Translations under genes and position numbers: made by a program
From: Lachnospiraceae bacterium NK4A179
GTDB lineage: Bacteria > Bacillota > Clostridia > Lachnospirales > Lachnospiraceae
DNA: 64,000 bases
Direction: 5' to 3'
NCBI GenBank assembly: GCA_000421045.1
Contig: ATWC01000007.1
Location: 1 to 64,000 of the forward strand
Part shown: piece after piece, positions 1 through 64,000 of the stretch
Layout of the letters: the number at the start of each line of letters is the position of its first letter
Numbering within the stretch: the stretch's first letter is position 1
The notes under the pieces: generated by a model
The model's input: only the letters and a program-made list of their open reading frames with translations
The model's database searches: none
What the model was told of the DNA's origin: nothing

Positions 1-203
1 TCATAGCCACACTCAATGTCATAAGTATCATTCAAGCCAAGCTTCTGCTTTAAATTTTCAATGAACAGTATTATGTTCTTATAATCCGGCGTTACCTGGA
101 CATTTGCAAAAACACGATCCTCTGCTCCGATTACCGGCTCCATTGCACATAAAGTGTAGTTTGTACTATGGACATCCATTCCGATTTTTAGTATTCTTTT
201 CAT
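1..203 (-). CDS. IS110-family transposase, N-terminal part (cut by window edge)
   Basis: The reverse strand from the ATG at 203 reads MKRILKIGMDVHSTNYTLC and stays open to base 1. A G-M/I-D-V-H-S/K motif a few residues from the start is the first catalytic aspartate region of the DEDD RuvC-like domain of IS110/IS1111 transposases. The IE-x-G-Y run just before the edge also fits that domain. The start is preceded by GGAGG at about six bases. Only about 67 residues are visible, so intactness of the element cannot be judged and the IS110 versus IS1111 subgroup is not decided. Confidence 0.8.
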   Translation of the reverse strand, partial: MKRILKIGMDVHSTNYTLCAMEPVIGAEDRVFANVQVTPDYKNIILFIENLKQKLGLNDTYDIECGY

Positions 204-299
204 AGTGACCTCCTTTGTATGTGGTAATCCCTGTTACCGTCGACTTTTCCAAATCGTAGTATACAGGTAAATCCACGATGCTACAAATGCGAGGTCACT
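204..299 (-). promoter_or_regulatory. Left non-coding end of the IS110-like element with a Shine-Dalgarno-masking inverted repeat
   Basis: AGTGACCTC at 204-212 recurs as its reverse complement GAGGTCACT at 291-299. The proximal arm contains the GGAGG ribosome binding site of the transposase, so a transcript entering from outside could fold and hide it. IS110-group elements are also known to encode their bridge RNA in the non-coding region before the transposase. This stretch is in the right place for one, but I could not identify target-binding or donor-binding loops. Confidence 0.4.
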
Positions 300-340
300 T
301 CATATTATCTAACATGAGTATTTTACCTTAAAGCACCGAT

Positions 341-1699
341 TTATTCAACAATAGCGGTGAGGCGCCCGCGTATTTCAAGGCCTTCATAAACTGCTTTGCG
401 AAGTTTATCAAGCCTTACCTTATCCATTATCTCACCCGGGATAAAAAGCGGTCTTCCGGGCGGATAGACTGAAACAGTGCTTCCGCTTATCTTTCCTTCA
501 TATGATGCGATATCTTCCGGAATAATATCATCCGTTCTGCATTCTGCCCCCGGCCAGTCCATAACATGCTCATCGGCTGATATGATGGCTTCTTCCAGAG
601 CCTTCATGGTCTCATCGGTATCGCATATTGTAATGATCATCAGCACATATGACGGCAGCGCCATTTCCGGGATGATATGCAGTGCAGAAAGATACCTGCC
701 AAGTGCACAGCCTCTTCCTTTTTCAGACGGTATGAGAAGAAGCTTTCCGGGTTCAACGCAGAGCCTGCTTTCTGAAAAAGCCGATACCGTCTTTATATTC
801 TTAAGTCCGCTGCATGCATCATGAAGATGCTTTACTCTTCGTGCAAAATTACTCCAATCTCTTTCAGTATATGAAGATGTCAGATGCACACAGTCATCTA
901 TTCCGGCCATCAGAAGGTATGAAGGTGAGGATGTCTGATAGACCGAAAGATAATATTCCAGCTTATCCCTTTCAAAACGATTGCCTGAAGTAAGCAGAAG
1001 TGCCGTCTGCGTAGGCGCCGGCAGAGTCTTATGAAGACTTATGACACAGACATCCGCGCCTGATCGCATCGCACTTTCCGGGAATTCTTTTGAAAAGCCA
1101 AAATGTGCACCATGCGCTGCATCCACAAGGAGAGGGATATTTCTATCATGTGCAGCTTCCGCAATGCCCTGCAGGTCAGAACTGCTGCCCTCATATGTAG
1201 GCGACGTAATAAATACTGCCTTTATATCTTTTTCCTTTTCAAGCGCGGCTCTTACAATATCAGCCCCGACTCCGCATTCAGCACCACTTTCCGGATCCGT
1301 ATCGCCGCATATGAACACGGGTACAAGGCCTTTTAATCTGAGCGCATTATAGGCCGAGAGATGCGAACCGCGCATCATCAGTATCTTGTCGCCGGCTTCA
1401 AAAAGGCTAAGCATCGCAAGCACGCCGCAGGTGCTTCCGTTTACAAGAAAATAAGCCCTGTCAGAACCAAAGATCGATGCCGCCCTGTCCATGGCAGATT
1501 TCAGTATCCCTGACGGAGCGTGCAGATCATCACTTTCGGGGATTTCGGTAAGATCCCTTTTATACCACTCCGTAAAAAACGCCCTGCCCCCAGAATGAGC
1601 ATCATCTGAGTTCAGAGCGTTTCTCTTGTGTCCGGGCATATGGAAAGGGATATCACCCTTTCCGCAAATATTATCTATTTCATCAAAAAGTTTTCCCAT
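341..1699 (-). CDS. PLP-dependent Orn/Lys/Arg decarboxylase family protein
   Basis: This is a 452-residue fold-type I PLP enzyme of the Gram-positive amino-acid decarboxylase family (YaaO/SpeA-like). Seen in sequence: FHMPGHKRN near residue 20, the phosphate-loop region NGSTCG at 87-92, DAAHGAHF at 193-200 with the cofactor-binding Asp193 and His196, and SLHKTLPAPTQ at 221 onward, where Lys224 should form the Schiff base. The family decarboxylates lysine, arginine or ornithine to polyamine precursors; the substrate cannot be read from sequence. Its ATG lies three bases after the stop of the upstream L,D-transpeptidase gene, so the two are probably translated together. Confidence 0.85.
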   Translation of the reverse strand: MGKLFDEIDNICGKGDIPFHMPGHKRNALNSDDAHSGGRAFFTEWYKRDLTEIPESDDLHAPSGILKSAMDRAASIFGSDRAYFLVNGSTCGVLAMLSLFEAGDKILMMRGSHLSAYNALRLKGLVPVFICGDTDPESGAECGVGADIVRAALEKEKDIKAVFITSPTYEGSSSDLQGIAEAAHDRNIPLLVDAAHGAHFGFSKEFPESAMRSGADVCVISLHKTLPAPTQTALLLTSGNRFERDKLEYYLSVYQTSSPSYLLMAGIDDCVHLTSSYTERDWSNFARRVKHLHDACSGLKNIKTVSAFSESRLCVEPGKLLLIPSEKGRGCALGRYLSALHIIPEMALPSYVLMIITICDTDETMKALEEAIISADEHVMDWPGAECRTDDIIPEDIASYEGKISGSTVSVYPPGRPLFIPGEIMDKVRLDKLRKAVYEGLEIRGRLTAIVE

Positions 1700-1702
1700 G
1701 AG

Positions 1703-3628
1703 CTATTGTTCAGGTACCTGTGTCTGATCTGCAGGCGGAACGTATGCCTCGGGTGCAGGCTGTGCTTCAGGTACCGGCTGTGTTTCCGGAACTGCAGGCA
1801 CGGGTTCTACTGCCGCAGGATCAACCGCTGCAGGATCAACAACAGCAGGATCTACTGCCGTATCCTGAGGGATAACAGGTACTCCGGCAACTCCCGTCTC
1901 GGCATTGTCGGTTACCATCACTCCTGTAACCGGATCTATATACGCATTGCCTGAAACCGCTGCATTTGCAGAAAGAGCCTCATTGGCTGAAAGAGCTGCC
2001 ACCTCTGCATCCTTCCTGGCCTTCCAGGTTTCTGCATCCTCAACTATATACTTCTTTGATTCCTCTGCCTTTAACTGTTCGATCGGCTTTTTATATACAG
2101 GTGTCAGATCAAGTACTGTCTTTGTCTTTTCCGTATCTTCCGAAGCACTTGCCGATACATTCGAGGTTGACTCTTCCTTAGCTGCATTTTCAGCTGCTAT
2201 TTCCTCTTCAGTTTTTTCCGGAACATAATAGCAGATGACAGGATATCCCACTTCAACGGTATCATATATCTTCTCTGCTGCCTTAAGCGGAAGGTTTACG
2301 CATCCGTGTGAACCCGAGCGCTTGTAGATAGTGCCTCCAAAACGACCTCTCCAGAGTGCATCATGCAGACCGACACCCTTGTTGAATGGCATCCAGAACT
2401 TAACATGCGACTCATAGTCAGGACCTCTGAGGGTCGCATTCCTTGCCTTGTATTTAACGCCATAGATTCCTTCCGGCGTCATCCTGTCTGACGTCATCCT
2501 TCCGGTAACGCAGTCCGTCACATATACTACGGCATTGTGCTTTACAAGATACACCTTCTGAAGTGTCATGTTTACTTCTACGTATGTATCTCCTATATCA
2601 TTATTTTCATCGATCCAGGTCCAGCCTTCATGAAGCAGCATGGGAGGTCTTGTGGTTGTGACACCCTTTTCGATATCCTCATAAAGCTGCCTTGCCTCTG
2701 CTTCCCTGTCTATCTTCCAGCCGAAAATATTTCCGCTGGAATTACCTCTTTTAAGAAGAAGCTTATCTCCGGAAACAGTAGTGAATTCCATCTCTTTTCC
2801 GCAGGTATCATACTTATCAGCAAATGCGTCAACGAAAGCCGCAACCTTATCTGCACTTACGGAAACAGAATTCTTTTTCACATCGATCATGTTGTGGATA
2901 TCATCAAAATTAACCGTGATGATCTTGTCGCCGTACTGATAATTGACTATCGTATCCTTATAAGTATTTAAAAGAGCAAGCTTATCTGTAAGCTCAGCGT
3001 CATCAGCGCGTACAGAAGGCTCTTTATAGCAGCCCGACTTATCAATATCTACACTGACTTTCTTTGAAACTATAGCGTCATTGATACTTGAAAGAAGGCT
3101 GTCCATATCAACAGCCGTTCCTTCAGTTTCGGGAACGATGCTGTATTCACCCTTCTCACTGTCATATTCACCAATGAACGCATCAGTGGGGGCCTTCATA
3201 TTTGAAGCTTTGAGGAAATCAATATCGGAAAGCACCTTTTTTATCGCAGCATGGTCACAGCTCACTGTCTGTTCAAGTTTGAAATCATAACCTGCAATAA
3301 GAGCAAAGCCCCAGGCAAAAGGATTCTCCTCCTTCAGCACATCGTTCATGCTCTTTGAATAGCTGCAGGTTAAACCAATATCTTCAGAGTTGAGCACAGC
3401 GCTGGCACCATCCCTGCCTGTTATCGTAAGCGTATATTTGCTGTCGTTCTCATATCTGTACTGATCCGCCATAGCCGGGGTCATACCTGAATAATCCACG
3501 CCGTCTATGATCGTGTTTGGAGAAAAACGTCCCGAATAATAATAGGCCGCACCAAGATAGCCGCCTGTTACCAATATGATAAGCACCAGTACAATGATCA
3601 ATGCCGGTTTAACTTTTTTGCTGTTCAC
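1703..3628 (-). CDS. L,D-transpeptidase with YkuD catalytic domain
   Basis: This 641-residue protein has one N-terminal membrane segment (about 7-30) and an extracytoplasmic region. A PG_binding_4-like region covers roughly 60-300 and a YkuD domain about 345-475. The catalytic signature is clear: His422, then SHGCVN with His441 and nucleophile Cys443. The family makes 3-3 cross-links in peptidoglycan or attaches proteins to it. Residues after about 590 form a proline/valine-rich repetitive tail (repeated AVDPA and PVPE units), probably a wall-spanning spacer. It sits between an NlpC/P60 hydrolase gene and the decarboxylase gene, on the same strand. Confidence 0.9.
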   Translation of the reverse strand: MNSKKVKPALIIVLVLIILVTGGYLGAAYYYSGRFSPNTIIDGVDYSGMTPAMADQYRYENDSKYTLTITGRDGASAVLNSEDIGLTCSYSKSMNDVLKEENPFAWGFALIAGYDFKLEQTVSCDHAAIKKVLSDIDFLKASNMKAPTDAFIGEYDSEKGEYSIVPETEGTAVDMDSLLSSINDAIVSKKVSVDIDKSGCYKEPSVRADDAELTDKLALLNTYKDTIVNYQYGDKIITVNFDDIHNMIDVKKNSVSVSADKVAAFVDAFADKYDTCGKEMEFTTVSGDKLLLKRGNSSGNIFGWKIDREAEARQLYEDIEKGVTTTRPPMLLHEGWTWIDENNDIGDTYVEVNMTLQKVYLVKHNAVVYVTDCVTGRMTSDRMTPEGIYGVKYKARNATLRGPDYESHVKFWMPFNKGVGLHDALWRGRFGGTIYKRSGSHGCVNLPLKAAEKIYDTVEVGYPVICYYVPEKTEEEIAAENAAKEESTSNVSASASEDTEKTKTVLDLTPVYKKPIEQLKAEESKKYIVEDAETWKARKDAEVAALSANEALSANAAVSGNAYIDPVTGVMVTDNAETGVAGVPVIPQDTAVDPAVVDPAAVDPAAVEPVPAVPETQPVPEAQPAPEAYVPPADQTQVPEQ

Positions 3629-3748
3629 TGCCTTACTCCCGTTCCCTTACATTTGCCAATGCAAATATATATTTTTTCCGTCTGCTTTTCAATCGTATAT
3701 CTTATAGAATTAGGCCCATAAAAGGTTCAAAATTGTGCAATCCGTACA

Positions 3749-5137
3749 TCAGAGTATGCGTCTTACACAGATAAATTCCCTGTATTTTGCATTAGATACT
3801 TTTATACCAGTCTTCTGCGTGCTGGCATGCACTATCATACCGTTTCCGATATATATCCCCACATGCCCCGGGTAGCATACCACATCTCCGGGCTGCGCGT
3901 CAGAATAGGACACCTCTTTGCCTGCGCTTCTGAGATCATATGATGTACGCGGAACCTTTATTCCGAAAGAATCATACACAGCATATACAAAGCCTGAGCA
4001 GTCCGCACCGTTTGTAAGGCTTGTTCCGCCCGGCACATAAGGATTACCGATATACTTGCATGCAAAGGCCGCAATGTCTTTTCCTTTTTCACTTCCGGAG
4101 GCAGATGAAATAGAGGATATATCATAGGTGCTTCCGCCGTTCGAAACCTCACCGCTTTGTCTGGCTTCTTTCGCTTCCCTCTCTGCCTCTTCTCCATTCT
4201 CGGTTTCTGCTTTTGTTGCTTCTGTTGCTTCTGCTGATTCGGTTGCTTCTGCTGACTCGGCAGCTTTTCGCTTTGCTTCCTCTTCGGCTTTCCGCTTTTC
4301 TTCAGCCTTTCGTTTTTCCTCTGCCTTTCTCTTTTCCTCGGCGCGTCGTCTGGCTTCTTCCTTTGCGCGTCTTTCAGCTTCGGCTTTTCTGCGCTTTATC
4401 TCAGCATTCTTCTTTGCAATAAGTGCCTCATATTCTGCAGCTTCTTCCTGAGCTTCAGCTATCTCTCTTGCATAGTTTTCGGCGCTGGATTCCAGATCGG
4501 CCTGCATTGCTTCAAGATACTTCTTCTCTTCTTCACTTTGTGAGCGCAGAGAAACAAGTTCCAGTTTTTCATCCTCAAGTCTTTCCTTTAGTTCAGCTAC
4601 CTGCCTTGCTATCTCCTCATAATCGGAAAGCATCTTTCTGTCATATTCATACAGATCTTCAACATAATCAGCCTTGGTGAGCAGTTCCGAAAAACTGCCT
4701 GATGTAGCCAGGAGTTCCACATAGCTGCTGTCTCCTTTTTCATACATGTAGCGGATACGCACCTTCATTGCTTCATACTGTTTGCGTTCCTCTTCAACCG
4801 CAGCATTGTAAGCAGCTTCAGCATCAGCTATCTCAACCTCCTTGTCTGCGATCTCTGCATCAAGAAGACCTATCTCTGTAAGTATTTCTGTAAGAGATTC
4901 GGAAACCTGATCCAGCTCTTCCTCTGCATCTGCTTTTTCGGAAGCGAGTTCCTCTATCGATGCATTTATATCCTCAAGCTGGCCTTCAGCCTCATCTTTT
5001 TCTTTTTCAAGCTCGGTCGTATCGGTATCGCTGTTTCCCTTGCCGGGTTCAGCACATACCTGTCCTGCTGTGGAGAAAAAACTCACACATACAAGCACCA
5101 TCATTAATAATACTGTAAACAGTCGTTTTCGCATCAT
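3749..5137 (-). CDS. Secreted coiled-coil NlpC/P60 peptidoglycan endopeptidase
   Basis: This 462-residue protein has a signal peptide (hydrophobic 6-28, ending ...AGQVCA). A long charged coiled coil (about 40-250) and a low-complexity Arg/Lys/Glu/Ala stretch (about 250-320) follow. The C-terminal NlpC/P60 domain starts at about 345. Its catalytic residues are Cys380 in ADCSGFVYA, His425 in PGHVGIY and His437 in VHAS. The arrangement resembles PcsB/CwlO-type hydrolases, which cleave stem peptides and are held inactive by the coiled coil. It lies 14 bases after the membrane protein gene at 5152-7728, so cotranscription is likely. Confidence 0.9.
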   Translation of the reverse strand: MMRKRLFTVLLMMVLVCVSFFSTAGQVCAEPGKGNSDTDTTELEKEKDEAEGQLEDINASIEELASEKADAEEELDQVSESLTEILTEIGLLDAEIADKEVEIADAEAAYNAAVEEERKQYEAMKVRIRYMYEKGDSSYVELLATSGSFSELLTKADYVEDLYEYDRKMLSDYEEIARQVAELKERLEDEKLELVSLRSQSEEEKKYLEAMQADLESSAENYAREIAEAQEEAAEYEALIAKKNAEIKRRKAEAERRAKEEARRRAEEKRKAEEKRKAEEKRKAEEEAKRKAAESAEATESAEATEATKAETENGEEAEREAKEARQSGEVSNGGSTYDISSISSASGSEKGKDIAAFACKYIGNPYVPGGTSLTNGADCSGFVYAVYDSFGIKVPRTSYDLRSAGKEVSYSDAQPGDVVCYPGHVGIYIGNGMIVHASTQKTGIKVSNAKYREFICVRRIL

Positions 5138-5151
5138 CTACCCCGGTATGA

Positions 5152-7728
5152 TCATGACTCCGGAGGCAGATAGGTCAGCAATATGCGGCCTTCAGCCTCC
5201 GTCTTCTCCGTGCATTCATCACGTCCTTTTTTTGAAACGGTCCCTGTTCGAGGATCATAAAGGACAAAATCTATCTCATTATACCCTGTTATCAGCATAT
5301 ATGTATTGTCCATTACTGTCACAACAGGAATATCTCTTGAAACATAATACAGTATCACATCATCGCTTGAACCGCTAAGGTCCAGCAGTTCATATCCCGG
5401 AAGCGCAGTCTCAAATATTCTTCTGAATTCTTTTACAGATCCGTCTTCACTGTTTCCTATCTCGCCACGTCTGCCTTCATATGACTGTATCTTTGAAATG
5501 CAGGATGCAGCACTGTTTCCGGAATAGGGAATACCTTCATCATCAGGTGTGATCTTCATTATCTGATTCTTTGTCGGGTATGCCGATCTCATGTAGATAA
5601 GGTATCCGTATCTGTTTCTTACGCTTCCGTTATTCTCGTAGCTTTCTTTTATCGCATCAGGAAGACTGTCAAACATCCTGACTATCTTTCCGTTTCTGAA
5701 AAGCGGGAATCTTTCCGCTATCTCTCTTTCTGAAGTTTCAGAATTCTTCTCACCTTCAAATATAACCTGCTTTGGATTGAGTATCTGTATTGAATCAGGA
5801 TCCGTCTCATTCTTCAATGCGATCTGTGTTATGGTCTCGTATGAATCCGTAAGTGCCGGTTCCACAACATTAAGGCCGTATACAGGCGTTGAGTTGTCCA
5901 TCAGCCTGTCATCCGGCAGTTCGGTAAAACCATTTCCGGATACTGATATAGCCGCACGATTTAAGGTATACATTCCTCTTCCCTGTACTATATCTGTTAC
6001 ATATTCACCTTCGGAATAATACTCTTTCTTGATGCTGCCATCCTCACCTCTTATCCTCAGGCAGTACATGGGAAAGACTGTTTCTCCGGCTCTGTTTACG
6101 AATATATCATCAGTCTTTGCCAGACCGTATATCACATCGTTACCGAAAAATCCTACAGGCCTTATCCTCTCCTCGCTTCCGGTCTTGATATCGGTAAGCT
6201 TTCCCGTGACCATATTTAAGATATGCAGTTCATCTGCCGTATATGAACATCCCGGATCAACCCAGGCGGCCATACTTCCGTCTTCCGATGCGCAGAACTC
6301 CCTGTCCGAAAGCCCTCCGGCAATGATCTCGGTCTCGCCGCTTCCAAGCGCAACACTCATAAAGTCCCCGTCAAGGAACGAATATGCCATGCCTCCCGAT
6401 CCAGCATAGACCTGCTTATCAATATTGTACTTAAGATAACTGAAGGCGCCTTTATAAGGAATGAAGGCCTCTTCTTCAACGGTATTTAAAGTGCTGTCAT
6501 AATAATATACAGCGATACCGTTTGTTCCTTCATGTATGCCCCTGTTCATATAGCCGTAAACAATGAAGCGCACATTACCGGTCTCATCAACATTAGATAT
6601 CCTTATACCGTTATTGCGGTCGGTCTCACGCTTATCCAGAGTATCTGAATCATAAAAGCCGAATACATAAGCCAATTCCCTGTCATTCAGATCATAAGTA
6701 AAGAGCCTTCCGGCACTGACAAATGCGATATTTGAACCATCGTTATTCTCAACCATGTTCACATCCCTGTCAGCGATACCGAGAACTATCTTATTTCCGG
6801 CAATAACATTGGTATCAGGCTTGAAGATCTGCTCCATATCTCTTTCATAATCAAGCAGATAAATCCTTTCAGTTCCGAGACGCAGTCTGAAATATTCATT
6901 TATAAAGAACTCATAGGTCCTGTCATTTTCATCCACGCTCACCTTATACTCAAGATCTATGTCCGCAGTATCTTTATCGATATTACGGATGACCGCTGTA
7001 GGCATGGTATCTTCAGTGACCTGAAGAGTTCCCCAGCATATCTGGTCAAGACTCGAATGTATGGTTACCTTCTGATAGGTCGTGTTGTCACCGGTCTCAT
7101 CGCTTTCGATATACTTTACGATCTTCTCCTCTGCTTCGTTCCTTTTATATGTGAGTTCATGAAACTCTTTTACAAATTCCAGCTTTTCGGCAAGTGACAG
7201 CTCGTTTGACCTTATTATTGTTGTGTAGTAATGCAGCTGCCTGTTTCTTTCATCGGTAAGTGTTATGCACAGTGAATATTCGCATCCCTCACTGAGCAGA
7301 TCCTTAAGGATCAGATCCGCTGTGATCTCACCCTTCTTTTCTATATAGTCAAGAACCTTGCTGTCCTCGATCAGTCTGCCATCCGAAAGATTCCTGACCG
7401 CAAAGGAAATACCGGTTATCTTGTTATCACAGCTGTCCACCGTAAGCGTAAGAGTTCTGTCGCTTCCAACCGGTGTGATGTGATCCTGCATGAGCTGTAT
7501 GTTCATCTCGTCTGCATATCCGTGCATACGGTTGTACTCCATACCATGACAGCTGAAAGCAACCACAGGATATGTTGCTTCAGCCATAGGCGCTGTCATG
7601 TCTGTGTTTCCGCGGTTCATAAAACCGCTCAGCACTATCACTGACAACACAAAGACCAGGATGCAGTATATGACTTTAAAAAGCCATCCGCTGATATGTA
7701 TTTTTTCCAGGATACTTTTAAGATTCAT
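5152..7728 (-). CDS. Large membrane-anchored protein of unknown function, possible beta-propeller
   Basis: I do not recognise a named family for this 858-residue protein. A short basic N-terminus and one membrane segment (about 17-37) predict an N-in, C-out anchor. The middle (about 330-640) has repeated short beta-rich units ending in Tyr-Asp or Val-Asn motifs, suggestive of a propeller. The last 150 residues loosely resemble the second half of a C39-like domain (PVVTV, LITGY, YDP). However, the position where a catalytic His would be expected is Tyr, so it is probably inactive. It heads a run of cell-wall genes, which suggests an envelope role. Confidence 0.7.
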   Translation of the reverse strand: MNLKSILEKIHISGWLFKVIYCILVFVLSVIVLSGFMNRGNTDMTAPMAEATYPVVAFSCHGMEYNRMHGYADEMNIQLMQDHITPVGSDRTLTLTVDSCDNKITGISFAVRNLSDGRLIEDSKVLDYIEKKGEITADLILKDLLSEGCEYSLCITLTDERNRQLHYYTTIIRSNELSLAEKLEFVKEFHELTYKRNEAEEKIVKYIESDETGDNTTYQKVTIHSSLDQICWGTLQVTEDTMPTAVIRNIDKDTADIDLEYKVSVDENDRTYEFFINEYFRLRLGTERIYLLDYERDMEQIFKPDTNVIAGNKIVLGIADRDVNMVENNDGSNIAFVSAGRLFTYDLNDRELAYVFGFYDSDTLDKRETDRNNGIRISNVDETGNVRFIVYGYMNRGIHEGTNGIAVYYYDSTLNTVEEEAFIPYKGAFSYLKYNIDKQVYAGSGGMAYSFLDGDFMSVALGSGETEIIAGGLSDREFCASEDGSMAAWVDPGCSYTADELHILNMVTGKLTDIKTGSEERIRPVGFFGNDVIYGLAKTDDIFVNRAGETVFPMYCLRIRGEDGSIKKEYYSEGEYVTDIVQGRGMYTLNRAAISVSGNGFTELPDDRLMDNSTPVYGLNVVEPALTDSYETITQIALKNETDPDSIQILNPKQVIFEGEKNSETSEREIAERFPLFRNGKIVRMFDSLPDAIKESYENNGSVRNRYGYLIYMRSAYPTKNQIMKITPDDEGIPYSGNSAASCISKIQSYEGRRGEIGNSEDGSVKEFRRIFETALPGYELLDLSGSSDDVILYYVSRDIPVVTVMDNTYMLITGYNEIDFVLYDPRTGTVSKKGRDECTEKTEAEGRILLTYLPPES

Positions 7729-7740
7729 GCCCGTCTAATA

Positions 7741-7776
7741 AATAAATCCTTCTTATGGATCTAAGAAGGACTTATT
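7741..7776 (-). terminator. Intrinsic terminator of the ATP synthase operon
   Basis: A 15-base-pair stem with one mismatch (TCCTTCTTA paired with TAAGAAGGA at its core) and a 6-base loop is followed on the minus strand by a T-rich tract. It lies just after atpC and before the next minus-strand gene. Confidence 0.8.
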
Positions 7777-7801
7777 TCAGATCTGTAATTATGTTTTTTG
7801 T

Positions 7802-8200
7802 TTACTTTAAGCAGTTTATACGTGCTATAGCTCTCTGAAGAGCGATAGTTGCTCTGTCGATATCAATACCATCGCCCTTTGATGCTATACGCTCTCTTGC
7901 TCTTTCCTCAGCGGACTGAGCTCGTTCAACATCGATCTCGTCAGGCCACTCTATATTCTCTGCAAGTATAGTCACCTTATCAGGAAGCACTTCGGCGAAC
8001 CCCGCATGCAGGGCCGCTTTCTTTTCTCCCTCTGCCTCAGTGATGGTAAGAACACCGGGTCTGATGATAACGGTGATCGGCATATGATTCTTATATATAC
8101 CGATACCGCCTTCAGTTGTATTGAATTCAGCCATCACCACATCGCCTTCATAGAATATCTTATCGGGAGTGATGATCCTTAATGCGAATGTATCTGCCAT
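7802..8200 (-). CDS. atpC: F1 ATP synthase epsilon subunit
   Basis: This 132-residue protein has the usual N-terminal beta-sandwich (LRIITPDKIFYEGDV, GGIGIYKNHMP) followed by the C-terminal helical hairpin (SAEERARERIA). Epsilon connects the rotor to gamma and inhibits ATP hydrolysis in the cytoplasm. It is the last gene of the operon, 14 bases after atpD, and is followed by a strong terminator. Length is normal. Confidence 0.97.
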   Translation of the reverse strand: MADTFALRIITPDKIFYEGDVVMAEFNTTEGGIGIYKNHMPITVIIRPGVLTITEAEGEKKAALHAGFAEVLPDKVTILAENIEWPDEIDVERAQSAEERARERIASKGDGIDIDRATIALQRAIARINCLK

Positions 8201-8214
8201 AATCTGTCTTTCTC

Positions 8215-9618
<1,404 letters not shown>

Positions 9619-9658
9619 TTATCCTTTCGCAAATAATTACTTTTGACCTTTACGTCAA

Positions 9659-10558
9659 TCAGCCTATCGCGTCAGCACCTGCGATGATCTCGGTAAGTTC
9701 CTGGGTGATGGTACTCTGTCTTGCTCTGTTGTAGAGCAGTGTCAGGTGATCGATCATCTCTGTCGCGTTGTTTGTAGCATTATCCATTGCCTGCATGCGG
9801 GCTCCGTTTTCAGAAGCCTGCGCCTCTATAAGAGCGCCGTAGATAAGACTTGCCATGTACTTGGGAATGATGAGGTTAAGAGCCTCTTCATCCTCCGGTT
9901 CAAAGTTCATGGGCGCTGTCTTCTCTTCTTTTTCTTCCTTCACGGAAGAAACCTCTTCGCCATCTTCCCCGGATTCGATCTTTTCAGGTACGCCCACGGG
10001 AAGAAGTCTTAAAAGTGTGGGCACATGACTTACGGTATTCTTGAAGAATGTATAAGCAAGATAGATCTCGCTTATCTCTCCTGCCGCAAATCCTTTCAGA
10101 AGATCCTCAGTTACCTTTGTGCCGTCATTATAATTTGGCGCTTCAATGGCTTCCGAAAAATCAGCCATTATCTCATAGCCTGCACGCCTGAAGGCATCTC
10201 TGCCTTTTTTACCTATAACGTAGATCACTGTATTTTCCGGAGAAAACTCAGGATTTCTCGTGATAAGCTTAATGACATTCGAATTGTAACCGCCGGCAAG
10301 ACCCTTGTTTGAAGTGATCATTATGACAGCCTTCTTCCCGCTCTCACCTTTTTTGAGATAAGGATGCTCGATGCCGTCTGCCTTGGCAAGTATTGATGTC
10401 ACTGTATCGTATATCGAATTGAAATAATACTTGGACTGTTCCGCTCTTGTCTTGGCGCGCTGCAGCTTAACGGTGGAAACGAGTTTCATCGCCTTAGTTA
10501 TCTGCTGCGTGCTCTCGATACTGGAGCGCCGCCTCTTTATATCTCTCATCGAAGCCAT
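9659..10558 (-). CDS. atpG: F1 ATP synthase gamma subunit
   Basis: The 299-residue rotor shaft has a conserved N-terminal helix (MRDIKRRRSSIESTQQITKAMKLVS) and a conserved C-terminal helix (NATEMIDHLTLLYNRARQ, then ITQELTEI). An acidic, glutamate-rich insertion of about 30 residues lies around residues 195-228. It is longer than in model gamma subunits but is a variable surface region. It sits between atpA and atpD, as is standard. Confidence 0.97.
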   Translation of the reverse strand: MASMRDIKRRRSSIESTQQITKAMKLVSTVKLQRAKTRAEQSKYYFNSIYDTVTSILAKADGIEHPYLKKGESGKKAVIMITSNKGLAGGYNSNVIKLITRNPEFSPENTVIYVIGKKGRDAFRRAGYEIMADFSEAIEAPNYNDGTKVTEDLLKGFAAGEISEIYLAYTFFKNTVSHVPTLLRLLPVGVPEKIESGEDGEEVSSVKEEKEEKTAPMNFEPEDEEALNLIIPKYMASLIYGALIEAQASENGARMQAMDNATNNATEMIDHLTLLYNRARQSTITQELTEIIAGADAIG

Positions 10559-10599
10559 AGTTAATTAACTCCCGGTTCTTTATCCTTTAAAGAATCCCG

Positions 10600-12105
10600 T
10601 CAACGGAAATCTTTCTTGAATTCTTCAAGTGCCTTTACAAGCTTCTCTTCTGTTTCCTTGGTCATTTCCTTCTTTTCGCGGATCTCTGCAGGGATCTCAG
10701 CGTACTTGGTATCAATGAAATCGAAGAGCTCATCCTGGAAGCGGAGCACATCATCAACAGGGATGTCAAGAAGGTACTTCTTGGTAGCCGCGTAGATGAT
10801 GATTACCTGCTTTTCTACAGGCATGGGCTTGTACTGAGGCTGCTTGAGCATCTCTCTGATTCGTTCACCCTGTGCAAGACGCTCTCTTGTATCTGCGTCA
10901 AGTTCTGAACCGAACTGTGAGAAAGCTGCAAGCTCTCTGTACTGAGCAAGCTCAAGACGGATAGGACCTGCTATCTTCTTCATGGCCTTGATCTGAGCGG
11001 CACCGCCGACTCGAGATACTGAAAGACCTGCGTTGATAGCCGGACGGAAACCTGAATTGAACATCTCGGTCTCAAGATAGATCTGTCCGTCAGTAATGGA
11101 TATAACGTTTGTAGGTATGTACGCAGAAACGTCACCGGCCTGTGTCTCAATGATAGGAAGAGCGGTAAGTGATCCGCCGCCGTATTCCTTGCTCATGCGG
11201 GCAGCTCTCTCGAGCAGCCTTGAGTGCAGATAGAAGACATCGCCGGGATATGCCTCACGTCCGGGCGGACGTCTGAGCAGCAGTGACAGTGTTCTGTATG
11301 CTGTTGCATGCTTTGACAGATCGTCGTAGATAACAAGTACGTCTTCTCCGTTCTCCATCCATTCCTCACCTATAGCACATCCTGCATAAGGAGCGATGTA
11401 CTGAAGAGGTGCAAGCTCGGATGCTGTTGAAGCAACGACTGTTGTATACCCCATAGCGCCGAACTCATTAAGTGTCTTTACTATCGAAGCAACGGTAGAA
11501 GCCTTCTGACCGATGGCAACGTAGATACATTTAACGTTCTGGCCCTTCTGGTTGATTATCGTATCAATGGCGAGAGCCGTCTTACCTGTCTGACGGTCGC
11601 CGATGATAAGCTCTCGCTGGCCTCTTCCGATAGGAACCATGGAGTCGATAGCCTTGATACCTGTCTGAAGCGGTGTGTCAACGGACTGTCTTGTAATAAC
11701 GCCTGAAGCCACGCGCTCTATCTGGCGGAACTTCTTTGTCTCGATGGGGCCCTTGCCGTCTATAGGCTGGCCGAGAGAGTTGACTACTCGTCCGAGCATC
11801 GCATCTCCGACAGGAACCTCAACAACGCGGCCTGTAGTCTTTACCGTGTCACCTTCGGAAATATTTTTCTGATTTCCGAGGAGAACGGCGCCGACATTGT
11901 CCTCTTCGAGGTTCATGACCATTCCGTAGACTTCGCCGGGGAACTCAAGGAGCTCACCCTGCATGGCCTTCTCAAGACCATGTATTCTCGCGATTCCGTC
12001 CGCGACCTGAATTACCGTACCGACCTCGGATACTTCGAGCTTATCAGCATATCTCTTGATCTGCTCTTTGATAACCGAGCTTATTTCTTCTGGTCTTAAA
12101 TTCAT
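10600..12105 (-). CDS. atpA: F1 ATP synthase alpha subunit
   Basis: The 501-residue non-catalytic nucleotide-binding subunit has Walker A GDRQTGKT near residue 168, the conserved VYVAIGQK and [10 protein letters not shown], and the arginine-finger region SVSRVGG near 370. It begins with the short N-terminal segment [13 protein letters not shown] that binds delta. It lies 28 bases after atpH. Confidence 0.98.
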
Positions 12106-12133
12106 GGTTAATCAAACGCCTTTCTAAATATTT

Positions 12134-12682
12134 TCAGACTGCCTGAGAATCCAGAAGGGATCTCTTAAGGCTGTCCAGTTTATAGCTGATGCTGGAGTTA
12201 ACAACACGGTCTCCGATCCTGATCACCATTCCGCCGATCAGACTCTCATCCGTTTCATAATGCATCTCCATTTTTTTGTATTTAGCGGTCTCAAGAAGTT
12301 TCTTCTCAACAGCAGCCTTCTGTGCATCAGAAAGCGGCAGTGCAGATGAAACCCAGGCAATACCGATTCCCTTGTATTCCTTCACTCTTCCGAAGAAGAA
12401 TTCCAGAACCTTATCCAGATCCTTATATCTGTCATTTGCAAGGAGCAGTTTAAGGAATCCTTCCAGCTCACGGGAGATGCGGCCGTCAAACACTTCTTCA
12501 AGAACCTTTTCCTTCTCCTCACTGGTAATCTTAGGATGATTCATCAGTGTATCGAAATCAGGATTCTCTTTCAGTATGCCTGAAAGCGAAAGTGCTTCTT
12601 CGTAAAGAGCATCCACTTTATTCTCTTCTACCGCAAGGGAAAACAGTGCTTCCCCATAGGTGTTAGCGACTAGCTTTGCCAT
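12134..12682 (-). CDS. atpH: F1 ATP synthase delta subunit
   Basis: The 182-residue peripheral-stalk subunit starts AxxYGEALFSLA, the usual delta N-terminus. It ends with the conserved beta-rich VDESLIGGMVIRIGD-like segment (here TDESLIGGMVIRIGD). It overlaps the end of atpF by 13 bases, which suggests coupled translation. It joins F1 to the b-subunit stator. Confidence 0.95.
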   Translation of the reverse strand: MAKLVANTYGEALFSLAVEENKVDALYEEALSLSGILKENPDFDTLMNHPKITSEEKEKVLEEVFDGRISRELEGFLKLLLANDRYKDLDKVLEFFFGRVKEYKGIGIAWVSSALPLSDAQKAAVEKKLLETAKYKKMEMHYETDESLIGGMVIRIGDRVVNSSISYKLDSLKRSLLDSQAV

Positions 12683-13242
12683 GTAGCTTCCCCTATTTCT
12701 TTAAGGGTGTCCTCAACGAGGGCATCCTGCACCGTTGTGTCAATATTTCCCTTTACGACCTTTGCAGCCATAAGGGAAGCGATGCTTATCATCTCTTTCT
12801 TAACTTCATCGCCGGCTTTCTTCTTTTCAAGCTCTGCCTCGGCATTGGCGCGTTCAATAATGTCCGCAGCCTCTTTCTTGGCATCAGCGACTATCCTGTC
12901 TTCATTTGCAAGGGCCCTCTTGCGTGCCTCTGCAAGTATATGCTCAACTTCGGCATCGGCATCCTTAAGCTTTGCTTCATACTCAGCCTTAAGTTTTGCC
13001 GCTTCCTCTTTGTCTTTTGCTGCCTGCTCGATATCATTCTTTATGCGCTCGCTTCGTCCGGAAAGAACCTTGCGTGCAGGATTGAACAGATTGTATGACA
13101 GCACTAAGAACAGTGTAAATACTGCGAGGAGTGTCAGCCCTGAATCAAAGAGCAGCTGAAGATCAAGACCGAAAAGTCTTGTATATCCTTCTTCTGCCAC
13201 AGGGGCAGCCGATAAAAGCAGATATGTTGCTGCAGTATTCAA
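12670..13242 (-). CDS. atpF: Fo ATP synthase subunit b
   Basis: This 190-residue protein has one membrane helix (about 29-51, LLFDSGLTLLAVFTLFLVLS) and a long charged, alanine-rich coiled coil, the classic stator stalk. Residues 1-25 before the membrane helix are a little longer than in many homologues. It is placed between atpE and atpH. Confidence 0.96.
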   Translation of the reverse strand: MNTAATYLLLSAAPVAEEGYTRLFGLDLQLLFDSGLTLLAVFTLFLVLSYNLFNPARKVLSGRSERIKNDIEQAAKDKEEAAKLKAEYEAKLKDADAEVEHILAEARKRALANEDRIVADAKKEAADIIERANAEAELEKKKAGDEVKKEMISIASLMAAKVVKGNIDTTVQDALVEDTLKEIGEATWQS

Positions 13243-13292
13243 GTGATAGAGCCTCCTTTCCAGAAATCTTTTTTACTCAATGAAGCTCTTTC

Positions 13293-13580
<288 letters not shown>

Positions 13581-13635
13581 TTAATTATTCTTTTAATATT
13601 GGTTCAGCAGAAATACTCTACTGTTATACCCGTTC

Positions 13636-14352
13636 TTATTCCTCGACTGTTCTTGCATCGGCGATATACGTCATCGTCAGCATACAGAAAACGTAAGTCT
13701 GGATGGCGCCCGAGAACATATCGAAATAAACATGCAGTGCGCCGGGCCATGCATATGCAATGGTCGAAAGCAGTCCGTATACCAGTGACATCATAACAGT
13801 ACCGGAAAGTATGTTCGCAAAAAGACGGAGTGAAAGTGAGATAGGCACCGCGAAATCACCGATAAGGTTGATCGGGATCCAGAAGGGCCACGGGCTCATA
13901 AGTCCTTTGATAACACCGCTCACATGCTGGTATTTGAACTTGTTGAAAGTGATGAGTGTAAATGTAAGTACGCCTAAGGGGAACGTCACACCGTAATCAG
14001 CGGTGGGGGGACGGAGTCCCAAAAGTCCCGAAAGATTTGAGAAAAGAATAAATATGAATATGGTCCCGATATAATTCTGGAACACCGATGCGTGCTTCCC
14101 CATCGTGTTCTTAACGAGGCCGTCAAGAAATTCTATTATAAGTTCAAGAGCATTCTGGAATCCCGTAGGAACCTCTGACGCCTTCTGCATTTTATGCTTT
14201 GCATATATTGAAAAAACCGAAAGTGTGAGTACGACTATAAGAAGACAGATATGAGTTGTTGTGATCCAGAGTGTGTGTCCTCCTATCTCGAAGGAAAACA
14301 CGCCTTTGACCATAAAGCTGTCGGCGCTGAAATCATCGATTGCTAAAAGCAT
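13636..14352 (-). CDS. atpB: Fo ATP synthase subunit a
   Basis: This 238-residue polytopic membrane protein carries the essential arginine in SLSLRLFANILSG (helix 4 region). It also has the family features ELIIEFLDGLV and FANILSGTVMM. It forms the ion half-channels against the c-ring. It begins one base after the end of atpI. Confidence 0.97.
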   Translation of the reverse strand: MLLAIDDFSADSFMVKGVFSFEIGGHTLWITTTHICLLIVVLTLSVFSIYAKHKMQKASEVPTGFQNALELIIEFLDGLVKNTMGKHASVFQNYIGTIFIFILFSNLSGLLGLRPPTADYGVTFPLGVLTFTLITFNKFKYQHVSGVIKGLMSPWPFWIPINLIGDFAVPISLSLRLFANILSGTVMMSLVYGLLSTIAYAWPGALHVYFDMFSGAIQTYVFCMLTMTYIADARTVEE

Positions 14353-14353
14353 A

Positions 14354-14932
14354 TTAATGTTTCTCCTCGTAATATGCGGAAAAATCCTTCCGCATTTTTT
14401 CTATTTCAGTTCTTTTTTTCTCGGAAAGGCGGCTTAACTGATCGTTGAGCAATTCCCTCTCCGCTTTTGTATATCCGAAAGCATCAAGCTCTTCATCCGA
14501 ACCATTCGAGATATCCGATCCGGCTTCCCCTGAAGGTTCCGGTATGAGCTTCATTGTAAACGGCGCTGCATATGCCGCTATCTTAAGACTGAGAAGCCCT
14601 ATGAACAGACATATCGGATCCGCAAATCCCGTATATCCCGCAATGGCGATAAACAAAAGTGCGAAACCGAATCTGGTAAGTGCACCGCTTCTCATAACTT
14701 TCATGGCGCCCTCTTCATCATAGGAGCAACTTTTTATGATCGAATGCTCCATATGCGCCGCCCCTGCTATAGCGCCCACTGCTCCGATCAGCAGTCCCAG
14801 GCTCCTGTAGAGAGGTCTGTCAAAAAAAATAAGAAGTACTGCCTCAACTATGATGCAGCTTATCACTGTCCCGATCCACAGAGCCACTAACGTCCTGTGT
14901 TCCGAGGCCTTTTCCCGAAGGCTCGTCATCAT
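14354..14932 (-). CDS. atpI: ATP synthase I-like membrane protein
   Basis: This 192-residue protein has four predicted membrane segments (about 17-35, 43-62, 83-103 and 107-125) and a charged C-terminal tail. Position between atpZ and atpB and topology match the ATP synthase I family, which helps assemble the c-ring or supplies ions. The proposed start overlaps the end of atpZ by 89 bases. A later non-ATG start would shorten the overlap but remove part of helix 1. Confidence 0.8.
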   Translation of the reverse strand: MMTSLREKASEHRTLVALWIGTVISCIIVEAVLLIFFDRPLYRSLGLLIGAVGAIAGAAHMEHSIIKSCSYDEEGAMKVMRSGALTRFGFALLFIAIAGYTGFADPICLFIGLLSLKIAAYAAPFTMKLIPEPSGEAGSDISNGSDEELDAFGYTKAERELLNDQLSRLSEKKRTEIEKMRKDFSAYYEEKH

Positions 14933-15167
14933 TGTCTTTCATAATTTCCTTTGCCAGTCTGTAAACACCGGTAAAACCTGCAAGCGCACCGACGAAAAAC
15001 AGAAGCACCGCAAGGAATGATGTACCGAGATGCTTATCCAGCCACATCCCGCAAAAAAAACAAAGCAGCATCGGTGACAGCATCGTAAAAGCAAATTGGG
15101 ACACCATTGAAAGCAATCTTGCTGCTCTCGCCCTGTCCTTACGCTTCTTTTCTTCAGAACGGTCCAT
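14844..15167 (-). CDS. atpZ: AtpZ/AtpI-type small membrane protein
   Basis: This 107-residue protein has a basic N-terminus, two hydrophobic segments (about 22-42 and 50-70) and LDKHLGTS in the hairpin, as in the ATPase_gene1 family (AtpZ). It is the first gene of the operon. The best promoter puts the transcription start within a few bases of the ATG, so the message may be leaderless, or translation may begin at the internal Met (MVSQ). Confidence 0.8.
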   Translation of the reverse strand: MDRSEEKKRKDRARAARLLSMVSQFAFTMLSPMLLCFFCGMWLDKHLGTSFLAVLLFFVGALAGFTGVYRLAKEIMKDNDDEPSGKGLGTQDVSGSVDRDSDKLHHS

Positions 15168-15203
15168 CCCGGTTATTATAATGGTAATCAGATTGCTTGT
15201 CTA
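15168..15203 (-). promoter_or_regulatory. Promoter of the ATP synthase operon
   Basis: On the minus strand TAGACA (15198-15203) is separated by exactly 17 bases from a perfect TATAAT (15175-15180), a near-consensus housekeeping promoter. It starts right after the stop codon of the upstream phosphodiesterase gene. The predicted transcription start falls at about 15168, beside the atpZ ATG. Confidence 0.7.
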
Positions 15204-15210
15204 CAAAAAA

Positions 15211-18200
15211 TTACTCTCTGATCTCAACGGTTCCGTCGCCCTCGATCGTATAAGATGCATCACCTTCCAGCTTTATCGGCCCATAGAAAACATTATGCCC
15301 CTTCTTGATGAAATTGACCGTGCATCCGTTTTCTATCCTGACCGAAAAACCGTCCCCGCCTCCGAATACACAGTTGTCTATCGTGATACTTCCGTGATAT
15401 CCGTTCGAGATGACCATGTCCGGTCCCCTGTGCAGCACTTCGGGAAGCCCCACTATCGTAAAATCAATAAACGTCATCTCTTTGCGCATCACATGAATAT
15501 GCTTCACGCCTTCCGATTTGAGCTTTGTAAGTATCACCCTCGCTTCACGTCCGGGAACATAGATACCGTTTCTGGCATTGTAATACGTGATCACTTCCTC
15601 GCGGATGGACCGGTCTATCTCATCAATGAACTCATACGAGGGCTTCGCCGTATAATATCCCTGTATCAGATCCACACCAAGCATTATGACTTCCTTAAGT
15701 TCCTCCGAAGTCTCCACACCTTCTGCCAGAGCCTTTATACCATTCTCATGAGAGAAAGTGATTATCTCCCTTACGAAATGCTTCTTCTGCGAACTGTTCT
15801 CTATTCCCGATATGAGCGCACGGTCGATCTTTACATAATCAGGCATGTATCTTAAAAGATTCGTTATATTTGAATAGCCCGTGCCATAGTCATCAACGGC
15901 AGACTGCGCACCGATCTTGGCATAAAAAGCCCTTAGCTTTTCAAGCTCCTCATCGCTAAGTTCTGCCTGCTCGGTTAATTCCACGACCATTCTTCCGCCG
16001 GTCTCTCTGAAAACCGTCTCAACAGGCTTGAGCTCATCCATAGTCAGTTCCTGTCCGGGGATTGAATTAATGAACACTTTCCTTCCCGAATCAGCAAACA
16101 GCTGCTCTTTATTCACTCTCTCAAGAACATTGAAAAATGTGATCTTCTCCACATCATGAAGACGTCCCAGGAATTTTGCACATCTGATCACCTCTGGAGG
16201 CGCTATGTACGGATCCGCCTTAGGACGCATGAGAGCCTCATACGCAAATACGCTTCCATCCTCAACTTTCACGATAGGCTGGAAATGATAATCAAAACGA
16301 TTATGATCAAGAAGCTCTCTTACCCTTCCGGTAAGCCTCATATCTTCCGAAAGCGAATGACCGCCCTTCGGCGCATTGTAAAGGCTGAATATAAGTCCGT
16401 TCTTCCTGCTTATCGCAACATTGATAAGTCTCTCCAGAGATTCTCCATCTGTAGGGCTTCCGCTTTCGATGCTGTTGCAGACTTCGACCACCTTATCTTT
16501 TCCGGCGCCTGCCCTGATCCCTTCCGCTCTCTCGACCACGTCCGCACACATTCCTTCAAACTCACGGCCGTCGACACCGCTCATAACAACAACAAATTCA
16601 CCGTTGCCCGTATAAAATAGATATGCTGCCGCTTCCGCAAACACCTGCAGCATTATTGCGGAAACGCTTTTTATTACATTGCTTCCCACACTTCTTCCCT
16701 GCTGTTCATTGATCGCGGAAAGATTCCTTATCTCGAACGCCGCCGCATACGCCTTTCCGCCTCCCGCAGCTATGTATTTCAATATATCTTCGCTCTGATT
16801 GAGAAGAGCAGTGTAATCAGGAAGTCCCGTTAAGGAATCAAGACCGGTACCCTGTCCCATCGTACCCGATAAGCTATTTTGCATACGCTGTATGAGAACC
16901 TCTCCGGCACACATCACAAGCCTTGCCCATATACGATACCCTTCCTTCACCGGCTCATATCTTCCTCTGGAGATAAGTGCCGTGAATCCGAAATTTTTGG
17001 AACCGTATCTGAGCGGCAGGAAATAAACAAGTGAAGGCATCTTCCAGCCATCTTTAAATCCCGGAAGCATTTCCTCTTTTATAAAATAATTATCAAGACC
17101 TATACGGTCGCCGTCTTCATCACCGGTACTTACTGCCGCTATCATCCTGGTCGAAAAAGAATTCTCTCTGAACTCGAATCCGTCATTTAAGCAGAGTTTG
17201 AAACCGTCAAAATTATCAGCATCCGTAAGGTTCGCATAAACCGTATTGATAAACTCTATCGGAGAAGTCACCGACATGATATCTTCATAAAATTCATTGA
17301 AGATCGACTTTACGCTGCCGCCTGAAATCTCGGTCTCCCATGAATTCCTGACATCTAAAACATGACTCAGTTTATCTTCCTGACATCCGCATGACTTGCC
17401 TATGAAAAGTTTGGCATCGGGTCTGTACTCCGGTATCTCCTTACCTTCCATAAGCGCAAGTATCGCATCGGCTGCATGTTTGCCGAATTCCTCCTGAGGC
17501 ATGTGCACGGATGTGATCGAAACAGGCGCACGTCTTCCTTCTTCACTGCAGTCATATCCCGCTATCGCCACATCTTCAGGTATCCTTATCCCCGCATTGG
17601 TAAAAGCTTTGGCAAGGCCTATAGCCATGCAGTCATTTGCACAGGCTACCGCCTCGGGCAGTTTTCCGGAATCCATCAGTCTTTTTGCGGTAAGTTCTCC
17701 GCTCGAATACCAGAAATCACCGTAAAAGACTCTGTTCTCCCCTACCTCAAGCCCATGTTCGGCCATAGTATCGAGAAAAGCTTTAAGTCTTATCTTTGAA
17801 TGCGGATGCCATGATTTGCCCGTAAGAAAAGCAATATCCTTATATCCGTGTTCTATCATGTGCTCTATTATTTTCTTTTCGGGACTGTAATTATCCTGAA
17901 GCACATGTGCATAGCCCGGAACATCCTTTTCCGCTATCACTACCGTTCCGCTAAACTTTTCATTTATATTTTTTATGAGATTCTCCAGAACACCCGGAGT
18001 CTGAATTGAATCGCCCATGATGCATATCGCATCAAAGGCTTTGTAATCGACCAGATCATATATAGAGGATTCGCCTTTGGCGCGGTCGGGAGAATTCTGG
18101 AACTTCTGATACATGGCAAACACACACACATCAAAATCTTTCTCCAGAAGTGTTTCCGATAACCCCTTTATAAACAGCGCCTGAAGATATTCTTCCGGCT

Positions 18201-18230
18201 GTCCGGCAAGAACGGCAACTCTTTTTCTCA
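15211..18230 (-). CDS. Three-part c-di-GMP phosphodiesterase: PBP-like sensor, degenerate GGDEF, EAL, beta-rich tail
   Basis: The start MRKRVAVLAG at 18230 is chosen over an upstream in-frame ATG because AGAGGA lies eight bases before it. It gives 1005 residues. About 1-280 resembles a LacI-type periplasmic-binding-fold sensor (IAFLTGKSWHPHSKIR, VACANDCMAIG, DVAIAGYDC) but lacks both a DNA-binding helix-turn-helix and a signal peptide, so it is probably a cytoplasmic ligand sensor. A GGDEF-like domain follows (SLTGLPDY, then GNGEF in place of GGDEF), likely not a cyclase. The EAL domain keeps YEALMRP, FINS, VVELTE, VDDYGTGYS, VKID and QGYY, so it should hydrolyse c-di-GMP. The last 120 residues are beta-rich and of unknown function. 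Confidence 0.88.
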
Positions 18231-18300
18231 TCCGACAAGTCCTCTCAATGGGATATAGTTTCCGTGCTGTCATGATCATTCGATCCATATCATCACAATA

Positions 18301-18363
18301 TGATCAAATGCATATATAGTAAACGCGATCACTCATTTTGCTTACTATAATATCTTATGATCA
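18301..18363. promoter_or_regulatory. Large dyad between the phosphodiesterase and degV genes
   Basis: TGATCA occurs at 18301-18306 and 18358-18363. Inside that, ATAGTAA (18316-18322) faces TTACTAT (18342-18348). The arrangement is symmetric and lies between divergent genes, so it may bind a regulator of one or both. This is inference from symmetry only. Confidence 0.35.
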
Positions 18364-18385
18364 ATTATATCAGTCTTCACTCAAC

Positions 18386-18414
18386 TTGACACCGTTATTT
18401 TAATAAAAGATAAT
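18386..18414 (+). promoter_or_regulatory. Promoter of degV
   Basis: A perfect TTGACA (18386-18391), a 17-base spacer and GATAAT (18409-18414) precede the degV start by about 50 bases. The gene's ribosome site is GGAGGTGA. Confidence 0.7.
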
Positions 18415-18465
18415 TAGTTTTTATTAAGTTCGCATAAATCACAATTACATCACGGAGGTGACTCG

Positions 18466-19308
18466 ATGAGCGAAAAATGGTGTATAGTTGCAGATTCAGC
18501 CTGTGATCTCAGTATCGAAGAAGGTAAAAAACTCGGGATCGCTTACGAGAAGATACCATTTATGCTTCTCGTAGGGAAAAACGAATATATAGACGACGGC
18601 TCCATAGACATAGATGTCATGCTTGATGATATGGAAGCACAAAGTGAAGCAGCACGTTCATCCTGCGCAAGTCCCGGCACCTGGGCAGAGGTTTTCGAAA
18701 AATATGACAATACCATAGCCGTCACCATCTCTTCCGAACTTTCAGGAAGCTACAACAGCGCGCTGACAGCAAAACAGATGATGCTCGAAGATCATCCGGA
18801 AAAGAAGATCTGTGTTATCGACTCCAAAAGCACAGGTCCCGCACTTGTGAATCTGGTCTATAAAGCCGCAAAGTATATCAGGCACGAAATGTCTTTTGAT
18901 GAAGTATGCGATATGCTTCAGAAAAATGTCGAACATATGCACACTGTATTTGCTTTATGCTCCTTCAACAATCTTGTTAAGAACGGACGCATGAACAAGA
19001 TAGCCGGATTCCTTGCAGGAAAACTCGGATTCTGGGGTGTGGGTATCGCCAAAAACGGAAAAGTCTGCATCAAAGGCAAGGCCAGAGGACTCAAAGCTGC
19101 TGTTGCCGAGATCATGAAAGATTTCAAAGAAAATAATTTTAACGGTGGTAAGGTATTCATAAGTCACTGCAACAATCTCGCAGCTGCCGAAAGGATAAAG
19201 AAAGAGATTCTTTCACTGCATCCGGATTCAAAGGTAAAGATAATGCAGACCGGCGGTCTCGACAGCTTTTATGCAGAAAGAAACGGACTGATCATAACTT
19301 ACATCTGA
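18466..19308 (+). CDS. DegV family fatty-acid-binding protein
   Basis: This 280-residue protein has the family's features: DSACDLS near residue 11, a Ser/Thr-rich phosphate-binding segment (ARSSCASPGTW), TISSELSGSYNSA and VIDSKSTG. DegV proteins bind fatty acids and, as FakB, present them to FakA kinase; no fakA is visible here. Monocistronic, with its own promoter and a shared bidirectional terminator. Confidence 0.92.
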   Translation: MSEKWCIVADSACDLSIEEGKKLGIAYEKIPFMLLVGKNEYIDDGSIDIDVMLDDMEAQSEAARSSCASPGTWAEVFEKYDNTIAVTISSELSGSYNSALTAKQMMLEDHPEKKICVIDSKSTGPALVNLVYKAAKYIRHEMSFDEVCDMLQKNVEHMHTVFALCSFNNLVKNGRMNKIAGFLAGKLGFWGVGIAKNGKVCIKGKARGLKAAVAEIMKDFKENNFNGGKVFISHCNNLAAAERIKKEILSLHPDSKVKIMQTGGLDSFYAERNGLIITYI

Positions 19309-19365
19309 TGATCTGTTCCGGAATGACAGATCTAATACAGAGGGATGACAACTCCCTGCGATAAT

Positions 19366-19392
19366 AAAAAGCCGCGCATCAGCGCGGCTTGA
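19366..19392. terminator. Bidirectional terminator between degV and the CheY gene
   Basis: GCCGCGC (19371-19377) pairs with GCGCGGC around a four-base loop. A run of A on the left becomes a T-tract for minus-strand transcription, and a weaker T-rich tract follows on the right. It sits between two convergent genes. Confidence 0.85.
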
Positions 19393-19406
19393 TCTTTATC
19401 TGCAAA

Positions 19407-19778
19407 TTATTTTTCTGCAAGCTTCTTTATGATCGGTACAACCTCATCCTTTTCAAAAGGCTTTGTGATAAATTCGGAAGCACCTCGCTTAAGTGCTTCG
19501 ACCATCTTCTCCTTCTGGCCCGCAGCAGTTATCATTACAACCTTTGCGCCCGGATCTTCCTTGAGTATCAAAGTCAGTGACTCTATTCCATCCATCTTCG
19601 GCATGGTGACATCCATGGTAACGATGTCAGGCTTCAGTTCACGATACTTGAGATAGCCATCCTCTCCATCGCATGCTTCACCGACAATGGTGTAGCCTTC
19701 TTCTTCGAAGATCCTCCGAAGGATCTTTCTTCCGGTTCTTGAATCATCAACGATTAGTATCTTAAGTGTTTCAGCCAT
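19407..19778 (-). CDS. cheY: CheY-like single-domain response regulator
   Basis: The 123-residue receiver domain has acidic residues at IVDDSRTGR, phosphoacceptor Asp in TMDVTMPKMDG (residue 56), a Thr/Ser in VMITAAG and Lys in FITKPFE. It has no output domain. It follows a CheX-like phosphatase gene by 13 bases, so it is likely a chemotaxis or behaviour regulator dephosphorylated by that protein. Confidence 0.92.
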   Translation of the reverse strand: MAETLKILIVDDSRTGRKILRRIFEEEGYTIVGEACDGEDGYLKYRELKPDIVTMDVTMPKMDGIESLTLILKEDPGAKVVMITAAGQKEKMVEALKRGASEFITKPFEKDEVVPIIKKLAEK

Positions 19779-19791
19779 GATTTCCTCCCGT

Positions 19792-20670
19792 TCACACCTT
19801 TTTTATGGATGCGTATTCACACAGTTTGCCATCTATCTGAACTGTCACGACACATGCTTCGCCTTCAGGATAATCCGCGCCTTCCATGCTATATGACGGA
19901 GGCATGAGCTCAAGGAATTTTCCGTGACTTCCGCTTACAGAAGATGCATAAAGACCGTTTATACAGTTAACAAGCTCAGCTGCGGCATCAAGAGCATCTT
20001 CGTCCATCTCAGGGAAATCCTCTTCCGCAAATACCGACGCAGCTGTAAGCATTGCACCGTCTACCTCTTTGAAACCGTTTGTCCAGGTTTCATTTTCACC
20101 CTCAAGAGCCTGTACAGCCATGGGCGCAGCAGATCTGAAATCTTTCATCTCCACTTTAAGTATGCCTGCATGTCTGTCTGCAATACGGATGATCGTTTTT
20201 ATAGCGATAGCTATGAGAACCGAATAATCAGCAGCCTTATCGGGAAGCATTATCTCGACTATCTTATCTACATCGTCGCTCTTGATGTAGTCCATCTCGA
20301 TATTGGTAAGCCCTCTGCTTTCCTTGAATTCTTCGATGATCCAAACCGCCTCGGCCTGCGTTATCAACTCAAACTCTTCGAGAGCCTGAATAAAAGTCAG
20401 ATACGCATCACCCTGTTTTTTCAGAAGCTTTCCAACCTGCTCATCGGTAAGATAATTCTTTTCAACAGCAAGATCTCCAAATCTCTTATCAAGCTTTTTC
20501 TGAAGTTGATTCACCTCTTCAACCTGTTGAAGAGTCATGAGGCCTTCGGAAACCGCAATGAGTCCAAGCTTTACCCTGACAGAATTCATCCTGTCGAGAG
20601 CTATCCTGTACTGCTGTTCTGTGATCTTCCCAATCTCAATCAGATAATTGCCTATAATACTTTCTACCAT
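19792..20670 (-). CDS. CheX/CheC-type phosphatase with an MshEN-like N-terminal region
   Basis: The start MVES at 20670 is preceded by AGGAGG at seven bases, giving 292 residues. The C-terminal half carries the CheC/CheX/FliY phosphatase consensus D-x3-E-x2-N-x22-P exactly: Glu232 and Asn235 in DAAAELVN and Pro258. The N-terminal 110 residues show two repeats of the type GNYLIEIGKITEQQY / RFGDLAVEKNYLT-x-EQV. These resemble the T2SSE_N/MshEN domain, which in some proteins binds c-di-GMP. This is a family resemblance by eye, not a domain hit. It lies directly upstream of a cheY-like gene. Confidence 0.75.
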   Translation of the reverse strand: MVESIIGNYLIEIGKITEQQYRIALDRMNSVRVKLGLIAVSEGLMTLQQVEEVNQLQKKLDKRFGDLAVEKNYLTDEQVGKLLKKQGDAYLTFIQALEEFELITQAEAVWIIEEFKESRGLTNIEMDYIKSDDVDKIVEIMLPDKAADYSVLIAIAIKTIIRIADRHAGILKVEMKDFRSAAPMAVQALEGENETWTNGFKEVDGAMLTAASVFAEEDFPEMDEDALDAAAELVNCINGLYASSVSGSHGKFLELMPPSYSMEGADYPEGEACVVTVQIDGKLCEYASIKKV

Positions 20671-20759
20671 ATGCATACCTCCTGCGGGAACGTCTTTATA
20701 AATATTACCATTGAAAAGAGACTTTCTCAACTGTCAGATTGACAGGTTGAGTATCTTTT

Positions 20760-21803
20760 TCACACAAACACAGCCCATCTGAGTTTGGTGGAACGCGCTC
20801 TCGGATTATCAAAGCATTCTTTAGACGAAGGACGTATGACATCCTGTGAGCAATCACTGAAAATACCTGATCTTAAACATTCTTTGAATGCACGTTTTAC
20901 CAATCTGTCCTCTCCAGAGTGAAATGTGAGAAATACAGTTTTTCCACCGGGTTTCATCACATCGGGAAGGGAATAAAGCAGCGACTCCAACGCTTCATAT
21001 TCACCGTTTATGTCTATGCGCAACGCCTGGAAAACGCGCGCACAGGATTTCTTTACCGCCTCTTTTTTCTCACTTTCATCTAAAAAGGCTAACGCTTCCT
21101 CAACCGCATTCTTAAGATCCACTGTAGTTTCTATATGATCTTTTTTCCTGTTGTGCGATGCGATCACCTTCGCGATCCTGCCGGCATAAGGTTCATCGGC
21201 ATTCTCAATGAGCATCCCTTCTATCTCGTCTAAAGAGAGTTCCTTAAGCCTTTCGGCGGCGGTTATCCCTTTATGCTGGTTCATCCTTAAGTCCAGCGGA
21301 CTTTCTGTCTTGTACGAAAAACCTCTTGCCGGATTATCTATCTGCATTGATGAAACCCCAAGGTCCGCCATAAGAAAATCAAACTTTCCGAATTCATCCG
21401 CAGCCTTTTTCACGTCAGCAAAATTGATATGTCTTATCGCAAATATATCTTCTCCATATCCCTCTTTCCTAAGCCTCGCTTCAGTCTTTGCAGATTCATC
21501 CGGGTCCACATCAAGCGAAACAAGATGACCGCTTCCCGAAAGTTTTTTCAGTATCGCAGTCGAATGCCCGCCGTAACCCAGCGTGCAGTCGCATCCGTTC
21601 ATCCCGGGTTCGATACATAAATGCTCCAGAACCTCATCAACCATAATAGGTATATGCATGCCTGCGGGCGTACTGCCTTTGGCCATGACTTTTTCAACTG
21701 TATCCGAATATTTTGAGGGATCCAGTTCTTTATATTTTTCTTCGAATTTTTTCGGATGAGTTCCTGAATAATGAGGCCTGCGCCTGTGCTGTGTTTCTGA
21801 CAT
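20760..21803 (-). CDS. rsmH: 16S rRNA (cytosine-1402-N4)-methyltransferase RsmH
   Basis: The SAM-dependent methyltransferase motifs are DCTLGYGGHS, MADLGVSSMQID, FSYKTESPLDLRM and VFLTFHSGEDRLVK, all typical of RsmH/MraW. At 347 residues it is about 35-40 longer than usual because of a charged N-terminal extension before MHIPIMVDEVL. It is not next to mraZ/ftsL cell-division genes as in many bacteria. Confidence 0.93.
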   Translation of the reverse strand: MSETQHRRRPHYSGTHPKKFEEKYKELDPSKYSDTVEKVMAKGSTPAGMHIPIMVDEVLEHLCIEPGMNGCDCTLGYGGHSTAILKKLSGSGHLVSLDVDPDESAKTEARLRKEGYGEDIFAIRHINFADVKKAADEFGKFDFLMADLGVSSMQIDNPARGFSYKTESPLDLRMNQHKGITAAERLKELSLDEIEGMLIENADEPYAGRIAKVIASHNRKKDHIETTVDLKNAVEEALAFLDESEKKEAVKKSCARVFQALRIDINGEYEALESLLYSLPDVMKPGGKTVFLTFHSGEDRLVKRAFKECLRSGIFSDCSQDVIRPSSKECFDNPRARSTKLRWAVFV

Positions 21804-22014
21804 AAATCTTTCCTGAAAACAATGCTAAACTTCCGCAAAAAGAACATTACAATTATACTCCCGCATGCACAAAAAAACATCAATTTTTTTGGAATGTCAA
21901 AGACCATTTTATTCTTGTTAACAACCGTTAATTAAGTTAAAATATAAAAGAAAATCTCGGCAGTTTCTATCACGTTTTTCTACAGTGATATGCCAAAGTA
22001 AAGGAGTGAACTGT

Positions 22015-23739
22015 ATGACCAAAAAAAGAAATCGCAAGCTTATTTCCAAAGTCATCTACATCGCACTTTCAGCACTTATACTCGTCGTTACCATACTCAC
22101 AATCATCGGTGCGGTGCAGATCAACAAGGCATACTACACCGGGTACGAATCTGAACTAAAAAATGCCACCATCCAGCTCAAAAGCGAAGTATGCCATCTT
22201 GAAGACGGAGCCGACTGGGATAGCAGCAGCTATGAAGTTGTCAAAAAAGGCGGTACCGATGTTACCGGCAAGATCCAGGAGATCATAGATACACTTCACA
22301 AAGATACAGGTGTTGATTTCACTATTTTCATTGGCGACACCCGCGCTGTCACTTCTCTTATAAAGAAAGGCACCAATGACCGTATAGTCGGAACAAAAGC
22401 CTCCGATGTGGTTATAGCCCAGTGTCTGACCGGCGGCAATGATTACTTCGGAAAGAATCTTACCATCAATGAAGAGAAGTACGTGGTTTATTACATACCT
22501 CTTCGCAATTCAGATGATTCGATCGTAGGTATGGTATTTGCAGGTATTCCCAGTAAGAATGCCGGTCATGCGGTTATCAACAGCGTACTTTTAATGATAA
22601 TCTCGTCTGTAGTCATTACAGGTCTGATCTTTGCAGGCGGCATGTACGTTGCAAATAAAACTTCAGAAAGAATGAACAAGCTTGCCGAGCAGCTCATAGA
22701 ACTGTCAAACGGCAATCTTAACATAACAGTTGACCCCGCTCTCATAGCACGTATGGATGAGCTTGGAAGCATATCCGAAAGCACGCAGATACTCAAGGAC
22801 AAGCTCAACGAAACCATGAATCAGATCACCGGCATGGTCGGCAATCTCAATTCATCCAGCGATGAACTGAGCACTTCTTCTGATCAGGCTTCAGAGGCTT
22901 CATCTCAGGTAACGACCGCCATCGATGAGATATCAAAAGGTGCTGTTTCACAGGCCGAAAGCATCGAGACCGCAACAACCGATACCGCAAATATCGGTGA
23001 CAACATCGATGAGATAACAAAGCGCGTAAAGGAACTCGATACAGCTGCAACGGGAATGAAGAAGTCCTGCGACAATGCAATGCATGCCATGACTAACCTC
23101 ATCACCCAGAACACAAACGTTACCGAATCCGTTAAAGAGATCGGACAGACTATAGAATCCACCAATCAGTCAGCTAAGTCGATCGATACCTTCTCACAGG
23201 CTATCACCGATATAGCAACACAGACCAACCTCCTTTCACTCAACGCTTCGATAGAAGCAGCAAGAGCAGGTGAAGCAGGCAGAGGCTTTGCAGTCGTAGC
23301 CGATGAGATAAGAGCGCTTGCCGATCAATCCAAAGAGAGCGCAGACAAGATAAAGGATATCGTTGGACAGCTTCTTGCAGATTCCGATGCATCGGTTGCA
23401 GTAATGCAGAAGCTTAACGAAAACTTCTCGGAACAGAGCACACAGCTTGATGCAACCAAGCAGGATATGCATGATATGATGGAAAACGTGAATAACGTTT
23501 CCGAAAGTTCAGAGCTCATTTCAATAAGAGTTGCAGAACTTGATAAAGCAAAGGAAAGCCTCCTTTCCATCATTTCAGACCTGTCAGCTATTTCCGAAGA
23601 GAATGCTGCATCTACCGAAGAGACCAACGCTTCCATGGAAGAGCTCAATGCAACATTCAATATTTTAAATTCTGACGCTGCACAGCTCAAAGAACTTGCA
23701 GAAAAGCTCAACGATACCATCAGCTTCTTCAAGTTCTAA
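22015..23739 (+). CDS. Methyl-accepting chemotaxis protein
   Basis: The ATG at 22015 follows AAAGGAG at eight bases, giving 574 residues. It has a membrane segment (about 11-33), an extracellular sensor of single-Cache type (about 35-190), a second membrane segment (about 193-217), HAMP and a cytoplasmic signalling domain. The hairpin tip [20 protein letters not shown] is the invariant CheA/CheW contact. The ligand is unknown. Its presence implies motility. Confidence 0.95.
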
Positions 23740-23774
23740 AGCATAAACGACCTAAGTATTAAAAAGAGACACAT

Positions 23775-25526
23775 ATGGATTACAAAGAATTATTTTCCCG
23801 CTGGTCAGAGCTTCTGCCAGCGGGAAGCTCATTAAAAAAGGATCTTGAAACGGCTGCAGCTGACCCTGCAGATATTGAAGACCGTTTCTACAAAGAACTT
23901 TCATTCGGTACTGCCGGACTCAGAGGCAAGCTCGGAGCCGGCACGAATCGTATGAATTTTTATACTGTCGGCCGCGCTGCAGAAGGGCTTGCCGAATATA
24001 TACTTGAGTGCGGAAAAGAAGCCGCAGACAAGGGTGTTATCATAGCCTGCGATCCGAGACACTTCTCCAGAGAGTTCTCACTCATGACCGCAGAGATCTT
24101 TGCATCTGCAGGTATAAAGACTTATATCTTTCCCGATATGCGCCCCACTCCGGAACTTGCATTCATGATAAGAAAGCTCGGAGCCGTATCAGGAGTCAAT
24201 ATAACTGCATCCCACAATCCAAAGGAATATAACGGTTTCAAGGCATACTGGGATGACGGCTGCCAGGTAAGTTCATCTGTTGCAGACGGAATGACCGAAA
24301 AGATATTTGCTCTCGATTACTTTGATCACAGAGCATCGGATATAGTAAACAGATATGCCTGCGGTAACGAGCCCGACATATCATCCTATGAAAACATCAT
24401 TACGCTTGACGCATCCTATGACAGAATGTATCTGGACCGGATAGAGGCACTCGCCATACATTCCGGCGATGATCTGGATCTTTCGATCCCTATTGTCTAC
24501 ACGCCTCTCAACGGTGCCGGCAGCATACCTTTCGAACAGATGCTGAAAGACAGGGGTTTTGATAATTTCCATATCGTTCCCGAACAGAAAGATCCCGATC
24601 CCGACTTTACCTCAGTCGGCTATCCCAATCCCGAATCCCCCGCCGCTTTTAAGCTTTCGGAAGAACTCGGCAGAAAAACAGGTGCTGAACTTCTTATGGC
24701 TACTGATCCGGATGCGGACCGCTTCGCCATCGAAATAAGAAACGAAAACGGTGATTACATCCCTTTAAACGGAAACCAGACCGGCTACATACTTGTCAGC
24801 TACATACTCAATGGGCACAGATCCGCAGGCACGCTTCCTTCAAACGGAGCAATGATAAAGTCCATAGTCACTTCAACCCTTAGCACCCACATTGCAGAGG
24901 CAAACGGTGTGCGCATGTTTGAAAGTCTTACCGGATTTAAAAATATCTGCGGACAATTCCCCTATCTTGAAGAGAACGGCCTTGTATATCTGTTCGGCTA
25001 CGAAGAATCCGTAGGCTATGCCGCATGTCCCGACATACGTGACAAGGACGGTATCAGCGCAGGCATGCTCGTTGCAGAGGCTGCTGCCTACTACAGAAAA
25101 AAAGGCAAGACCTTATCGCAGGTGCTCGATGACATTTATGAGGAATATGGATTCTATTCGGAAGATGAGCCCAATCTCGTGCTTGAAGGCATGGAGGGTG
25201 CGGAACGTATAAAACGCATGATGGAATTCATAAGAAAATATCCGCCTGCAGAAGTGGCCGGAAGAAAAGTTCTTGAGATCATCGATTATACCGACGGATA
25301 CACGCCTGCTGCAGGCCCGCGCATTCCGTCCACCAACGCGCTGAGATTCTTCCTTGAAGATAAGGAAACAAAAAAGCCCGATACCTGGTTCGCAGTGCGC
25401 CCCTCCGGTACCGAGCCCAAGATCAAATTTTATTTCTATACAAAACAGGATTCCCGCGAAAAAGCTTCCGCGGTAAATGAAGCCATAAAGAAGGATATCA
25501 TGTCCTTCATAGAAAGCGTTAAATAA
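23775..25526 (+). CDS. Phosphohexomutase (phosphoglucomutase/phosphomannomutase family)
   Basis: This 583-residue protein of the alpha-D-phosphohexomutase superfamily has phosphoserine loop TASHNPKEYNG (Ser146), metal loop DPDADRF, sugar loop GYEESVGY and phosphate loop RPSGTEPKIKFY. It interconverts hexose 1- and 6-phosphates and supplies UDP-sugars. It follows the chemoreceptor gene by 35 bases and converges with the DAHP synthase gene with only four bases between the stops. Confidence 0.95.
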   Translation: MDYKELFSRWSELLPAGSSLKKDLETAAADPADIEDRFYKELSFGTAGLRGKLGAGTNRMNFYTVGRAAEGLAEYILECGKEAADKGVIIACDPRHFSREFSLMTAEIFASAGIKTYIFPDMRPTPELAFMIRKLGAVSGVNITASHNPKEYNGFKAYWDDGCQVSSSVADGMTEKIFALDYFDHRASDIVNRYACGNEPDISSYENIITLDASYDRMYLDRIEALAIHSGDDLDLSIPIVYTPLNGAGSIPFEQMLKDRGFDNFHIVPEQKDPDPDFTSVGYPNPESPAAFKLSEELGRKTGAELLMATDPDADRFAIEIRNENGDYIPLNGNQTGYILVSYILNGHRSAGTLPSNGAMIKSIVTSTLSTHIAEANGVRMFESLTGFKNICGQFPYLEENGLVYLFGYEESVGYAACPDIRDKDGISAGMLVAEAAAYYRKKGKTLSQVLDDIYEEYGFYSEDEPNLVLEGMEGAERIKRMMEFIRKYPPAEVAGRKVLEIIDYTDGYTPAAGPRIPSTNALRFFLEDKETKKPDTWFAVRPSGTEPKIKFYFYTKQDSREKASAVNEAIKKDIMSFIESVK

Positions 25527-25530
25527 GAGA

Positions 25531-26565
25531 TCAAACGAGATCTGCTATAAGCTTGATCAGATCCTTTGATTTCGCCCAGCCCAGGCAGGGATCCGTTATG
25601 GACATTCCGTAATGACCCTCGCCTATCTTCTGGGCACCGTCCTCGATATAACTCTCTATCATAAGCCCCTTCACCATACTCTTTATATCATCGGAATGTC
25701 TTATGCTGTAGAGTACATCTTTTGATATCCTTATCTGCTCAAGATAATCCTTGCCGGAGTTCGCATGATTTGTATCTACGATCACGGCAGGATTTTTTAT
25801 TTCCTTTGATGCATACGCTCTTGCAAGATTGATAAGATCCTCATAATGATAATTCGGATGACTTCTTCCGAACTTATCCACTGATCCTCTTAGTATCGAA
25901 TGCGCAAGCGGATTTCCGGGAGTCTGCACTTCCCATCCTCTGTATTGGAAACGCTGGGGATTCTGTGCAGCTATCACTGAATTAAGCATAACGTTTATAT
26001 CGCCGCTGGTAGGATTCTTCATTCCCACAGGAATACCGAGGCCGCTTGATACAAGCCTGTGTTCCTGATCCTCAACAGAACGTGCGCCTACCGCAACGTA
26101 CGAAAGCAGATCGGAAAGATATCTGTGATTTGAGGGATAAAGCATCTCTTCAGCACATGTAAATCCCGTCTCTGTTACTATCCTGCTGTGCATCTCACGT
26201 ATTGCGATGATGCCGGCAAGCATATCCTCAGCCTTTTCCGGATCGGGCTGATGAAGCATTCCCTTGTAACCCAGTCCTGTTGTACGAGGCTTGTTTGTAT
26301 AAACTCTGGGAATAATGAATATCTTATCCTTCACCTCGTCTGCCACTTCTTTCAGCCTGTGCATATAATCAAGCACCGCAGGCTCATTATCGGCAGAACA
26401 GGGACCTATTATAAGAAGGAACTTGTCAGACCTGCCCTCAAAAATATCGGCGATCTGTCTGTCTCTTTCCTCTTTTATCTTCTCAACTTCATTAGGTACG
26501 GGAAACTGCATCTTAAGCTCACTGGGCTGAGGCAGTTTTCTCACAAACTTCATCTGCATATCCAT
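25531..26565 (-). CDS. aroF: 3-deoxy-7-phosphoheptulonate synthase (DAHP synthase, class I AroF/G/H type)
   Basis: The 344-residue enzyme of the shikimate pathway contains LLIIGPCSADNEPAVLDY, FIIPRVYTNKPRTTGLGYKG, SGDINVMLNS and TNHANSGKDY. It joins PEP and erythrose 4-phosphate. A ribosome site AGGAGG lies nine bases before the ATG. Allosteric specificity (Phe/Tyr/Trp) cannot be decided by eye. Confidence 0.96.
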   Translation of the reverse strand: MDMQMKFVRKLPQPSELKMQFPVPNEVEKIKEERDRQIADIFEGRSDKFLLIIGPCSADNEPAVLDYMHRLKEVADEVKDKIFIIPRVYTNKPRTTGLGYKGMLHQPDPEKAEDMLAGIIAIREMHSRIVTETGFTCAEEMLYPSNHRYLSDLLSYVAVGARSVEDQEHRLVSSGLGIPVGMKNPTSGDINVMLNSVIAAQNPQRFQYRGWEVQTPGNPLAHSILRGSVDKFGRSHPNYHYEDLINLARAYASKEIKNPAVIVDTNHANSGKDYLEQIRISKDVLYSIRHSDDIKSMVKGLMIESYIEDGAQKIGEGHYGMSITDPCLGWAKSKDLIKLIADLV

Positions 26566-26639
26566 AGCTGATATCCTCCTGTATTACGCTCATGCCGCTA
26601 AATTGTATATTCAGCCGGCGATATTTGTCAATCTGCGTT

Positions 26640-28169
26640 TTAGGCTTTGTGACCGCCTATCTGTCCGTTGCGCTCTATGGTCATGGCGCCCTCCTCCAGG
26701 TTCATCCCTTTGATGACAGCATTCTTTCCGTATTTCTTTTGCATCGAGAGCACAGCTCTCTGAAGCTTCATCTCCCGCTCTTCCTTTTCGCGCTGCAGAC
26801 GATTCTTGTCCTCCATATCATCGGTATAAGAAAAAATATCCATCTGCTCATATGCAGACTCCACTTCGGCCACATCGGATGCACGCTTTACATGCTCCGC
26901 CACAACATATACCTTGCGAATGAGCATGTCATAATTTATTATCCTGTCATACAGGCGCGTCACCGCTTCACTTATCATCCGGGTAGAAGCCGTGTAATGC
27001 GGAAGATTTTCAGTGCCGTGCGCATGCTTGGGGACCTGACGACCGTAATGATCATATTCCACCGGTCCATGATAATTCTTCCTTCTTTCCGGGTCATTTA
27101 AATTCTCTATATCATAGATGACCGTAAGCACCATCTGATTTGTGAGCAGTTCCTTATCTGTAAGATCAAGAGTCAGAAGATCTGCCATCTCCCTGACTAT
27201 AAGCCTGCCCTTCTCTGCCGTGTATGGTTCTTTAAGAACCTGCCCGGTGCTTAAACTGTTATCTTCCGACTTGTAGTTCTTGGCCTGTTCTATAGTGCAG
27301 GGCTCCACGCCCCATGCATGATCTATCAGAAGCTCCGCATTTATCCCGAACAGTTTATAAAGAAGATCTTCATTATGAAAATCCGTATCCTTTCCTACTG
27401 AACACTTTGCCACATCACCCATGGTATACATATCATAGTAAGCAAGCTTTCTCGCCGTACCCGGACCTACCCTCCAGAAATCGGTTATGGGTTCATGTGT
27501 CCAGAGGGTACGCCTGTAGGTTTTCTCATCAAGTTCTGCAATGCGCACCCCATCCTTATCGGCCGGCATATGCTTGGCTGTGATATCCATCGCTATCTTG
27601 GCCAGATACATATTTGTGCCTATGCCTGCCGTAGCGGTTATCCCGGTTGTCTCCAGCACATCCCTTATCATTGTCATCGTGAGTTCCCTCGGGCTCTTCC
27701 CGTAGACTGCCGAATAATGCGTAAGGTCGATAAATACCTCATCGACTGAGTAGGCCATCAGATCCTCCGGTGCAACGTACTTAAGATATATCGAATATAT
27801 CTTTGCGCTCACATCCATATAAAGCGACATGCGCGGAGGTGCTGTTATATAAGAAAGTTCAAGTGTCTTATCGGCCTTCAGCTCCGCAGCGACATATGAA
27901 CTTCCGGAGAAATGCCCGCCTGCTTCCTTAAGCCTTAAAGCGTTGACCTCCTTCACCCTCTGCACAACTTCAAAAAGCCTTGCTCTTCCCGATACGCCGT
28001 AAGCTTTGAGCGACGGGGAAACAGCGAGGCATATAGTCTTTTCCGTACGCGAGGCATCAGCAACAACCAGATTGACACCAAGCGGATCAAGGCCTCTGTC
28101 TGCGGCCTCAACGGACGCGTAGAAGCTTTTCAGATCTATAGCTGCATATATATGAGGGCTCTTTTCCAT
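26640..28169 (-). CDS. Y-family DNA polymerase (UvrX/DinB-like)
   Basis: The 509-residue translesion polymerase has AAIDLKSFYASVEA with the first catalytic Asp and SVDEVFIDLT with the Asp-Glu pair. A thumb region TATAGIGTNMYLAKIAMD and a little-finger domain follow. The DLKSFYASVE form with Lys is typical of the UvrX-type group in Firmicutes and of phage- and plasmid-borne copies. The C-terminal 60 residues are a charged helix. Probably SOS-regulated, though I see no clear LexA box in the short upstream region. Confidence 0.93.
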   Translation of the reverse strand: MEKSPHIYAAIDLKSFYASVEAADRGLDPLGVNLVVADASRTEKTICLAVSPSLKAYGVSGRARLFEVVQRVKEVNALRLKEAGGHFSGSSYVAAELKADKTLELSYITAPPRMSLYMDVSAKIYSIYLKYVAPEDLMAYSVDEVFIDLTHYSAVYGKSPRELTMTMIRDVLETTGITATAGIGTNMYLAKIAMDITAKHMPADKDGVRIAELDEKTYRRTLWTHEPITDFWRVGPGTARKLAYYDMYTMGDVAKCSVGKDTDFHNEDLLYKLFGINAELLIDHAWGVEPCTIEQAKNYKSEDNSLSTGQVLKEPYTAEKGRLIVREMADLLTLDLTDKELLTNQMVLTVIYDIENLNDPERRKNYHGPVEYDHYGRQVPKHAHGTENLPHYTASTRMISEAVTRLYDRIINYDMLIRKVYVVAEHVKRASDVAEVESAYEQMDIFSYTDDMEDKNRLQREKEEREMKLQRAVLSMQKKYGKNAVIKGMNLEEGAMTIERNGQIGGHKA

Positions 28170-28331
28170 AGTGTTTTCAGAATATCACAAAGGCTTCTGC
28201 AAGTCAAACAGATGTTCGATTATCGTGGTATGGGCGTGCTTGAATGTAATACCGCCTCATGATATACTTGCAATCAGCGCGGGTAAAAGAGAATACCCGT
28301 GTTTTAATTATTTATAATTGAGGTTAAATTA

Positions 28332-29330
28332 ATGACTCAGAACGCGGCAGCATTTTCACTTACGGATTTTCCCGGTATGGAGGAAGATCTCGAAAAAGTC
28401 AACGGGCACATTAAACGCCTGCTCTCTTCCGACCTTCCATCTATGCAGGAAATGATGGATTACGTACTGGGAGCACGCGGCAAACAGATCAGACCGATAC
28501 TCACAATACTCTGCTCCAAGCTTCACGGCAAGCAGAATTCGGATGCAACGGAGATGGCTGCCATCGTGGAGATATTCCATACAGCCTCTCTTATACATGA
28601 CGATATCATCGACAATGCCGATACAAGAAGAGGACGTCCTTCCGTTCAGCAGAAGTTCGGACGCGACATGGCTCTCTATGCCGGTGATTTTATGATATTT
28701 TCAACACTTGCTCAGACTCTGCTCACTGCAAAAGTCTGGTACAAGGATATCTTCAAGAAAATGAATGTAATGTGCACCGGTGAGATAGCACAGTACGGAA
28801 AGAGACACGATCCCGACATCACCGAGGAGCAGTATCTGAATAATATAGTAGGAAAAACATCTGCTATGTTTTCTGCCGCATGTCTGATGGGCGCATACAG
28901 CGGTTCCTGCACACAGAAGGAAATAGCCGCTGTTGATGAATACGCCAAAAATTTCGGACTTATATTCCAGCTCAGGGATGATCTGCGTGATTTCCTCACA
29001 ACGGAAAAAGAATCAAAGAAGCCCGTACACAGCGATTTCAGGAACGGATACTTTACACTTCCCGCGATCGTCACATTCCGCGATGAAAAGTACGGCCCCA
29101 TGCTCCGCGATATAAATGCAAAGCTTGAACGCGGCGAGGATGATCCTTCGATAGACGAAGAGCTTCAGAAGCTCATGACGGCATCCGGCGGCTATGAATA
29201 TTCACTTAAGAAGATGCAGGAATGCAGAGATGCCGCAATAGCCGCTCTCGAACCAATAAAAGAATCCGACGCAAAGAATAAGCTTACGGAAATAGTAAAT
29301 TACTGCTACGACAGCATGGAAACGCTTTAA
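28332..29330 (+). CDS. Polyprenyl diphosphate synthase
   Basis: This 332-residue trans-isoprenyl synthase has first aspartate-rich motif IHDDIIDNADTRRGRPS and second motif LRDDLRDF, where family members more often have DDxxD. Its length and the lack of a partner subunit suggest a medium- or long-chain synthase for quinone or carrier-lipid precursors. Product length is not predictable here. Confidence 0.9.
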   Translation: MTQNAAAFSLTDFPGMEEDLEKVNGHIKRLLSSDLPSMQEMMDYVLGARGKQIRPILTILCSKLHGKQNSDATEMAAIVEIFHTASLIHDDIIDNADTRRGRPSVQQKFGRDMALYAGDFMIFSTLAQTLLTAKVWYKDIFKKMNVMCTGEIAQYGKRHDPDITEEQYLNNIVGKTSAMFSAACLMGAYSGSCTQKEIAAVDEYAKNFGLIFQLRDDLRDFLTTEKESKKPVHSDFRNGYFTLPAIVTFRDEKYGPMLRDINAKLERGEDDPSIDEELQKLMTASGGYEYSLKKMQECRDAAIAALEPIKESDAKNKLTEIVNYCYDSMETL

Positions 29331-29358
29331 TAAGCCGCTCGCAGCTTTGGAGGGAAAA

Positions 29359-30579
29359 ATGAGAGAACAGATTATCACAAGTCTTCTTGACAACGATCTG
29401 TACAAATTCAACATGGGACAGTGTCTGCTTCATCAGTATGCAGATGCCAATGTTGTATGGCAGTACAAAAACCGCGATGCAGAGACAAGAAAATTCTCAC
29501 CTGAAATGGTGGAAGAAATAAAAGAACAGGTCAAGGCTTTCTGCGCACTGCAGTTTTCAAAAGAGGAGCTCGATTATCTCAGCACCTCATGCCCCTGGCT
29601 TTCCAAAGACTACATATCATTCTTAAGCATCTATCATCCCCAGTATGACTGGTTCGATATAAAGCTTGATGACAATGACCAGCTCTATCTTACAGTATCA
29701 GGTCCCCAGTTTCTTACAACTTACTGCGAGACCCCTGTAATGAGCATCATCTCGGAGACATGGTTTAAGATGGAGCTTGCTCCGGATGCATATACATCGG
29801 CTGAGGAAGAGCTTTACAGACGTACGGATGAAAAGCTTGAAAAACTTAAGACCGGTGAGCTTGAGCTTGGCGCCTTCTCCGACTTCGGATCAAGAAGAAG
29901 ATTCTCAAAAAAGACATTCGACGAGATAATCAGAAAATTCTCTGAAGCAAAGAGCGAATTCAAAAACAGCATCTTCGTTGGTACCAGCAACGTTGAGTTC
30001 GCAAAGAAATATAAGATACGTCCTGTAGGCACCATTGCCCACGAGCTTATACAGACCATAGGTCAGGGTTATCCGGAAAGAAATCCGGCTTACTCAAACA
30101 AATTCGTCATGGATGCATGGCACAGAGAATACGGCACCGAAAACGGAACCTATCTTACGGACTGCATAGGAACCGATGTATTCCTCAGAGACTTTGACAG
30201 GGTAAATGCAAAGCTTTTCGATGGTGTGCGTCACGATTCAGGTGATCCCTACGAATGGGGCGAGAAAATGCTCAAGCATTACGAGAAGCTCGGCATCAAT
30301 GCACACGAAAAGACACTGCTCTTCTCCGACAGTCTCAACTTTGAAAAGGCTCACTCTATCAGACACGCCTTTGCGGATAAAGCCAAGGTTGCTTTCGGAA
30401 TAGGAACCTATATCGTTGCCGATACAAATGTAAAATACATGAACCAGGTATTAAAGGTAGTAGAGGTTAACGGTCGTCCGGTTGCAAAACTTTCCGATGT
30501 GGAAGGCAAGAATATGTGCAGGGATCCCAAGTATATCGACTACCTGCAGCGAGCTATCAAATGGAGAATGGAACACTGA
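29359..30579 (+). CDS. pncB: Nicotinate phosphoribosyltransferase
   Basis: The ATG at 29359 follows GGAGGG, giving 406 residues. The NAPRTase features are DLYKFNMGQ at the start, SDFGSRRRFS, GTSNVEFAKKY, GTIAHE (active-site region) and RHDSGDPYEWGEKM. It converts nicotinate to NaMN in NAD salvage. Its stop codon directly abuts the galK start. Confidence 0.96.
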   Translation: MREQIITSLLDNDLYKFNMGQCLLHQYADANVVWQYKNRDAETRKFSPEMVEEIKEQVKAFCALQFSKEELDYLSTSCPWLSKDYISFLSIYHPQYDWFDIKLDDNDQLYLTVSGPQFLTTYCETPVMSIISETWFKMELAPDAYTSAEEELYRRTDEKLEKLKTGELELGAFSDFGSRRRFSKKTFDEIIRKFSEAKSEFKNSIFVGTSNVEFAKKYKIRPVGTIAHELIQTIGQGYPERNPAYSNKFVMDAWHREYGTENGTYLTDCIGTDVFLRDFDRVNAKLFDGVRHDSGDPYEWGEKMLKHYEKLGINAHEKTLLFSDSLNFEKAHSIRHAFADKAKVAFGIGTYIVADTNVKYMNQVLKVVEVNGRPVAKLSDVEGKNMCRDPKYIDYLQRAIKWRMEH

Positions 30580-31758
30580 ATGGAAACACAGAAGGCGCTT
30601 AACGCATTTAAAGAACATTTCGGAGACGCAGACGTTTCCGTATTCAGCGCTCCCGGCCGCACCGAAGTGGGCGGCAATCATACCGATCACCAGCATGGAG
30701 AAGTGCTCTGTGCCGCAGTCGACCTTGAAGCACTCGCTGTGGCTGCACCCTGCGAAGGTGATACCGTGCATATTTACTCAGAGGGTTATGGGATGCTTGA
30801 AGTATCCCCTTCTGTTAAACCCGAATGCGGAACAGCAGAATCGATCATATATGGCGTACTTAAGGAAGCCGAAAAACGCGGTTTCAAAACAGGCGCTTTC
30901 AATGCATATGTAATATCAAATGTTATCGGCGGCTCAGGACTTTCATCCTCTGCCGCTTTTGAAATTCTGATCGGCACATGCATATCATACCTGTTCAATG
31001 ACGGAAAGATCGATGCCGTGACCAACGCCATCATAGGTCAGGCTGCCGAGAATAACAGTTTCGGGAAGCCTTGCGGACTTATGGATCAGATGGCAAGCTC
31101 GGTCGGTGCACTCTGCCATATTGATTTTAAAGATCCTTCAGAACCTGTTTTTGAAAAGATATCATTTGATCTGGACAAGGCCGGCTATGATCTGTGCATC
31201 ACCGATGTGAAGGCCAGCCACGCAGATCTTACAGATGAATATGCGGCAATCCCTGACGAAATGAAAAAAGTTGCCGCATTCTTCGGCAAATCCGTTCTCA
31301 GGGAAATTAACGAAAGCGATGTGTTTGAAAATATCCGGGCTCTCAGAAAAGAACTGGGAGACAGACCGGTGTTGCGCGCCATTCACTTCTTTGAAGAAAA
31401 CAAAAGAGTAAGACGCGAATGCGAAGCACTGAAAAACGGGGACATGCCTGCCTTCCTTGAGAATGTAAGACTCTCAGGAAACTCCTCTTTCAAATTCCTG
31501 CAGAATGTCTACCCTTCATCCGATCCCACACTTCAGGCTGTATCAATTGCACTTGCAGTAAGTGAGACAGTACTTGATGAAGATGGCTCTTACACCGGAG
31601 CATGCCGCGTTCACGGTGGCGGCTTTGCCGGAACAATACAGGCCTTTGTAAGAAAAGATAAGACAGAAGCTTATGTATCAGCCATGGATTCAGTCTTTGG
31701 AAAAGGCTCCTGCCTTGTGCTTCATATAAGGGAAGCAGGCGGAATAAAGATCATGTGA
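30580..31758 (+). CDS. galK: Galactokinase
   Basis: The 392-residue GHMP kinase has galactose motif APGRTEVGGNHTDHQHG, ATP loop GGSGLSSSAAFE and C-terminal motif GACRVHGGGFAGTIQ. It phosphorylates galactose at C1. The family often has R-I/T-E-x-x-G-E-H-T-D; here the Glu before His is Asn (GGNHTDH), a common Clostridia variant. The ATG follows the pncB stop with no gap, an unusual functional pairing likely due to operon fusion. Confidence 0.95.
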   Translation: METQKALNAFKEHFGDADVSVFSAPGRTEVGGNHTDHQHGEVLCAAVDLEALAVAAPCEGDTVHIYSEGYGMLEVSPSVKPECGTAESIIYGVLKEAEKRGFKTGAFNAYVISNVIGGSGLSSSAAFEILIGTCISYLFNDGKIDAVTNAIIGQAAENNSFGKPCGLMDQMASSVGALCHIDFKDPSEPVFEKISFDLDKAGYDLCITDVKASHADLTDEYAAIPDEMKKVAAFFGKSVLREINESDVFENIRALRKELGDRPVLRAIHFFEENKRVRRECEALKNGDMPAFLENVRLSGNSSFKFLQNVYPSSDPTLQAVSIALAVSETVLDEDGSYTGACRVHGGGFAGTIQAFVRKDKTEAYVSAMDSVFGKGSCLVLHIREAGGIKIM

Positions 31759-31772
31759 TCCAGCGCGACAGG

Positions 31773-33209
31773 TCATTTACTTATCGCAGTACCGATCACC
31801 GTTTTCAAAAATTCATATACTCTTTCAGATGATAAAATGCTAAGGCGCTCATCGGGAGTATGAACATTCTTCATATCAGGGCCGATGGAAACAGCATCGA
31901 GCCCTTTTATTTTGGAACAAAGCAGCCCGCATTCAAGCCCCGCATGGATGGCTTCAACCTTCGGCTCCTTCTTATACATATCCTTATAGACATCTGTCAT
32001 ATGTTTGCGGAGCGGTGAAACCTGCTCAAACTTCCATCCGGGATAAACTCCGGCCACGGATATTTTTCCGCCTGCCATTTCAGTTATGCATTTCAGTTTC
32101 TTTAAAAGTTCCTCTTTCCTGCTGTCAGTCTCACTTCGTACGGAGAAGCAGGCACTTAAGATACCATTTTCAAACCTTAATACGCCAAGGTTTAATGATG
32201 TGCCGGGAAGCCCGGGCACTCCGTCACTCATTGATATCACACCGTTTGGAAGTGACATGAGAAAATGTGCAGCATCTCCTGCCTTATATAATTCCCTGCA
32301 TTCCTCGTCTATCTTAACCGATATCTTTATATCCGGATCAGGTATCTCATACTCGTTTCTTATAATGCCTTCAAGTGTTTTGGCAGTATCAAGAGCTTTT
32401 TCCTTCAATCCGTACGGAACAGAAACCTTTAGTACACACAACGAAGCTATGGCATTATCCGCGCTTCCGCCCTTTGCCGACACGAAATAGCATCTGCCTT
32501 CAAGCACTTCATCAAGTTCATTCAGAAGACGGCCTGCAAGCATATTTGCATTTGCCCTTCCGAGATTTATCATCTGTCCGGAATGACCGCCCTTTAAACC
32601 TTCGATCGTAAATTCCAGGAAGCTCAGATCACTTGCTTCAGCTTTTTTAAGCGGCACGCTGCAGTCTGCCCTGGCGCCTCCCGCACAGCCCGCAATAAAT
32701 ATGCCTTCATCTTCCGAATCAATATTGATAAGATGTCTTCCTTTCAACAGAGATGCATCAAGACCTGCCGCACCATACATCCCGGTCTCTTCATCTGCAG
32801 TAAAGAGTGCTTCCAGCGCAGGTGCACTCAATTCCTTATCTTCAAGCAACGCAAGGACCATTGCCAGAGCTATGCCGTCATCACCGCCAAGCGTTGTACC
32901 CTTTGCTCCTATCAGATCACCATCGACAAATATCTCCGGTGCTTCTGTTTTCATATCTTTTTGGCAGCCCGGTGCTACAGCTGCAACCATATCCATGTGG
33001 CCCTGCAGTATGAGAGTATCTTCCTGCTCTCTGCCCTGCGATGCAGGCTTTTTGATGATCACATTTCCTGCTTTATCAGTCACGTATTCAAGAGCATTCT
33101 CTTTTGCAAATTGACAGAGATATTTTCTGATACCTTCAAGATTACCGGAGCCTCTCGGTATCTGCGTTATCTTTTCAAAAAAATAAAAAAGTCTGTTATC
33201 CTTATCCAT
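31773..33209 (-). CDS. pepD: Aminoacyl-histidine dipeptidase (M20 family)
   Basis: The start MDKDNRL at 33209 follows GGAGG, giving 478 residues. Metal-binding motifs of the M20 PepD group are visible: LQGHMDMVA, LGGDDGIALA, ALFTADEETGM and INIDSEDEG. The C-terminal catalytic half ends with AIHAGLECG and SIGPDMKNVHTPDERL. Cytosolic; it hydrolyses Xaa-His and other dipeptides. Confidence 0.96.
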   Translation of the reverse strand: MDKDNRLFYFFEKITQIPRGSGNLEGIRKYLCQFAKENALEYVTDKAGNVIIKKPASQGREQEDTLILQGHMDMVAAVAPGCQKDMKTEAPEIFVDGDLIGAKGTTLGGDDGIALAMVLALLEDKELSAPALEALFTADEETGMYGAAGLDASLLKGRHLINIDSEDEGIFIAGCAGGARADCSVPLKKAEASDLSFLEFTIEGLKGGHSGQMINLGRANANMLAGRLLNELDEVLEGRCYFVSAKGGSADNAIASLCVLKVSVPYGLKEKALDTAKTLEGIIRNEYEIPDPDIKISVKIDEECRELYKAGDAAHFLMSLPNGVISMSDGVPGLPGTSLNLGVLRFENGILSACFSVRSETDSRKEELLKKLKCITEMAGGKISVAGVYPGWKFEQVSPLRKHMTDVYKDMYKKEPKVEAIHAGLECGLLCSKIKGLDAVSIGPDMKNVHTPDERLSILSSERVYEFLKTVIGTAISK

Positions 33210-33224
33210 AAATACCTCCAAATA

Positions 33225-34139
33225 TCATCCCGCAAGCAGCATCGCCGCAAACATAAGTGCACAGCCTGCCAGTTCCGGTCCCGATATGGTTTCATGAAGA
33301 ATTATAAATCCACCTATAAGTGAAAAAACGGATTCCATGCTCATTGCGATAGCTGCAGGTTCAGGTTCCGCAAGTCTTTCACCGATAGTCTGAAGCGTAT
33401 AAGCCACTCCGCTCGAAAGCAGTCCCGTATAAAGAAGCGGAACAAGCGCTCCCGAAAAAGCGTTAACAGTGAGCTGTTCTGTCATAAACGCAGGTACGAG
33501 TGTAAGTGTTGCCGTCACCAGAAACTCTATACATGTTATCTCAAGCGGATCACACTGTTTGGCAGTTTTATCAAGCACAAGGATCTGCACCGTAAACATG
33601 AACGCGCAGCCAATGAGCAGAAGTGTTCCTGTACTCATTGAAAATCCTGTTCTGTACATACCGCTTATAAGATAAAGTGCCACAGCACCTGTCGCAACCG
33701 CTATCCACGATCCGGGCTTTATCTTCTTATGAAACACAAAGGCTCTTACAACAGGTACCAGTACTATATACATGGCGGTGATAAAACCTGCCTTGCCGGC
33801 CTCTTCTGTTATAAGCGCCACCTGCTGCAGATTGGTCGCAACACAGAGAGCTGTGCCTGCTACGATGCCCCCAAACAGCAATGAATGTTTTTGATCCTTA
33901 GCAGAGCCTGATGTTTTTACTTTCCCGGACATGCGTCTTATGATGATAAACGGAAGCAGCACTGCCGCGCCCATATACATCCTTATCGCTCCGAAAAAAA
34001 ACGGCCCCATATGGTCCATCCCGTCACGCTGTGCCGCAAATGCAAATCCCCATATCACTGCAGCACCCAGAAGCACAATGCATCCCTTGATATTATTTTT
34101 TTTCTGCTCTTTCTTTTTTTCGTCAGACATACGAGACAT
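33225..34139 (-). CDS. EamA/DMT-family permease
   Basis: The 304-residue protein has ten predicted membrane helices in two similar halves, with the EamA signatures GFAFAAQRDGMDHMGPF, ALYLISG and the C-terminal EPVFAxx-like MESVFSLIGG. Substrate unknown, probably an amino acid or metabolite exporter. A lysine-rich N-terminus precedes helix 1. Confidence 0.9.
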   Translation of the reverse strand: MSRMSDEKKKEQKKNNIKGCIVLLGAAVIWGFAFAAQRDGMDHMGPFFFGAIRMYMGAAVLLPFIIIRRMSGKVKTSGSAKDQKHSLLFGGIVAGTALCVATNLQQVALITEEAGKAGFITAMYIVLVPVVRAFVFHKKIKPGSWIAVATGAVALYLISGMYRTGFSMSTGTLLLIGCAFMFTVQILVLDKTAKQCDPLEITCIEFLVTATLTLVPAFMTEQLTVNAFSGALVPLLYTGLLSSGVAYTLQTIGERLAEPEPAAIAMSMESVFSLIGGFIILHETISGPELAGCALMFAAMLLAG

Positions 34140-34214
34140 ATTATAGCAGATGGTATATAGTTATCTATAGTTTAATTATCTGAATATTACGCTTTAAAAT
34201 CCGGAGCTTCTATA

Positions 34215-35393
34215 ATGAAATACAATGAGAAAGAAGAAAGAAAAGAAAGAAGAGAAAAAAAGAAAAAGAAAAAACAGCAGAAGAAAGAAAACAGACATTT
34301 TATACGCCATACTGTTTTCTCTCTTATTACCGTGTTGATCCTTAACATTGCCGGATCATTTCCCGGATTCTGTGACTTCTATACAGATCACATATATGTA
34401 TATCCCGCGGCTGCTCTTGGCTTTATCACTTCATTGGTTCCGTTTGCCATAGGTGAGATCGTCATGTACATACTGGCTCTTTCGGTACTCTGCACTGCGA
34501 TCACTCTTGTGCTTTTCATATTTCTGCACCGTCATGAGAGCTTCAGGCATCACACTTCCAACAGCCTTAAGTCACTTGTACGTACTGCGGTCAATTTCCT
34601 TTTTACATATACGTTATTCTGGACCATCCCTATACGCGGCACACATTTGGGTCATGACATACCGTCATCAGCTGTTTATGAAACAGCTGATATACTTGAG
34701 CTCCGGAATTATCTCGCCGCTAAGACAAATGCAGCTTCGCGTACAGTTCCACGCAATGAGAAAGGCAGCTTAATACTTGAAGATGCAGACACAATGAACA
34801 GGCATGCCGCAGAAGGTATGAAAAAATATTCATACTATTACACAAGGCTTGATCATTACTGCCCTCCTATAAAAAATGCCATCTGTTCCGACGTGCTCGA
34901 CTGGATGGATATAGGAGGATACACTTATCCATACACCATGGAAATGACGCAAAACAAATACTGTTCCAGGCTTTATCAGCCGCTTTTATATGCGCATGAG
35001 CTGTGCCATCATTTAGGCTACTACAAAGAAAGCGAAGCCAACTTCTTAAGCTGCATAGGCTGTGCCGCAAGTGATGATCCCATCGTAAGCTACTATGCAT
35101 ATTTTGAAATGTATTACTATCTGGATAAGGCCTACCGCACATCCATACCGGATGAAACATTAAGAGGCGATATGACAGCTCTTGATGATCAGGTATGGAT
35201 CGACATAAGAGAAAGTCAGGAAGAAGCCGCAAAACTATATGCATCTGAGTATCACCCGCTTGAACGCTTTAAGCCGGAAGCAGAAAAAGCCGCCACAACC
35301 GGATGGTCAACCCAGGGAAAAATACTGGGAGCCTACAGTTATGACGGCGTTATAAATCTTCTTATGCGATTCTATGGATACGAAGGCAAGTGA
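34215..35393 (+). CDS. DUF3810 membrane protein with zinc-peptidase-like motif
   Basis: This 392-residue protein has a strikingly basic first 30 residues (mostly Lys, Glu and Arg) and three membrane segments (about 34-52, 60-100 and 120-140). An extracytoplasmic domain follows containing LLYAHELCHHLGYYKESEAN. HELxHxxG and a downstream Glu resemble a metalloprotease site. The family's activity is unproven. A Shine-Dalgarno GGAG lies eight bases before the ATG. Confidence 0.8.
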   Translation: MKYNEKEERKERREKKKKKKQQKKENRHFIRHTVFSLITVLILNIAGSFPGFCDFYTDHIYVYPAAALGFITSLVPFAIGEIVMYILALSVLCTAITLVLFIFLHRHESFRHHTSNSLKSLVRTAVNFLFTYTLFWTIPIRGTHLGHDIPSSAVYETADILELRNYLAAKTNAASRTVPRNEKGSLILEDADTMNRHAAEGMKKYSYYYTRLDHYCPPIKNAICSDVLDWMDIGGYTYPYTMEMTQNKYCSRLYQPLLYAHELCHHLGYYKESEANFLSCIGCAASDDPIVSYYAYFEMYYYLDKAYRTSIPDETLRGDMTALDDQVWIDIRESQEEAAKLYASEYHPLERFKPEAEKAATTGWSTQGKILGAYSYDGVINLLMRFYGYEGK

Positions 35394-35395
35394 TC

Positions 35396-36649
35396 TCAGT
35401 CGATCTTCTTGGGATTCTTCGAGAAGGTCTTGAAGATCCTTCTGACATCATCCATTTCAATAGTGCTGCCTTCTTTTTTACCAAGACCTTTGACAAGTAT
35501 CGGCATGTATTTTTCTGTTATCTTCTTTGCCTGTCCGGTCACAGTAGCTTTTATGCTTTCCAGATCATCGGGTTTGATATCTCCCCTTTCTATCCTTGAG
35601 CAGACAAATATCGCAGCCTCACCTGTAATGAATGTAAAGAAGCCGGCTACGATCGCATTGAGCACCGCTGCTGCCGCATTGATGCCGGGAACAGCCTTAA
35701 GCGCATTAAGCACTGTACGCGCTGCAAAAGTTACCACGGAAGCATCTATGATCGCAGTAACAAGCACATCAGATTCCACATGATAAATCTTTGTCACCGA
35801 CTTGACCATCGCTGTCTGCAGAGGAGTAAGTACAGTGGCATCCGGGAATGGAATAGGCACGGCACCTACTGTTGCCCCCGCACACGAAGCAATGGCAACA
35901 GTTACATTGGCCTGCTTCATATGAGAATCTTCAATGCCTCTCCTTATATTCTCCCGACCGTTACGTCTCGCCTCAGGAATCACTTCATTGGTCATAGTGA
36001 TAAGACGGTCTATTCCGGAAATGCCTATCATATCATTATTTGCAGTCATGAAAGGCTGAGAATTGACCGATACAACACCGGCAATCTTTATCCTGCCCTT
36101 GGGATCATATTTTCTGAAAGTTTCTTCGACGGTTCTTTCATTCTCCGCATTCTGATATTCGGAACCGAAAGCTTTGGTAAGAACTATAAAGACAGGCGCA
36201 TTGGGGAAATGCTTATAAACCGATGCAACCTGATCGACATTTTCTTTAAACAAACGGTACGCATTTGAATCAACGCAATACCATATCACATCAATAGAAC
36301 TGTTTCTATCCTCCGTCTTGATAAGATTCTCCATATATTTCTTAACCTGACGAAGTGACTTGAGCTGTCTTGTAAAACCAAGTTCAAGTCCCATGGTATC
36401 TATAACACGGTAGTTGAGCGCAGCATTCTCGGACACTCTTATATCGGGAGTGTTGCCACCGCTGAACGTGCTGTTTGATGCCATTCTGGTATCAAACACG
36501 GTATTCACAAGTGTTGTTTTTCCCGCGCCGGAACTGCCTATAAGAAGGATAGTCGACATGGGTTCTTTTTCTGCAGGAGGCATTTTCTCAATATTATCTG
36601 CAATTTCCATATTATGGAGCTCTTCTTCCATGATCTTATCTGTATCCAT
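35396..36649 (-). CDS. Dynamin/Era-like GTPase with DUF697 membrane domain
   Basis: The 417-residue protein has G1 GSSGAGKTTL, a Thr in the switch region, G3 DTMGLE and G4 LTKAF, where most GTPases have NKxD. A glycine- and alanine-rich hydrophobic C-terminal region (about 240-360) matches the DUF697 type seen in YcjF-like proteins. It probably acts at the membrane. The gene is followed in reverse by a small membrane protein gene at 36665-36844, 15 bases upstream, so they form an operon. Confidence 0.8.
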   Translation of the reverse strand: MDTDKIMEEELHNMEIADNIEKMPPAEKEPMSTILLIGSSGAGKTTLVNTVFDTRMASNSTFSGGNTPDIRVSENAALNYRVIDTMGLELGFTRQLKSLRQVKKYMENLIKTEDRNSSIDVIWYCVDSNAYRLFKENVDQVASVYKHFPNAPVFIVLTKAFGSEYQNAENERTVEETFRKYDPKGRIKIAGVVSVNSQPFMTANNDMIGISGIDRLITMTNEVIPEARRNGRENIRRGIEDSHMKQANVTVAIASCAGATVGAVPIPFPDATVLTPLQTAMVKSVTKIYHVESDVLVTAIIDASVVTFAARTVLNALKAVPGINAAAAVLNAIVAGFFTFITGEAAIFVCSRIERGDIKPDDLESIKATVTGQAKKITEKYMPILVKGLGKKEGSTIEMDDVRRIFKTFSKNPKKID

Positions 36650-36664
36650 TGTATCTCCCCCACC

Positions 36665-36844
36665 TTATTTTTTTCTGGAACCTATGATCCCGCCTGTCAG
36701 GGCAGCGCCTCCGCCTACAGTGAGCAGTATCTCATCAACAAACGGTATAAAATCAGGTAAGAAGTAATCAACCACACCACCGATCAGGAGTATCACTCCC
36801 AATGTGATCAGCTTCTTGCTCTTGTTATCGTTATCGTTTTCCAT
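36665..36844 (-). CDS. Small two-segment membrane protein, 59 residues
   Basis: Reading the reverse strand from the ATG at 36844 gives MENDNDNKSKKLITLGVILL and continues to a stop at 36665. A charged head is followed by a hydrophobic helix, a DYFLPDFIPFVDE turn and a glycine-rich second helix ending in Lys-Lys. AAGGAGG lies nine bases before the start, strong support that it is real. The DFIPxxDE turn recalls DUF1232/YkvA proteins, but it is too short to be sure. It immediately precedes the DUF697 GTPase gene. Confidence 0.75.
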   Translation of the reverse strand: MENDNDNKSKKLITLGVILLIGGVVDYFLPDFIPFVDEILLTVGGGAALTGGIIGSRKK

Positions 36845-36866
36845 GAACGAAATCCTCCTTAAATTT

Positions 36867-37703
36867 TTATTCCGTTGTATCCTTCCTCAATTCCCAGAAT
36901 GCAACCGCACTTGCTGCTGCCGCATTCAAAGAATCAACACCATTATACATTGGAATGATGACCTTGTGATCCGCTCTTTCTATCACATCCGTCGGAAGCC
37001 CGTTGCCTTCATTCCCTATCATTATAGCAAGTTTATCCGTTTCCTTAAGGGAATTCGAAGCAAGCGAAATGGCATCATCGGCAAGCGCCATTGCAACGGT
37101 TTTAAAACCAAGTTCATGCAGCGTATCATTAATATCTGCCGCCTTATCTATATAGGTCCACGGTATCTGAAAAGCCGTTCCCATACTGACGCGCAACGCC
37201 CTGCGTTCAAGAGGATCACTGCAGCTGAACGAAAGCAGCACAGCTTCGATCCCAAGAGCTGCCGCACTTCTTATCACCGCACCTATATTTGTGGGATTGA
37301 CCACATCCACAATAACCGCGATCCTCGAAGCATGTGCGCATACAGTCTGCACTTCAGGCAGGATCGGTCTTCTCATCGCACACAGCATACCACCGGTTAA
37401 ATTATACCCTGTGATCCCCCGCAGGTCTTTTTCCGGAGAAACATATACCGGTACATCGTGATCATGCGCAGATAAAAACATTTCTTCCGCTTCTGCAAGC
37501 CGCTCTTTTGCTATAAGAAAAGACAGCGGTTCCATACCTGCATCAAGCGCCCTGCTGATAACCTTACCGCTCTCTGCAATAAACACGCCACGTTCCGGCT
37601 CGTAATAATGCCTGAGCTGTGCTTCATTGAAGTCCTGATACAGCGAAATATCCTGTTTACTGAATTCAGTAACGTACGTACGCACAGCCGCCCTTCTCAT
37701 CAT
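36867..37703 (-). CDS. SpoU/TrmH-family RNA 2'-O-methyltransferase
   Basis: The SPOUT-class enzyme has motif 1 NPTNIGAVIRSA, motif 2 IGNEGNGLP and motif 3 IPMYNGVDSLNAAAASAVAFWE, so it should methylate a ribose in tRNA or rRNA. The ATG-ATG at 37703 gives 278 residues; a GTG at 37685 with AAGG before it is an alternative. Either start lies inside the end of the 78-residue gene at 37666-37902. The open frame extends further upstream, but that part is not family-like. Confidence 0.88.
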   Translation of the reverse strand: MMRRAAVRTYVTEFSKQDISLYQDFNEAQLRHYYEPERGVFIAESGKVISRALDAGMEPLSFLIAKERLAEAEEMFLSAHDHDVPVYVSPEKDLRGITGYNLTGGMLCAMRRPILPEVQTVCAHASRIAVIVDVVNPTNIGAVIRSAAALGIEAVLLSFSCSDPLERRALRVSMGTAFQIPWTYIDKAADINDTLHELGFKTVAMALADDAISLASNSLKETDKLAIMIGNEGNGLPTDVIERADHKVIIPMYNGVDSLNAAAASAVAFWELRKDTTE

Positions 37704-37902
37704 CGCCGTAACCGCTCTCATAGTTAGCCTTGAATGCGACATTGATCTCACGCAGTTCTTTTCTGCCTTCAATATAGTCGTCATACATATCTATGATCCC
37801 TACCGCACATCCGTCACAGCCGCCATAGACATTTCCGATCGATTCATTTACGATCTGTTCACGTTCTTCTCTGGTCGTATCTTTTATAAGTATTGATTTC
37901 AT
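37666..37902 (-). CDS. Small cysteine-containing protein of unknown function, 78 residues
   Basis: It starts MKSILIKDTTREEREQIV and contains GGCDGCAVG (a CxxC pair), a DMYDDYIEGRKELREIN segment and a final Cys. I have a general impression of similar small proteins in Clostridia but can give no function; the CxxC could bind a metal. It begins four bases after the LMW-PTP stop and its end overlaps the methyltransferase start by up to 38 bases, so the three are likely translated in tandem. Confidence 0.7.
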   Translation of the reverse strand: MKSILIKDTTREEREQIVNESIGNVYGGCDGCAVGIIDMYDDYIEGRKELREINVAFKANYESGYGDDEKGGCAYVRY

Positions 37903-37906
37903 AATA

Positions 37907-38356
37907 TTAATATCCTATCTTCTCCAACAAAGCTTCGCAACCTCGGGTTATCTGCCTGTAGACTCCCGGAAAATCTCCCGTGTACCACGGATCATCGATA
38001 TCCTCCGGCTTTCCTGTAAAGTCCATAAGCAGATGCACCTTGCCTTCCGGATCTCCACCAAGGATTCCCATCATATAACGCAGATTCAGATTTTCCATTC
38101 CTATGATATAATCCCAGCGGTCATAATCCTCTTTCGTCATCTTCCTGGCCCGCTTCCCCTCGCAGGATATCCCATGGCTTGCCAGTTCCTTCTTCGCAGG
38201 CGGATACACCGGATTTCCTATCTCTTCCGAAGTATGCGCTGCGGACTCGATCACGAACTTATCCGCAATTCCTCTGTCTATAACCATTTTCTTCATAATA
38301 AACTCTGCCATAGGGGAACGGCATATGTTGCCCCAGCAGACGAATAATACCCGCAC
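37907..38356 (-). CDS. Low-molecular-weight protein-tyrosine phosphatase, with rebuilt 5' end
   Basis: P-loop FVCWGNICRSPMAEF has the C-x5-R catalytic signature, and DPWYTGDF near the C-terminus carries the general-acid Asp. A GTG at 38356 with AAGGGA four bases before it gives 149 residues, the family's usual length, starting VRVLFVCWGN. The frame is open to 38422 with a 22-residue non-family extension. A fragment encoding the expected native start, MIKILFVCWG, survives at 43353-43384. So the present start appears to have been supplied by an integrated element. Confidence 0.88.
   Translation of the reverse strand: MRVLFVCWGNICRSPMAEFIMKKMVIDRGIADKFVIESAAHTSEEIGNPVYPPAKKELASHGISCEGKRARKMTKEDYDRWDYIIGMENLNLRYMMGILGGDPEGKVHLLMDFTGKPEDIDDPWYTGDFPGVYRQITRGCEALLEKIGY
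38328..38344. repeat. Attachment-site core, copy A (inside the LMW-PTP gene)
   Basis: TTGCCCCAGCAGACGAA lies in codons for F-V-C-W-G-N of the phosphatase P-loop. The identical 17 bases occur at 43353-43369, and a copy with two differences at 62052-62068. Beyond the core the sequences of A and B diverge on both sides, as expected for attL and attR. Confidence 0.7.
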
Positions 38357-38575
38357 TTGGTCCCTTGGGGACGGGGTTAGAGGTTCATTTTCGCAAATCA
38401 TATTGCATTTTCCTTTCATCATCAGGGCTTAGACACCTTTTTTATTTTCATTTGCCGGCATAAGATCCGTCAATTCATAGTTGACATGAGTGTTGGTGTT
38501 AAGCGCAACTCCTATCTCCGAATGTCCAATCCATTATACACTTTGCTCGATGTTATATGTATCTCACATACTCTA

Positions 38576-41554
38576 TCACCATTCCTGTATATCCACTCCA
38601 GAACCAAACGTCATCTCCAGAAGCTCTGCGGCAATCTCTTTACTGCATACCCTCATAAGATTATCTTCAGCATCTTCCTTAGACAACAGATTCACGCTTC
38701 CATACCAGACAATCTCATTATCAATCACGGCATAATGTTCACAAAACTCTTCCACAAGCCTGATTTCAAAGCCTGCTTTACGAAGCCTCTCCATAAGTTC
38801 CATCCTGACATCATCCCTGCCATATTTATAAGCGTCTGGATGCCAGGTAACAATTGTAACCCTTACACCTAGTTTCTGCCGGTTGTCAAGAACGGAGATG
38901 ATACGGTTTACTTTTTGATTGTTAAGTCTTGGGCTCGAAACAATTACTGTCCTCTTTGCTTCTTCAAGATCTCTCCAATAGGTATCTGCATAGTTTTCTA
39001 TGTCATAGATAGCATTTGCCTTCTGCTTCTCGCCATCCATATTAACACAGAGTTCATATCCGATCTTTTTATATGCCTTCAATCTTGCAGCATACATTTT
39101 ATCGAACTTTGGAATATGGCTGTCCACATAGTCGTAGACGATAACATTTTCTTTACCATCATAATCTCTGTTCAGACGGCCCACATACTGTTCCACGACA
39201 TTTTCACCTGAAACCGGCGTTGCCATAAACAGCGTATCAAGTCTCGGGAAGTCAAATCCCTCTCCAAGTAAAGACCCCGTTCCCACAAGGATCAGGCTAT
39301 CAGAATCATCCACGTTGTTCAGTTCCTCTACCTGCGCCCTGCGAGCTTTCGTACCATTTGCCCCCGTCAAAAGGATCAGCCTGTCAGCATATGCTTTAAG
39401 TCCCTCAGATAGCTTCTTTGCATGATCAACATATTTTGTCAGCACAACCGGTGTTCTTCCTGCCCGAACACAAGCCACAACATCTTTTATGATCTGATCA
39501 TCACGAACATCGTTATTTCTGATCAGTTCAAAAGCATCATTGCCATATGGTGTTTTTGACAGACGGTGTGGTTTCACAGTCCTTGTAAATCGAGGGTATA
39601 CCAGATGATCTATATTCTGTTCTTCTGCTCTATCCTTCGCCGTAAATCGGTACCTGATAGGTCCAAGCAGAAACTCATTGATCTTTTCTTTGCCATCTCC
39701 ACGCTTTGGTGTTGCTGTTACACCGTACACGTACTTGGCTTTTATCTCCTGAAGCACTTCTATTGCACTGTCTGAAGCTGCGTGATGGCATTCATCAAAA
39801 TACACCTGAGAATATTCCTTAAGCATCGGATGGAATCCGTCCTTTTTCCTAAGGGAACGTATCATTGCTACATCCACTATCCCGGTCAACGTATCATGTG
39901 CTCCCTGAAGGTTCCCTATCAAAGTTTTTCTTTTTCTTGTTCTTCCGGTCTTTGTCTGATATTCCGGTAGTTCTTCATCAATTTCGAGAAACTCGTCCAA
40001 ACGTTTAATCCACTGGTTCATCAAATCCGCCCTGTCGACAAGGATCAGCGTGCTTACACCTCTTTTTGCTATCATATCGCAGCAGACCACAGTCTTTCCA
40101 AATGCTGTAGCAGCATGTAATATGCCCACGTCATTTTCAAGCATAGTATCCACAGCAGGAATCTGGGAATCCCTGAGTTCTCCCTTGAATGAAATGTTTA
40201 ACTTCCGACCTTCAGTCCTCCTATCTTCAATCTTAAATTCGATACCTGCTTTATCAAACTCCTTTAAGATTCTCTCTCGAAGTCCGCGGGGCAGAACAAT
40301 ATATTTGCCTTCATCCCTTCCAAGATAAATAAACCTGGATTCGTCGTAATTTGGCATATCCATAGCCTGATTCTGAAAATACTGCTTGTTGGAAAATGTT
40401 GCCATACGGCGAAGCTGTCTCTTTGCTTTATTCGTCATCCCTGTGGAATCAATGTATATGTGATCAGACAGCACGATATGTACCACCCCCTTCACACTTC
40501 CGGCTTCAATCTCAGAATTCTTATCCCAAGGAGTCTCATTACCATCATTCTCATCGGTAGTGCCTGAGCCGTACCACAATGAAAGATAGTCTTCTATCTC
40601 CTGTCTGGCTAGGCGTTTTGTCCCTGCAAGAAGTTTTAACTGATCTTCATATGCATTCCAGTTTTCATCAACAAAGGCACTATTCCCTGACTTTAATGCC
40701 ATCCCTTGAAGAGGAAGAGCAATTACATTTCCGAGTCCGCCTGTGGGGAGAGCATCCTGTGTCGGTATCATTCGATCATAGTATTTGAACGACTTCAGAT
40801 TGACAAATTCAGCACCTTTCTCAAGCAAAGCAAAACCAAATCTTCTAGCCAGCCTTGCTGGGATCATTTCTTTGAAGAATATCCATAAATGTGCACCTCG
40901 TCCTGACCTCGACCGCTCTACGACCACATCCACATTCAGGTTTTTACAAATGTGTCGCAATGCATTTATCTCATCCTTCCAACTGTCATCTACATTTGCA
41001 TAGTCGTCCTGCTCTGCACCTTTTGCATGGTTATCAAAATCAAATACCAGCAACTGACAAAGATTATTCTCAAGCATCGGATATATCGCCACGACATCAT
41101 TTCCGTTAGGATCCTCTCCCTTCATATGAGCCTTTATAAGAGGCAACGTAACCGGCTTATACGCCCTAAGTTCACAGTCCTTACACCGAACACTATCCTT
41201 TTTCTGTATATGACAGTTTCTATCCCAACGATTAAAGCACTGTGTATAATATCCGTTTTTCCCGGTCTTTGGATTTGTATATCGAAGATCGTACACATCC
41301 TTCCTGCCGCGGCAGAACATCATAAAGAAATCGCTCGCAACCTTATCGGTAACATCAAATATCCTTATACGTGCTCCTTGATCGGGATCATATCGTTCTG
41401 ATGCAGTTTCATCGCTACCAGCCACAATATCAGCATATGAAATACCGACTTCATCCATACGCTGCTTCAGAAGTCGATTTTCATCCGTAAGCGCCTGTAT
41501 CTTGGATTGCAATTGTTCAATTATATCTGAATGTAGCTGCACAGGTTCATTCAT
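38576..41554 (-). CDS. TOTE-type conflict protein: archaeo-eukaryotic primase, SF2 helicase, PLD-like nuclease
   Basis: Residue numbers count from a GTG at 41563; the ATG at 41554 is the other start and loses three residues. An N-terminal coiled coil (10-38) is followed by four cysteines (109, 117, 127 and 130) likely to bind zinc. The primase domain has VFDFDNH (Asp175, Asp177) and GRGAHLWIFF (His225). The SF2 helicase has AFGKT at 487-491, FDECHHAAS at 590, VTATPKRGDG and QYVGRLNRD. The C-terminal PLD-like domain has HYAVID (His943) and YGSVN, without the usual Lys. Family knowledge: TOTE proteins are predicted nucleic-acid-targeting immunity factors. It follows the AlbA gene by about 20 bases. 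Confidence 0.88.
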   Translation of the reverse strand: MNEPVQLHSDIIEQLQSKIQALTDENRLLKQRMDEVGISYADIVAGSDETASERYDPDQGARIRIFDVTDKVASDFFMMFCRGRKDVYDLRYTNPKTGKNGYYTQCFNRWDRNCHIQKKDSVRCKDCELRAYKPVTLPLIKAHMKGEDPNGNDVVAIYPMLENNLCQLLVFDFDNHAKGAEQDDYANVDDSWKDEINALRHICKNLNVDVVVERSRSGRGAHLWIFFKEMIPARLARRFGFALLEKGAEFVNLKSFKYYDRMIPTQDALPTGGLGNVIALPLQGMALKSGNSAFVDENWNAYEDQLKLLAGTKRLARQEIEDYLSLWYGSGTTDENDGNETPWDKNSEIEAGSVKGVVHIVLSDHIYIDSTGMTNKAKRQLRRMATFSNKQYFQNQAMDMPNYDESRFIYLGRDEGKYIVLPRGLRERILKEFDKAGIEFKIEDRRTEGRKLNISFKGELRDSQIPAVDTMLENDVGILHAATAFGKTVVCCDMIAKRGVSTLILVDRADLMNQWIKRLDEFLEIDEELPEYQTKTGRTRKRKTLIGNLQGAHDTLTGIVDVAMIRSLRKKDGFHPMLKEYSQVYFDECHHAASDSAIEVLQEIKAKYVYGVTATPKRGDGKEKINEFLLGPIRYRFTAKDRAEEQNIDHLVYPRFTRTVKPHRLSKTPYGNDAFELIRNNDVRDDQIIKDVVACVRAGRTPVVLTKYVDHAKKLSEGLKAYADRLILLTGANGTKARRAQVEELNNVDDSDSLILVGTGSLLGEGFDFPRLDTLFMATPVSGENVVEQYVGRLNRDYDGKENVIVYDYVDSHIPKFDKMYAARLKAYKKIGYELCVNMDGEKQKANAIYDIENYADTYWRDLEEAKRTVIVSSPRLNNQKVNRIISVLDNRQKLGVRVTIVTWHPDAYKYGRDDVRMELMERLRKAGFEIRLVEEFCEHYAVIDNEIVWYGSVNLLSKEDAEDNLMRVCSKEIAAELLEMTFGSGVDIQEW

Positions 41555-41575
41555 AACTATCACACTTCCTGAATT

Positions 41576-43150
41576 TTACATTGAAAACTTATACTTCCCT
41601 TTTCCCATTCCTTCTACCGGAACAATGATCTTCAGTTCATCCTCCATCCTTTTCAAATAGGACGTTGCTGTCACTTCCGAACATCCCAGAATTTCGACTA
41701 CTCGAGAATTCCCAAAAACCTCTGTCCCGATTTCATCATATAACTTCAATACGTTTTGTTTTATTTTATTAGTATACCCCGAATCCAAGATTTTCTGCTT
41801 GAAATCTTTGGTTTCAGTCTCAATCCAAACTTTTTTCTTTGGTTTGGAGCCATTTTTTATTTCATAGTATTCTTCATTTACAGGTATAACCACAGAAGTA
41901 ACGTTGTCATTTACATCAAAAGTCTTATAGAAAAGATCCGGAGATCCATTTTCCCGCATTGATCTTTTGGCTTCCCCGATACCTGTTCCGAAAGATTCTA
42001 TAATGCCTAATGATTTAAACATATCCCTGATTTCAGGATTCTCCGTGTCTCGCTCGTTAAAAAACGTTCTCTCATTCAGATCACTTATGCGTATAGGCGG
42101 TAACGGCTTGTTATAATTCACAATGTTTATCTGTTTTTCAGACACATATATTTGGATTGGCTTACCATTTTCATAGTTGTTATGAACAATGGCATTTGCA
42201 AGCAATTCTTCCAGCGCAATAAACGTGAAGTTCTCGATTTTACGATTATCTGAGTTGCCATCATCACGTATAACCAATTCATTTAAGAAATTGTTATTGA
42301 TGTACTCCAACGCAGCATAATACTGTTTCCAAACTGCACCTTTAAATACTTTGGATTCCATCTTTCTTTTTGTGCCAAACATATCAACAATTAGTTCCGT
42401 ATAAGCATATGGAATACGGTCTTCCGGATGCTCGGAAAACATGAGTACAGCATAATTTTTAACTCGTCTTTCAGTTGGATCATTTTTATCAATCAAATCC
42501 AAGGCCTTAGCCAGCTCTTTCTTTCCCATTCCATCACTGATTTGTCTTGAGCTTGTAATAGAAAAGTATTCTCTTAATAAGTCAATATTTAAGTCATCAA
42601 TTGAAGCACCGGAACTTACAATCGAACTAAAATGAAAATTGGAAAACTTACGCAGCAGATCATACTCTTCATCTACTCTTGCAAGACGTGTTTCCGCTTC
42701 AATTCTCACATATCTTCCCGGTTTAAGATTAATCTTTTTGTCTTTTTCAGCTTTTTCAGCCACCATGAAAGGACCTCCGGTCTGACGCTTTACAATAATG
42801 AGCAAATAACTGATTCCATCCATATCATTTGCTACTACTTCAAACGAAACATTGGGATATAAAAAAGAGCGCAATGAATTGATGGCATTCTTGCATTTTT
42901 CCAGCCGTCCTTCAGTAACTCCCTTGATTGGAAGAACCGGAATCGCTTTCTGTTCTTCGTTATTTTCCTCTTCGACACCAATAAAAATATATTGAATATC
43001 ATTGTTGTAATAGTTATTTCCGTATGCGCAGATGGTTTTTAATATTTTATCCAGCTGTTGTTCTGATGCCTTGTATTCTATATACGAGCATTCTGCTGTT
43101 TTGTTCTTAAGTATTTCATTTGCCTGTTTTTTTATCTGTCTATAATCCAT
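41576..43150 (-). CDS. AlbA_2 (Schlafen-like) / HATPase_c_4 / winged-helix regulator
   Basis: The ATG at 43150 is preceded by GGAGG at eight bases; 524 residues. The N-terminal AlbA_2 domain (about 10-140) has EYKASEQQLDKILKTICAYG and the tail LKPGRYVRIEAETRLA. The central HATPase_c_4-like region has EELLANAIVHNNY (N-box), then DLNERTFFNERDTENP and SFGTGIGEA. The C-terminal winged helix has EVFGNSRVVEILGCSEVTATS. Such proteins are usually DNA-binding regulators in accessory regions. Its gene leads a two-gene unit with the TOTE gene, so it may control or partner it. Confidence 0.82.
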   Translation of the reverse strand: MDYRQIKKQANEILKNKTAECSYIEYKASEQQLDKILKTICAYGNNYYNNDIQYIFIGVEEENNEEQKAIPVLPIKGVTEGRLEKCKNAINSLRSFLYPNVSFEVVANDMDGISYLLIIVKRQTGGPFMVAEKAEKDKKINLKPGRYVRIEAETRLARVDEEYDLLRKFSNFHFSSIVSSGASIDDLNIDLLREYFSITSSRQISDGMGKKELAKALDLIDKNDPTERRVKNYAVLMFSEHPEDRIPYAYTELIVDMFGTKRKMESKVFKGAVWKQYYAALEYINNNFLNELVIRDDGNSDNRKIENFTFIALEELLANAIVHNNYENGKPIQIYVSEKQINIVNYNKPLPPIRISDLNERTFFNERDTENPEIRDMFKSLGIIESFGTGIGEAKRSMRENGSPDLFYKTFDVNDNVTSVVIPVNEEYYEIKNGSKPKKKVWIETETKDFKQKILDSGYTNKIKQNVLKLYDEIGTEVFGNSRVVEILGCSEVTATSYLKRMEDELKIIVPVEGMGKGKYKFSM

Positions 43151-43210
43151 AGTTTTGTCCTCCGAATCCAAAGAAATTGTATCTCAAACCAAAGTTTTCG
43201 TCAATCAATC

Positions 43211-43325
43211 CAAAGAAAAAACACCCTGCATTATGCAAAGTGCTCTCATCTCATCGGGTAGTTCACCTTAAAAGGTGTAAACGGGGTGTAAATCCGTTTG
43301 ATAAATCTTCAAAATGCCTTATTTT
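43211..43325. repeat. Dispersed repeat R1 with terminator hairpin
   Basis: About 110 bases match 49571-49686 at roughly 85% identity by eye. The match includes CACCCTGCAT near the left, an imperfect tandem GGTGTAAACGGGGTGTAAA and CCGTTTGATAAATCTTC. The left end is a hairpin (43221-43244) that reads on the minus strand as a stem followed by TTTTTTC. It would thus stop transcripts before they enter the AlbA gene. Confidence 0.7.
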
Positions 43326-43337
43326 CAGGGCTTTCCT

Positions 43338-43384
43338 TTCTACTGAAATCGCTTGCCCCAGCAGACGAACAATATTTTTATCAT
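43338..43384 (-). pseudogene. Attachment scar, copy B: displaced first codons of the LMW-PTP gene
   Basis: On the minus strand the ATG at 43384 reads M-I-K-I-L-F-V-C-W-G, the expected N-terminus of a low-molecular-weight phosphatase, then changes to unrelated codons K-R-F-Q-stop at the core boundary. The core 43353-43369 equals that at 38328-38344. The flank TACTGAAATCGC is shared with copy C at 62041. Confidence 0.75.
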
Positions 43385-43687
43385 TTCGTATACTCTCTCT
43401 TTCAGTAAGCTATATAACCTCAGATCAAAAGGTGTAAATCAAATACTCTCTTGCTAAAAAATGGCTTATTTCCGCCATTTCTTTAGGTCAGTTCAAATCC
43501 TGCCGTGCTAATCTATCTGAATCGCCTGTAAAATGGCGGTTCTTTTATTCTATGGTACTCATGATTGAGGACTTACTTCATTTTCATGGTCGTTTCATGG
43601 TAATGTACAGAGAAAAATTAGGATATCCAATGTTGTTTAGGATCTGTCTTTTTGGGGCATTTCGGTTGCCCCTAAATCATACTGAAA
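43385..43687. other. Intergenic segment with short hairpins, no gene seen
   Basis: It contains AAATGGC/GCCATTT (43459-43480) and, just after the Abi_C gene end, a GGGGCA/TGCCCC stem (about 43656-43673) without a T-run on the minus strand. A T-loop-like GTTCAAATC near 43494 does not fold into a tRNA. No credible open frame was found. Confidence 0.5.
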
Positions 43688-44482
43688 TTACTTACTATTC
43701 TCTTTTACAGATAATATAAAATCCGCCATTGTTATTGCTGAATTAACAAAGAGTCGAGTATGGTAATCCTTAATCTCTATTCTGCGACTACCTACTCCAT
43801 GTGAATCACTTGCTTCATTCCGCATTTCTTTAATAGCGGTAAGTATTTTCTCCAAGCCGGATAGCAACGAATTAATTCTCCGATCCGCATCTGCAGCCTG
43901 ATGCATATTATATAGCGACTTCACTTGATTATATAGTTTCCCGATATCACCTTTATCAGAAGGTGTCTCATTCTTACTCTCTATGACATAACAGAATACC
44001 TCTTCGAGCAGAGTCCTCGATTTGGTAATAGCACTATCATATTCCCCATTATCAATGTCTCGGTTCGCTCGTCCTGCTATATCCTTTATATAGTTTCGAT
44101 CAATAGAAGAAATAGATGGTGTGTCCAGTTCTACTTTTCCACTTAATTCCCGATCAATCAGCTTACGACAGTTTTCGTACTGAATAGCATACTTCTCCTC
44201 ACTCGTATATCCCTTACAATTCAACTCATAATAATCCATGAGATCACGAAAAAGCTTAAAAACTTGCTCATAATCGGCTTCTGTACAGTATGCTATTAAG
44301 GATTTACCCTTTGAAAGATTATACTTTTGGCATAACGGAACACCTATGCTTTCAAATGTAAATGAATCAAAACTAGCTGTGCTGAAATTCAAAACATAGC
44401 CGTCTCGATTAAAGAAATTTATAAATGCACCTTGTTCAATTTTAGATAATATAGTATCACCTCGTTTTTGCGTTTTTTCCAA
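43688..44482 (-). CDS. Abortive-infection-like protein with Abi_C domain
   Basis: This 264-residue protein has a C-terminal half from about residue 145 (SAITKSRTLLEEVFCYVI... IGKLYNQVKSLYNM ... MRNEASDSHG ... FVNSAITMADFIL) that fits the Abi_C family (PF14355) found in AbiJ-like proteins. The MRN-x-x-S-D-x-H-G segment resembles the R-x4-6-H motif of HEPN-type RNases. The N-terminal half is unassigned. The start is uncertain: the frame opens with TTG at 44482, and a GAGGTGAT further in precedes no ATG. It sits 90 bases after the RloB gene. Confidence 0.75.
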   Translation of the reverse strand: MEKTQKRGDTILSKIEQGAFINFFNRDGYVLNFSTASFDSFTFESIGVPLCQKYNLSKGKSLIAYCTEADYEQVFKLFRDLMDYYELNCKGYTSEEKYAIQYENCRKLIDRELSGKVELDTPSISSIDRNYIKDIAGRANRDIDNGEYDSAITKSRTLLEEVFCYVIESKNETPSDKGDIGKLYNQVKSLYNMHQAADADRRINSLLSGLEKILTAIKEMRNEASDSHGVGSRRIEIKDYHTRLFVNSAITMADFILSVKENSK

Positions 44483-44572
44483 TCTATAAACTATTGATTT
44501 GTATTGTTTGGGGCAGAAGATAACAAATCTTCGTTATCGAATGTAACTTGATCACCACTAATACTCTGAATC

Positions 44573-45283
44573 TTATGAATTTCCAATTTGATACTTCTCA
44601 TTTATTATCTCTTCAATAATCTTACCAATATTGCTGCTTACCTTCCCTTTTAGGTCGTGGATATCCTGATTAATCCGTTTTTCTTGAGCAATTGCCACCA
44701 AGACATTATCCGCAAGATTTCCTATTTCGGGATTTTTCTTTGCATTCATTCCGGTTATTTCTCGAAGCACATTATAGGCATAGCTGTACTTCCCATCTTC
44801 GTCCATATTGAGAAACTCTGCCTCATGATCCTTAATACGCCCTTCATAGCTTCCCTCAATATGAAGCAGTAAAAATAATTCGAAGCCCGGATTCGTCACA
44901 CCTGCTATATCTGTATTCTCGATTTGAGTAATAAGTTCCTCATATCCTTGCACTTTCTCTTCAAAGATATCACCGTCGAATACAATGACCATCTTATCTC
45001 GTTCATAATCAAACTCATTTTCCGGATTCTGCTTTTGTTTCTCAGCAAAAGCAACCAGGTTCTTCGCAAAAGACAAGTTTCTGTCTTCATCGGTCTTTTC
45101 CCATAAGCGAATATCTATCAGCGGGTGTATTCCTAACTGTTTTCGCAGATCGATTAGTCTCCTGAAATAGAAGGTTTCAGTATTAGCGCCTTCACAGATA
45201 AAGAAATACTTTCGAAAAGGCTCTATCTGCTCAATCTCATCGGAAGGACGACTATTCCAGTTTGTATATGTGTGTACCGGCAT
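44573..45283 (-). CDS. RloB-family TOPRIM-like protein
   Basis: This 236-residue protein has FFICEGANTETFYFRRL with the acidic residue of a TOPRIM fold near the N-terminus, VIVFDGDIFEE with the DxD pair and NPGFELFLLLH. These are the features of the RloB family, which is paired with AAA ATPases in anti-phage modules. It begins two bases after the AAA gene's stop, with AAAGGAG overlapping the end of that gene, so translation is coupled. Confidence 0.85.
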   Translation of the reverse strand: MPVHTYTNWNSRPSDEIEQIEPFRKYFFICEGANTETFYFRRLIDLRKQLGIHPLIDIRLWEKTDEDRNLSFAKNLVAFAEKQKQNPENEFDYERDKMVIVFDGDIFEEKVQGYEELITQIENTDIAGVTNPGFELFLLLHIEGSYEGRIKDHEAEFLNMDEDGKYSYAYNVLREITGMNAKKNPEIGNLADNVLVAIAQEKRINQDIHDLKGKVSSNIGKIIEEIINEKYQIGNS

Positions 45284-45285
45284 TC

Positions 45286-46644
45286 TTACTCTCCTTTCCG
45301 GAAAGAGAACTGCTTAAACACTGGAATTGCGCCATATCTTCCCTCAAGATAAGCCTTGCTCAGTTTTTTATCATATCTTTCCTTAAAACGATCCAGAGAG
45401 TATATATTGCTGGCATTATCCGCATCCCTTTCCACAAACCATATTTCATCTCTCCGGAAAAGAATCTGATCCATGATAGTATCCTCATGTGTTGTAAATA
45501 CCAGCTGCATTCTCGTGCCATCATGAGCTTCCATGAACAGTTTCAGAAAACGCTCTGTTAACTTCGGATGCAGACTACGTTCAAGTTCATCCACTACAAA
45601 AAGTGTATCCGGGCGATCCGTAAGAAGCATATCTATAAGGTCGAACAATCTTTTTGTTCCATCCGACTCTTCCACGAAATTAAAGTCAAAAGCGGTTTTA
45701 CCATGTTTCAAAACAAGCGTAGTAATCTCCGGTTCCGGATTTCCCTGAGTGATTTTAACGTTAAAGAATCCACCTTCCACTCTCCATGTCATTTGTATAC
45801 TAGGCATACCGGTCACTCTCATTTGAGTCATTAAATGGTTGTAAATTCCCTGAACTACATCACCGGGAATCATCTTACTCATCTCTTCTGAGGTAATCTT
45901 CTTTGTCTTAATTTCCGTAACGCCTGTATCAAATGTTTGTATCAGCTTACTAATACTATCCAAAGACTCGTCGTTATAATATGCTTCAGTATTTGAAATA
46001 CCAACATTAGGATATATAACAATAATGTTATTCATAATCCAACCATATACTTCTTGGAAAAACAGAAGTTTCGATTTATCATCATATTTCTTTCCTCGAT
46101 TCATTTCAGTAAGGAAAAGCTTTGACTCCTGTCCCGCAAAGTCTTCGGAATATACATTAAACCTGCTTTTCTCCGTAGCTGTAAGTTTGACATCTTCTCC
46201 CAGAATTGGCGCACTATTTCCTTCTCTAACAAACAGTTGATGCGCCCCGCCATCCTGCATAAGTTCATACAGCCATTCTTCCGTGATTTTTCTCTGACTA
46301 AGGATTGCTGAAAAACCATATGCATAAAAAGTATCTCCAACCGTAAACTGCAGTTCAAAAACACTCTCTCGGTTTTTATTCTCTTCCTTATTTCTGCAGA
46401 AATCATTAACGGAGACAACCGGAAGCCCCTCCATAAGGGTTGCCTTAATAAACGCAAATGCGGTCACAAGGTTAGACTTACCAGATGCATTGGCGCCATA
46501 AACTACAGCGTTTTTTAATAATTTAGTCTGTTTAATCTGTAATCGATGATTCTTGTTTCCCTGCATTTTGCTGGAAGATATCATCGACAGTTCTTCCTTC
46601 TGATCAAACGACTTAAAATTTTCAATAGATATTTTAATTAGCAT
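45286..46644 (-). CDS. AAA15-type ATPase partner of RloB
   Basis: This 452-residue protein has an N-terminal SMC/OLD-like start MLIKISIENFKSFDQ, Walker A YGANASGKSNL, signature region EESDGTKRLFDLIDML, Walker B LFVVDELERSLHP and H-switch VFTTHEDTIMD. ATPase-plus-RloB gene pairs resemble the AbiL and PD-T4-4 type defence modules. Which named system fits best needs profile searches. GAGGAGG precedes the ATG. Confidence 0.85.
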   Translation of the reverse strand: MLIKISIENFKSFDQKEELSMISSSKMQGNKNHRLQIKQTKLLKNAVVYGANASGKSNLVTAFAFIKATLMEGLPVVSVNDFCRNKEENKNRESVFELQFTVGDTFYAYGFSAILSQRKITEEWLYELMQDGGAHQLFVREGNSAPILGEDVKLTATEKSRFNVYSEDFAGQESKLFLTEMNRGKKYDDKSKLLFFQEVYGWIMNNIIVIYPNVGISNTEAYYNDESLDSISKLIQTFDTGVTEIKTKKITSEEMSKMIPGDVVQGIYNHLMTQMRVTGMPSIQMTWRVEGGFFNVKITQGNPEPEITTLVLKHGKTAFDFNFVEESDGTKRLFDLIDMLLTDRPDTLFVVDELERSLHPKLTERFLKLFMEAHDGTRMQLVFTTHEDTIMDQILFRRDEIWFVERDADNASNIYSLDRFKERYDKKLSKAYLEGRYGAIPVFKQFSFRKGE

Positions 46645-47148
46645 AAATACGCCTCCTCTCCAGGTTGCGCTTTCATTATAATACGAAATAAAGCATTTTC
46701 AAGATAAATTTCGCTATTTAGAGTTTTTTTCTCTGTATAGTCATTTTGCATCAGCCGTAATATCATTTTACATGTCTATTCTATGTTATATTAGGTCGTT
46801 TATTCAAAAAGGGGGTGAAACGTAGTATTTTGGTAGTAAGAAAATGTTCACCGGGCAAGATGCGCCGCATTATGCCCAGCTTTGCGCCAGTTTGCCAGGC
46901 TGCTGAAGTTTCAGTCATTTTACAGAAAATCGGGCCAAATGGCAAAACCCGGCAAAGTGTGGCAAATCCCCACCGTGAATCGTAGTCATAACGTAGTTTT
47001 TTATGGCCCTATATAATAAAGGTCTAAATCCGATTTATTTGCACGCATTTAGACTCCTAATATCATCAGATCATTCTTTGAATAAGTCATCAAGTAAGCC
47101 TGTCTACCTGATACTCCAGATCCTGTAGCTTATGCCCTATGCCTCCTT
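46645..47148. other. Non-coding segment with iteron-like repeats, possible mobile-element end
   Basis: Three GGCAAA units recur at a 10-base period around 46938-46970 (GGCAAAACCC, GGCAAAGTGT, GGCAAATCCC). Inverted TTTGCC-type units lie about 50 bases before. CGTAGTATTTTGGTAGTA near 46822 has a near-copy near 60558. An 8-base inverted repeat GTCTAAAT/ATTTAGAC lies at 47022-47054. No gene was seen. The AAA gene promoter must also lie at the left end. Confidence 0.5.
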
Positions 47149-48282
47149 TCAGTTCAGAATCTCATGTACTCTTTCCTGTACCATTTTGCTGATTAGTTTT
47201 AATCTATGCGATGAATAATTATATGCACCCGTTTTTTGCAGGTTAAATGTTAGCATCTTTCTCATTTTTACTTTTAATCTGTTGTCAATTACCTTCTTTG
47301 CTTCCTCTATATAATCTTCATAAAAGCTGGGAAGCAATGTACCGGCATATTCTTTAAGATGTTTCTCATCTGCCCAGTTTTCTTCTCCTGCTAGATTAAA
47401 CAGTGAATTTCCATGGTCAAACAGTGGTGCCGGAGCTATTATCTTATTTGTTTTACTATCAACAAGCACTCCGAAATTGCCAAAGTGCCTGTCAGTATTG
47501 TAGATCACTGCATCTAACACTATCATATCGTTAAGTGCATCTACATATTCAGATCCAAGATTCTCATAATACTCTCGTACTGCCCTCATCCCACCTGTTT
47601 TTACTACCCGACCTATAGGAACAAAAGCTATATCTTTACTCGTAAACAATTCACATGCAGAGCACAATTGCTTCTTCCATTTTGAAACCTTGTAAGGAAC
47701 AACATTCATACCCAAGGCTGTCCCTATCTCATATGCATATAGTTCCGAATACGGCTCATTTCCAGTATTGGATGCCCCCGATGTAGCACCCTTATAAAGA
47801 TAAACCTTTCCATTAATTCTTCTCCAACATTTGGGGAGCATGCCATTTGTCGTAAACTCCGGAGAAGATGCCAATGAAGATCTGGCACTGCTCCCATATC
47901 CGGTAAAAGCAATCATGGCAAGCACACGGCTGAAATTATTCTCATAGAGATTATTATCTCCAAATGTTCCTGCAAATCCTTCTTCCACTACCCAGTATGA
48001 ATCATTTAAGGATAAACCTCTGCAAACCGAGATAACACCCATAGGCCTGTTGGCATTAAGACCACACTTTGCAAGGAAAGCATTAACATAGGCTCGGTTT
48101 TTGGGAATAGTCCTGTTCTTCAGCCAAGAAGCAATGCCTTTGTCGCTTAGTTCCATGCCCAAAGGAAGTAGATGCTTTTTCTTTTCATTTATCCATGTAA
48201 TCTGCAACACAGGATCAGACAAGTTCTCAATGATTTTAAATTTAATTAATTCTACGTCAAATAGCTTTAAAATATATTCCAT
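47149..48282 (-). CDS. HipA-like kinase-fold protein
   Basis: The ATG at 48282 follows GGGAGA at seven bases and gives 377 residues; an in-frame ATG at 48297 is also possible. The catalytic signature VLDAVIYNTDRHFGNFG (N-x-DRH-x-x-N) and metal motif LFDHGNSL are typical of the HipA C-terminal kinase domain, and KGATSG resembles the ATP loop. The N-terminal 120 residues are not HipA_N. No HipB antitoxin lies nearby; the gene directly follows a fic gene and has AAAGGAG just after the fic stop. Confidence 0.8.
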   Translation of the reverse strand: MEYILKLFDVELIKFKIIENLSDPVLQITWINEKKKHLLPLGMELSDKGIASWLKNRTIPKNRAYVNAFLAKCGLNANRPMGVISVCRGLSLNDSYWVVEEGFAGTFGDNNLYENNFSRVLAMIAFTGYGSSARSSLASSPEFTTNGMLPKCWRRINGKVYLYKGATSGASNTGNEPYSELYAYEIGTALGMNVVPYKVSKWKKQLCSACELFTSKDIAFVPIGRVVKTGGMRAVREYYENLGSEYVDALNDMIVLDAVIYNTDRHFGNFGVLVDSKTNKIIAPAPLFDHGNSLFNLAGEENWADEKHLKEYAGTLLPSFYEDYIEEAKKVIDNRLKVKMRKMLTFNLQKTGAYNYSSHRLKLISKMVQERVHEILN

Positions 48283-48316
48283 ATAAGATTCTCCCATTCA
48301 AAGCCATTATTCTCCT

Positions 48317-49375
48317 TTATTCCTTATCTCTGTTCCAAACGTATTTTGTATATCGACCGCCACCGATCTTTATAATGCTTTCTGATGACAAAAGTTCTGA
48401 CAGTGCCCTCTCAACAGTTATGCGGCTTATGTCAGGGCATTTCTCCATAATCTGCGACTTCGTGATTTCGCCATAAGTATTTTTAATCAGTTCAGCCACA
48501 CGCTCCGGCTTTGAAAGGCCACTGGTAACTAAAGTCTCTATCCTGTCAGAGAAATCTCTGTATGCCGCAACAACAACACCGAGCGTATACTGTACAAACG
48601 GAACGTAATTGTTCTCTTCCTCATGCCAGTTAAGGGAGCTTTCCTGCAGGCACTCATAATATGATGTTTTAGTCTTTTCAATCAGATGCTCGATACTGAT
48701 GTACTTTCCTACGATGTATCCGGCTCTGTACAGCATCAGCAGCGTGAGCAGTCTGCTCATTCTTCCGTTGCCGTCATTAAACGGATGGATGCAAAGGAAA
48801 TCCAATATAAACATCGGTATCAAAAGCAGTGGATCTATTGTTCCGGTTCCGAGAGCTTTATCAAATTCATTACAAATATTCTCGATTGCCTCAGGCGTTT
48901 CCCATGCAGGAACCGGTCTGAATCTTACGAATTTGTTGCCCTGTTCATCCTCTTCCTCAATGATATTATCCGCTGCTTTATACTTTCCGCCGATATCATA
49001 TCCTTCAAACTTATATAAATCTCTGTGAAGCTGAAGGATCATATTCGGTCTTATCGAGATGTAATCATGACTCTCATGGATTATATTAAGTACATCCCTG
49101 TATCCGGCAATCTCTCGCTCGTTTCTCGTCTTAGGCGTAGTCTTATCTTTAACTAGCGCTTTCAGTCTTGCATCAGAAGTATAGATACCCTCAATCTTAT
49201 TGGATGCTTCGGTACTCTGAATCTTCGCAATCTCAACAAGTTGCGTCAACGAATCTGCCTTCGCTTCTATAAAAAGTGACTGCTCGCCTTTATACTCATG
49301 GATCTGCGTAAGCAGTGCCACTATTTCCGGTGTCAGTAGTTTTTCCCATTTTTTACTGTAATCAAAATTTCTCAT
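48317..49375 (-). CDS. Fic family AMP-transferase-type protein, self-inhibited class
   Basis: The 352-residue protein has the active-site motif HPFNDGNGRMSRLL complete, predicting nucleotidyl transfer to target hydroxyls. Near residue 60, STEASNKIEGI contains SNKIEG, which matches the inhibitory-helix motif [S/T]xxxE[G/N] seen N-terminal to the Fic core in class II proteins. A C-terminal winged helix (VAELIKNTYGEITKSQIMEKC, TVERALSELLSSESII) could bind DNA and autoregulate. GAGGATAT precedes the ATG. Confidence 0.9.
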   Translation of the reverse strand: MRNFDYSKKWEKLLTPEIVALLTQIHEYKGEQSLFIEAKADSLTQLVEIAKIQSTEASNKIEGIYTSDARLKALVKDKTTPKTRNEREIAGYRDVLNIIHESHDYISIRPNMILQLHRDLYKFEGYDIGGKYKAADNIIEEEDEQGNKFVRFRPVPAWETPEAIENICNEFDKALGTGTIDPLLLIPMFILDFLCIHPFNDGNGRMSRLLTLLMLYRAGYIVGKYISIEHLIEKTKTSYYECLQESSLNWHEEENNYVPFVQYTLGVVVAAYRDFSDRIETLVTSGLSKPERVAELIKNTYGEITKSQIMEKCPDISRITVERALSELLSSESIIKIGGGRYTKYVWNRDKE

Positions 49376-49392
49376 TTTAATATCCTCATTTA

Positions 49393-49428
49393 TGCATCAA
49401 TATACTCATAAGTAGATATAATGATGCA
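49393..49428. promoter_or_regulatory. Operator-like inverted repeat 1 upstream of fic
   Basis: TGCATCAATATA (49393-49404) faces TATAATGATGCA (49417-49428), 11 of 12 positions complementary, with a 12-base spacer. It lies about 20 bases before the fic start. The half-site TGCATCA is shared with repeat 2. Confidence 0.65.
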
Positions 49429-49466
49429 CTTAAATAATAACACTCATTATACTCATTGTCAGCTTT

Positions 49467-49498
49467 AATTGCATCAAATTTGCGAAAATGATGCAATT
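49467..49498. promoter_or_regulatory. Operator-like inverted repeat 2 upstream of fic
   Basis: AATTGCATCA (49467-49476) faces TGATGCAATT (49489-49498), a perfect 10-base inverted repeat, again with a 12-base spacer. The centres of the two operators are 72 bases apart. A further half-site AGCATCA lies near 49524. Confidence 0.7.
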
Positions 49499-49570
49499 AA
49501 ATAGTTTATCTATAAAATAGTTAAGCATCATATCTGTTCTCTTTTTGCTACTTTAATTGCTACTCATCCA

Positions 49571-49686
49571 TAGAAAAAGCACCCTGCATCTCGCAGAGTG
49601 CTCTCATCATTCATCAGGTAGCTCACCTTCAAAAGGTGTAAATGGGGTGTAAATCCGTTTGATAAATCTTCAAAATGCCATATTTT
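49571..49686. repeat. Dispersed repeat R2 with terminator hairpin
   Basis: It matches R1 (43211-43325). Its hairpin AGCAC-x-CTGC / GCAG-x-GTGCT (49578-49602) is followed on the minus strand by TTTTTC, so it acts as an insulator upstream of the Fic-HipA unit. The tandem GGTGTAAATGGGGTGTAAA lies within it. Beyond the repeat, 49687-49850 holds no visible gene. Confidence 0.7.
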
Positions 49687-49850
49687 CCGTCTTATTTCAC
49701 TTTATCCGGCACAGCTTCCGCATACTCATGATCCGAAAAACATCTGCAAAAGTGGTAAATTGGTGGTAAAAATCTTCCTGTCCATTCTGAAAGCATTGTT
49801 TTTACTGACATTGGTGACTTAAGCTAGCATCCTTCGTGACATATAATTAG

Positions 49851-50495
49851 TCAGGCTCCGGCTTGAAATACTGCTTCGCCAGGCGTTGTGCCTGTTACTG
49901 CCTCCTGGTATCCTCCAGATCCGAAGCTGTATGACACAATGCTATCATCATCTTCCTCTGCATCCTCCTTAAAGGGATCCTCCATCGGACTATCGGATTT
50001 CTTGGCCTTTTTTAAATCTTCTTCCGTATCAGGCAGTTTCTGATATGCCTCGGAATCTCTGAACTGCTGACTTACGTTCTGTACGGCGGCAATCATCGCA
50101 TCTCTTGCAGGATCCTTGTCACTGATGGATGTCATGGCATTGCTCATAACCTGCTGTGCCTCTTCTTTCGTTCGGCAGTGCTTTAATTGCTCTTTCAAAG
50201 CCTCTCTGCGCTGCTGAACCCTGACAACCTGTTGATAGATATACGGATTGGTTCTGCGGATATAAGCCATTTCCTTCGCAGATAGCTTGGCCCCACTCTT
50301 TATCTTCTGCTGGATCTTATTTTCAAATGCCTGACGCTCCTCTTCAGAGTCAAAATCATCACCATGCATCTTATCCATGATCCCCTTTACAAATTCAGCT
50401 TTAATCTGTGCCAGACTCTTTTTCTCAGATGGTTTAGTTTCCGGATTTCCGTTGATCAGATCTATATTATTAATCCTTTGAAGAATTAATGTCAT
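49851..50495 (-). CDS. Protein of unknown function in the LytTR-regulated locus, 214 residues
   Basis: Not recognised. There is no signal peptide or membrane segment. Residues 20-150 are charged and helical (AQIKAEFVKGIMDKM, RRTNPYIYQQVVRVQQRREALKEQL). Residues 165-190 are acidic (EDDDS) and the tail is Gly/Ser/Ala-rich. GGAGG lies before the ATG. It is the last gene of the locus that begins with the GHKL/LytTR pair. Its helical, alanine/glutamine-rich make-up recalls small chaperone or assembly proteins, but that is a guess. Confidence 0.7.
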   Translation of the reverse strand: MTLILQRINNIDLINGNPETKPSEKKSLAQIKAEFVKGIMDKMHGDDFDSEEERQAFENKIQQKIKSGAKLSAKEMAYIRRTNPYIYQQVVRVQQRREALKEQLKHCRTKEEAQQVMSNAMTSISDKDPARDAMIAAVQNVSQQFRDSEAYQKLPDTEEDLKKAKKSDSPMEDPFKEDAEEDDDSIVSYSFGSGGYQEAVTGTTPGEAVFQAGA

Positions 50496-50519
50496 AACTC
50501 TGCCTCCGCTGTCATTTCC

Positions 50520-50792
50520 TCAACTATCCTTATATCCAACAACCGCAATCAGTTCACTACCTCTCATGATGTAAACAACTTTCTTGTTTTCAGAAAACAG
50601 TTCATCTCTGCACATTCAGTCGTTTTCCGAAAGATCAGCAGGCTCCTCTGACTTAACATCAAACTCTGCGTCATTTATTCCCTGCACAAGATTTGCAATT
50701 ACAATCTCCTCAATCTTACCAACAGGTAGTTCCTTTTCCCTCAGTTTAGAAAAATATCAAAAATCTTCATACTGCTCTCTACTCAAATACGC
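50520..50792 (-). pseudogene. Two coding-like relics between the 782- and 214-residue genes
   Basis: After the TAG of the 782-residue gene (50793) the same frame continues with coding-like sequence: AYLSREQYEDF, TGA, then YFSKLREKELPVGKIEEIV on to a stop at 50616. It has no start of its own. Its TGA is abutted by an ATG (50615) that begins a 31-residue frame starting MCRDELFSENKK and ending at 50520. Both look like decayed gene ends or small coupled genes; I cannot name them. Confidence 0.4.
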
Positions 50793-53141
50793 CTATGCAT
50801 AACCCTTGACCCTTCTGTCTCTCATATACCTTGCCGCCATGCCAACATACGAATCATACGTCGATATTCCATTGGATGCCATTTCCTCCATTCGGTTCAA
50901 CGCCATGCTCTCCATATCCTGTGCCGCCTTAGCAGTGCGTAATACCGTCTGATCATCCGTCTTAAGTTTCTTAGTCCAGTTTTTCTCATGGTCGATACCC
51001 GGATCTTCTTCCATCGTTTCTGACGTCTCTTCTCCCTCAGAATCATCTCCACCATCAAACCCACTGGCAGCCACCGATAAAGCGGCTTCCTGTGCAGCTG
51101 CGCTTCTCATTTCAGAATCTGCCTCCAATGCCGCCTTCCGGGCTGCTTCCATCTGTTTCTTTACTCTCTCCCGGATATCTTCTTTATATGCATCAATATA
51201 ATTATCAACTCCGGATAAAAGCTTGTCCCAGTCATCATCAGACATACTGCGCCAATCATCACCTTCTTTAAGTTCTTCTGCCGTCAGTTTATTCTGCTCA
51301 TCAAACATTTTTAAGAGGTCTGCTGCACTGAGTGTTTCTCCCGACTTCGGATTTTCCATGTATGTCTTGGATTTAGCCAATGCGCCGGTCCAGTTTCTTT
51401 TTTCATTCATGATATTCTCTAAAGAGCCAAAATTCATCCCATCACCAGGAGAGATTACTTTTTTGATAGCACTCCAACTTCCCCACGTATGACCGGATCC
51501 TTCGCCCATGGCATCCTTATACTGACAGTATGCGAACATCTCGACAGCTGTTGCATTCCTGGGATTGAACTCAGACAGATTTACATCCACTGATTCATAG
51601 TTGCCGCCACCTGTTGCAAGCTTTACACGCACTATCACATCATCAGTTGAGCCGGTAGATACCAAAGATGCTTTCATTCCGTATCCCATATTCCCGGCAA
51701 GGGCCATTCCAAATCCGGGAAGGGGATTTTCTTCATAAGAACTGCCAGTTTTCGTTATGCTGTTTTCTGTCGGCGATTCTATGCCTACGCCGTTTGCCAT
51801 TGCTGCTTTCTGGTTTGCCTCGATTTTTGCATTCCAGGCATCCCACATTTCCTGCTCCGTAAATACCTTGCCGATAAAATGAGTGTTGTTGATATATTCA
51901 GCATAAGGCTCAGTCAGAACTTCTCCCAGCTTCTTCCCCTCCTGTAAGGCCTTCTCAACATTTATCTTTCCGTTATCTGTGGAATCGTAATATGCACGGA
52001 ATCCGTCAATATCAAAATCCTCCTTCATAAAATCCTTCCAAAACTTCTCCTGTGGAGCGAATGTTAGATTCTGATCCTTCGAAAAACTCTTTAAGAACTC
52101 CTGAACCTTTTCATAACTGTCCGGGGAATCATAAGATAGACTCCATAAATCCCTCTGCGATATCTTTCCACCAACATCTGATATTTCCCGACATGAAATC
52201 CCCTGATCCGTATAGGCTGTAATGTATTTGACATTCACAGGAACAATCTCTCCGGTATCAGGATCCGTATACTGATTGTGTTTGGAAACAATTGTTTCAG
52301 ATACCGGATCGGTTGTAGTACCGGAAAAAGTGTATCTGTTTCTGAGCGCACTTATCTTTTCCTGAGTCTCGACATCATCAATATCCGCAAATAAGAGTGA
52401 AAATGCCTCATCGGAAAACCCGTTCCCCCTCATTGCTCTGTCGAAAAAGGTATTTATGGTTTCAAATAATTTATTTGCGAGATCTGCAAGGGAGGGAGTC
52501 ACTTCCCGGTACTCCTCTGCATAATCTTTAAGAAGAGGCACCCTGTCACCTTTATCAAAAATGCTGTTAAAATAGCTTGTATCAGTAAATACCATCTTTG
52601 ACATCAGGTCGGCTGTCTCGTCGGTCTGTCTGATATACATACAAAGCGCAGAAAGCTCAGGAAAATCCATCATTTTCGGATCAAGATTATAAGGATCAAA
52701 CTCTTCCTCTATCTCCTGTCCGTTCTCGTCAATGCCTTTAATCGTATATGTCTTATCTTTTCCGTCAGAATTTATATAAATGCTAAAAGATTTCTCTTCT
52801 TCCTGATAGGAAAATACCGTCTGTCCATCACTATCATGAGCAAGCATTTCCTTGGTCTTTATGTTCGCAGTGATGCATCTGGTATATGCCTTTGATTCAC
52901 CATATGCTCCTATAGGTGACACCCCTTGAATACTTCCGAATTGCAGTTCAGAACTGATATCACTATCAACGCTTGTTCTAGTCCCCTCTTCGGTCTGTGA
53001 TACGCCGGAATCTTCTCTATGAAATGCCAGCATCTGATTCATAAAACTCCCGCCGTTCCCGAAATCATAGTTTCCGGATCCGTTCCTCACAGAATAATAC
53101 ATGCTCCTATTCTGATACGTTGCTAATCCTGCTATAGACAT
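50793..53141 (-). CDS. Large protein of unknown function in the LytTR-regulated locus, 782 residues
   Basis: The start MSIAGLATYQNRSMYYS at 53141 is set by AAGGAG six bases before it; the frame extends further upstream without support. There is no classical signal peptide and no membrane segment. A Ser/Gly/Asn-rich head is followed by a long mixed domain (ISREL-type beta segments, DPxTGEIVPVNVKYIT), and an alanine/glutamate coiled coil lies near 640-690. I do not recognise the family. The short, signal-less, Asn/Ser/Tyr-rich N-terminus resembles those of the 418- and 243-residue neighbours. Confidence 0.75.
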   Translation of the reverse strand: MSIAGLATYQNRSMYYSVRNGSGNYDFGNGGSFMNQMLAFHREDSGVSQTEEGTRTSVDSDISSELQFGSIQGVSPIGAYGESKAYTRCITANIKTKEMLAHDSDGQTVFSYQEEEKSFSIYINSDGKDKTYTIKGIDENGQEIEEEFDPYNLDPKMMDFPELSALCMYIRQTDETADLMSKMVFTDTSYFNSIFDKGDRVPLLKDYAEEYREVTPSLADLANKLFETINTFFDRAMRGNGFSDEAFSLLFADIDDVETQEKISALRNRYTFSGTTTDPVSETIVSKHNQYTDPDTGEIVPVNVKYITAYTDQGISCREISDVGGKISQRDLWSLSYDSPDSYEKVQEFLKSFSKDQNLTFAPQEKFWKDFMKEDFDIDGFRAYYDSTDNGKINVEKALQEGKKLGEVLTEPYAEYINNTHFIGKVFTEQEMWDAWNAKIEANQKAAMANGVGIESPTENSITKTGSSYEENPLPGFGMALAGNMGYGMKASLVSTGSTDDVIVRVKLATGGGNYESVDVNLSEFNPRNATAVEMFAYCQYKDAMGEGSGHTWGSWSAIKKVISPGDGMNFGSLENIMNEKRNWTGALAKSKTYMENPKSGETLSAADLLKMFDEQNKLTAEELKEGDDWRSMSDDDWDKLLSGVDNYIDAYKEDIRERVKKQMEAARKAALEADSEMRSAAAQEAALSVAASGFDGGDDSEGEETSETMEEDPGIDHEKNWTKKLKTDDQTVLRTAKAAQDMESMALNRMEEMASNGISTYDSYVGMAARYMRDRRVKGYA

Positions 53142-53156
53142 ATGTTTCTCCTTTCT

Positions 53157-53182
53157 GCGGTTCGTCTGTCGGTCAGAACCGC
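53157..53182. promoter_or_regulatory. Inverted GCGGTTC repeat before the 782-residue gene
   Basis: GCGGTTC (53157-53163) faces GAACCGC (53176-53182) with a 12-base spacer. The half-site equals the core of the tandem boxes elsewhere in the locus, but here it is inverted. It lies a few bases before the ribosome site, between this gene and the LytTR gene. Confidence 0.45.
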
Positions 53183-53218
53183 TCCGCTCCCCTTGAAAGG
53201 ACCGAGCGATTGTATTTC

Positions 53219-53551
53219 TCATTTCGTGTATTCACGAAATAACTTCTTTACCATCTGATATCTTGAACGGGGAATCGTGAACACTTCCCCGGTTGATATT
53301 GTCATCAAATAGTTTGATACTTCTGTTACATACCGCATATTCACCAAACAACTCCGATGACATCTTATAAATCCATACGGTAAGAGAACCCTCTCGATCT
53401 CATCAAGTCTTTGGTATATCCTGAATTGCATCTCTTCCTGTCCTTCAATAACAAAAAACACATTCCTGTGTCCCTCCGTCTGCACATATATAATGCTCTC
53501 AGAATCCAAACTTCTCTCACCGCCCACAAATGGGAACGAAACCAAACACAT
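53219..53551 (-). CDS. Single-domain LytTR DNA-binding protein
   Basis: The 110-residue LytTR domain lacks a receiver. It has ESIIYVQTEGHRNVFFVIEG, then LLPYGFIRCHRSCLVNMRYV, which is the conserved F-x-R-x-H-R/K-S-x-L-V/I-N core, and TIPRSRYQMVKKLFREY. The start is the ATG at 53551 or the adjacent GTG at 53554 after AAGGGG. It probably binds the same type of sites as the full-length regulator at 57883-58623. It could act as a constitutive activator or a competitor. Confidence 0.85.
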   Translation of the reverse strand: MCLVSFPFVGGERSLDSESIIYVQTEGHRNVFFVIEGQEEMQFRIYQRLDEIERVLLPYGFIRCHRSCLVNMRYVTEVSNYLMTISTGEVFTIPRSRYQMVKKLFREYTK

Positions 53552-53574
53552 CACCCCTTCTGTTCTTTTTTAAG

Positions 53575-53614
53575 CAAAAAGCATCTTCTTCAATCAATCC
53601 ATTGAAAAAGATGC
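53575..53614 (-). terminator. Terminator-like hairpin upstream of the single-domain LytTR gene
   Basis: GCATCTT-TTCAAT faces ATTGAA-AAGATGC (53581-53614). On the minus strand the stem is followed by GCTTTTTG. It lies between a LytTR-type promoter site (53686-53715) and the gene it would serve, so it may end a short leader RNA. Confidence 0.6.
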
Positions 53615-53646
53615 CATCCATAGCCGATATTATTTATGCTGATATA

Positions 53647-53715
53647 GATATCGGAATCAATATATGCATTTATAACCGCAATGTCACGAACAGACGGTTT
53701 GATGTAATAAATGGA
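53647..53715 (-). promoter_or_regulatory. LytTR-type promoter element S4
   Basis: On the minus strand boxes TCCATTTAT (53707-53715) and TCTGTTCGT (53686-53694) are separated by 12 bases. GATATC (53647-53652) follows after 33 bases in the place of a -10. The boxes are weaker than S1-S3, but the geometry is the same. Downstream is the hairpin and then the single-domain LytTR gene. Confidence 0.5.
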
Positions 53716-53776
53716 CTGTCATCAGACAAAACCTCCATTTTTCATCTGTTCCTCACTGATTTTTTCAATCCATCTA

Positions 53777-54034
53777 TCAAACATAGATCATCCCAAAATA
53801 GTCTGAATACCAAAGACGATCCGGCGTATTATTTACTGGTATTCCCAATTCAGCCAAGCTTCTGTGAAGTGCATTCCTTTTTTCAATGTGTCCTGTCGTA
53901 TTGCGGCTGTTCCTTTCCAGTTCTATCTGAAGAGTATGACCTTTTCCATCCTCTGTTCTAAGGAGCTTGTTATAAGCGTAACGAAATCCAAATGTATCTT
54001 TTATCTCTGTTGGTTGTAGCATATCCCTGTGCAT
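53777..54034 (-). CDS. Small protein of unknown function, about 85 residues
   Basis: It reads MHRDMLQPTEIKDTFGFRY and ends YSDYFGMIYV. No family is recognised. Support for it being real comes from promoter element S5 just upstream, with GATAAT about 20 bases before the start. AGAAAGG abuts the first ATG, so the second Met (MLQPT) is the likelier start. Its basic middle (ELERNSRNTTGHIEKRNALHR) could contact nucleic acid. Confidence 0.5.
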   Translation of the reverse strand: MHRDMLQPTEIKDTFGFRYAYNKLLRTEDGKGHTLQIELERNSRNTTGHIEKRNALHRSLAELGIPVNNTPDRLWYSDYFGMIYV

Positions 54035-54048
54035 CCTTTCTCTATATA

Positions 54049-54096
54049 ATTATCGAAATCATTATGTGAGATAATTACCACCATGTCACGAATAGA
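54049..54096 (-). promoter_or_regulatory. LytTR-type promoter element S5
   Basis: On the minus strand the box TCTATTCGT (54088-54096) is followed after 33 bases by GATAAT (54049-54054). The next bases GACAT match those after the box in S1 and S4. The first box, expected 12 bases further upstream, is poorly conserved. Confidence 0.5.
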
Positions 54097-54107
54097 CGGT
54101 AAATGTC

Positions 54108-55364
54108 TTAATGAGTCAGCATCTGCATCTCCTGCAACCCCTCATGGTATTCTTTCCTTTCCATAAACTGCTTCTCCTGAAGCTTTTCCATGTATTCCTT
54201 ATGCTCCATCCGTCTTTTATACAGAGCCTCTTCAGCTGCTTTATCATCCGCTCTTTTCTTTCTTGCCTTGGCTTCCCTGCGTCGCCTTTCTTCCTGCCTT
54301 CTGGTAGCATCGCTCTGACTGCTCCTATTACCGGATGTGCTTATTTCCGATGTCATATCATCTCCGCTGACTCTCAGTCCTAATCCGTTTTGTTTCAAAG
54401 ACAGATCCACATGCTGTACTGTACCGGCGGCACCGGTACTCTCCCGTAAAAAAACTCCCGTGGATCTGATCACACCATCTCTATAGCCATCCGCACCACC
54501 CAGGGAAAACTCCGTCTGTTGCTCCCCAAGGAATATGGCTCCGATATCAGCCTCCTTCAGATCCATCAGTATATCTTTGCCGTTTTCGTCTTTACACCAG
54601 ACCTTGAGCTTTGAAAAAACATCATCATTTTCATCTATCCATCCATTGCCATCGCTGTCATATTCACGGAGATCTCCAAACCCATCACCGCTATTTGTTC
54701 CGAACAATTCGCTTCCATCATTGATTTTTCCGTCCCCGTTTTTATCCAATGCAAGAAATCCCGACCCCTTTCCCAGCATGGATATCTCATCTTCTTTTCC
54801 GTCAGAATCGAGATCAAACTTAAATGTCTGATCCCGGACGTCTGCTGTATCAGTTCCTATATTTACGACAAGAGGATCACACAGTGCATCAGCCATGGTT
54901 GGAATGCTCACATTCATATACTCCATATAGCTTCTGCTCATCAGGATATTTATGTTAAAATCAATAGTCCGCCCATCCTCAGTACACGCTCTTCCGCTTG
55001 CATGAAAGCCTGTTTCCTCCGTCTCTGAATATGAATTATGTGCGAGTGTAATTTGCGAGCCATAATTCAACGAGCAAACTAACGGAGTGTTCGCGAGTCT
55101 GAAATTTTCAGATGTGTCGGTTTGGTATTGTCCAATTCCTGCACCGCCCATCATTCCAAAGGATGCAAATCTCTTAAACATTGCAGATAGCGTATTATTT
55201 TGAAAACTTGAATATGTGTCCATCGCCATGGCACTTTCCCTTTTCATGACATTGGCACTTATCATGCCCATAAATCCGTTTGTGTAACCACCGCCAGAAC
55301 GCATCCCGATCTGTGTATAATTTCTACCAGATAACATATTCACTGTACTGTCTGCTATTCTCAT
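54108..55364 (-). CDS. EF-hand-like calcium-loop protein of the LytTR-regulated locus, 418 residues
   Basis: GAGGAGG precedes the ATG. The protein has no signal peptide; its first 60 residues are Met/Gly/Ser-rich (MRIADSTVNMLSGRNYTQIG). The centre carries three DxDxDG-type loops: DLDSDGKEDEI, DKNGDGKINDGSE and DSDGNGWIDENDD. They lie in a module FLALDKNGDGKI-ELFG-GDLREYDSDGNGWID that recurs in large secreted calcium-binding proteins. The tail (350-418) is a strongly charged helix, RRQEERRRREAKARKKR. Likely exported and folded in calcium, or a surface-assembly protein; export route unknown. Confidence 0.75.
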   Translation of the reverse strand: MRIADSTVNMLSGRNYTQIGMRSGGGYTNGFMGMISANVMKRESAMAMDTYSSFQNNTLSAMFKRFASFGMMGGAGIGQYQTDTSENFRLANTPLVCSLNYGSQITLAHNSYSETEETGFHASGRACTEDGRTIDFNINILMSRSYMEYMNVSIPTMADALCDPLVVNIGTDTADVRDQTFKFDLDSDGKEDEISMLGKGSGFLALDKNGDGKINDGSELFGTNSGDGFGDLREYDSDGNGWIDENDDVFSKLKVWCKDENGKDILMDLKEADIGAIFLGEQQTEFSLGGADGYRDGVIRSTGVFLRESTGAAGTVQHVDLSLKQNGLGLRVSGDDMTSEISTSGNRSSQSDATRRQEERRRREAKARKKRADDKAAEEALYKRRMEHKEYMEKLQEKQFMERKEYHEGLQEMQMLTH

Positions 55365-55507
55365 ATTCGTCCTCCTCGCATTATCAGTAATCTAAAAGCG
55401 CAGCCATCAATGGTGTTTTCATCCATGATATACTTCGCTTTCCATAGCACCGTATTGAGTTCTGATTCTTATTTCGGAAATAATTTCAAAATAGAAATCC
55501 AAATGTC

Positions 55508-55537
55508 GCGAACCGCATCTTTTTTGTTGTAAACTGC
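55508..55537 (-). promoter_or_regulatory. LytTR-type tandem site S1
   Basis: On the minus strand GCAGTTTAC (55529-55537) and GCGGTTCGC (55508-55516) are direct repeats separated by 12 bases, a 21-base period placing both on one DNA face. It lies 144 bases before the 418-residue gene. No clean -10 lies at 33 bases; AAGAAT at 55465-55470 is a candidate. Confidence 0.7.
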
Positions 55538-55565
55538 ATCTGGCTTATTCCACTATAGAAAAAGG

Positions 55566-55592
55566 CCGAGCAGAATATCTGCTCAGCCCGTA
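55566..55592 (-). terminator. Terminator after the 243-residue gene
   Basis: The minus strand has GGCTGAGCAGA paired with TCTGCTCGGCC followed by TTTTTC. It separates the 243-residue gene from site S1, making that gene monocistronic. Confidence 0.8.
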
Positions 55593-55641
55593 TATTGAAT
55601 GGTAGTACCACACAATATAAAATTTTAGTTCTTTTGGTCAC

Positions 55642-56373
55642 TTAGATCCAGCCATCAAAACGAGAGCCACCGAAGCCGTAATTTCCAAAATAGGATCCAT
55701 ACCTGCCGTAAAGTCCGGTACTTCCCAATGACAGCTGACGGCTCTGCTGTTCCGCAGCTGAGCTGAGTCTCTGTGCAGCGGATCCTATGATTCTTGCAAA
55801 GGAGCCGTTTGTACCAAGCATTGACTTCACTTTGTCAAAACCGGCATTCTTGAACTCTTCCTCGTTTATGGACATTCTGCCGTCTTTTCCTACAGAAATG
55901 CCTATTCCGCTGAGGCTTTTGGTCATTACTCCGGTCATCCTGGTCATGCTTCCTGCCGCACTGCTCACAGCCGCATTCGTGGTCTTGTTTACCGCATCCA
56001 GTGTTTCATTATAATTTGTCACGAAATCACTGGCTGCCTTATATGCTGCATCCGCATCATATTTTTCCTCACTGGCAAAAAGACCCTCCTTGCCCGTATC
56101 TGTCAGTTTCTTTGCTGCCGCAGATAAATCGGTGCTCTCCTTAGAAACATTTGACAGACCACTCTGCTGTGTGTAGGTATTGTAATTATACTTATTGACA
56201 GCTGAGTTCTTCTGTGTGGAAGCAGTCTGATTATTCCTTCCATAATAGGATTTGAGTGCCTTAGCGTATGATCCGGTTCTCACACTTGAAAGCTGTGAAA
56301 GATTGCTATAAAGAGAACTGCCCGATCCGTACCCAAACAGACTGCCATAATTAAAACTGTTAAACCTGATCAT
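55642..56373 (-). CDS. FliD-like small protein of the LytTR-regulated locus, 243 residues
   Basis: The start MIRFNSFNYGS at 56373 follows AGGAGG at eight bases. The N-terminal 80 residues are Ser/Tyr/Asn/Gly-rich without a signal peptide. Residues about 105-215 resemble the C-terminal helical part of flagellar cap protein FliD: AASDFVTNYNETLDAVN, then LSGIGISVGKDGRMSINEEEFKNAG and VKSMLGTNGSFA. True FliD is about twice as long. It could leave the cell by the flagellar export route, but that is inference. The tail is Gly/Tyr/Phe-rich. Confidence 0.7.
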   Translation of the reverse strand: MIRFNSFNYGSLFGYGSGSSLYSNLSQLSSVRTGSYAKALKSYYGRNNQTASTQKNSAVNKYNYNTYTQQSGLSNVSKESTDLSAAAKKLTDTGKEGLFASEEKYDADAAYKAASDFVTNYNETLDAVNKTTNAAVSSAAGSMTRMTGVMTKSLSGIGISVGKDGRMSINEEEFKNAGFDKVKSMLGTNGSFARIIGSAAQRLSSAAEQQSRQLSLGSTGLYGRYGSYFGNYGFGGSRFDGWI

Positions 56374-56409
56374 CCCTTTCACCTCCTCTCCAAACAGGTA
56401 TCTACTGTG

Positions 56410-56477
56410 ATTATCGTAAGTTTTTTCACTGAATCAAGTGCCTTTACGCGAACCGCATCTATTATGTTGTAAACCGC
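56410..56477 (-). promoter_or_regulatory. LytTR-type promoter element S2
   Basis: On the minus strand GCGGTTTAC (56469-56477) and GCGGTTCGC (56448-56456) are separated by 12 bases. GATAAT (56410-56415) follows after 32 bases. It starts two bases after the stop codon of the kinase gene and precedes the 243-residue gene by about 75 bases. Confidence 0.75.
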
Positions 56478-56479
56478 AC

Positions 56480-57886
56480 TTAAGCGCCCATCAGCATTAT
56501 GTTGAGAATGAAATACAGCTTTCCATCTTTCTCTTCCTGCCTGATCTCAATGTCACCCTTGTATTTCGCAGCGATATTTCTTATATTTTTAAGCCCATAT
56601 CCATGGCCCGATTCATGTTTAGATGTTTCAGGCAGTCCGTCTTCTGTGATATATACTCTTCCCGGAATAATGTTTATGACATTTATGATAAATACCCGCT
56701 CCTTTTGAACCGATTTTATCCTGATCTCCGGATCTGACACTGATGAAGACGCTTCTATGGCATTTTGCAGAGCGTTTGTTAACACCACACTGATATCAAA
56801 TGGATTGATTTCCAGACCATCCGGATATGCAAATGCGCTTTCAAAAGTGATCCCTTTTTTCTCACATTTTTCAGCCGTCTCTGACAACACTACATCCGTA
56901 ACTGCATTCCCTGTTTTTATCATGGGCTGCAGGCTCTCGATATTCTCCCCAAGTTCCCTGATATAATCGGACAGTTCCTTGTTTTTTCCGTCTTCTGCAA
57001 GTCTTTCAATGACCGTCAGATGATTTCCAAAGTCATGGCGGATTCCCCTCATCCTGTCGTATATTTCCTCGATGTGTTCCACATGTCCGACCATATCACC
57101 AACCTGTTTTCTGGCAGAGTCCTTCACATACTCCTCTTCCTGCTTTTCCTTCAGTTTTTGGTAAAGCACGATCACTGCAATGATCGGCACATAAGCCACC
57201 AGGCAAAAAAGAGCCCTGTATGGGTTTGCCGGTATGTTCTCTTTGATGCTTCCGTTTTCCATTCCGTCCATCCATAGAAAAAAATAGGATGACATGATCG
57301 GTTTTACCAAAAGCAGGCTTGCCGCCGGCGCAAGCAGCAGGATCAACTCCTGCCATGTCAGTTCATCACGCTTATACCGGTATGTCTTATGGAGAATCCT
57401 TATGACTGCATATAAGAGCATTAATGCAAGTCCGTACTGAACAGGATTCCATACAAAGAATTCAATGACGGTAGCCTCTATACTATGCTTATACCAATCG
57501 AATTTAAAAACAAGATCCCTCTCCCAGAAGCCTATTTCAGTAAACAGTTCTATAGACAGCCAACTTATCAGACGAAAAACAAAAAACAGAAAGACCTTCT
57601 GCACCGGATTTCTTCTGTCATCTAAAAGCCAGGCAATAAGAATTGCCAGAACTAAAAAAACGATAGTCAGGATCCTGTCCATCTCTTTGCTTGTTCCTGC
57701 ATAGTTACAGACCAGCCACAGCGCATAGTACACTGCCGCAGATGCATAAACGGATCTTTTATTGCACATAAACGGCCTGAGCCAATATATAAGAAGAGCC
57801 ACATTCAGCAGCATATACAGTTCAATAAGAACACGGATATACGCTTCCGCATATGACTGAAAATTATTAACCAGATATTCCATCAT
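56480..57886 (-). CDS. GHKL sensor histidine kinase (AgrC/VirS-like)
   Basis: This 468-residue protein has six or seven N-terminal membrane helices (to about 230), then a coiled linker. The phosphoacceptor region RGIRHDFGNHLTVIERL carries the His. The N-box reads NALQNAIEASS and the G-box HGYGLKNIRNIAAKY. The multi-helix sensor is the type used for peptide pheromones. The start ATG overlaps the response-regulator stop in ATGA. No short peptide precursor gene was identified with confidence. Confidence 0.9.
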   Translation of the reverse strand: MMEYLVNNFQSYAEAYIRVLIELYMLLNVALLIYWLRPFMCNKRSVYASAAVYYALWLVCNYAGTSKEMDRILTIVFLVLAILIAWLLDDRRNPVQKVFLFFVFRLISWLSIELFTEIGFWERDLVFKFDWYKHSIEATVIEFFVWNPVQYGLALMLLYAVIRILHKTYRYKRDELTWQELILLLAPAASLLLVKPIMSSYFFLWMDGMENGSIKENIPANPYRALFCLVAYVPIIAVIVLYQKLKEKQEEEYVKDSARKQVGDMVGHVEHIEEIYDRMRGIRHDFGNHLTVIERLAEDGKNKELSDYIRELGENIESLQPMIKTGNAVTDVVLSETAEKCEKKGITFESAFAYPDGLEINPFDISVVLTNALQNAIEASSSVSDPEIRIKSVQKERVFIINVINIIPGRVYITEDGLPETSKHESGHGYGLKNIRNIAAKYKGDIEIRQEEKDGKLYFILNIMLMGA

Positions 57887-58623
57887 AGGCCTTCACTCCG
57901 TGTGTAATAGGAAAGATAAGCTTTTATAAGATCCTGATATTTTCCCCGGGCAACGGGGATTTCTGCATCACCCACCCGGACGGACTTGGAATCATAGGAT
58001 TTCACATAAGCCAGATTGATCAGATACGCCCTGTGAACCCGAAAGAAATCCTGACCGGAAATGCTTTCCAGTTCCGATATTCTCCCGTTATAGTCAACAT
58101 TATCGTGATCCTTCATATGAAGAATTATCCGTCTGTCAAAGATTTCAGCATACACTATTTCCGACAGTATCACCTTTCTGTTTGAGCCACCTGATCTTAC
58201 GGTTATGACATGGGCGGGATGTTTTTCATCCTCTTTCTCCGTGAGAGCTTTTTCAATATAACGGACTTCATCAGCCTGCTCAATCGCGCGTTTTATTACT
58301 TCCGTAATCCGTTTCTTTCCAAAAGGCTTTACGATATAGTTAAATGCCCCGACCTCAAAAGCCTTGAACACCTCTTCCTCAAGTGCCGTAACGAATACAA
58401 TGACCGTCTTCTTTCCATCCGCACGTATCATCCTTGCAGCATTCATTCCGTCAATCCCCGGCATCTGTATATCCAGGAAAAGTATATCTGCGTCGAATCC
58501 GGGAGCCAGGATCCCCCTTGCATCAGCAAACACTTCGATCTCCATATCTCCAGCTACTTCCCTGACAGACTCCTCAATCAGTTCCCGTATTTTCTTATCA
58601 TCATCACAAATTGCCAGCTTCAT
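57883..58623 (-). CDS. LytTR-family response regulator
   Basis: The start MKLAICDDDKKIREL at 58623 follows AAGGATG; 246 residues. The receiver has DDD near residue 8, phosphoacceptor Asp in ADILFLDIQMPGIDG and KPFGKKR. The LytTR domain has DFFRVHRAYLINLAYVKSYD and VARGKYQDLIKAYL. It should bind direct repeats 21 bases apart; such repeats lie upstream of it and of its neighbours. Longer upstream frame is ignored because it contains the promoter element S3. Confidence 0.92.
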   Translation of the reverse strand: MKLAICDDDKKIRELIEESVREVAGDMEIEVFADARGILAPGFDADILFLDIQMPGIDGMNAARMIRADGKKTVIVFVTALEEEVFKAFEVGAFNYIVKPFGKKRITEVIKRAIEQADEVRYIEKALTEKEDEKHPAHVITVRSGGSNRKVILSEIVYAEIFDRRIILHMKDHDNVDYNGRISELESISGQDFFRVHRAYLINLAYVKSYDSKSVRVGDAEIPVARGKYQDLIKAYLSYYTRSEGL

Positions 58624-58656
58624 ATAACATCCTTCCTTTGGGCATACTATATCTAT

Positions 58657-58725
58657 ATTATCGGTTATTTCAGACGCACTAATGATCACCGATACGTGAA
58701 CCGCAGTTTTTTTGTTGTGAAATGC
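58657..58725 (-). promoter_or_regulatory. LytTR-type promoter element S3 (autoregulatory)
   Basis: On the minus strand GCATTTCAC (58717-58725) and GCGGTTCAC (58696-58704) are separated by 12 bases. GATAAT (58657-58662) follows after 33 bases. It is placed to drive the response regulator and kinase genes. Confidence 0.75.
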
Positions 58726-58781
58726 AAAGCGGGAAGGCTCTGTACCCTCCCGCATTCCATACCTGATATGTTACATCAAAT

Positions 58782-58861
58782 GTAACTGTTCAGAACCCCC
58801 TGGGTTCTGACAGTTACGGCAGCCTGCAATTAAAGGTTTGCTTCGCAAACGGCAGGCTGCC
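58782..58861. repeat. Pair of strong hairpins
   Basis: GTAACTG-CAGAACCC faces GGGTTCTG-CAGTTAC (58782-58817). The abutting GGCAGCCTGC faces GCAGGCTGCC (58818-58861) with an inner GTTTGC/GCAAAC stem. No T-run is adjacent. It resembles an interspersed palindromic unit more than a simple terminator. Confidence 0.6.
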
Positions 58862-58935
58862 ATCGCTGAATTAGCTCTTTCATACGCCCTCAGCAGCAAG
58901 TGCTTCGGGCTGTACTGAATAGTTACCATCAAATA

Positions 58936-59164
58936 CTATTTTAGTCCCGCAATATGCATTCTTGCCCGTTCCAGTATCTTTTCCAAAAAGTCATCCGGTA
59001 TCTTCTCCGTTTGGTATGCTCTCTGTCTGATACTGCTCTTTCCGCTTCTCTCAAGAACTTTTTGCAGCCTATACCCTATATTAATCATCGGGGTACATCC
59101 AGCCTACCACTGACCCGCTATATATTGATATGCTCTTTAGTTCTTTGTCTATTGGATATTTCAT
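58936..59164 (-). pseudogene. Possible frameshifted small gene
   Basis: A 27-residue frame starting MKYPIDKELKSISIYSG (59164) ends in GATGATTAA, where an overlapping ATG (59088) opens a 50-residue frame. That frame starts MINIGYRLQKVLERSGKS and ends IAGLK at 58936. One shifted base would join them. Both read as coding, but no family is recognised and the ribosome site is weak. Confidence 0.35.
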
Positions 59165-59240
59165 ATAATCAGTTTCTTAACCCTTACAGCATAATATATA
59201 CCAAGATAACGCTCTATCGTTCATCCCGGCGAATTTGAAT

Positions 59241-59708
59241 TTAGCGATTCAGCCATTCTTTTAGTCGAATAAATACCTCTTCCTTATCTTTAGCAGGTAT
59301 TACCCCTCTCTTTTTCAACGCATAATGATGTCCAAACTCGCTATCAGTATAAATGCTCTCGTTTAGCATTACGGGCTTATCATATCTTGGCCTTACATGA
59401 ATATGAATGTGAGGATTCGGTGCTGCCTCTTTATAGAAATTATTCATCAAGCAACTCCAATTACATAGAGTTGCGCCTAAAACAGTCTTTAAACACGCCT
59501 CCACTTTACAAACCAGATTGCGAAGCTCTTCCCATTCATCGTCTGTCAGCTCTGACATTGAACCGCAGTGACGCTTCAAGACCAAAATACATCGTCCAAT
59601 ATAATCCTGTTCATCTGAAAGGAAAACAGACCACGATTTACTTTCGTATAACTGAAACTGTTTTTCTTCTTCAGACAGGTTGCACCAATCACAATTCCCA
59701 TTCCCCAT
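59241..59708 (-). CDS. HIT-family protein
   Basis: The ATG at 59708 follows AGGTG; 155 residues. The histidine triad NPHIHIHVRPR and an upstream CDWCNLSEEE with paired cysteines are visible. HIT proteins hydrolyse or transfer nucleotides from dinucleoside and adenylated substrates. Length fits. An isolated accessory gene. Confidence 0.88.
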   Translation of the reverse strand: MGNGNCDWCNLSEEEKQFQLYESKSWSVFLSDEQDYIGRCILVLKRHCGSMSELTDDEWEELRNLVCKVEACLKTVLGATLCNWSCLMNNFYKEAAPNPHIHIHVRPRYDKPVMLNESIYTDSEFGHHYALKKRGVIPAKDKEEVFIRLKEWLNR

Positions 59709-59771
59709 TCTTTTCACCTACAAATATCGATTTGTCATCGTCTATAAAACTGCAAGATAATTCTTTATTCT

Positions 59772-60014
59772 TTATTCAGGTTGTATTTCTTCAATAGATG
59801 ATAACCGCTCCAAGAGGTCCGGAATATCATATTTCAATGTTTCAAATACGATATTCAAATCAACATTCCCGTAATCATGCACTATACGGTTCCTAAGGCC
59901 AATCAGTTCATTCCATGGTAATTCGTTTTCGCTTTCTCTGTATTCTGTAGAGAGTTTTTTGACATTCTCCGAAATCTGGATCATCCTAAAGTGCGTGGAA
60001 TATTCTAATTCCAT
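59772..60014 (-). CDS. hepT: HepT-like HEPN toxin, shortened at the N-terminus
   Basis: The 80-residue protein has the HEPN RNase motif R-x4-H-x-Y (RNRIVHDYG), followed by DLNIVFETLKYDIPDLLERL as in HepT (DUF86). Typical HepT proteins have about 30-40 more residues before this, so the first helix is missing. The start overlaps the MNT gene by 29 bases. It may be inactive or a minimal form. Confidence 0.8.
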   Translation of the reverse strand: MELEYSTHFRMIQISENVKKLSTEYRESENELPWNELIGLRNRIVHDYGNVDLNIVFETLKYDIPDLLERLSSIEEIQPE

Positions 60015-60465
60015 CCTTTAAAATCTCGCCTGTCAGTTCCAGATTATCCTTAAGCTGCTCAAGACTTAGTACATCAACTTTCTTATGTAGCGCTGTCCTG
60101 AGTTTTTCAACCATGCCGTAAAACTTTAGTCCTTTTACATCTGATGAAATAAGCAAATCGACATCACTGGTTTCCACGGCTTTCCCTTTAGAATAAGAGC
60201 CAAACAAAATGCAATAATGAACCGGATATTCCGATAGAACATCCTCGCATTTTTCTTTTATATAGTCCAACTCCAGGATTCCGTGTTCTTCGTCTATCGG
60301 ATTTATAGCACTAAGCCTATCAATAATATAGTTATATTTTAAAGAGCCGACCTTATCAGCATCGTTTTCATATGATTTATATGATCTCAATGATATACCG
60401 AGTATCTCGGCCGCCTGCTGCTGGGTTAGTCTTTTTTCTTTTCTCAAGTCCTTAACCGTGCTCAT
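59986..60465 (-). CDS. mntA: MntA-like antitoxin: Xre helix-turn-helix fused to a minimal nucleotidyltransferase
   Basis: This 159-residue protein has a helix-turn-helix (about 1-45, LTQQQAAEILGISLRSYKSY) followed by the nucleotidyltransferase motif LFGSYSKGKAVETSDVDLLIS with the catalytic Asp pair. MntA proteins inactivate HepT by AMP transfer. The added DNA-binding domain predicts autoregulation at the inverted repeat upstream. GGAGGTG precedes the ATG. Confidence 0.85.
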   Translation of the reverse strand: MSTVKDLRKEKRLTQQQAAEILGISLRSYKSYENDADKVGSLKYNYIIDRLSAINPIDEEHGILELDYIKEKCEDVLSEYPVHYCILFGSYSKGKAVETSDVDLLISSDVKGLKFYGMVEKLRTALHKKVDVLSLEQLKDNLELTGEILKDGIRIFHAL

Positions 60466-60489
60466 GTTGCACCTCCATTATCATCACGA

Positions 60490-60534
60490 TGCAATATTTG
60501 CACTTTATTGTCAATAAGAAGTGCAAATATTGCA
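60490..60534. promoter_or_regulatory. Operator of the MntA/HepT pair
   Basis: TGCAATATTTGCAC (60490-60503) and GTGCAAATATTGCA (60521-60534) form a perfect 14-base inverted repeat with a 17-base spacer. Each arm is itself nearly palindromic. It is placed 25-70 bases before the antitoxin start. Confidence 0.75.
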
Positions 60535-60604
60535 CTTCTTATTTATCTTTCGTTAATCGTAGTATTTCGGTAGTATTTTTCTCGCAAAGTGCTCACACTT
60601 TTAC

Positions 60605-61900
60605 TTAAGATATACTGAATATGTCCATATTCCTGCCAATCCATTCAGTCATAGCCTTGTTTGTCCTGTACAGTTCCTCGTACTTATCTTTTCCTGCAAA
60701 GAAAGCTGTGGAAACAAATTGATTTGCCAATATCATATACGGAATAGCCTTCTTTTCCGCATCCGTCAATTTTACAACACTGTCATATCCGTACATGATT
60801 TCTTTCATGACTTCAACCCAGGTATGTAACTTATCTTCGTTTTCTTCTTCAAAAGTCTCTGACAGTATGGCTGTTGCCGCATAACATGGATCAAATATCC
60901 GGGCGTTTTCCTCGCTTAGTTCAAAATCAATAAATCCCCACTTGTCCTTCGCCAGGATAATATTGCTCGGATTCGGATCCCTATGAATCACCTGGCGCGG
61001 CAAATCCCTATAGAGATCACAAAACTGCGCCGCATATTTCTCCATAGCTTCCGGATTCATATCGATTTTCCCCTTCAAGGCCGGGACCGCCCAATCCCTG
61101 ACACTCTTTCCTAAGTCCGCTTCATCCGCAATCGTGTCTATCTTTTCAAGCGCAAGATCCAATTGTCCAACGATTTCCCCGATAAAACGTGCTTTTTCTT
61201 TATAAGCGTCAAGATAAAGCCCGCTCGCCATAACTCTCTCGCCTTCAACCTTCCTTGTAAGCGTAAAGTATAGTTCTCCGACTGTAACATATTCTTTTCC
61301 GTCTGTAGTCGGAATAACCGACGGAGCAGTAAGTCCAACACTGTTAAGCGCTTTGGAAATCTGGGTTGCCTTCTTCACCGAGCCAAGATTTGCCGTATAC
61401 TTAATCACCCTATTGCTTCCTACATACTTTGCAGAATCGCTGATCTCTCCGGTTTCCGGAAAGACGATATCCGACACTTTCTCATCCTGAAGCCCCCAAT
61501 TTACCAGCACTTCAGAAATCAACCTATTACTGACCATGATGTGTTCCTCCTGAAAAATATTAATTTTATAAGGTCTTTTTGCCTTATACTCCCGGAGGTA
61601 CTGCGCCGGCGTATATCCGATCTCGCGGATAAAAGCTCTGTAGAAGCCCGAATATGTTTCGAAACCATACTCGTAAACCACTTCGTTTTTCTTTCGTTCC
61701 AAGCCTATCTCATAGATAACATACAAGAGTTTTCTCCTTAAAACGTACTGCATAACCGGTATTCCAACCGCTGATTGGAACAATCTGTAAAAGTGAAAAA
61801 CGGAATATCCCGCAACTTCAGCCAGTTCTTCCGCAGTAATGTCTTCTTTTATGTTGCTATCAACATAATCCAATGTTTTCTGGATCATCTCCCTGACCAT
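60605..61900 (-). CDS. AraC-family regulator fused to an aminoglycoside-phosphotransferase-like domain
   Basis: AAAGGAGG precedes the ATG. Residues 1-105 are two AraC helix-turn-helices (ITAEELAEVAGYSVFHFYRLF, then YGFETYSGFYRAFIREIGYTPAQYL). Residues 120-431 are an APH-fold kinase domain with the catalytic loop VIHRDPNPSNIIL and metal motif FIDFELSEENARIFDP. AraC-effector fusions to kinase-like domains are known but uncommon. The APH domain may sense a small molecule or act on it; its substrate is unknown. Confidence 0.88.
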   Translation of the reverse strand: MVREMIQKTLDYVDSNIKEDITAEELAEVAGYSVFHFYRLFQSAVGIPVMQYVLRRKLLYVIYEIGLERKKNEVVYEYGFETYSGFYRAFIREIGYTPAQYLREYKAKRPYKINIFQEEHIMVSNRLISEVLVNWGLQDEKVSDIVFPETGEISDSAKYVGSNRVIKYTANLGSVKKATQISKALNSVGLTAPSVIPTTDGKEYVTVGELYFTLTRKVEGERVMASGLYLDAYKEKARFIGEIVGQLDLALEKIDTIADEADLGKSVRDWAVPALKGKIDMNPEAMEKYAAQFCDLYRDLPRQVIHRDPNPSNIILAKDKWGFIDFELSEENARIFDPCYAATAILSETFEEENEDKLHTWVEVMKEIMYGYDSVVKLTDAEKKAIPYMILANQFVSTAFFAGKDKYEELYRTNKAMTEWIGRNMDIFSIS

Positions 61901-62262
61901 ACGCAGTTTCCTCCTTTCTGTGATATTTCGTAGCTACACATCAATCATAATCTTCTATCGACTGAATAGTATTTCCGTTTTTGCTATTTATAAAATATCC
62001 GCGATCATCCACGTATAGCAGATAACCGCGGTATCATTCTACTGAAATCGCTTACCCCAGCAGACAAACAGTATTTTATCATCTCTCAAAACCTCATAAA
62101 TACTGAATTGTTGCACCTTCACGATTTGGCATATCTTTGCATATTTTGGCGTATTCTATCCGCCAAAAGGCAGGTCCATCTGAGGTATTTCCTGCAGCTC
62201 ACCGTCATATTCCATGGAACGCGCCTTACAGCTTCCGTCAAGATTTCAAACACTTCCTATCA
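61901..62262. other. Intergenic segment with attachment scar and decayed coding traces
   Basis: Apart from the scar at 62038-62084 there is GATAACCGCGGTATC, nearly palindromic, at about 62020-62034. A minus-strand fragment near 62160-62240 reads KARSMEYDGELQEIPQ before a stop, which looks like the tail of a lost gene. No intact gene was seen. Confidence 0.45.
62038..62084. repeat. Attachment-site scar, copy C
   Basis: TACTGAAATCGCTTACCCC and the following CAGCAGACAAACAGTATTT match copy B at 43340-43384 almost throughout, including the element-side flank. The phosphatase start frame is broken here by one missing A. The core 62052-62068 differs from A and B at two positions. Confidence 0.65.
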
Positions 62263-62751
62263 TCAAAGACAGAGAAGTATTTTTTCTGCATTTTCAACTG
62301 CTGAATCCTTCCCGTTATCGATGCAGAGATCGTATCCATCCTTAGGCCATAAATATTTGAGAGAGGCTTCCGCAGAACCAGGACATCTGTCGCCCCTTGC
62401 CCTCTCTCTCTGACGGAGGATCTCAAGATCACAATATACTTTCACCGTCAATGCTTTACCTTCTTTTGCCACATCCAGAAACATATCATAGATACGTTCA
62501 CTGGTTATTGCATGATCAACAATAACAATCTTGCCTCTTCCTGTATATTCTTTGATATCCCTACACATGGCAGGCATGATCTCGTAAATATCATCCTCAT
62601 ATATCGTCTCTTTCGGATCCGTTATCATATAATCATCTATTGAAATGATAACTGCTTCCATATCTGCGTCTCCAAGCTGTTTTTTCAATTCTTTAGACAG
62701 TGTTGATTTACCGGCAGAAGACGGACCGTTAAGTAAGATTATATTTTTCAT
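62263..62751 (-). CDS. Chloramphenicol-phosphotransferase-like P-loop kinase
   Basis: The start MKNIILLNGPSSAGKST at 62751 follows GGAG at eight bases; 162 residues. Walker A GPSSAGKST, a SIDDY acidic motif, VIVDHAI and the lid RQRERARGDRCPGSAE resemble the CPT-like family. Substrate unknown; it need not confer resistance. It starts 16 bases after the GNAT gene's stop. Confidence 0.85.
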   Translation of the reverse strand: MKNIILLNGPSSAGKSTLSKELKKQLGDADMEAVIISIDDYMITDPKETIYEDDIYEIMPAMCRDIKEYTGRGKIVIVDHAITSERIYDMFLDVAKEGKALTVKVYCDLEILRQRERARGDRCPGSAEASLKYLWPKDGYDLCIDNGKDSAVENAEKILLCL

Positions 62752-62767
62752 TAGTTTCACTCCATCA

Positions 62768-63229
62768 TCAAGAACACTCTCTGATGCTCTCATCATAATT
62801 CAAGCACATTTCTTCCATACCAAACTCCCTTAATCCTGTATCAACAAACCCGACAGATTCGTACAAGCCTTTGGCCACACTGTTTCCCAGAGCCACCCCA
62901 GTATAGATTTTATCAGGATTGAACTTTTCTTTGATAAAATCCAGTCCTTGCAAAAGCGCCTGTCGGCCGTATCCTTTATTCTGATATCTTTGATCGATCA
63001 TGAACTTCCACAATGTATAATATTGTTTTGCCTCGTAATATCCCATCATAATAAAGCCTACCGGAGTATCATCCTCATATACAGCAAACGGCCATGCAGT
63101 ATCATGATATACATACGCCTGCGCCAAGGATTCAGAATTATCTGAGACAAAACCTTTTTGCTCTTCGCTTACGCTGAGGTTCAGTATGTCTTCTATGTTT
63201 TCTTTAGTAATCGTTCTTAAGTTGATCAT
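62768..63229 (-). CDS. GNAT-family N-acetyltransferase
   Basis: The 153-residue protein has acetyl-CoA motif DQRYQNKGYGRQAL, the beta-bulge LWKFMI before it and the C-terminal NSVAKGLYESVGF. It resembles spermidine acetyltransferase-type members (WPFAVYEDDTPVGFIMMGY). AGGAG precedes the ATG. It forms an operon with the CPT-like kinase and probably the small gene before it. Confidence 0.9.
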   Translation of the reverse strand: MINLRTITKENIEDILNLSVSEEQKGFVSDNSESLAQAYVYHDTAWPFAVYEDDTPVGFIMMGYYEAKQYYTLWKFMIDQRYQNKGYGRQALLQGLDFIKEKFNPDKIYTGVALGNSVAKGLYESVGFVDTGLREFGMEEMCLNYDESIRECS

Positions 63230-63239
63230 CCGATCACTC

Positions 63240-63380
63240 CTATTTAAAATAACTGCTTTCCTTACCCTGATATCCTCTTAGAACAACCACCATAGATATG
63301 GCAATGTAATCTGCTTCGCTGCGATATATTTTCTTATATTGCTCAATCGATGTGCTGCCTATCAAAAGTAGGTACTTCAT
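63240..63380 (-). CDS. Small protein of unknown function, 46 residues
   Basis: The ATG at 63380 directly follows the stop of the preceding gene, with GGAGGG overlapping that gene's last codons. The protein starts MKYLLLIGSTSIEQYKK and ends GYQGKESSYFK. No family is recognised. The ribosome site and tight spacing support translation. Confidence 0.55.
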   Translation of the reverse strand: MKYLLLIGSTSIEQYKKIYRSEADYIAISMVVVLRGYQGKESSYFK

Positions 63381-64000
63381 CTACCCTCCATAATTCGTGT
63401 ACCATTTAGGTGCATCTCTTGAGTCTCCTTCATAATAGAGGAAATCACAGAGATAGTATTCACTGCCATCAGATGCCCTGAAATAATAGAAAGTAACCGG
63501 TGAAGAATCACTTGTAGGATCCGATGTTCCGTCATATGCCGGGTGATCCACCCTGTTAAGATCAGCTCCTGTATCAGCAAATGTCTTTATCTCTTTTCGC
63601 AGGAAAACCGCATTAGGATCAGTCTGTATATGTGCCATCCGTATATAATACTGATCATGTTCTTCATCTACCGAGATAAGTGATATATCCGGCAAAGTGA
63701 TAGTCCCGACTCTCTCTTCTCCGGTTTGTTCGCCACCAACATATACGCGGATCTCCCATCCGTCCATACGGTTATTAAGATTTTCGGTCTGAAGGATTTC
63801 AGCACAGAAAAGGGCCACTTCCTTTGCCGATGCTTCATCGGTAGCATAGATGCTGATCAGTCCGGGCCACCATTCTTCTTTTTCCCACCTTGCGTTACTA
63901 CGCTTGCATTCAGAATCTAACTTGTCGGTTACATTTTGAATAACCTTGTCCTTTAAGCTTCCGTCAAATCCGCTATGTATATCCACATATTTACCCCAAA
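63381..64000 (-). CDS. Protein of unknown function, probably truncated at the window edge
   Basis: The frame is open to base 64000; an ATG lies at 63986, but no ribosome site is visible in the 14 bases left, so the true start may lie outside. The visible 201 residues are soluble and acidic (EEWWPGLISIYATDEASAKEV, WEIRVYVGGEQTGEE) and end YYEGDSRDAPKWYTNYGG. Not recognised. Confidence 0.6.
   Translation of the reverse strand, partial: WGKYVDIHSGFDGSLKDKVIQNVTDKLDSECKRSNARWEKEEWWPGLISIYATDEASAKEVALFCAEILQTENLNNRMDGWEIRVYVGGEQTGEERVGTITLPDISLISVDEEHDQYYIRMAHIQTDPNAVFLRKEIKTFADTGADLNRVDHPAYDGTSDPTSDSSPVTFYYFRASDGSEYYLCDFLYYEGDSRDAPKWYTNYGG

Follow-up and report, generated by a model that had tools for sequence, protein, structure and literature searches.

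The stretch of DNA analyzed here, hereafter the window, comprises 64,000 nucleotides of a contig from Lachnospiraceae bacterium NK4A179, whose genome spans 3.2 Mb and whose family is common in guts and rumens. Its minus strand carries a gene set transcribed in the order LytTR response regulator (RR), GHKL sensor kinase, f246, c418, a lone LytTR-domain protein, c809 and c214. The RR (246 aa, 57883–58623, with its start codon, opening MKLAICDDD, at 58623) matches the Pfam families Response_reg (1.8e-19) and LytTR (1.2e-12), and the kinase (468 aa, 56480–57886) matches GHKL (1e-22) and shows five transmembrane-like stretches by hydropathy. f246 (55642–56373 for the 243-residue form; its listed start lies three codons further upstream) is a headless FliD-like protein of 243 aa that we term mini-FliD on the basis of a FliD profile match and structural re-alignment. 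c418 (418 aa, 54108–55364) consists of a strand-rich N-terminal part, an FrpC-type module and a long C-terminal helix. Downstream lie the lone LytTR protein (111 aa, 53219–53554), composed of a LytTR domain only (Pfam LytTR, 1.2e-14); the mosaic protein c809, with 782 residues from an internal ATG (50793–53141) or 809 from an upstream ATG (50793–53222); and c214 (214 aa, 49851–50495). In a Pfam scan, f246, c418, c809 and c214 had no match above any cut-off. The AgrC-like kinase, the LytTR regulator and the single-domain LytTR protein named in the initial annotation are therefore present, and the five genes of unknown function that it listed come to four plus the lone LytTR protein. Genes for a HipA-like protein (below the Pfam cut-off) and a Fic protein adjoin the set at 47149–49375, and the region 59986–61900 encodes two further proteins, one of the HTH-nucleotidyltransferase type and one that joins an AraC-type regulator to a phosphotransferase (APH) domain.

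The upstream regions of these genes carry paired direct repeats of the LytTR type, all on the minus strand: one kind before RR (58696–58726), mini-FliD (56448–56478) and c418 (55508–55538), and a second kind before the lone LytTR gene (53682–53711). Three such near-identical pairs in 64 kb compare with 0.01 expected. A genome-wide scan with a pattern written from the three window sites, allowing up to three mismatches, returned four matches, namely these three and one with three mismatches; the backward control returned none. Comparison of the upstream regions of 19 loci revealed like repeat pairs elsewhere. Under a general form of nine bases, 12 apart, nine bases, which was written after the sites had been seen, and with at most one mismatch, 18 non-duplicate loci with both RR and kinase (three near-duplicates dropped) contained 22 sites distributed over 9 of the 18 loci, 21 of them before regulator or partner genes, against 0 to 2 sites in ten Markov controls. 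Of the 13 sites in the 28 loci lacking the RR–kinase pair, 8 stand before partner genes; the controls for these loci gave 0 to 1. According to PMC6193735, most LytTR repeats are separated by 12 bp and precede the operon of the regulator itself, and the locus shares with LytTR Regulatory Systems both the 12-bp distance and the site before the regulator's own gene. LytTR-type regulation of the set is thus well supported in silico, and the sites common to RR, mini-FliD and c418 favor the initial annotation's proposal that a GHKL/LytTR pair controls it.

The combination of a GHKL kinase with a LytTR regulator is also that of AgrC/AgrA and of other GHKL–LytTR pairs. The locus differs from AgrC/AgrA in that no AgrB-like gene was seen nearby and in that its putative targets are flagellum-linked proteins. 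Neither AgrB nor a peptide gene was found among 12 genes scanned with Pfam, and both agr models scored far under their NCBIfam cut-offs; control by cell density, which had been proposed earlier, receives no backing from the genes scanned. A terminator-like hairpin lies 3′ of the mini-FliD gene, directly before the c418 site (55563–55589, minus strand), and another directly before the RR site (58729–58753, minus strand); across the region, 14 terminator-like sites were counted against 5.7 expected. A further terminator-like hairpin of 15 pairs (53580–53615) separates the lone LytTR gene from the second kind of repeat upstream of it and could be an attenuator. A pattern scan for sigma-D-type promoters gave one match in seven upstream regions, before the lone LytTR gene, and no pattern emerged.

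By a simple hydropathy count, f246, c418, c809 and c214 have neither a hydrophobic signal-like start nor a transmembrane-like stretch. The Ser/Asn/Gly/Tyr-rich, signal-less starts ascribed to them earlier were thus recovered as to the lack of a signal for all four; the compositional bias holds for three, with Ser/Asn/Gly/Tyr/Thr/Gln fractions in the first 45 residues of 0.62 (f246), 0.49 (c418) and 0.53 (c809), but not for c214, at only 0.29. A shared N-terminal fold was not borne out, as the start of the f246 model is of low confidence and that of the c418 model is a confident strand.

Members of the mini-FliD family carry near their start a motif of consensus IKNGSYxKLLKxYY (VRTGSYAKALKSYY in the window, 56242–56283, minus strand), followed by a FliD_C-like part. 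In Pfam, f246 scored just below the FliD_C cut-off (23.7 against 25.4 bits) and had no FliD_N match; some relatives pass the FliD_C cut-off (L044, 30.7 bits; L047, 26.5 bits). A profile of 12 rows reached the solved FliD structures 5h5v (3.1e-5) and 5fhy (3.5e-5); taken singly, the matching stretches score weakly (0.011 to 0.062). The AlphaFold2 model, built from 11 rows, has a mean pLDDT of 68, with residues ~66–216 confident and both ends not. A Foldseek search with this model returned nothing under 1e-3, and FliD was absent from the 50 rows listed. When the model was re-aligned to the best 811 PDB chains from Foldseek (VIA), rows 1–10 were all FliD, with Z scores of 11.0–14.6, although helical models may reach Z ~13 by chance and only the first FliD row exceeds that value. 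Since chance scores run this high, the case rests on the grouping of FliD rows at the top, with a best Z of 14.6, together with the sequence profile; the next rows were focal-adhesion domains (Z 10.5). The best row, 5h5v, aligned 143 residues at 2.5 A over the chain range 43–411, and the aligned residues jump over the D2–D3 part. This spacing fits the D1 domain without the D2–D3 head, for which the 243 residues of f246 are too short, and f246 is predicted to fold accordingly. The resemblance of one member to the C-terminal part of FliD had been noted from the sequence, and both the profile and the VIA rows bear it out. The likeness is not incidental: f246 looks like a FliD D1 domain, and one member of the set is thereby of a flagellar kind, an outcome that the initial annotation had named as counting against its proposal.

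Mini-FliD nevertheless departs from FliD (HAP2), with which it shares the predicted D1 fold and the FliD_C-like stretches, in its length, in the missing FliD_N match and head, and in a gene preceded by a LytTR-type site. A separate FliD is encoded on another contig of the genome, where a 540-residue frame matches FliD_N. In Pseudomonas FliD, oligomerization is reported to be driven by regions outside the head (PMC5072837). A weak match of f246 to a PHROG tail-fibre family (1.2e-4) would fit a prophage or tail-like particle as the source of these genes. We consider this origin very improbable: no relative of mini-FliD was found in IMG/VR or in 50,697 phage records, and no phage genes occur among the scanned neighbors, so the prophage components that had been raised as a competing identity find no support in these collections. 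For c418, a partial match turned up in a single phage record of 18.5 kb that carries no annotation.

The FrpC-type self-processing-like module of c418 spans residues 163–325 (54390–54878, minus strand), with the Asp163-Pro164 codons at 54873–54878. A single-sequence search reached the FrpC entry 6sjw at 1.2e-5, and a profile of 14 relatives reached 6sjw at 6.3e-10 and 6sjx at 2.3e-8; the profile alignments begin at the Asp-Pro site, from the proline in 6sjw and from the Asp in 6sjx. The model of c418 (48 rows, mean pLDDT 76.6) had 6sjx as its sole Foldseek match under 1e-3 (3.1e-9), and VIA gave Z scores of 17.3 and 16.9 for two FrpC entries, the next row standing at 5.9. The best alignment covered 156 residues, placing model residues 161–329 on chain residues −2 to 177. 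The Asp163-Pro164 pair is kept without exception, in 79 of 79 aligned rows (the window and 78 of 79 named loci, one row that starts after the site being left out), in 40 of 40 rows from the window and 39 frames of family and class genomes, and in all 24 rows that reach the site in a 25-row genus alignment, in which some rows are pieces of the same protein. In three named-locus rows the Asp-Pro is followed by residues unlike those of the 75 of 79 rows matched by text search. The EF-hand-like calcium-loop residues D207, E219, D236, D238, D244 and D247 are likewise kept in 79 of 79 rows. The calcium loops noticed earlier in one member are confirmed, and the profile and VIA matches to FrpC support the proposed calcium dependence of that member. 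We regard the homologies of the set and its FrpC module as firm.

The fold, the Asp-Pro at the module start and the calcium loops are shared with the modules of FrpC from Neisseria meningitidis and of ApxIVA. The c418-type proteins differ in that they have 330–550 residues, carry no Pfam-matched RTX repeats and occur in Clostridia; no RTX family appeared among the Pfam matches of c418 up to E 1, and its 418 residues are unlike the large (>1,000 residues) SPM-bearing RTX exoproteins. At 1e-10, the family was found in 49 of 393 class genomes, 34 of them outside the Lachnospiraceae and two of the 49 as weak partial matches. Matches to plasmids came from 49 records; among the 40 listed, similarity starts at residues 151–164, near the Asp-Pro, in 33, and the annotation is mostly calcium-binding or hypothetical, with two proteins named frpC. 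Frames of 1086–3713 residues (G158, G109, G144, G190 and G105) from other genomes of this Gram-positive family also match part of the FrpC-type module.

These features bear on whether the proteins act outside the cell at all. They could instead be cytosolic, as flagellar assembly factors, chaperones or regulators, with the FrpC-like module serving as a non-cutting calcium sensor or scaffold. Several of the partner proteins are indeed charged and helical, and at the place of Asp478 of FrpC, a residue whose replacement by alanine slows cleavage, the c418 family lacks conservation and has Thr, Ala, Val or Pro. The equivalence of the invariant c418 residue D320 with FrpC Asp579 was also considered and was not established. 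Yet without cleavage it would be difficult to account for an Asp-Pro that never varies among the aligned intact rows. The mini-FliD model, with low-confidence ends around a confident core, would moreover resemble axial proteins. Finally, the calcium requirement of the FrpC module, given as ~150 uM in PMC7078468, exceeds cytosolic levels. We therefore hold the cytosolic reading to be doubtful.

Distribution links the set to the flagellum. FlhA is encoded in 35 of 35 genomes of the window's Lachnospiraceae genus, in which relatives of f246 occur in 31, of c418 in 33, of c214 in 3 and of c809 in 2. Among 298 family genomes that are at least 90% complete, 150 have FlhA, 122 the f246 family and 78 the c418 family. 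The f246 family was found in 120 of the 150 genomes with FlhA versus 2 of the 148 without, and the c418 family was accompanied by FlhA in 76 of its 78 genomes, the two exceptions being the same two genomes as for f246. Fisher tests gave 2e-51 for f246 and 1e-25 for c418, both ignoring relatedness. Because the 298 genomes are related, the association does not amount to 120 independent events; it is strong nonetheless, with a statistic that ignores kinship. Mini-FliD is missing from 30 of the 150 genomes with FlhA. Of these two exceptions, G230 does encode a FliD, and its FlhA probably escaped detection or assembly; in G308, which has mini-FliD and c418, neither FlhA nor FliD_N was found.

Because the set occurs together with flhA, a gene of flagellar export, the non-Sec route suggested in the initial annotation is a likely one. 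Export could also use another pathway that needs no signal sequence, of a type VII-like or type I-like kind, with the flagellar link reflecting shared ancestry or life style. The relatedness of the genomes leaves room for this, and elsewhere the proteins known to carry FrpC-type modules are type I-secreted (PMC7078468). We judge it unlikely, however, given the predicted FliD D1 fold of mini-FliD and its tracking of flhA in 120 of 122 genomes.

Passage through the flagellum is thus the route that we prefer. The analysis itself computed homologies, an invariant Asp-Pro, repeats, joint occurrence with flhA and recurrence in other genera; the sensed signal, binding and export, where the proteins sit on the flagellum, their cleavage and linkage, and the purpose of the set are inferred. 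A signal would activate the GHKL kinase and, with it, the LytTR regulator; the latter would bind the paired direct repeats before its own gene, the headless FliD and the FrpC-module protein. The signal-less products would leave the cell via the flagellar type III export channel, and mini-FliD would sit at the flagellar tip or junction. The FrpC-type protein, inert at low cytosolic calcium, would bind calcium outside; c418 would then cut itself at Asp163-Pro164 and its N-terminal part would be linked to a lysine of a neighboring protein, which would anchor that part on the filament, on another cell or on a surface. The lone LytTR protein, together with the 782-residue and 214-residue proteins, may constitute a second, exchangeable module. 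We give about even chances to this mechanism as a whole, in which a two-component system switches an accessory kit that belongs to the flagellum, leaves the cell through it and attaches covalently when triggered by calcium. A bolder version, which we offer tentatively and think has a minor chance of being right, is a switchable flagellar specialization of Lachnospiraceae in which a LytTR regulator turns on a headless cap that re-tips or plugs some flagella, signal-less proteins are shipped through these, and one of them is welded to the filament or to some target by a covalent bond that arises from calcium-triggered anhydride chemistry, while the cargo is reshuffled as cassettes along with its promoter sites.

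No description of this gene set was found in the PubMed Central open subset. Flagellinolysins, which are proteolytic flagellins, share the idea of an enzyme activity carried on flagella (PMC7643111); their domains are unrelated to those here. According to PMC7078468, descriptions of clip-and-link chemistry are confined to some of the RTX proteins of Gram-negative bacteria; a short FrpC-type form with an invariant Asp-Pro across Clostridia would widen it, would suggest covalent attachment by commensal flagellates, and would offer new protein-ligation modules comparable to NeissLock (PMC7846742 and PMC12538545). With a regulated headless FliD, the cap proteins would gain a novel form, and one could test directly whether gut-bacterial flagella are switched to tasks other than motility.

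The core of the set recurs. RR, kinase and f246 lie together in five loci of the genus (L043, L045, L047, L049 and L050), and among the 20 best-scoring mini-FliD loci of the family, 8, from eight other genera, have RR and kinase within 6 kb, 2 have a LytTR regulator only and 10 have neither, with matches of 534–713 aa labeled as RR discounted. The co-occurrence check next to LytTR genes that the initial annotation suggested thus gives a mixed answer: the f246 family recurs with kinase and regulator, but not the relatives of c418, which within the genus lie mostly apart from LytTR genes and often far from any. The signal-less partners of RR, kinase and mini-FliD are interchangeable across genera. 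Clustering assigned them to FlxA-like, DUF6033 and unnamed families; Pfam confirmed DUF6033 on L043, L025 and L184 and matched the L050 partner to the FlxA-like family (2.2e-17), and gave no FlxA match for a short L189 protein of the FlxA cluster. L189 holds nearly the whole partner repertoire in one run. The related locus L050 thus shares an FlxA-like protein with Escherichia coli, where the flxA promoter is of the type recognized by the flagellar sigma factor FliA (PMC4183435); the window's set differs in lacking FlxA and in having LytTR-type sites.

Comparison with the relative Lachnospiraceae bacterium UBA4364 suggests how such exchange may proceed. The two genomes align at 81–98% from c418 to c214. 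Upstream of RR, the window retains a 137-bp remnant (58931–59067, minus strand) that matches the last part of a 240-aa UBA4364 gene, its 3′ end, at 100% identity and that, judging from the sequence, is the edge of a swapped cassette, a recombination edge. Between the aligned flanks, UBA4364 has a gene for 335 residues and lacks RR, kinase and mini-FliD, which occupy the corresponding place in the window. The c418 promoter carries the repeat shared with RR and f246 in the window and the lone-LytTR kind in UBA4364; this joint change of site type and cassette supports two regulators with two site types. The modules of c809 recur in different order or singly in its relatives.

A second class of mini-FliD genes is divergent from DUF5717 and DUF5716 genes (Pfam on L024) and lies without LytTR genes. 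This arrangement occurs at L024:7160–7894 and 7989–12802, on C9 of the window's own genome, and in L052 and L053; the DUF5717 and DUF5716 proteins beside these genes may be flagellum-linked too. Mini-FliD proteins of ~390–450 residues match the profile twice and represent tandem duplications within one gene (L145, L113 and family matches such as G242:C23).
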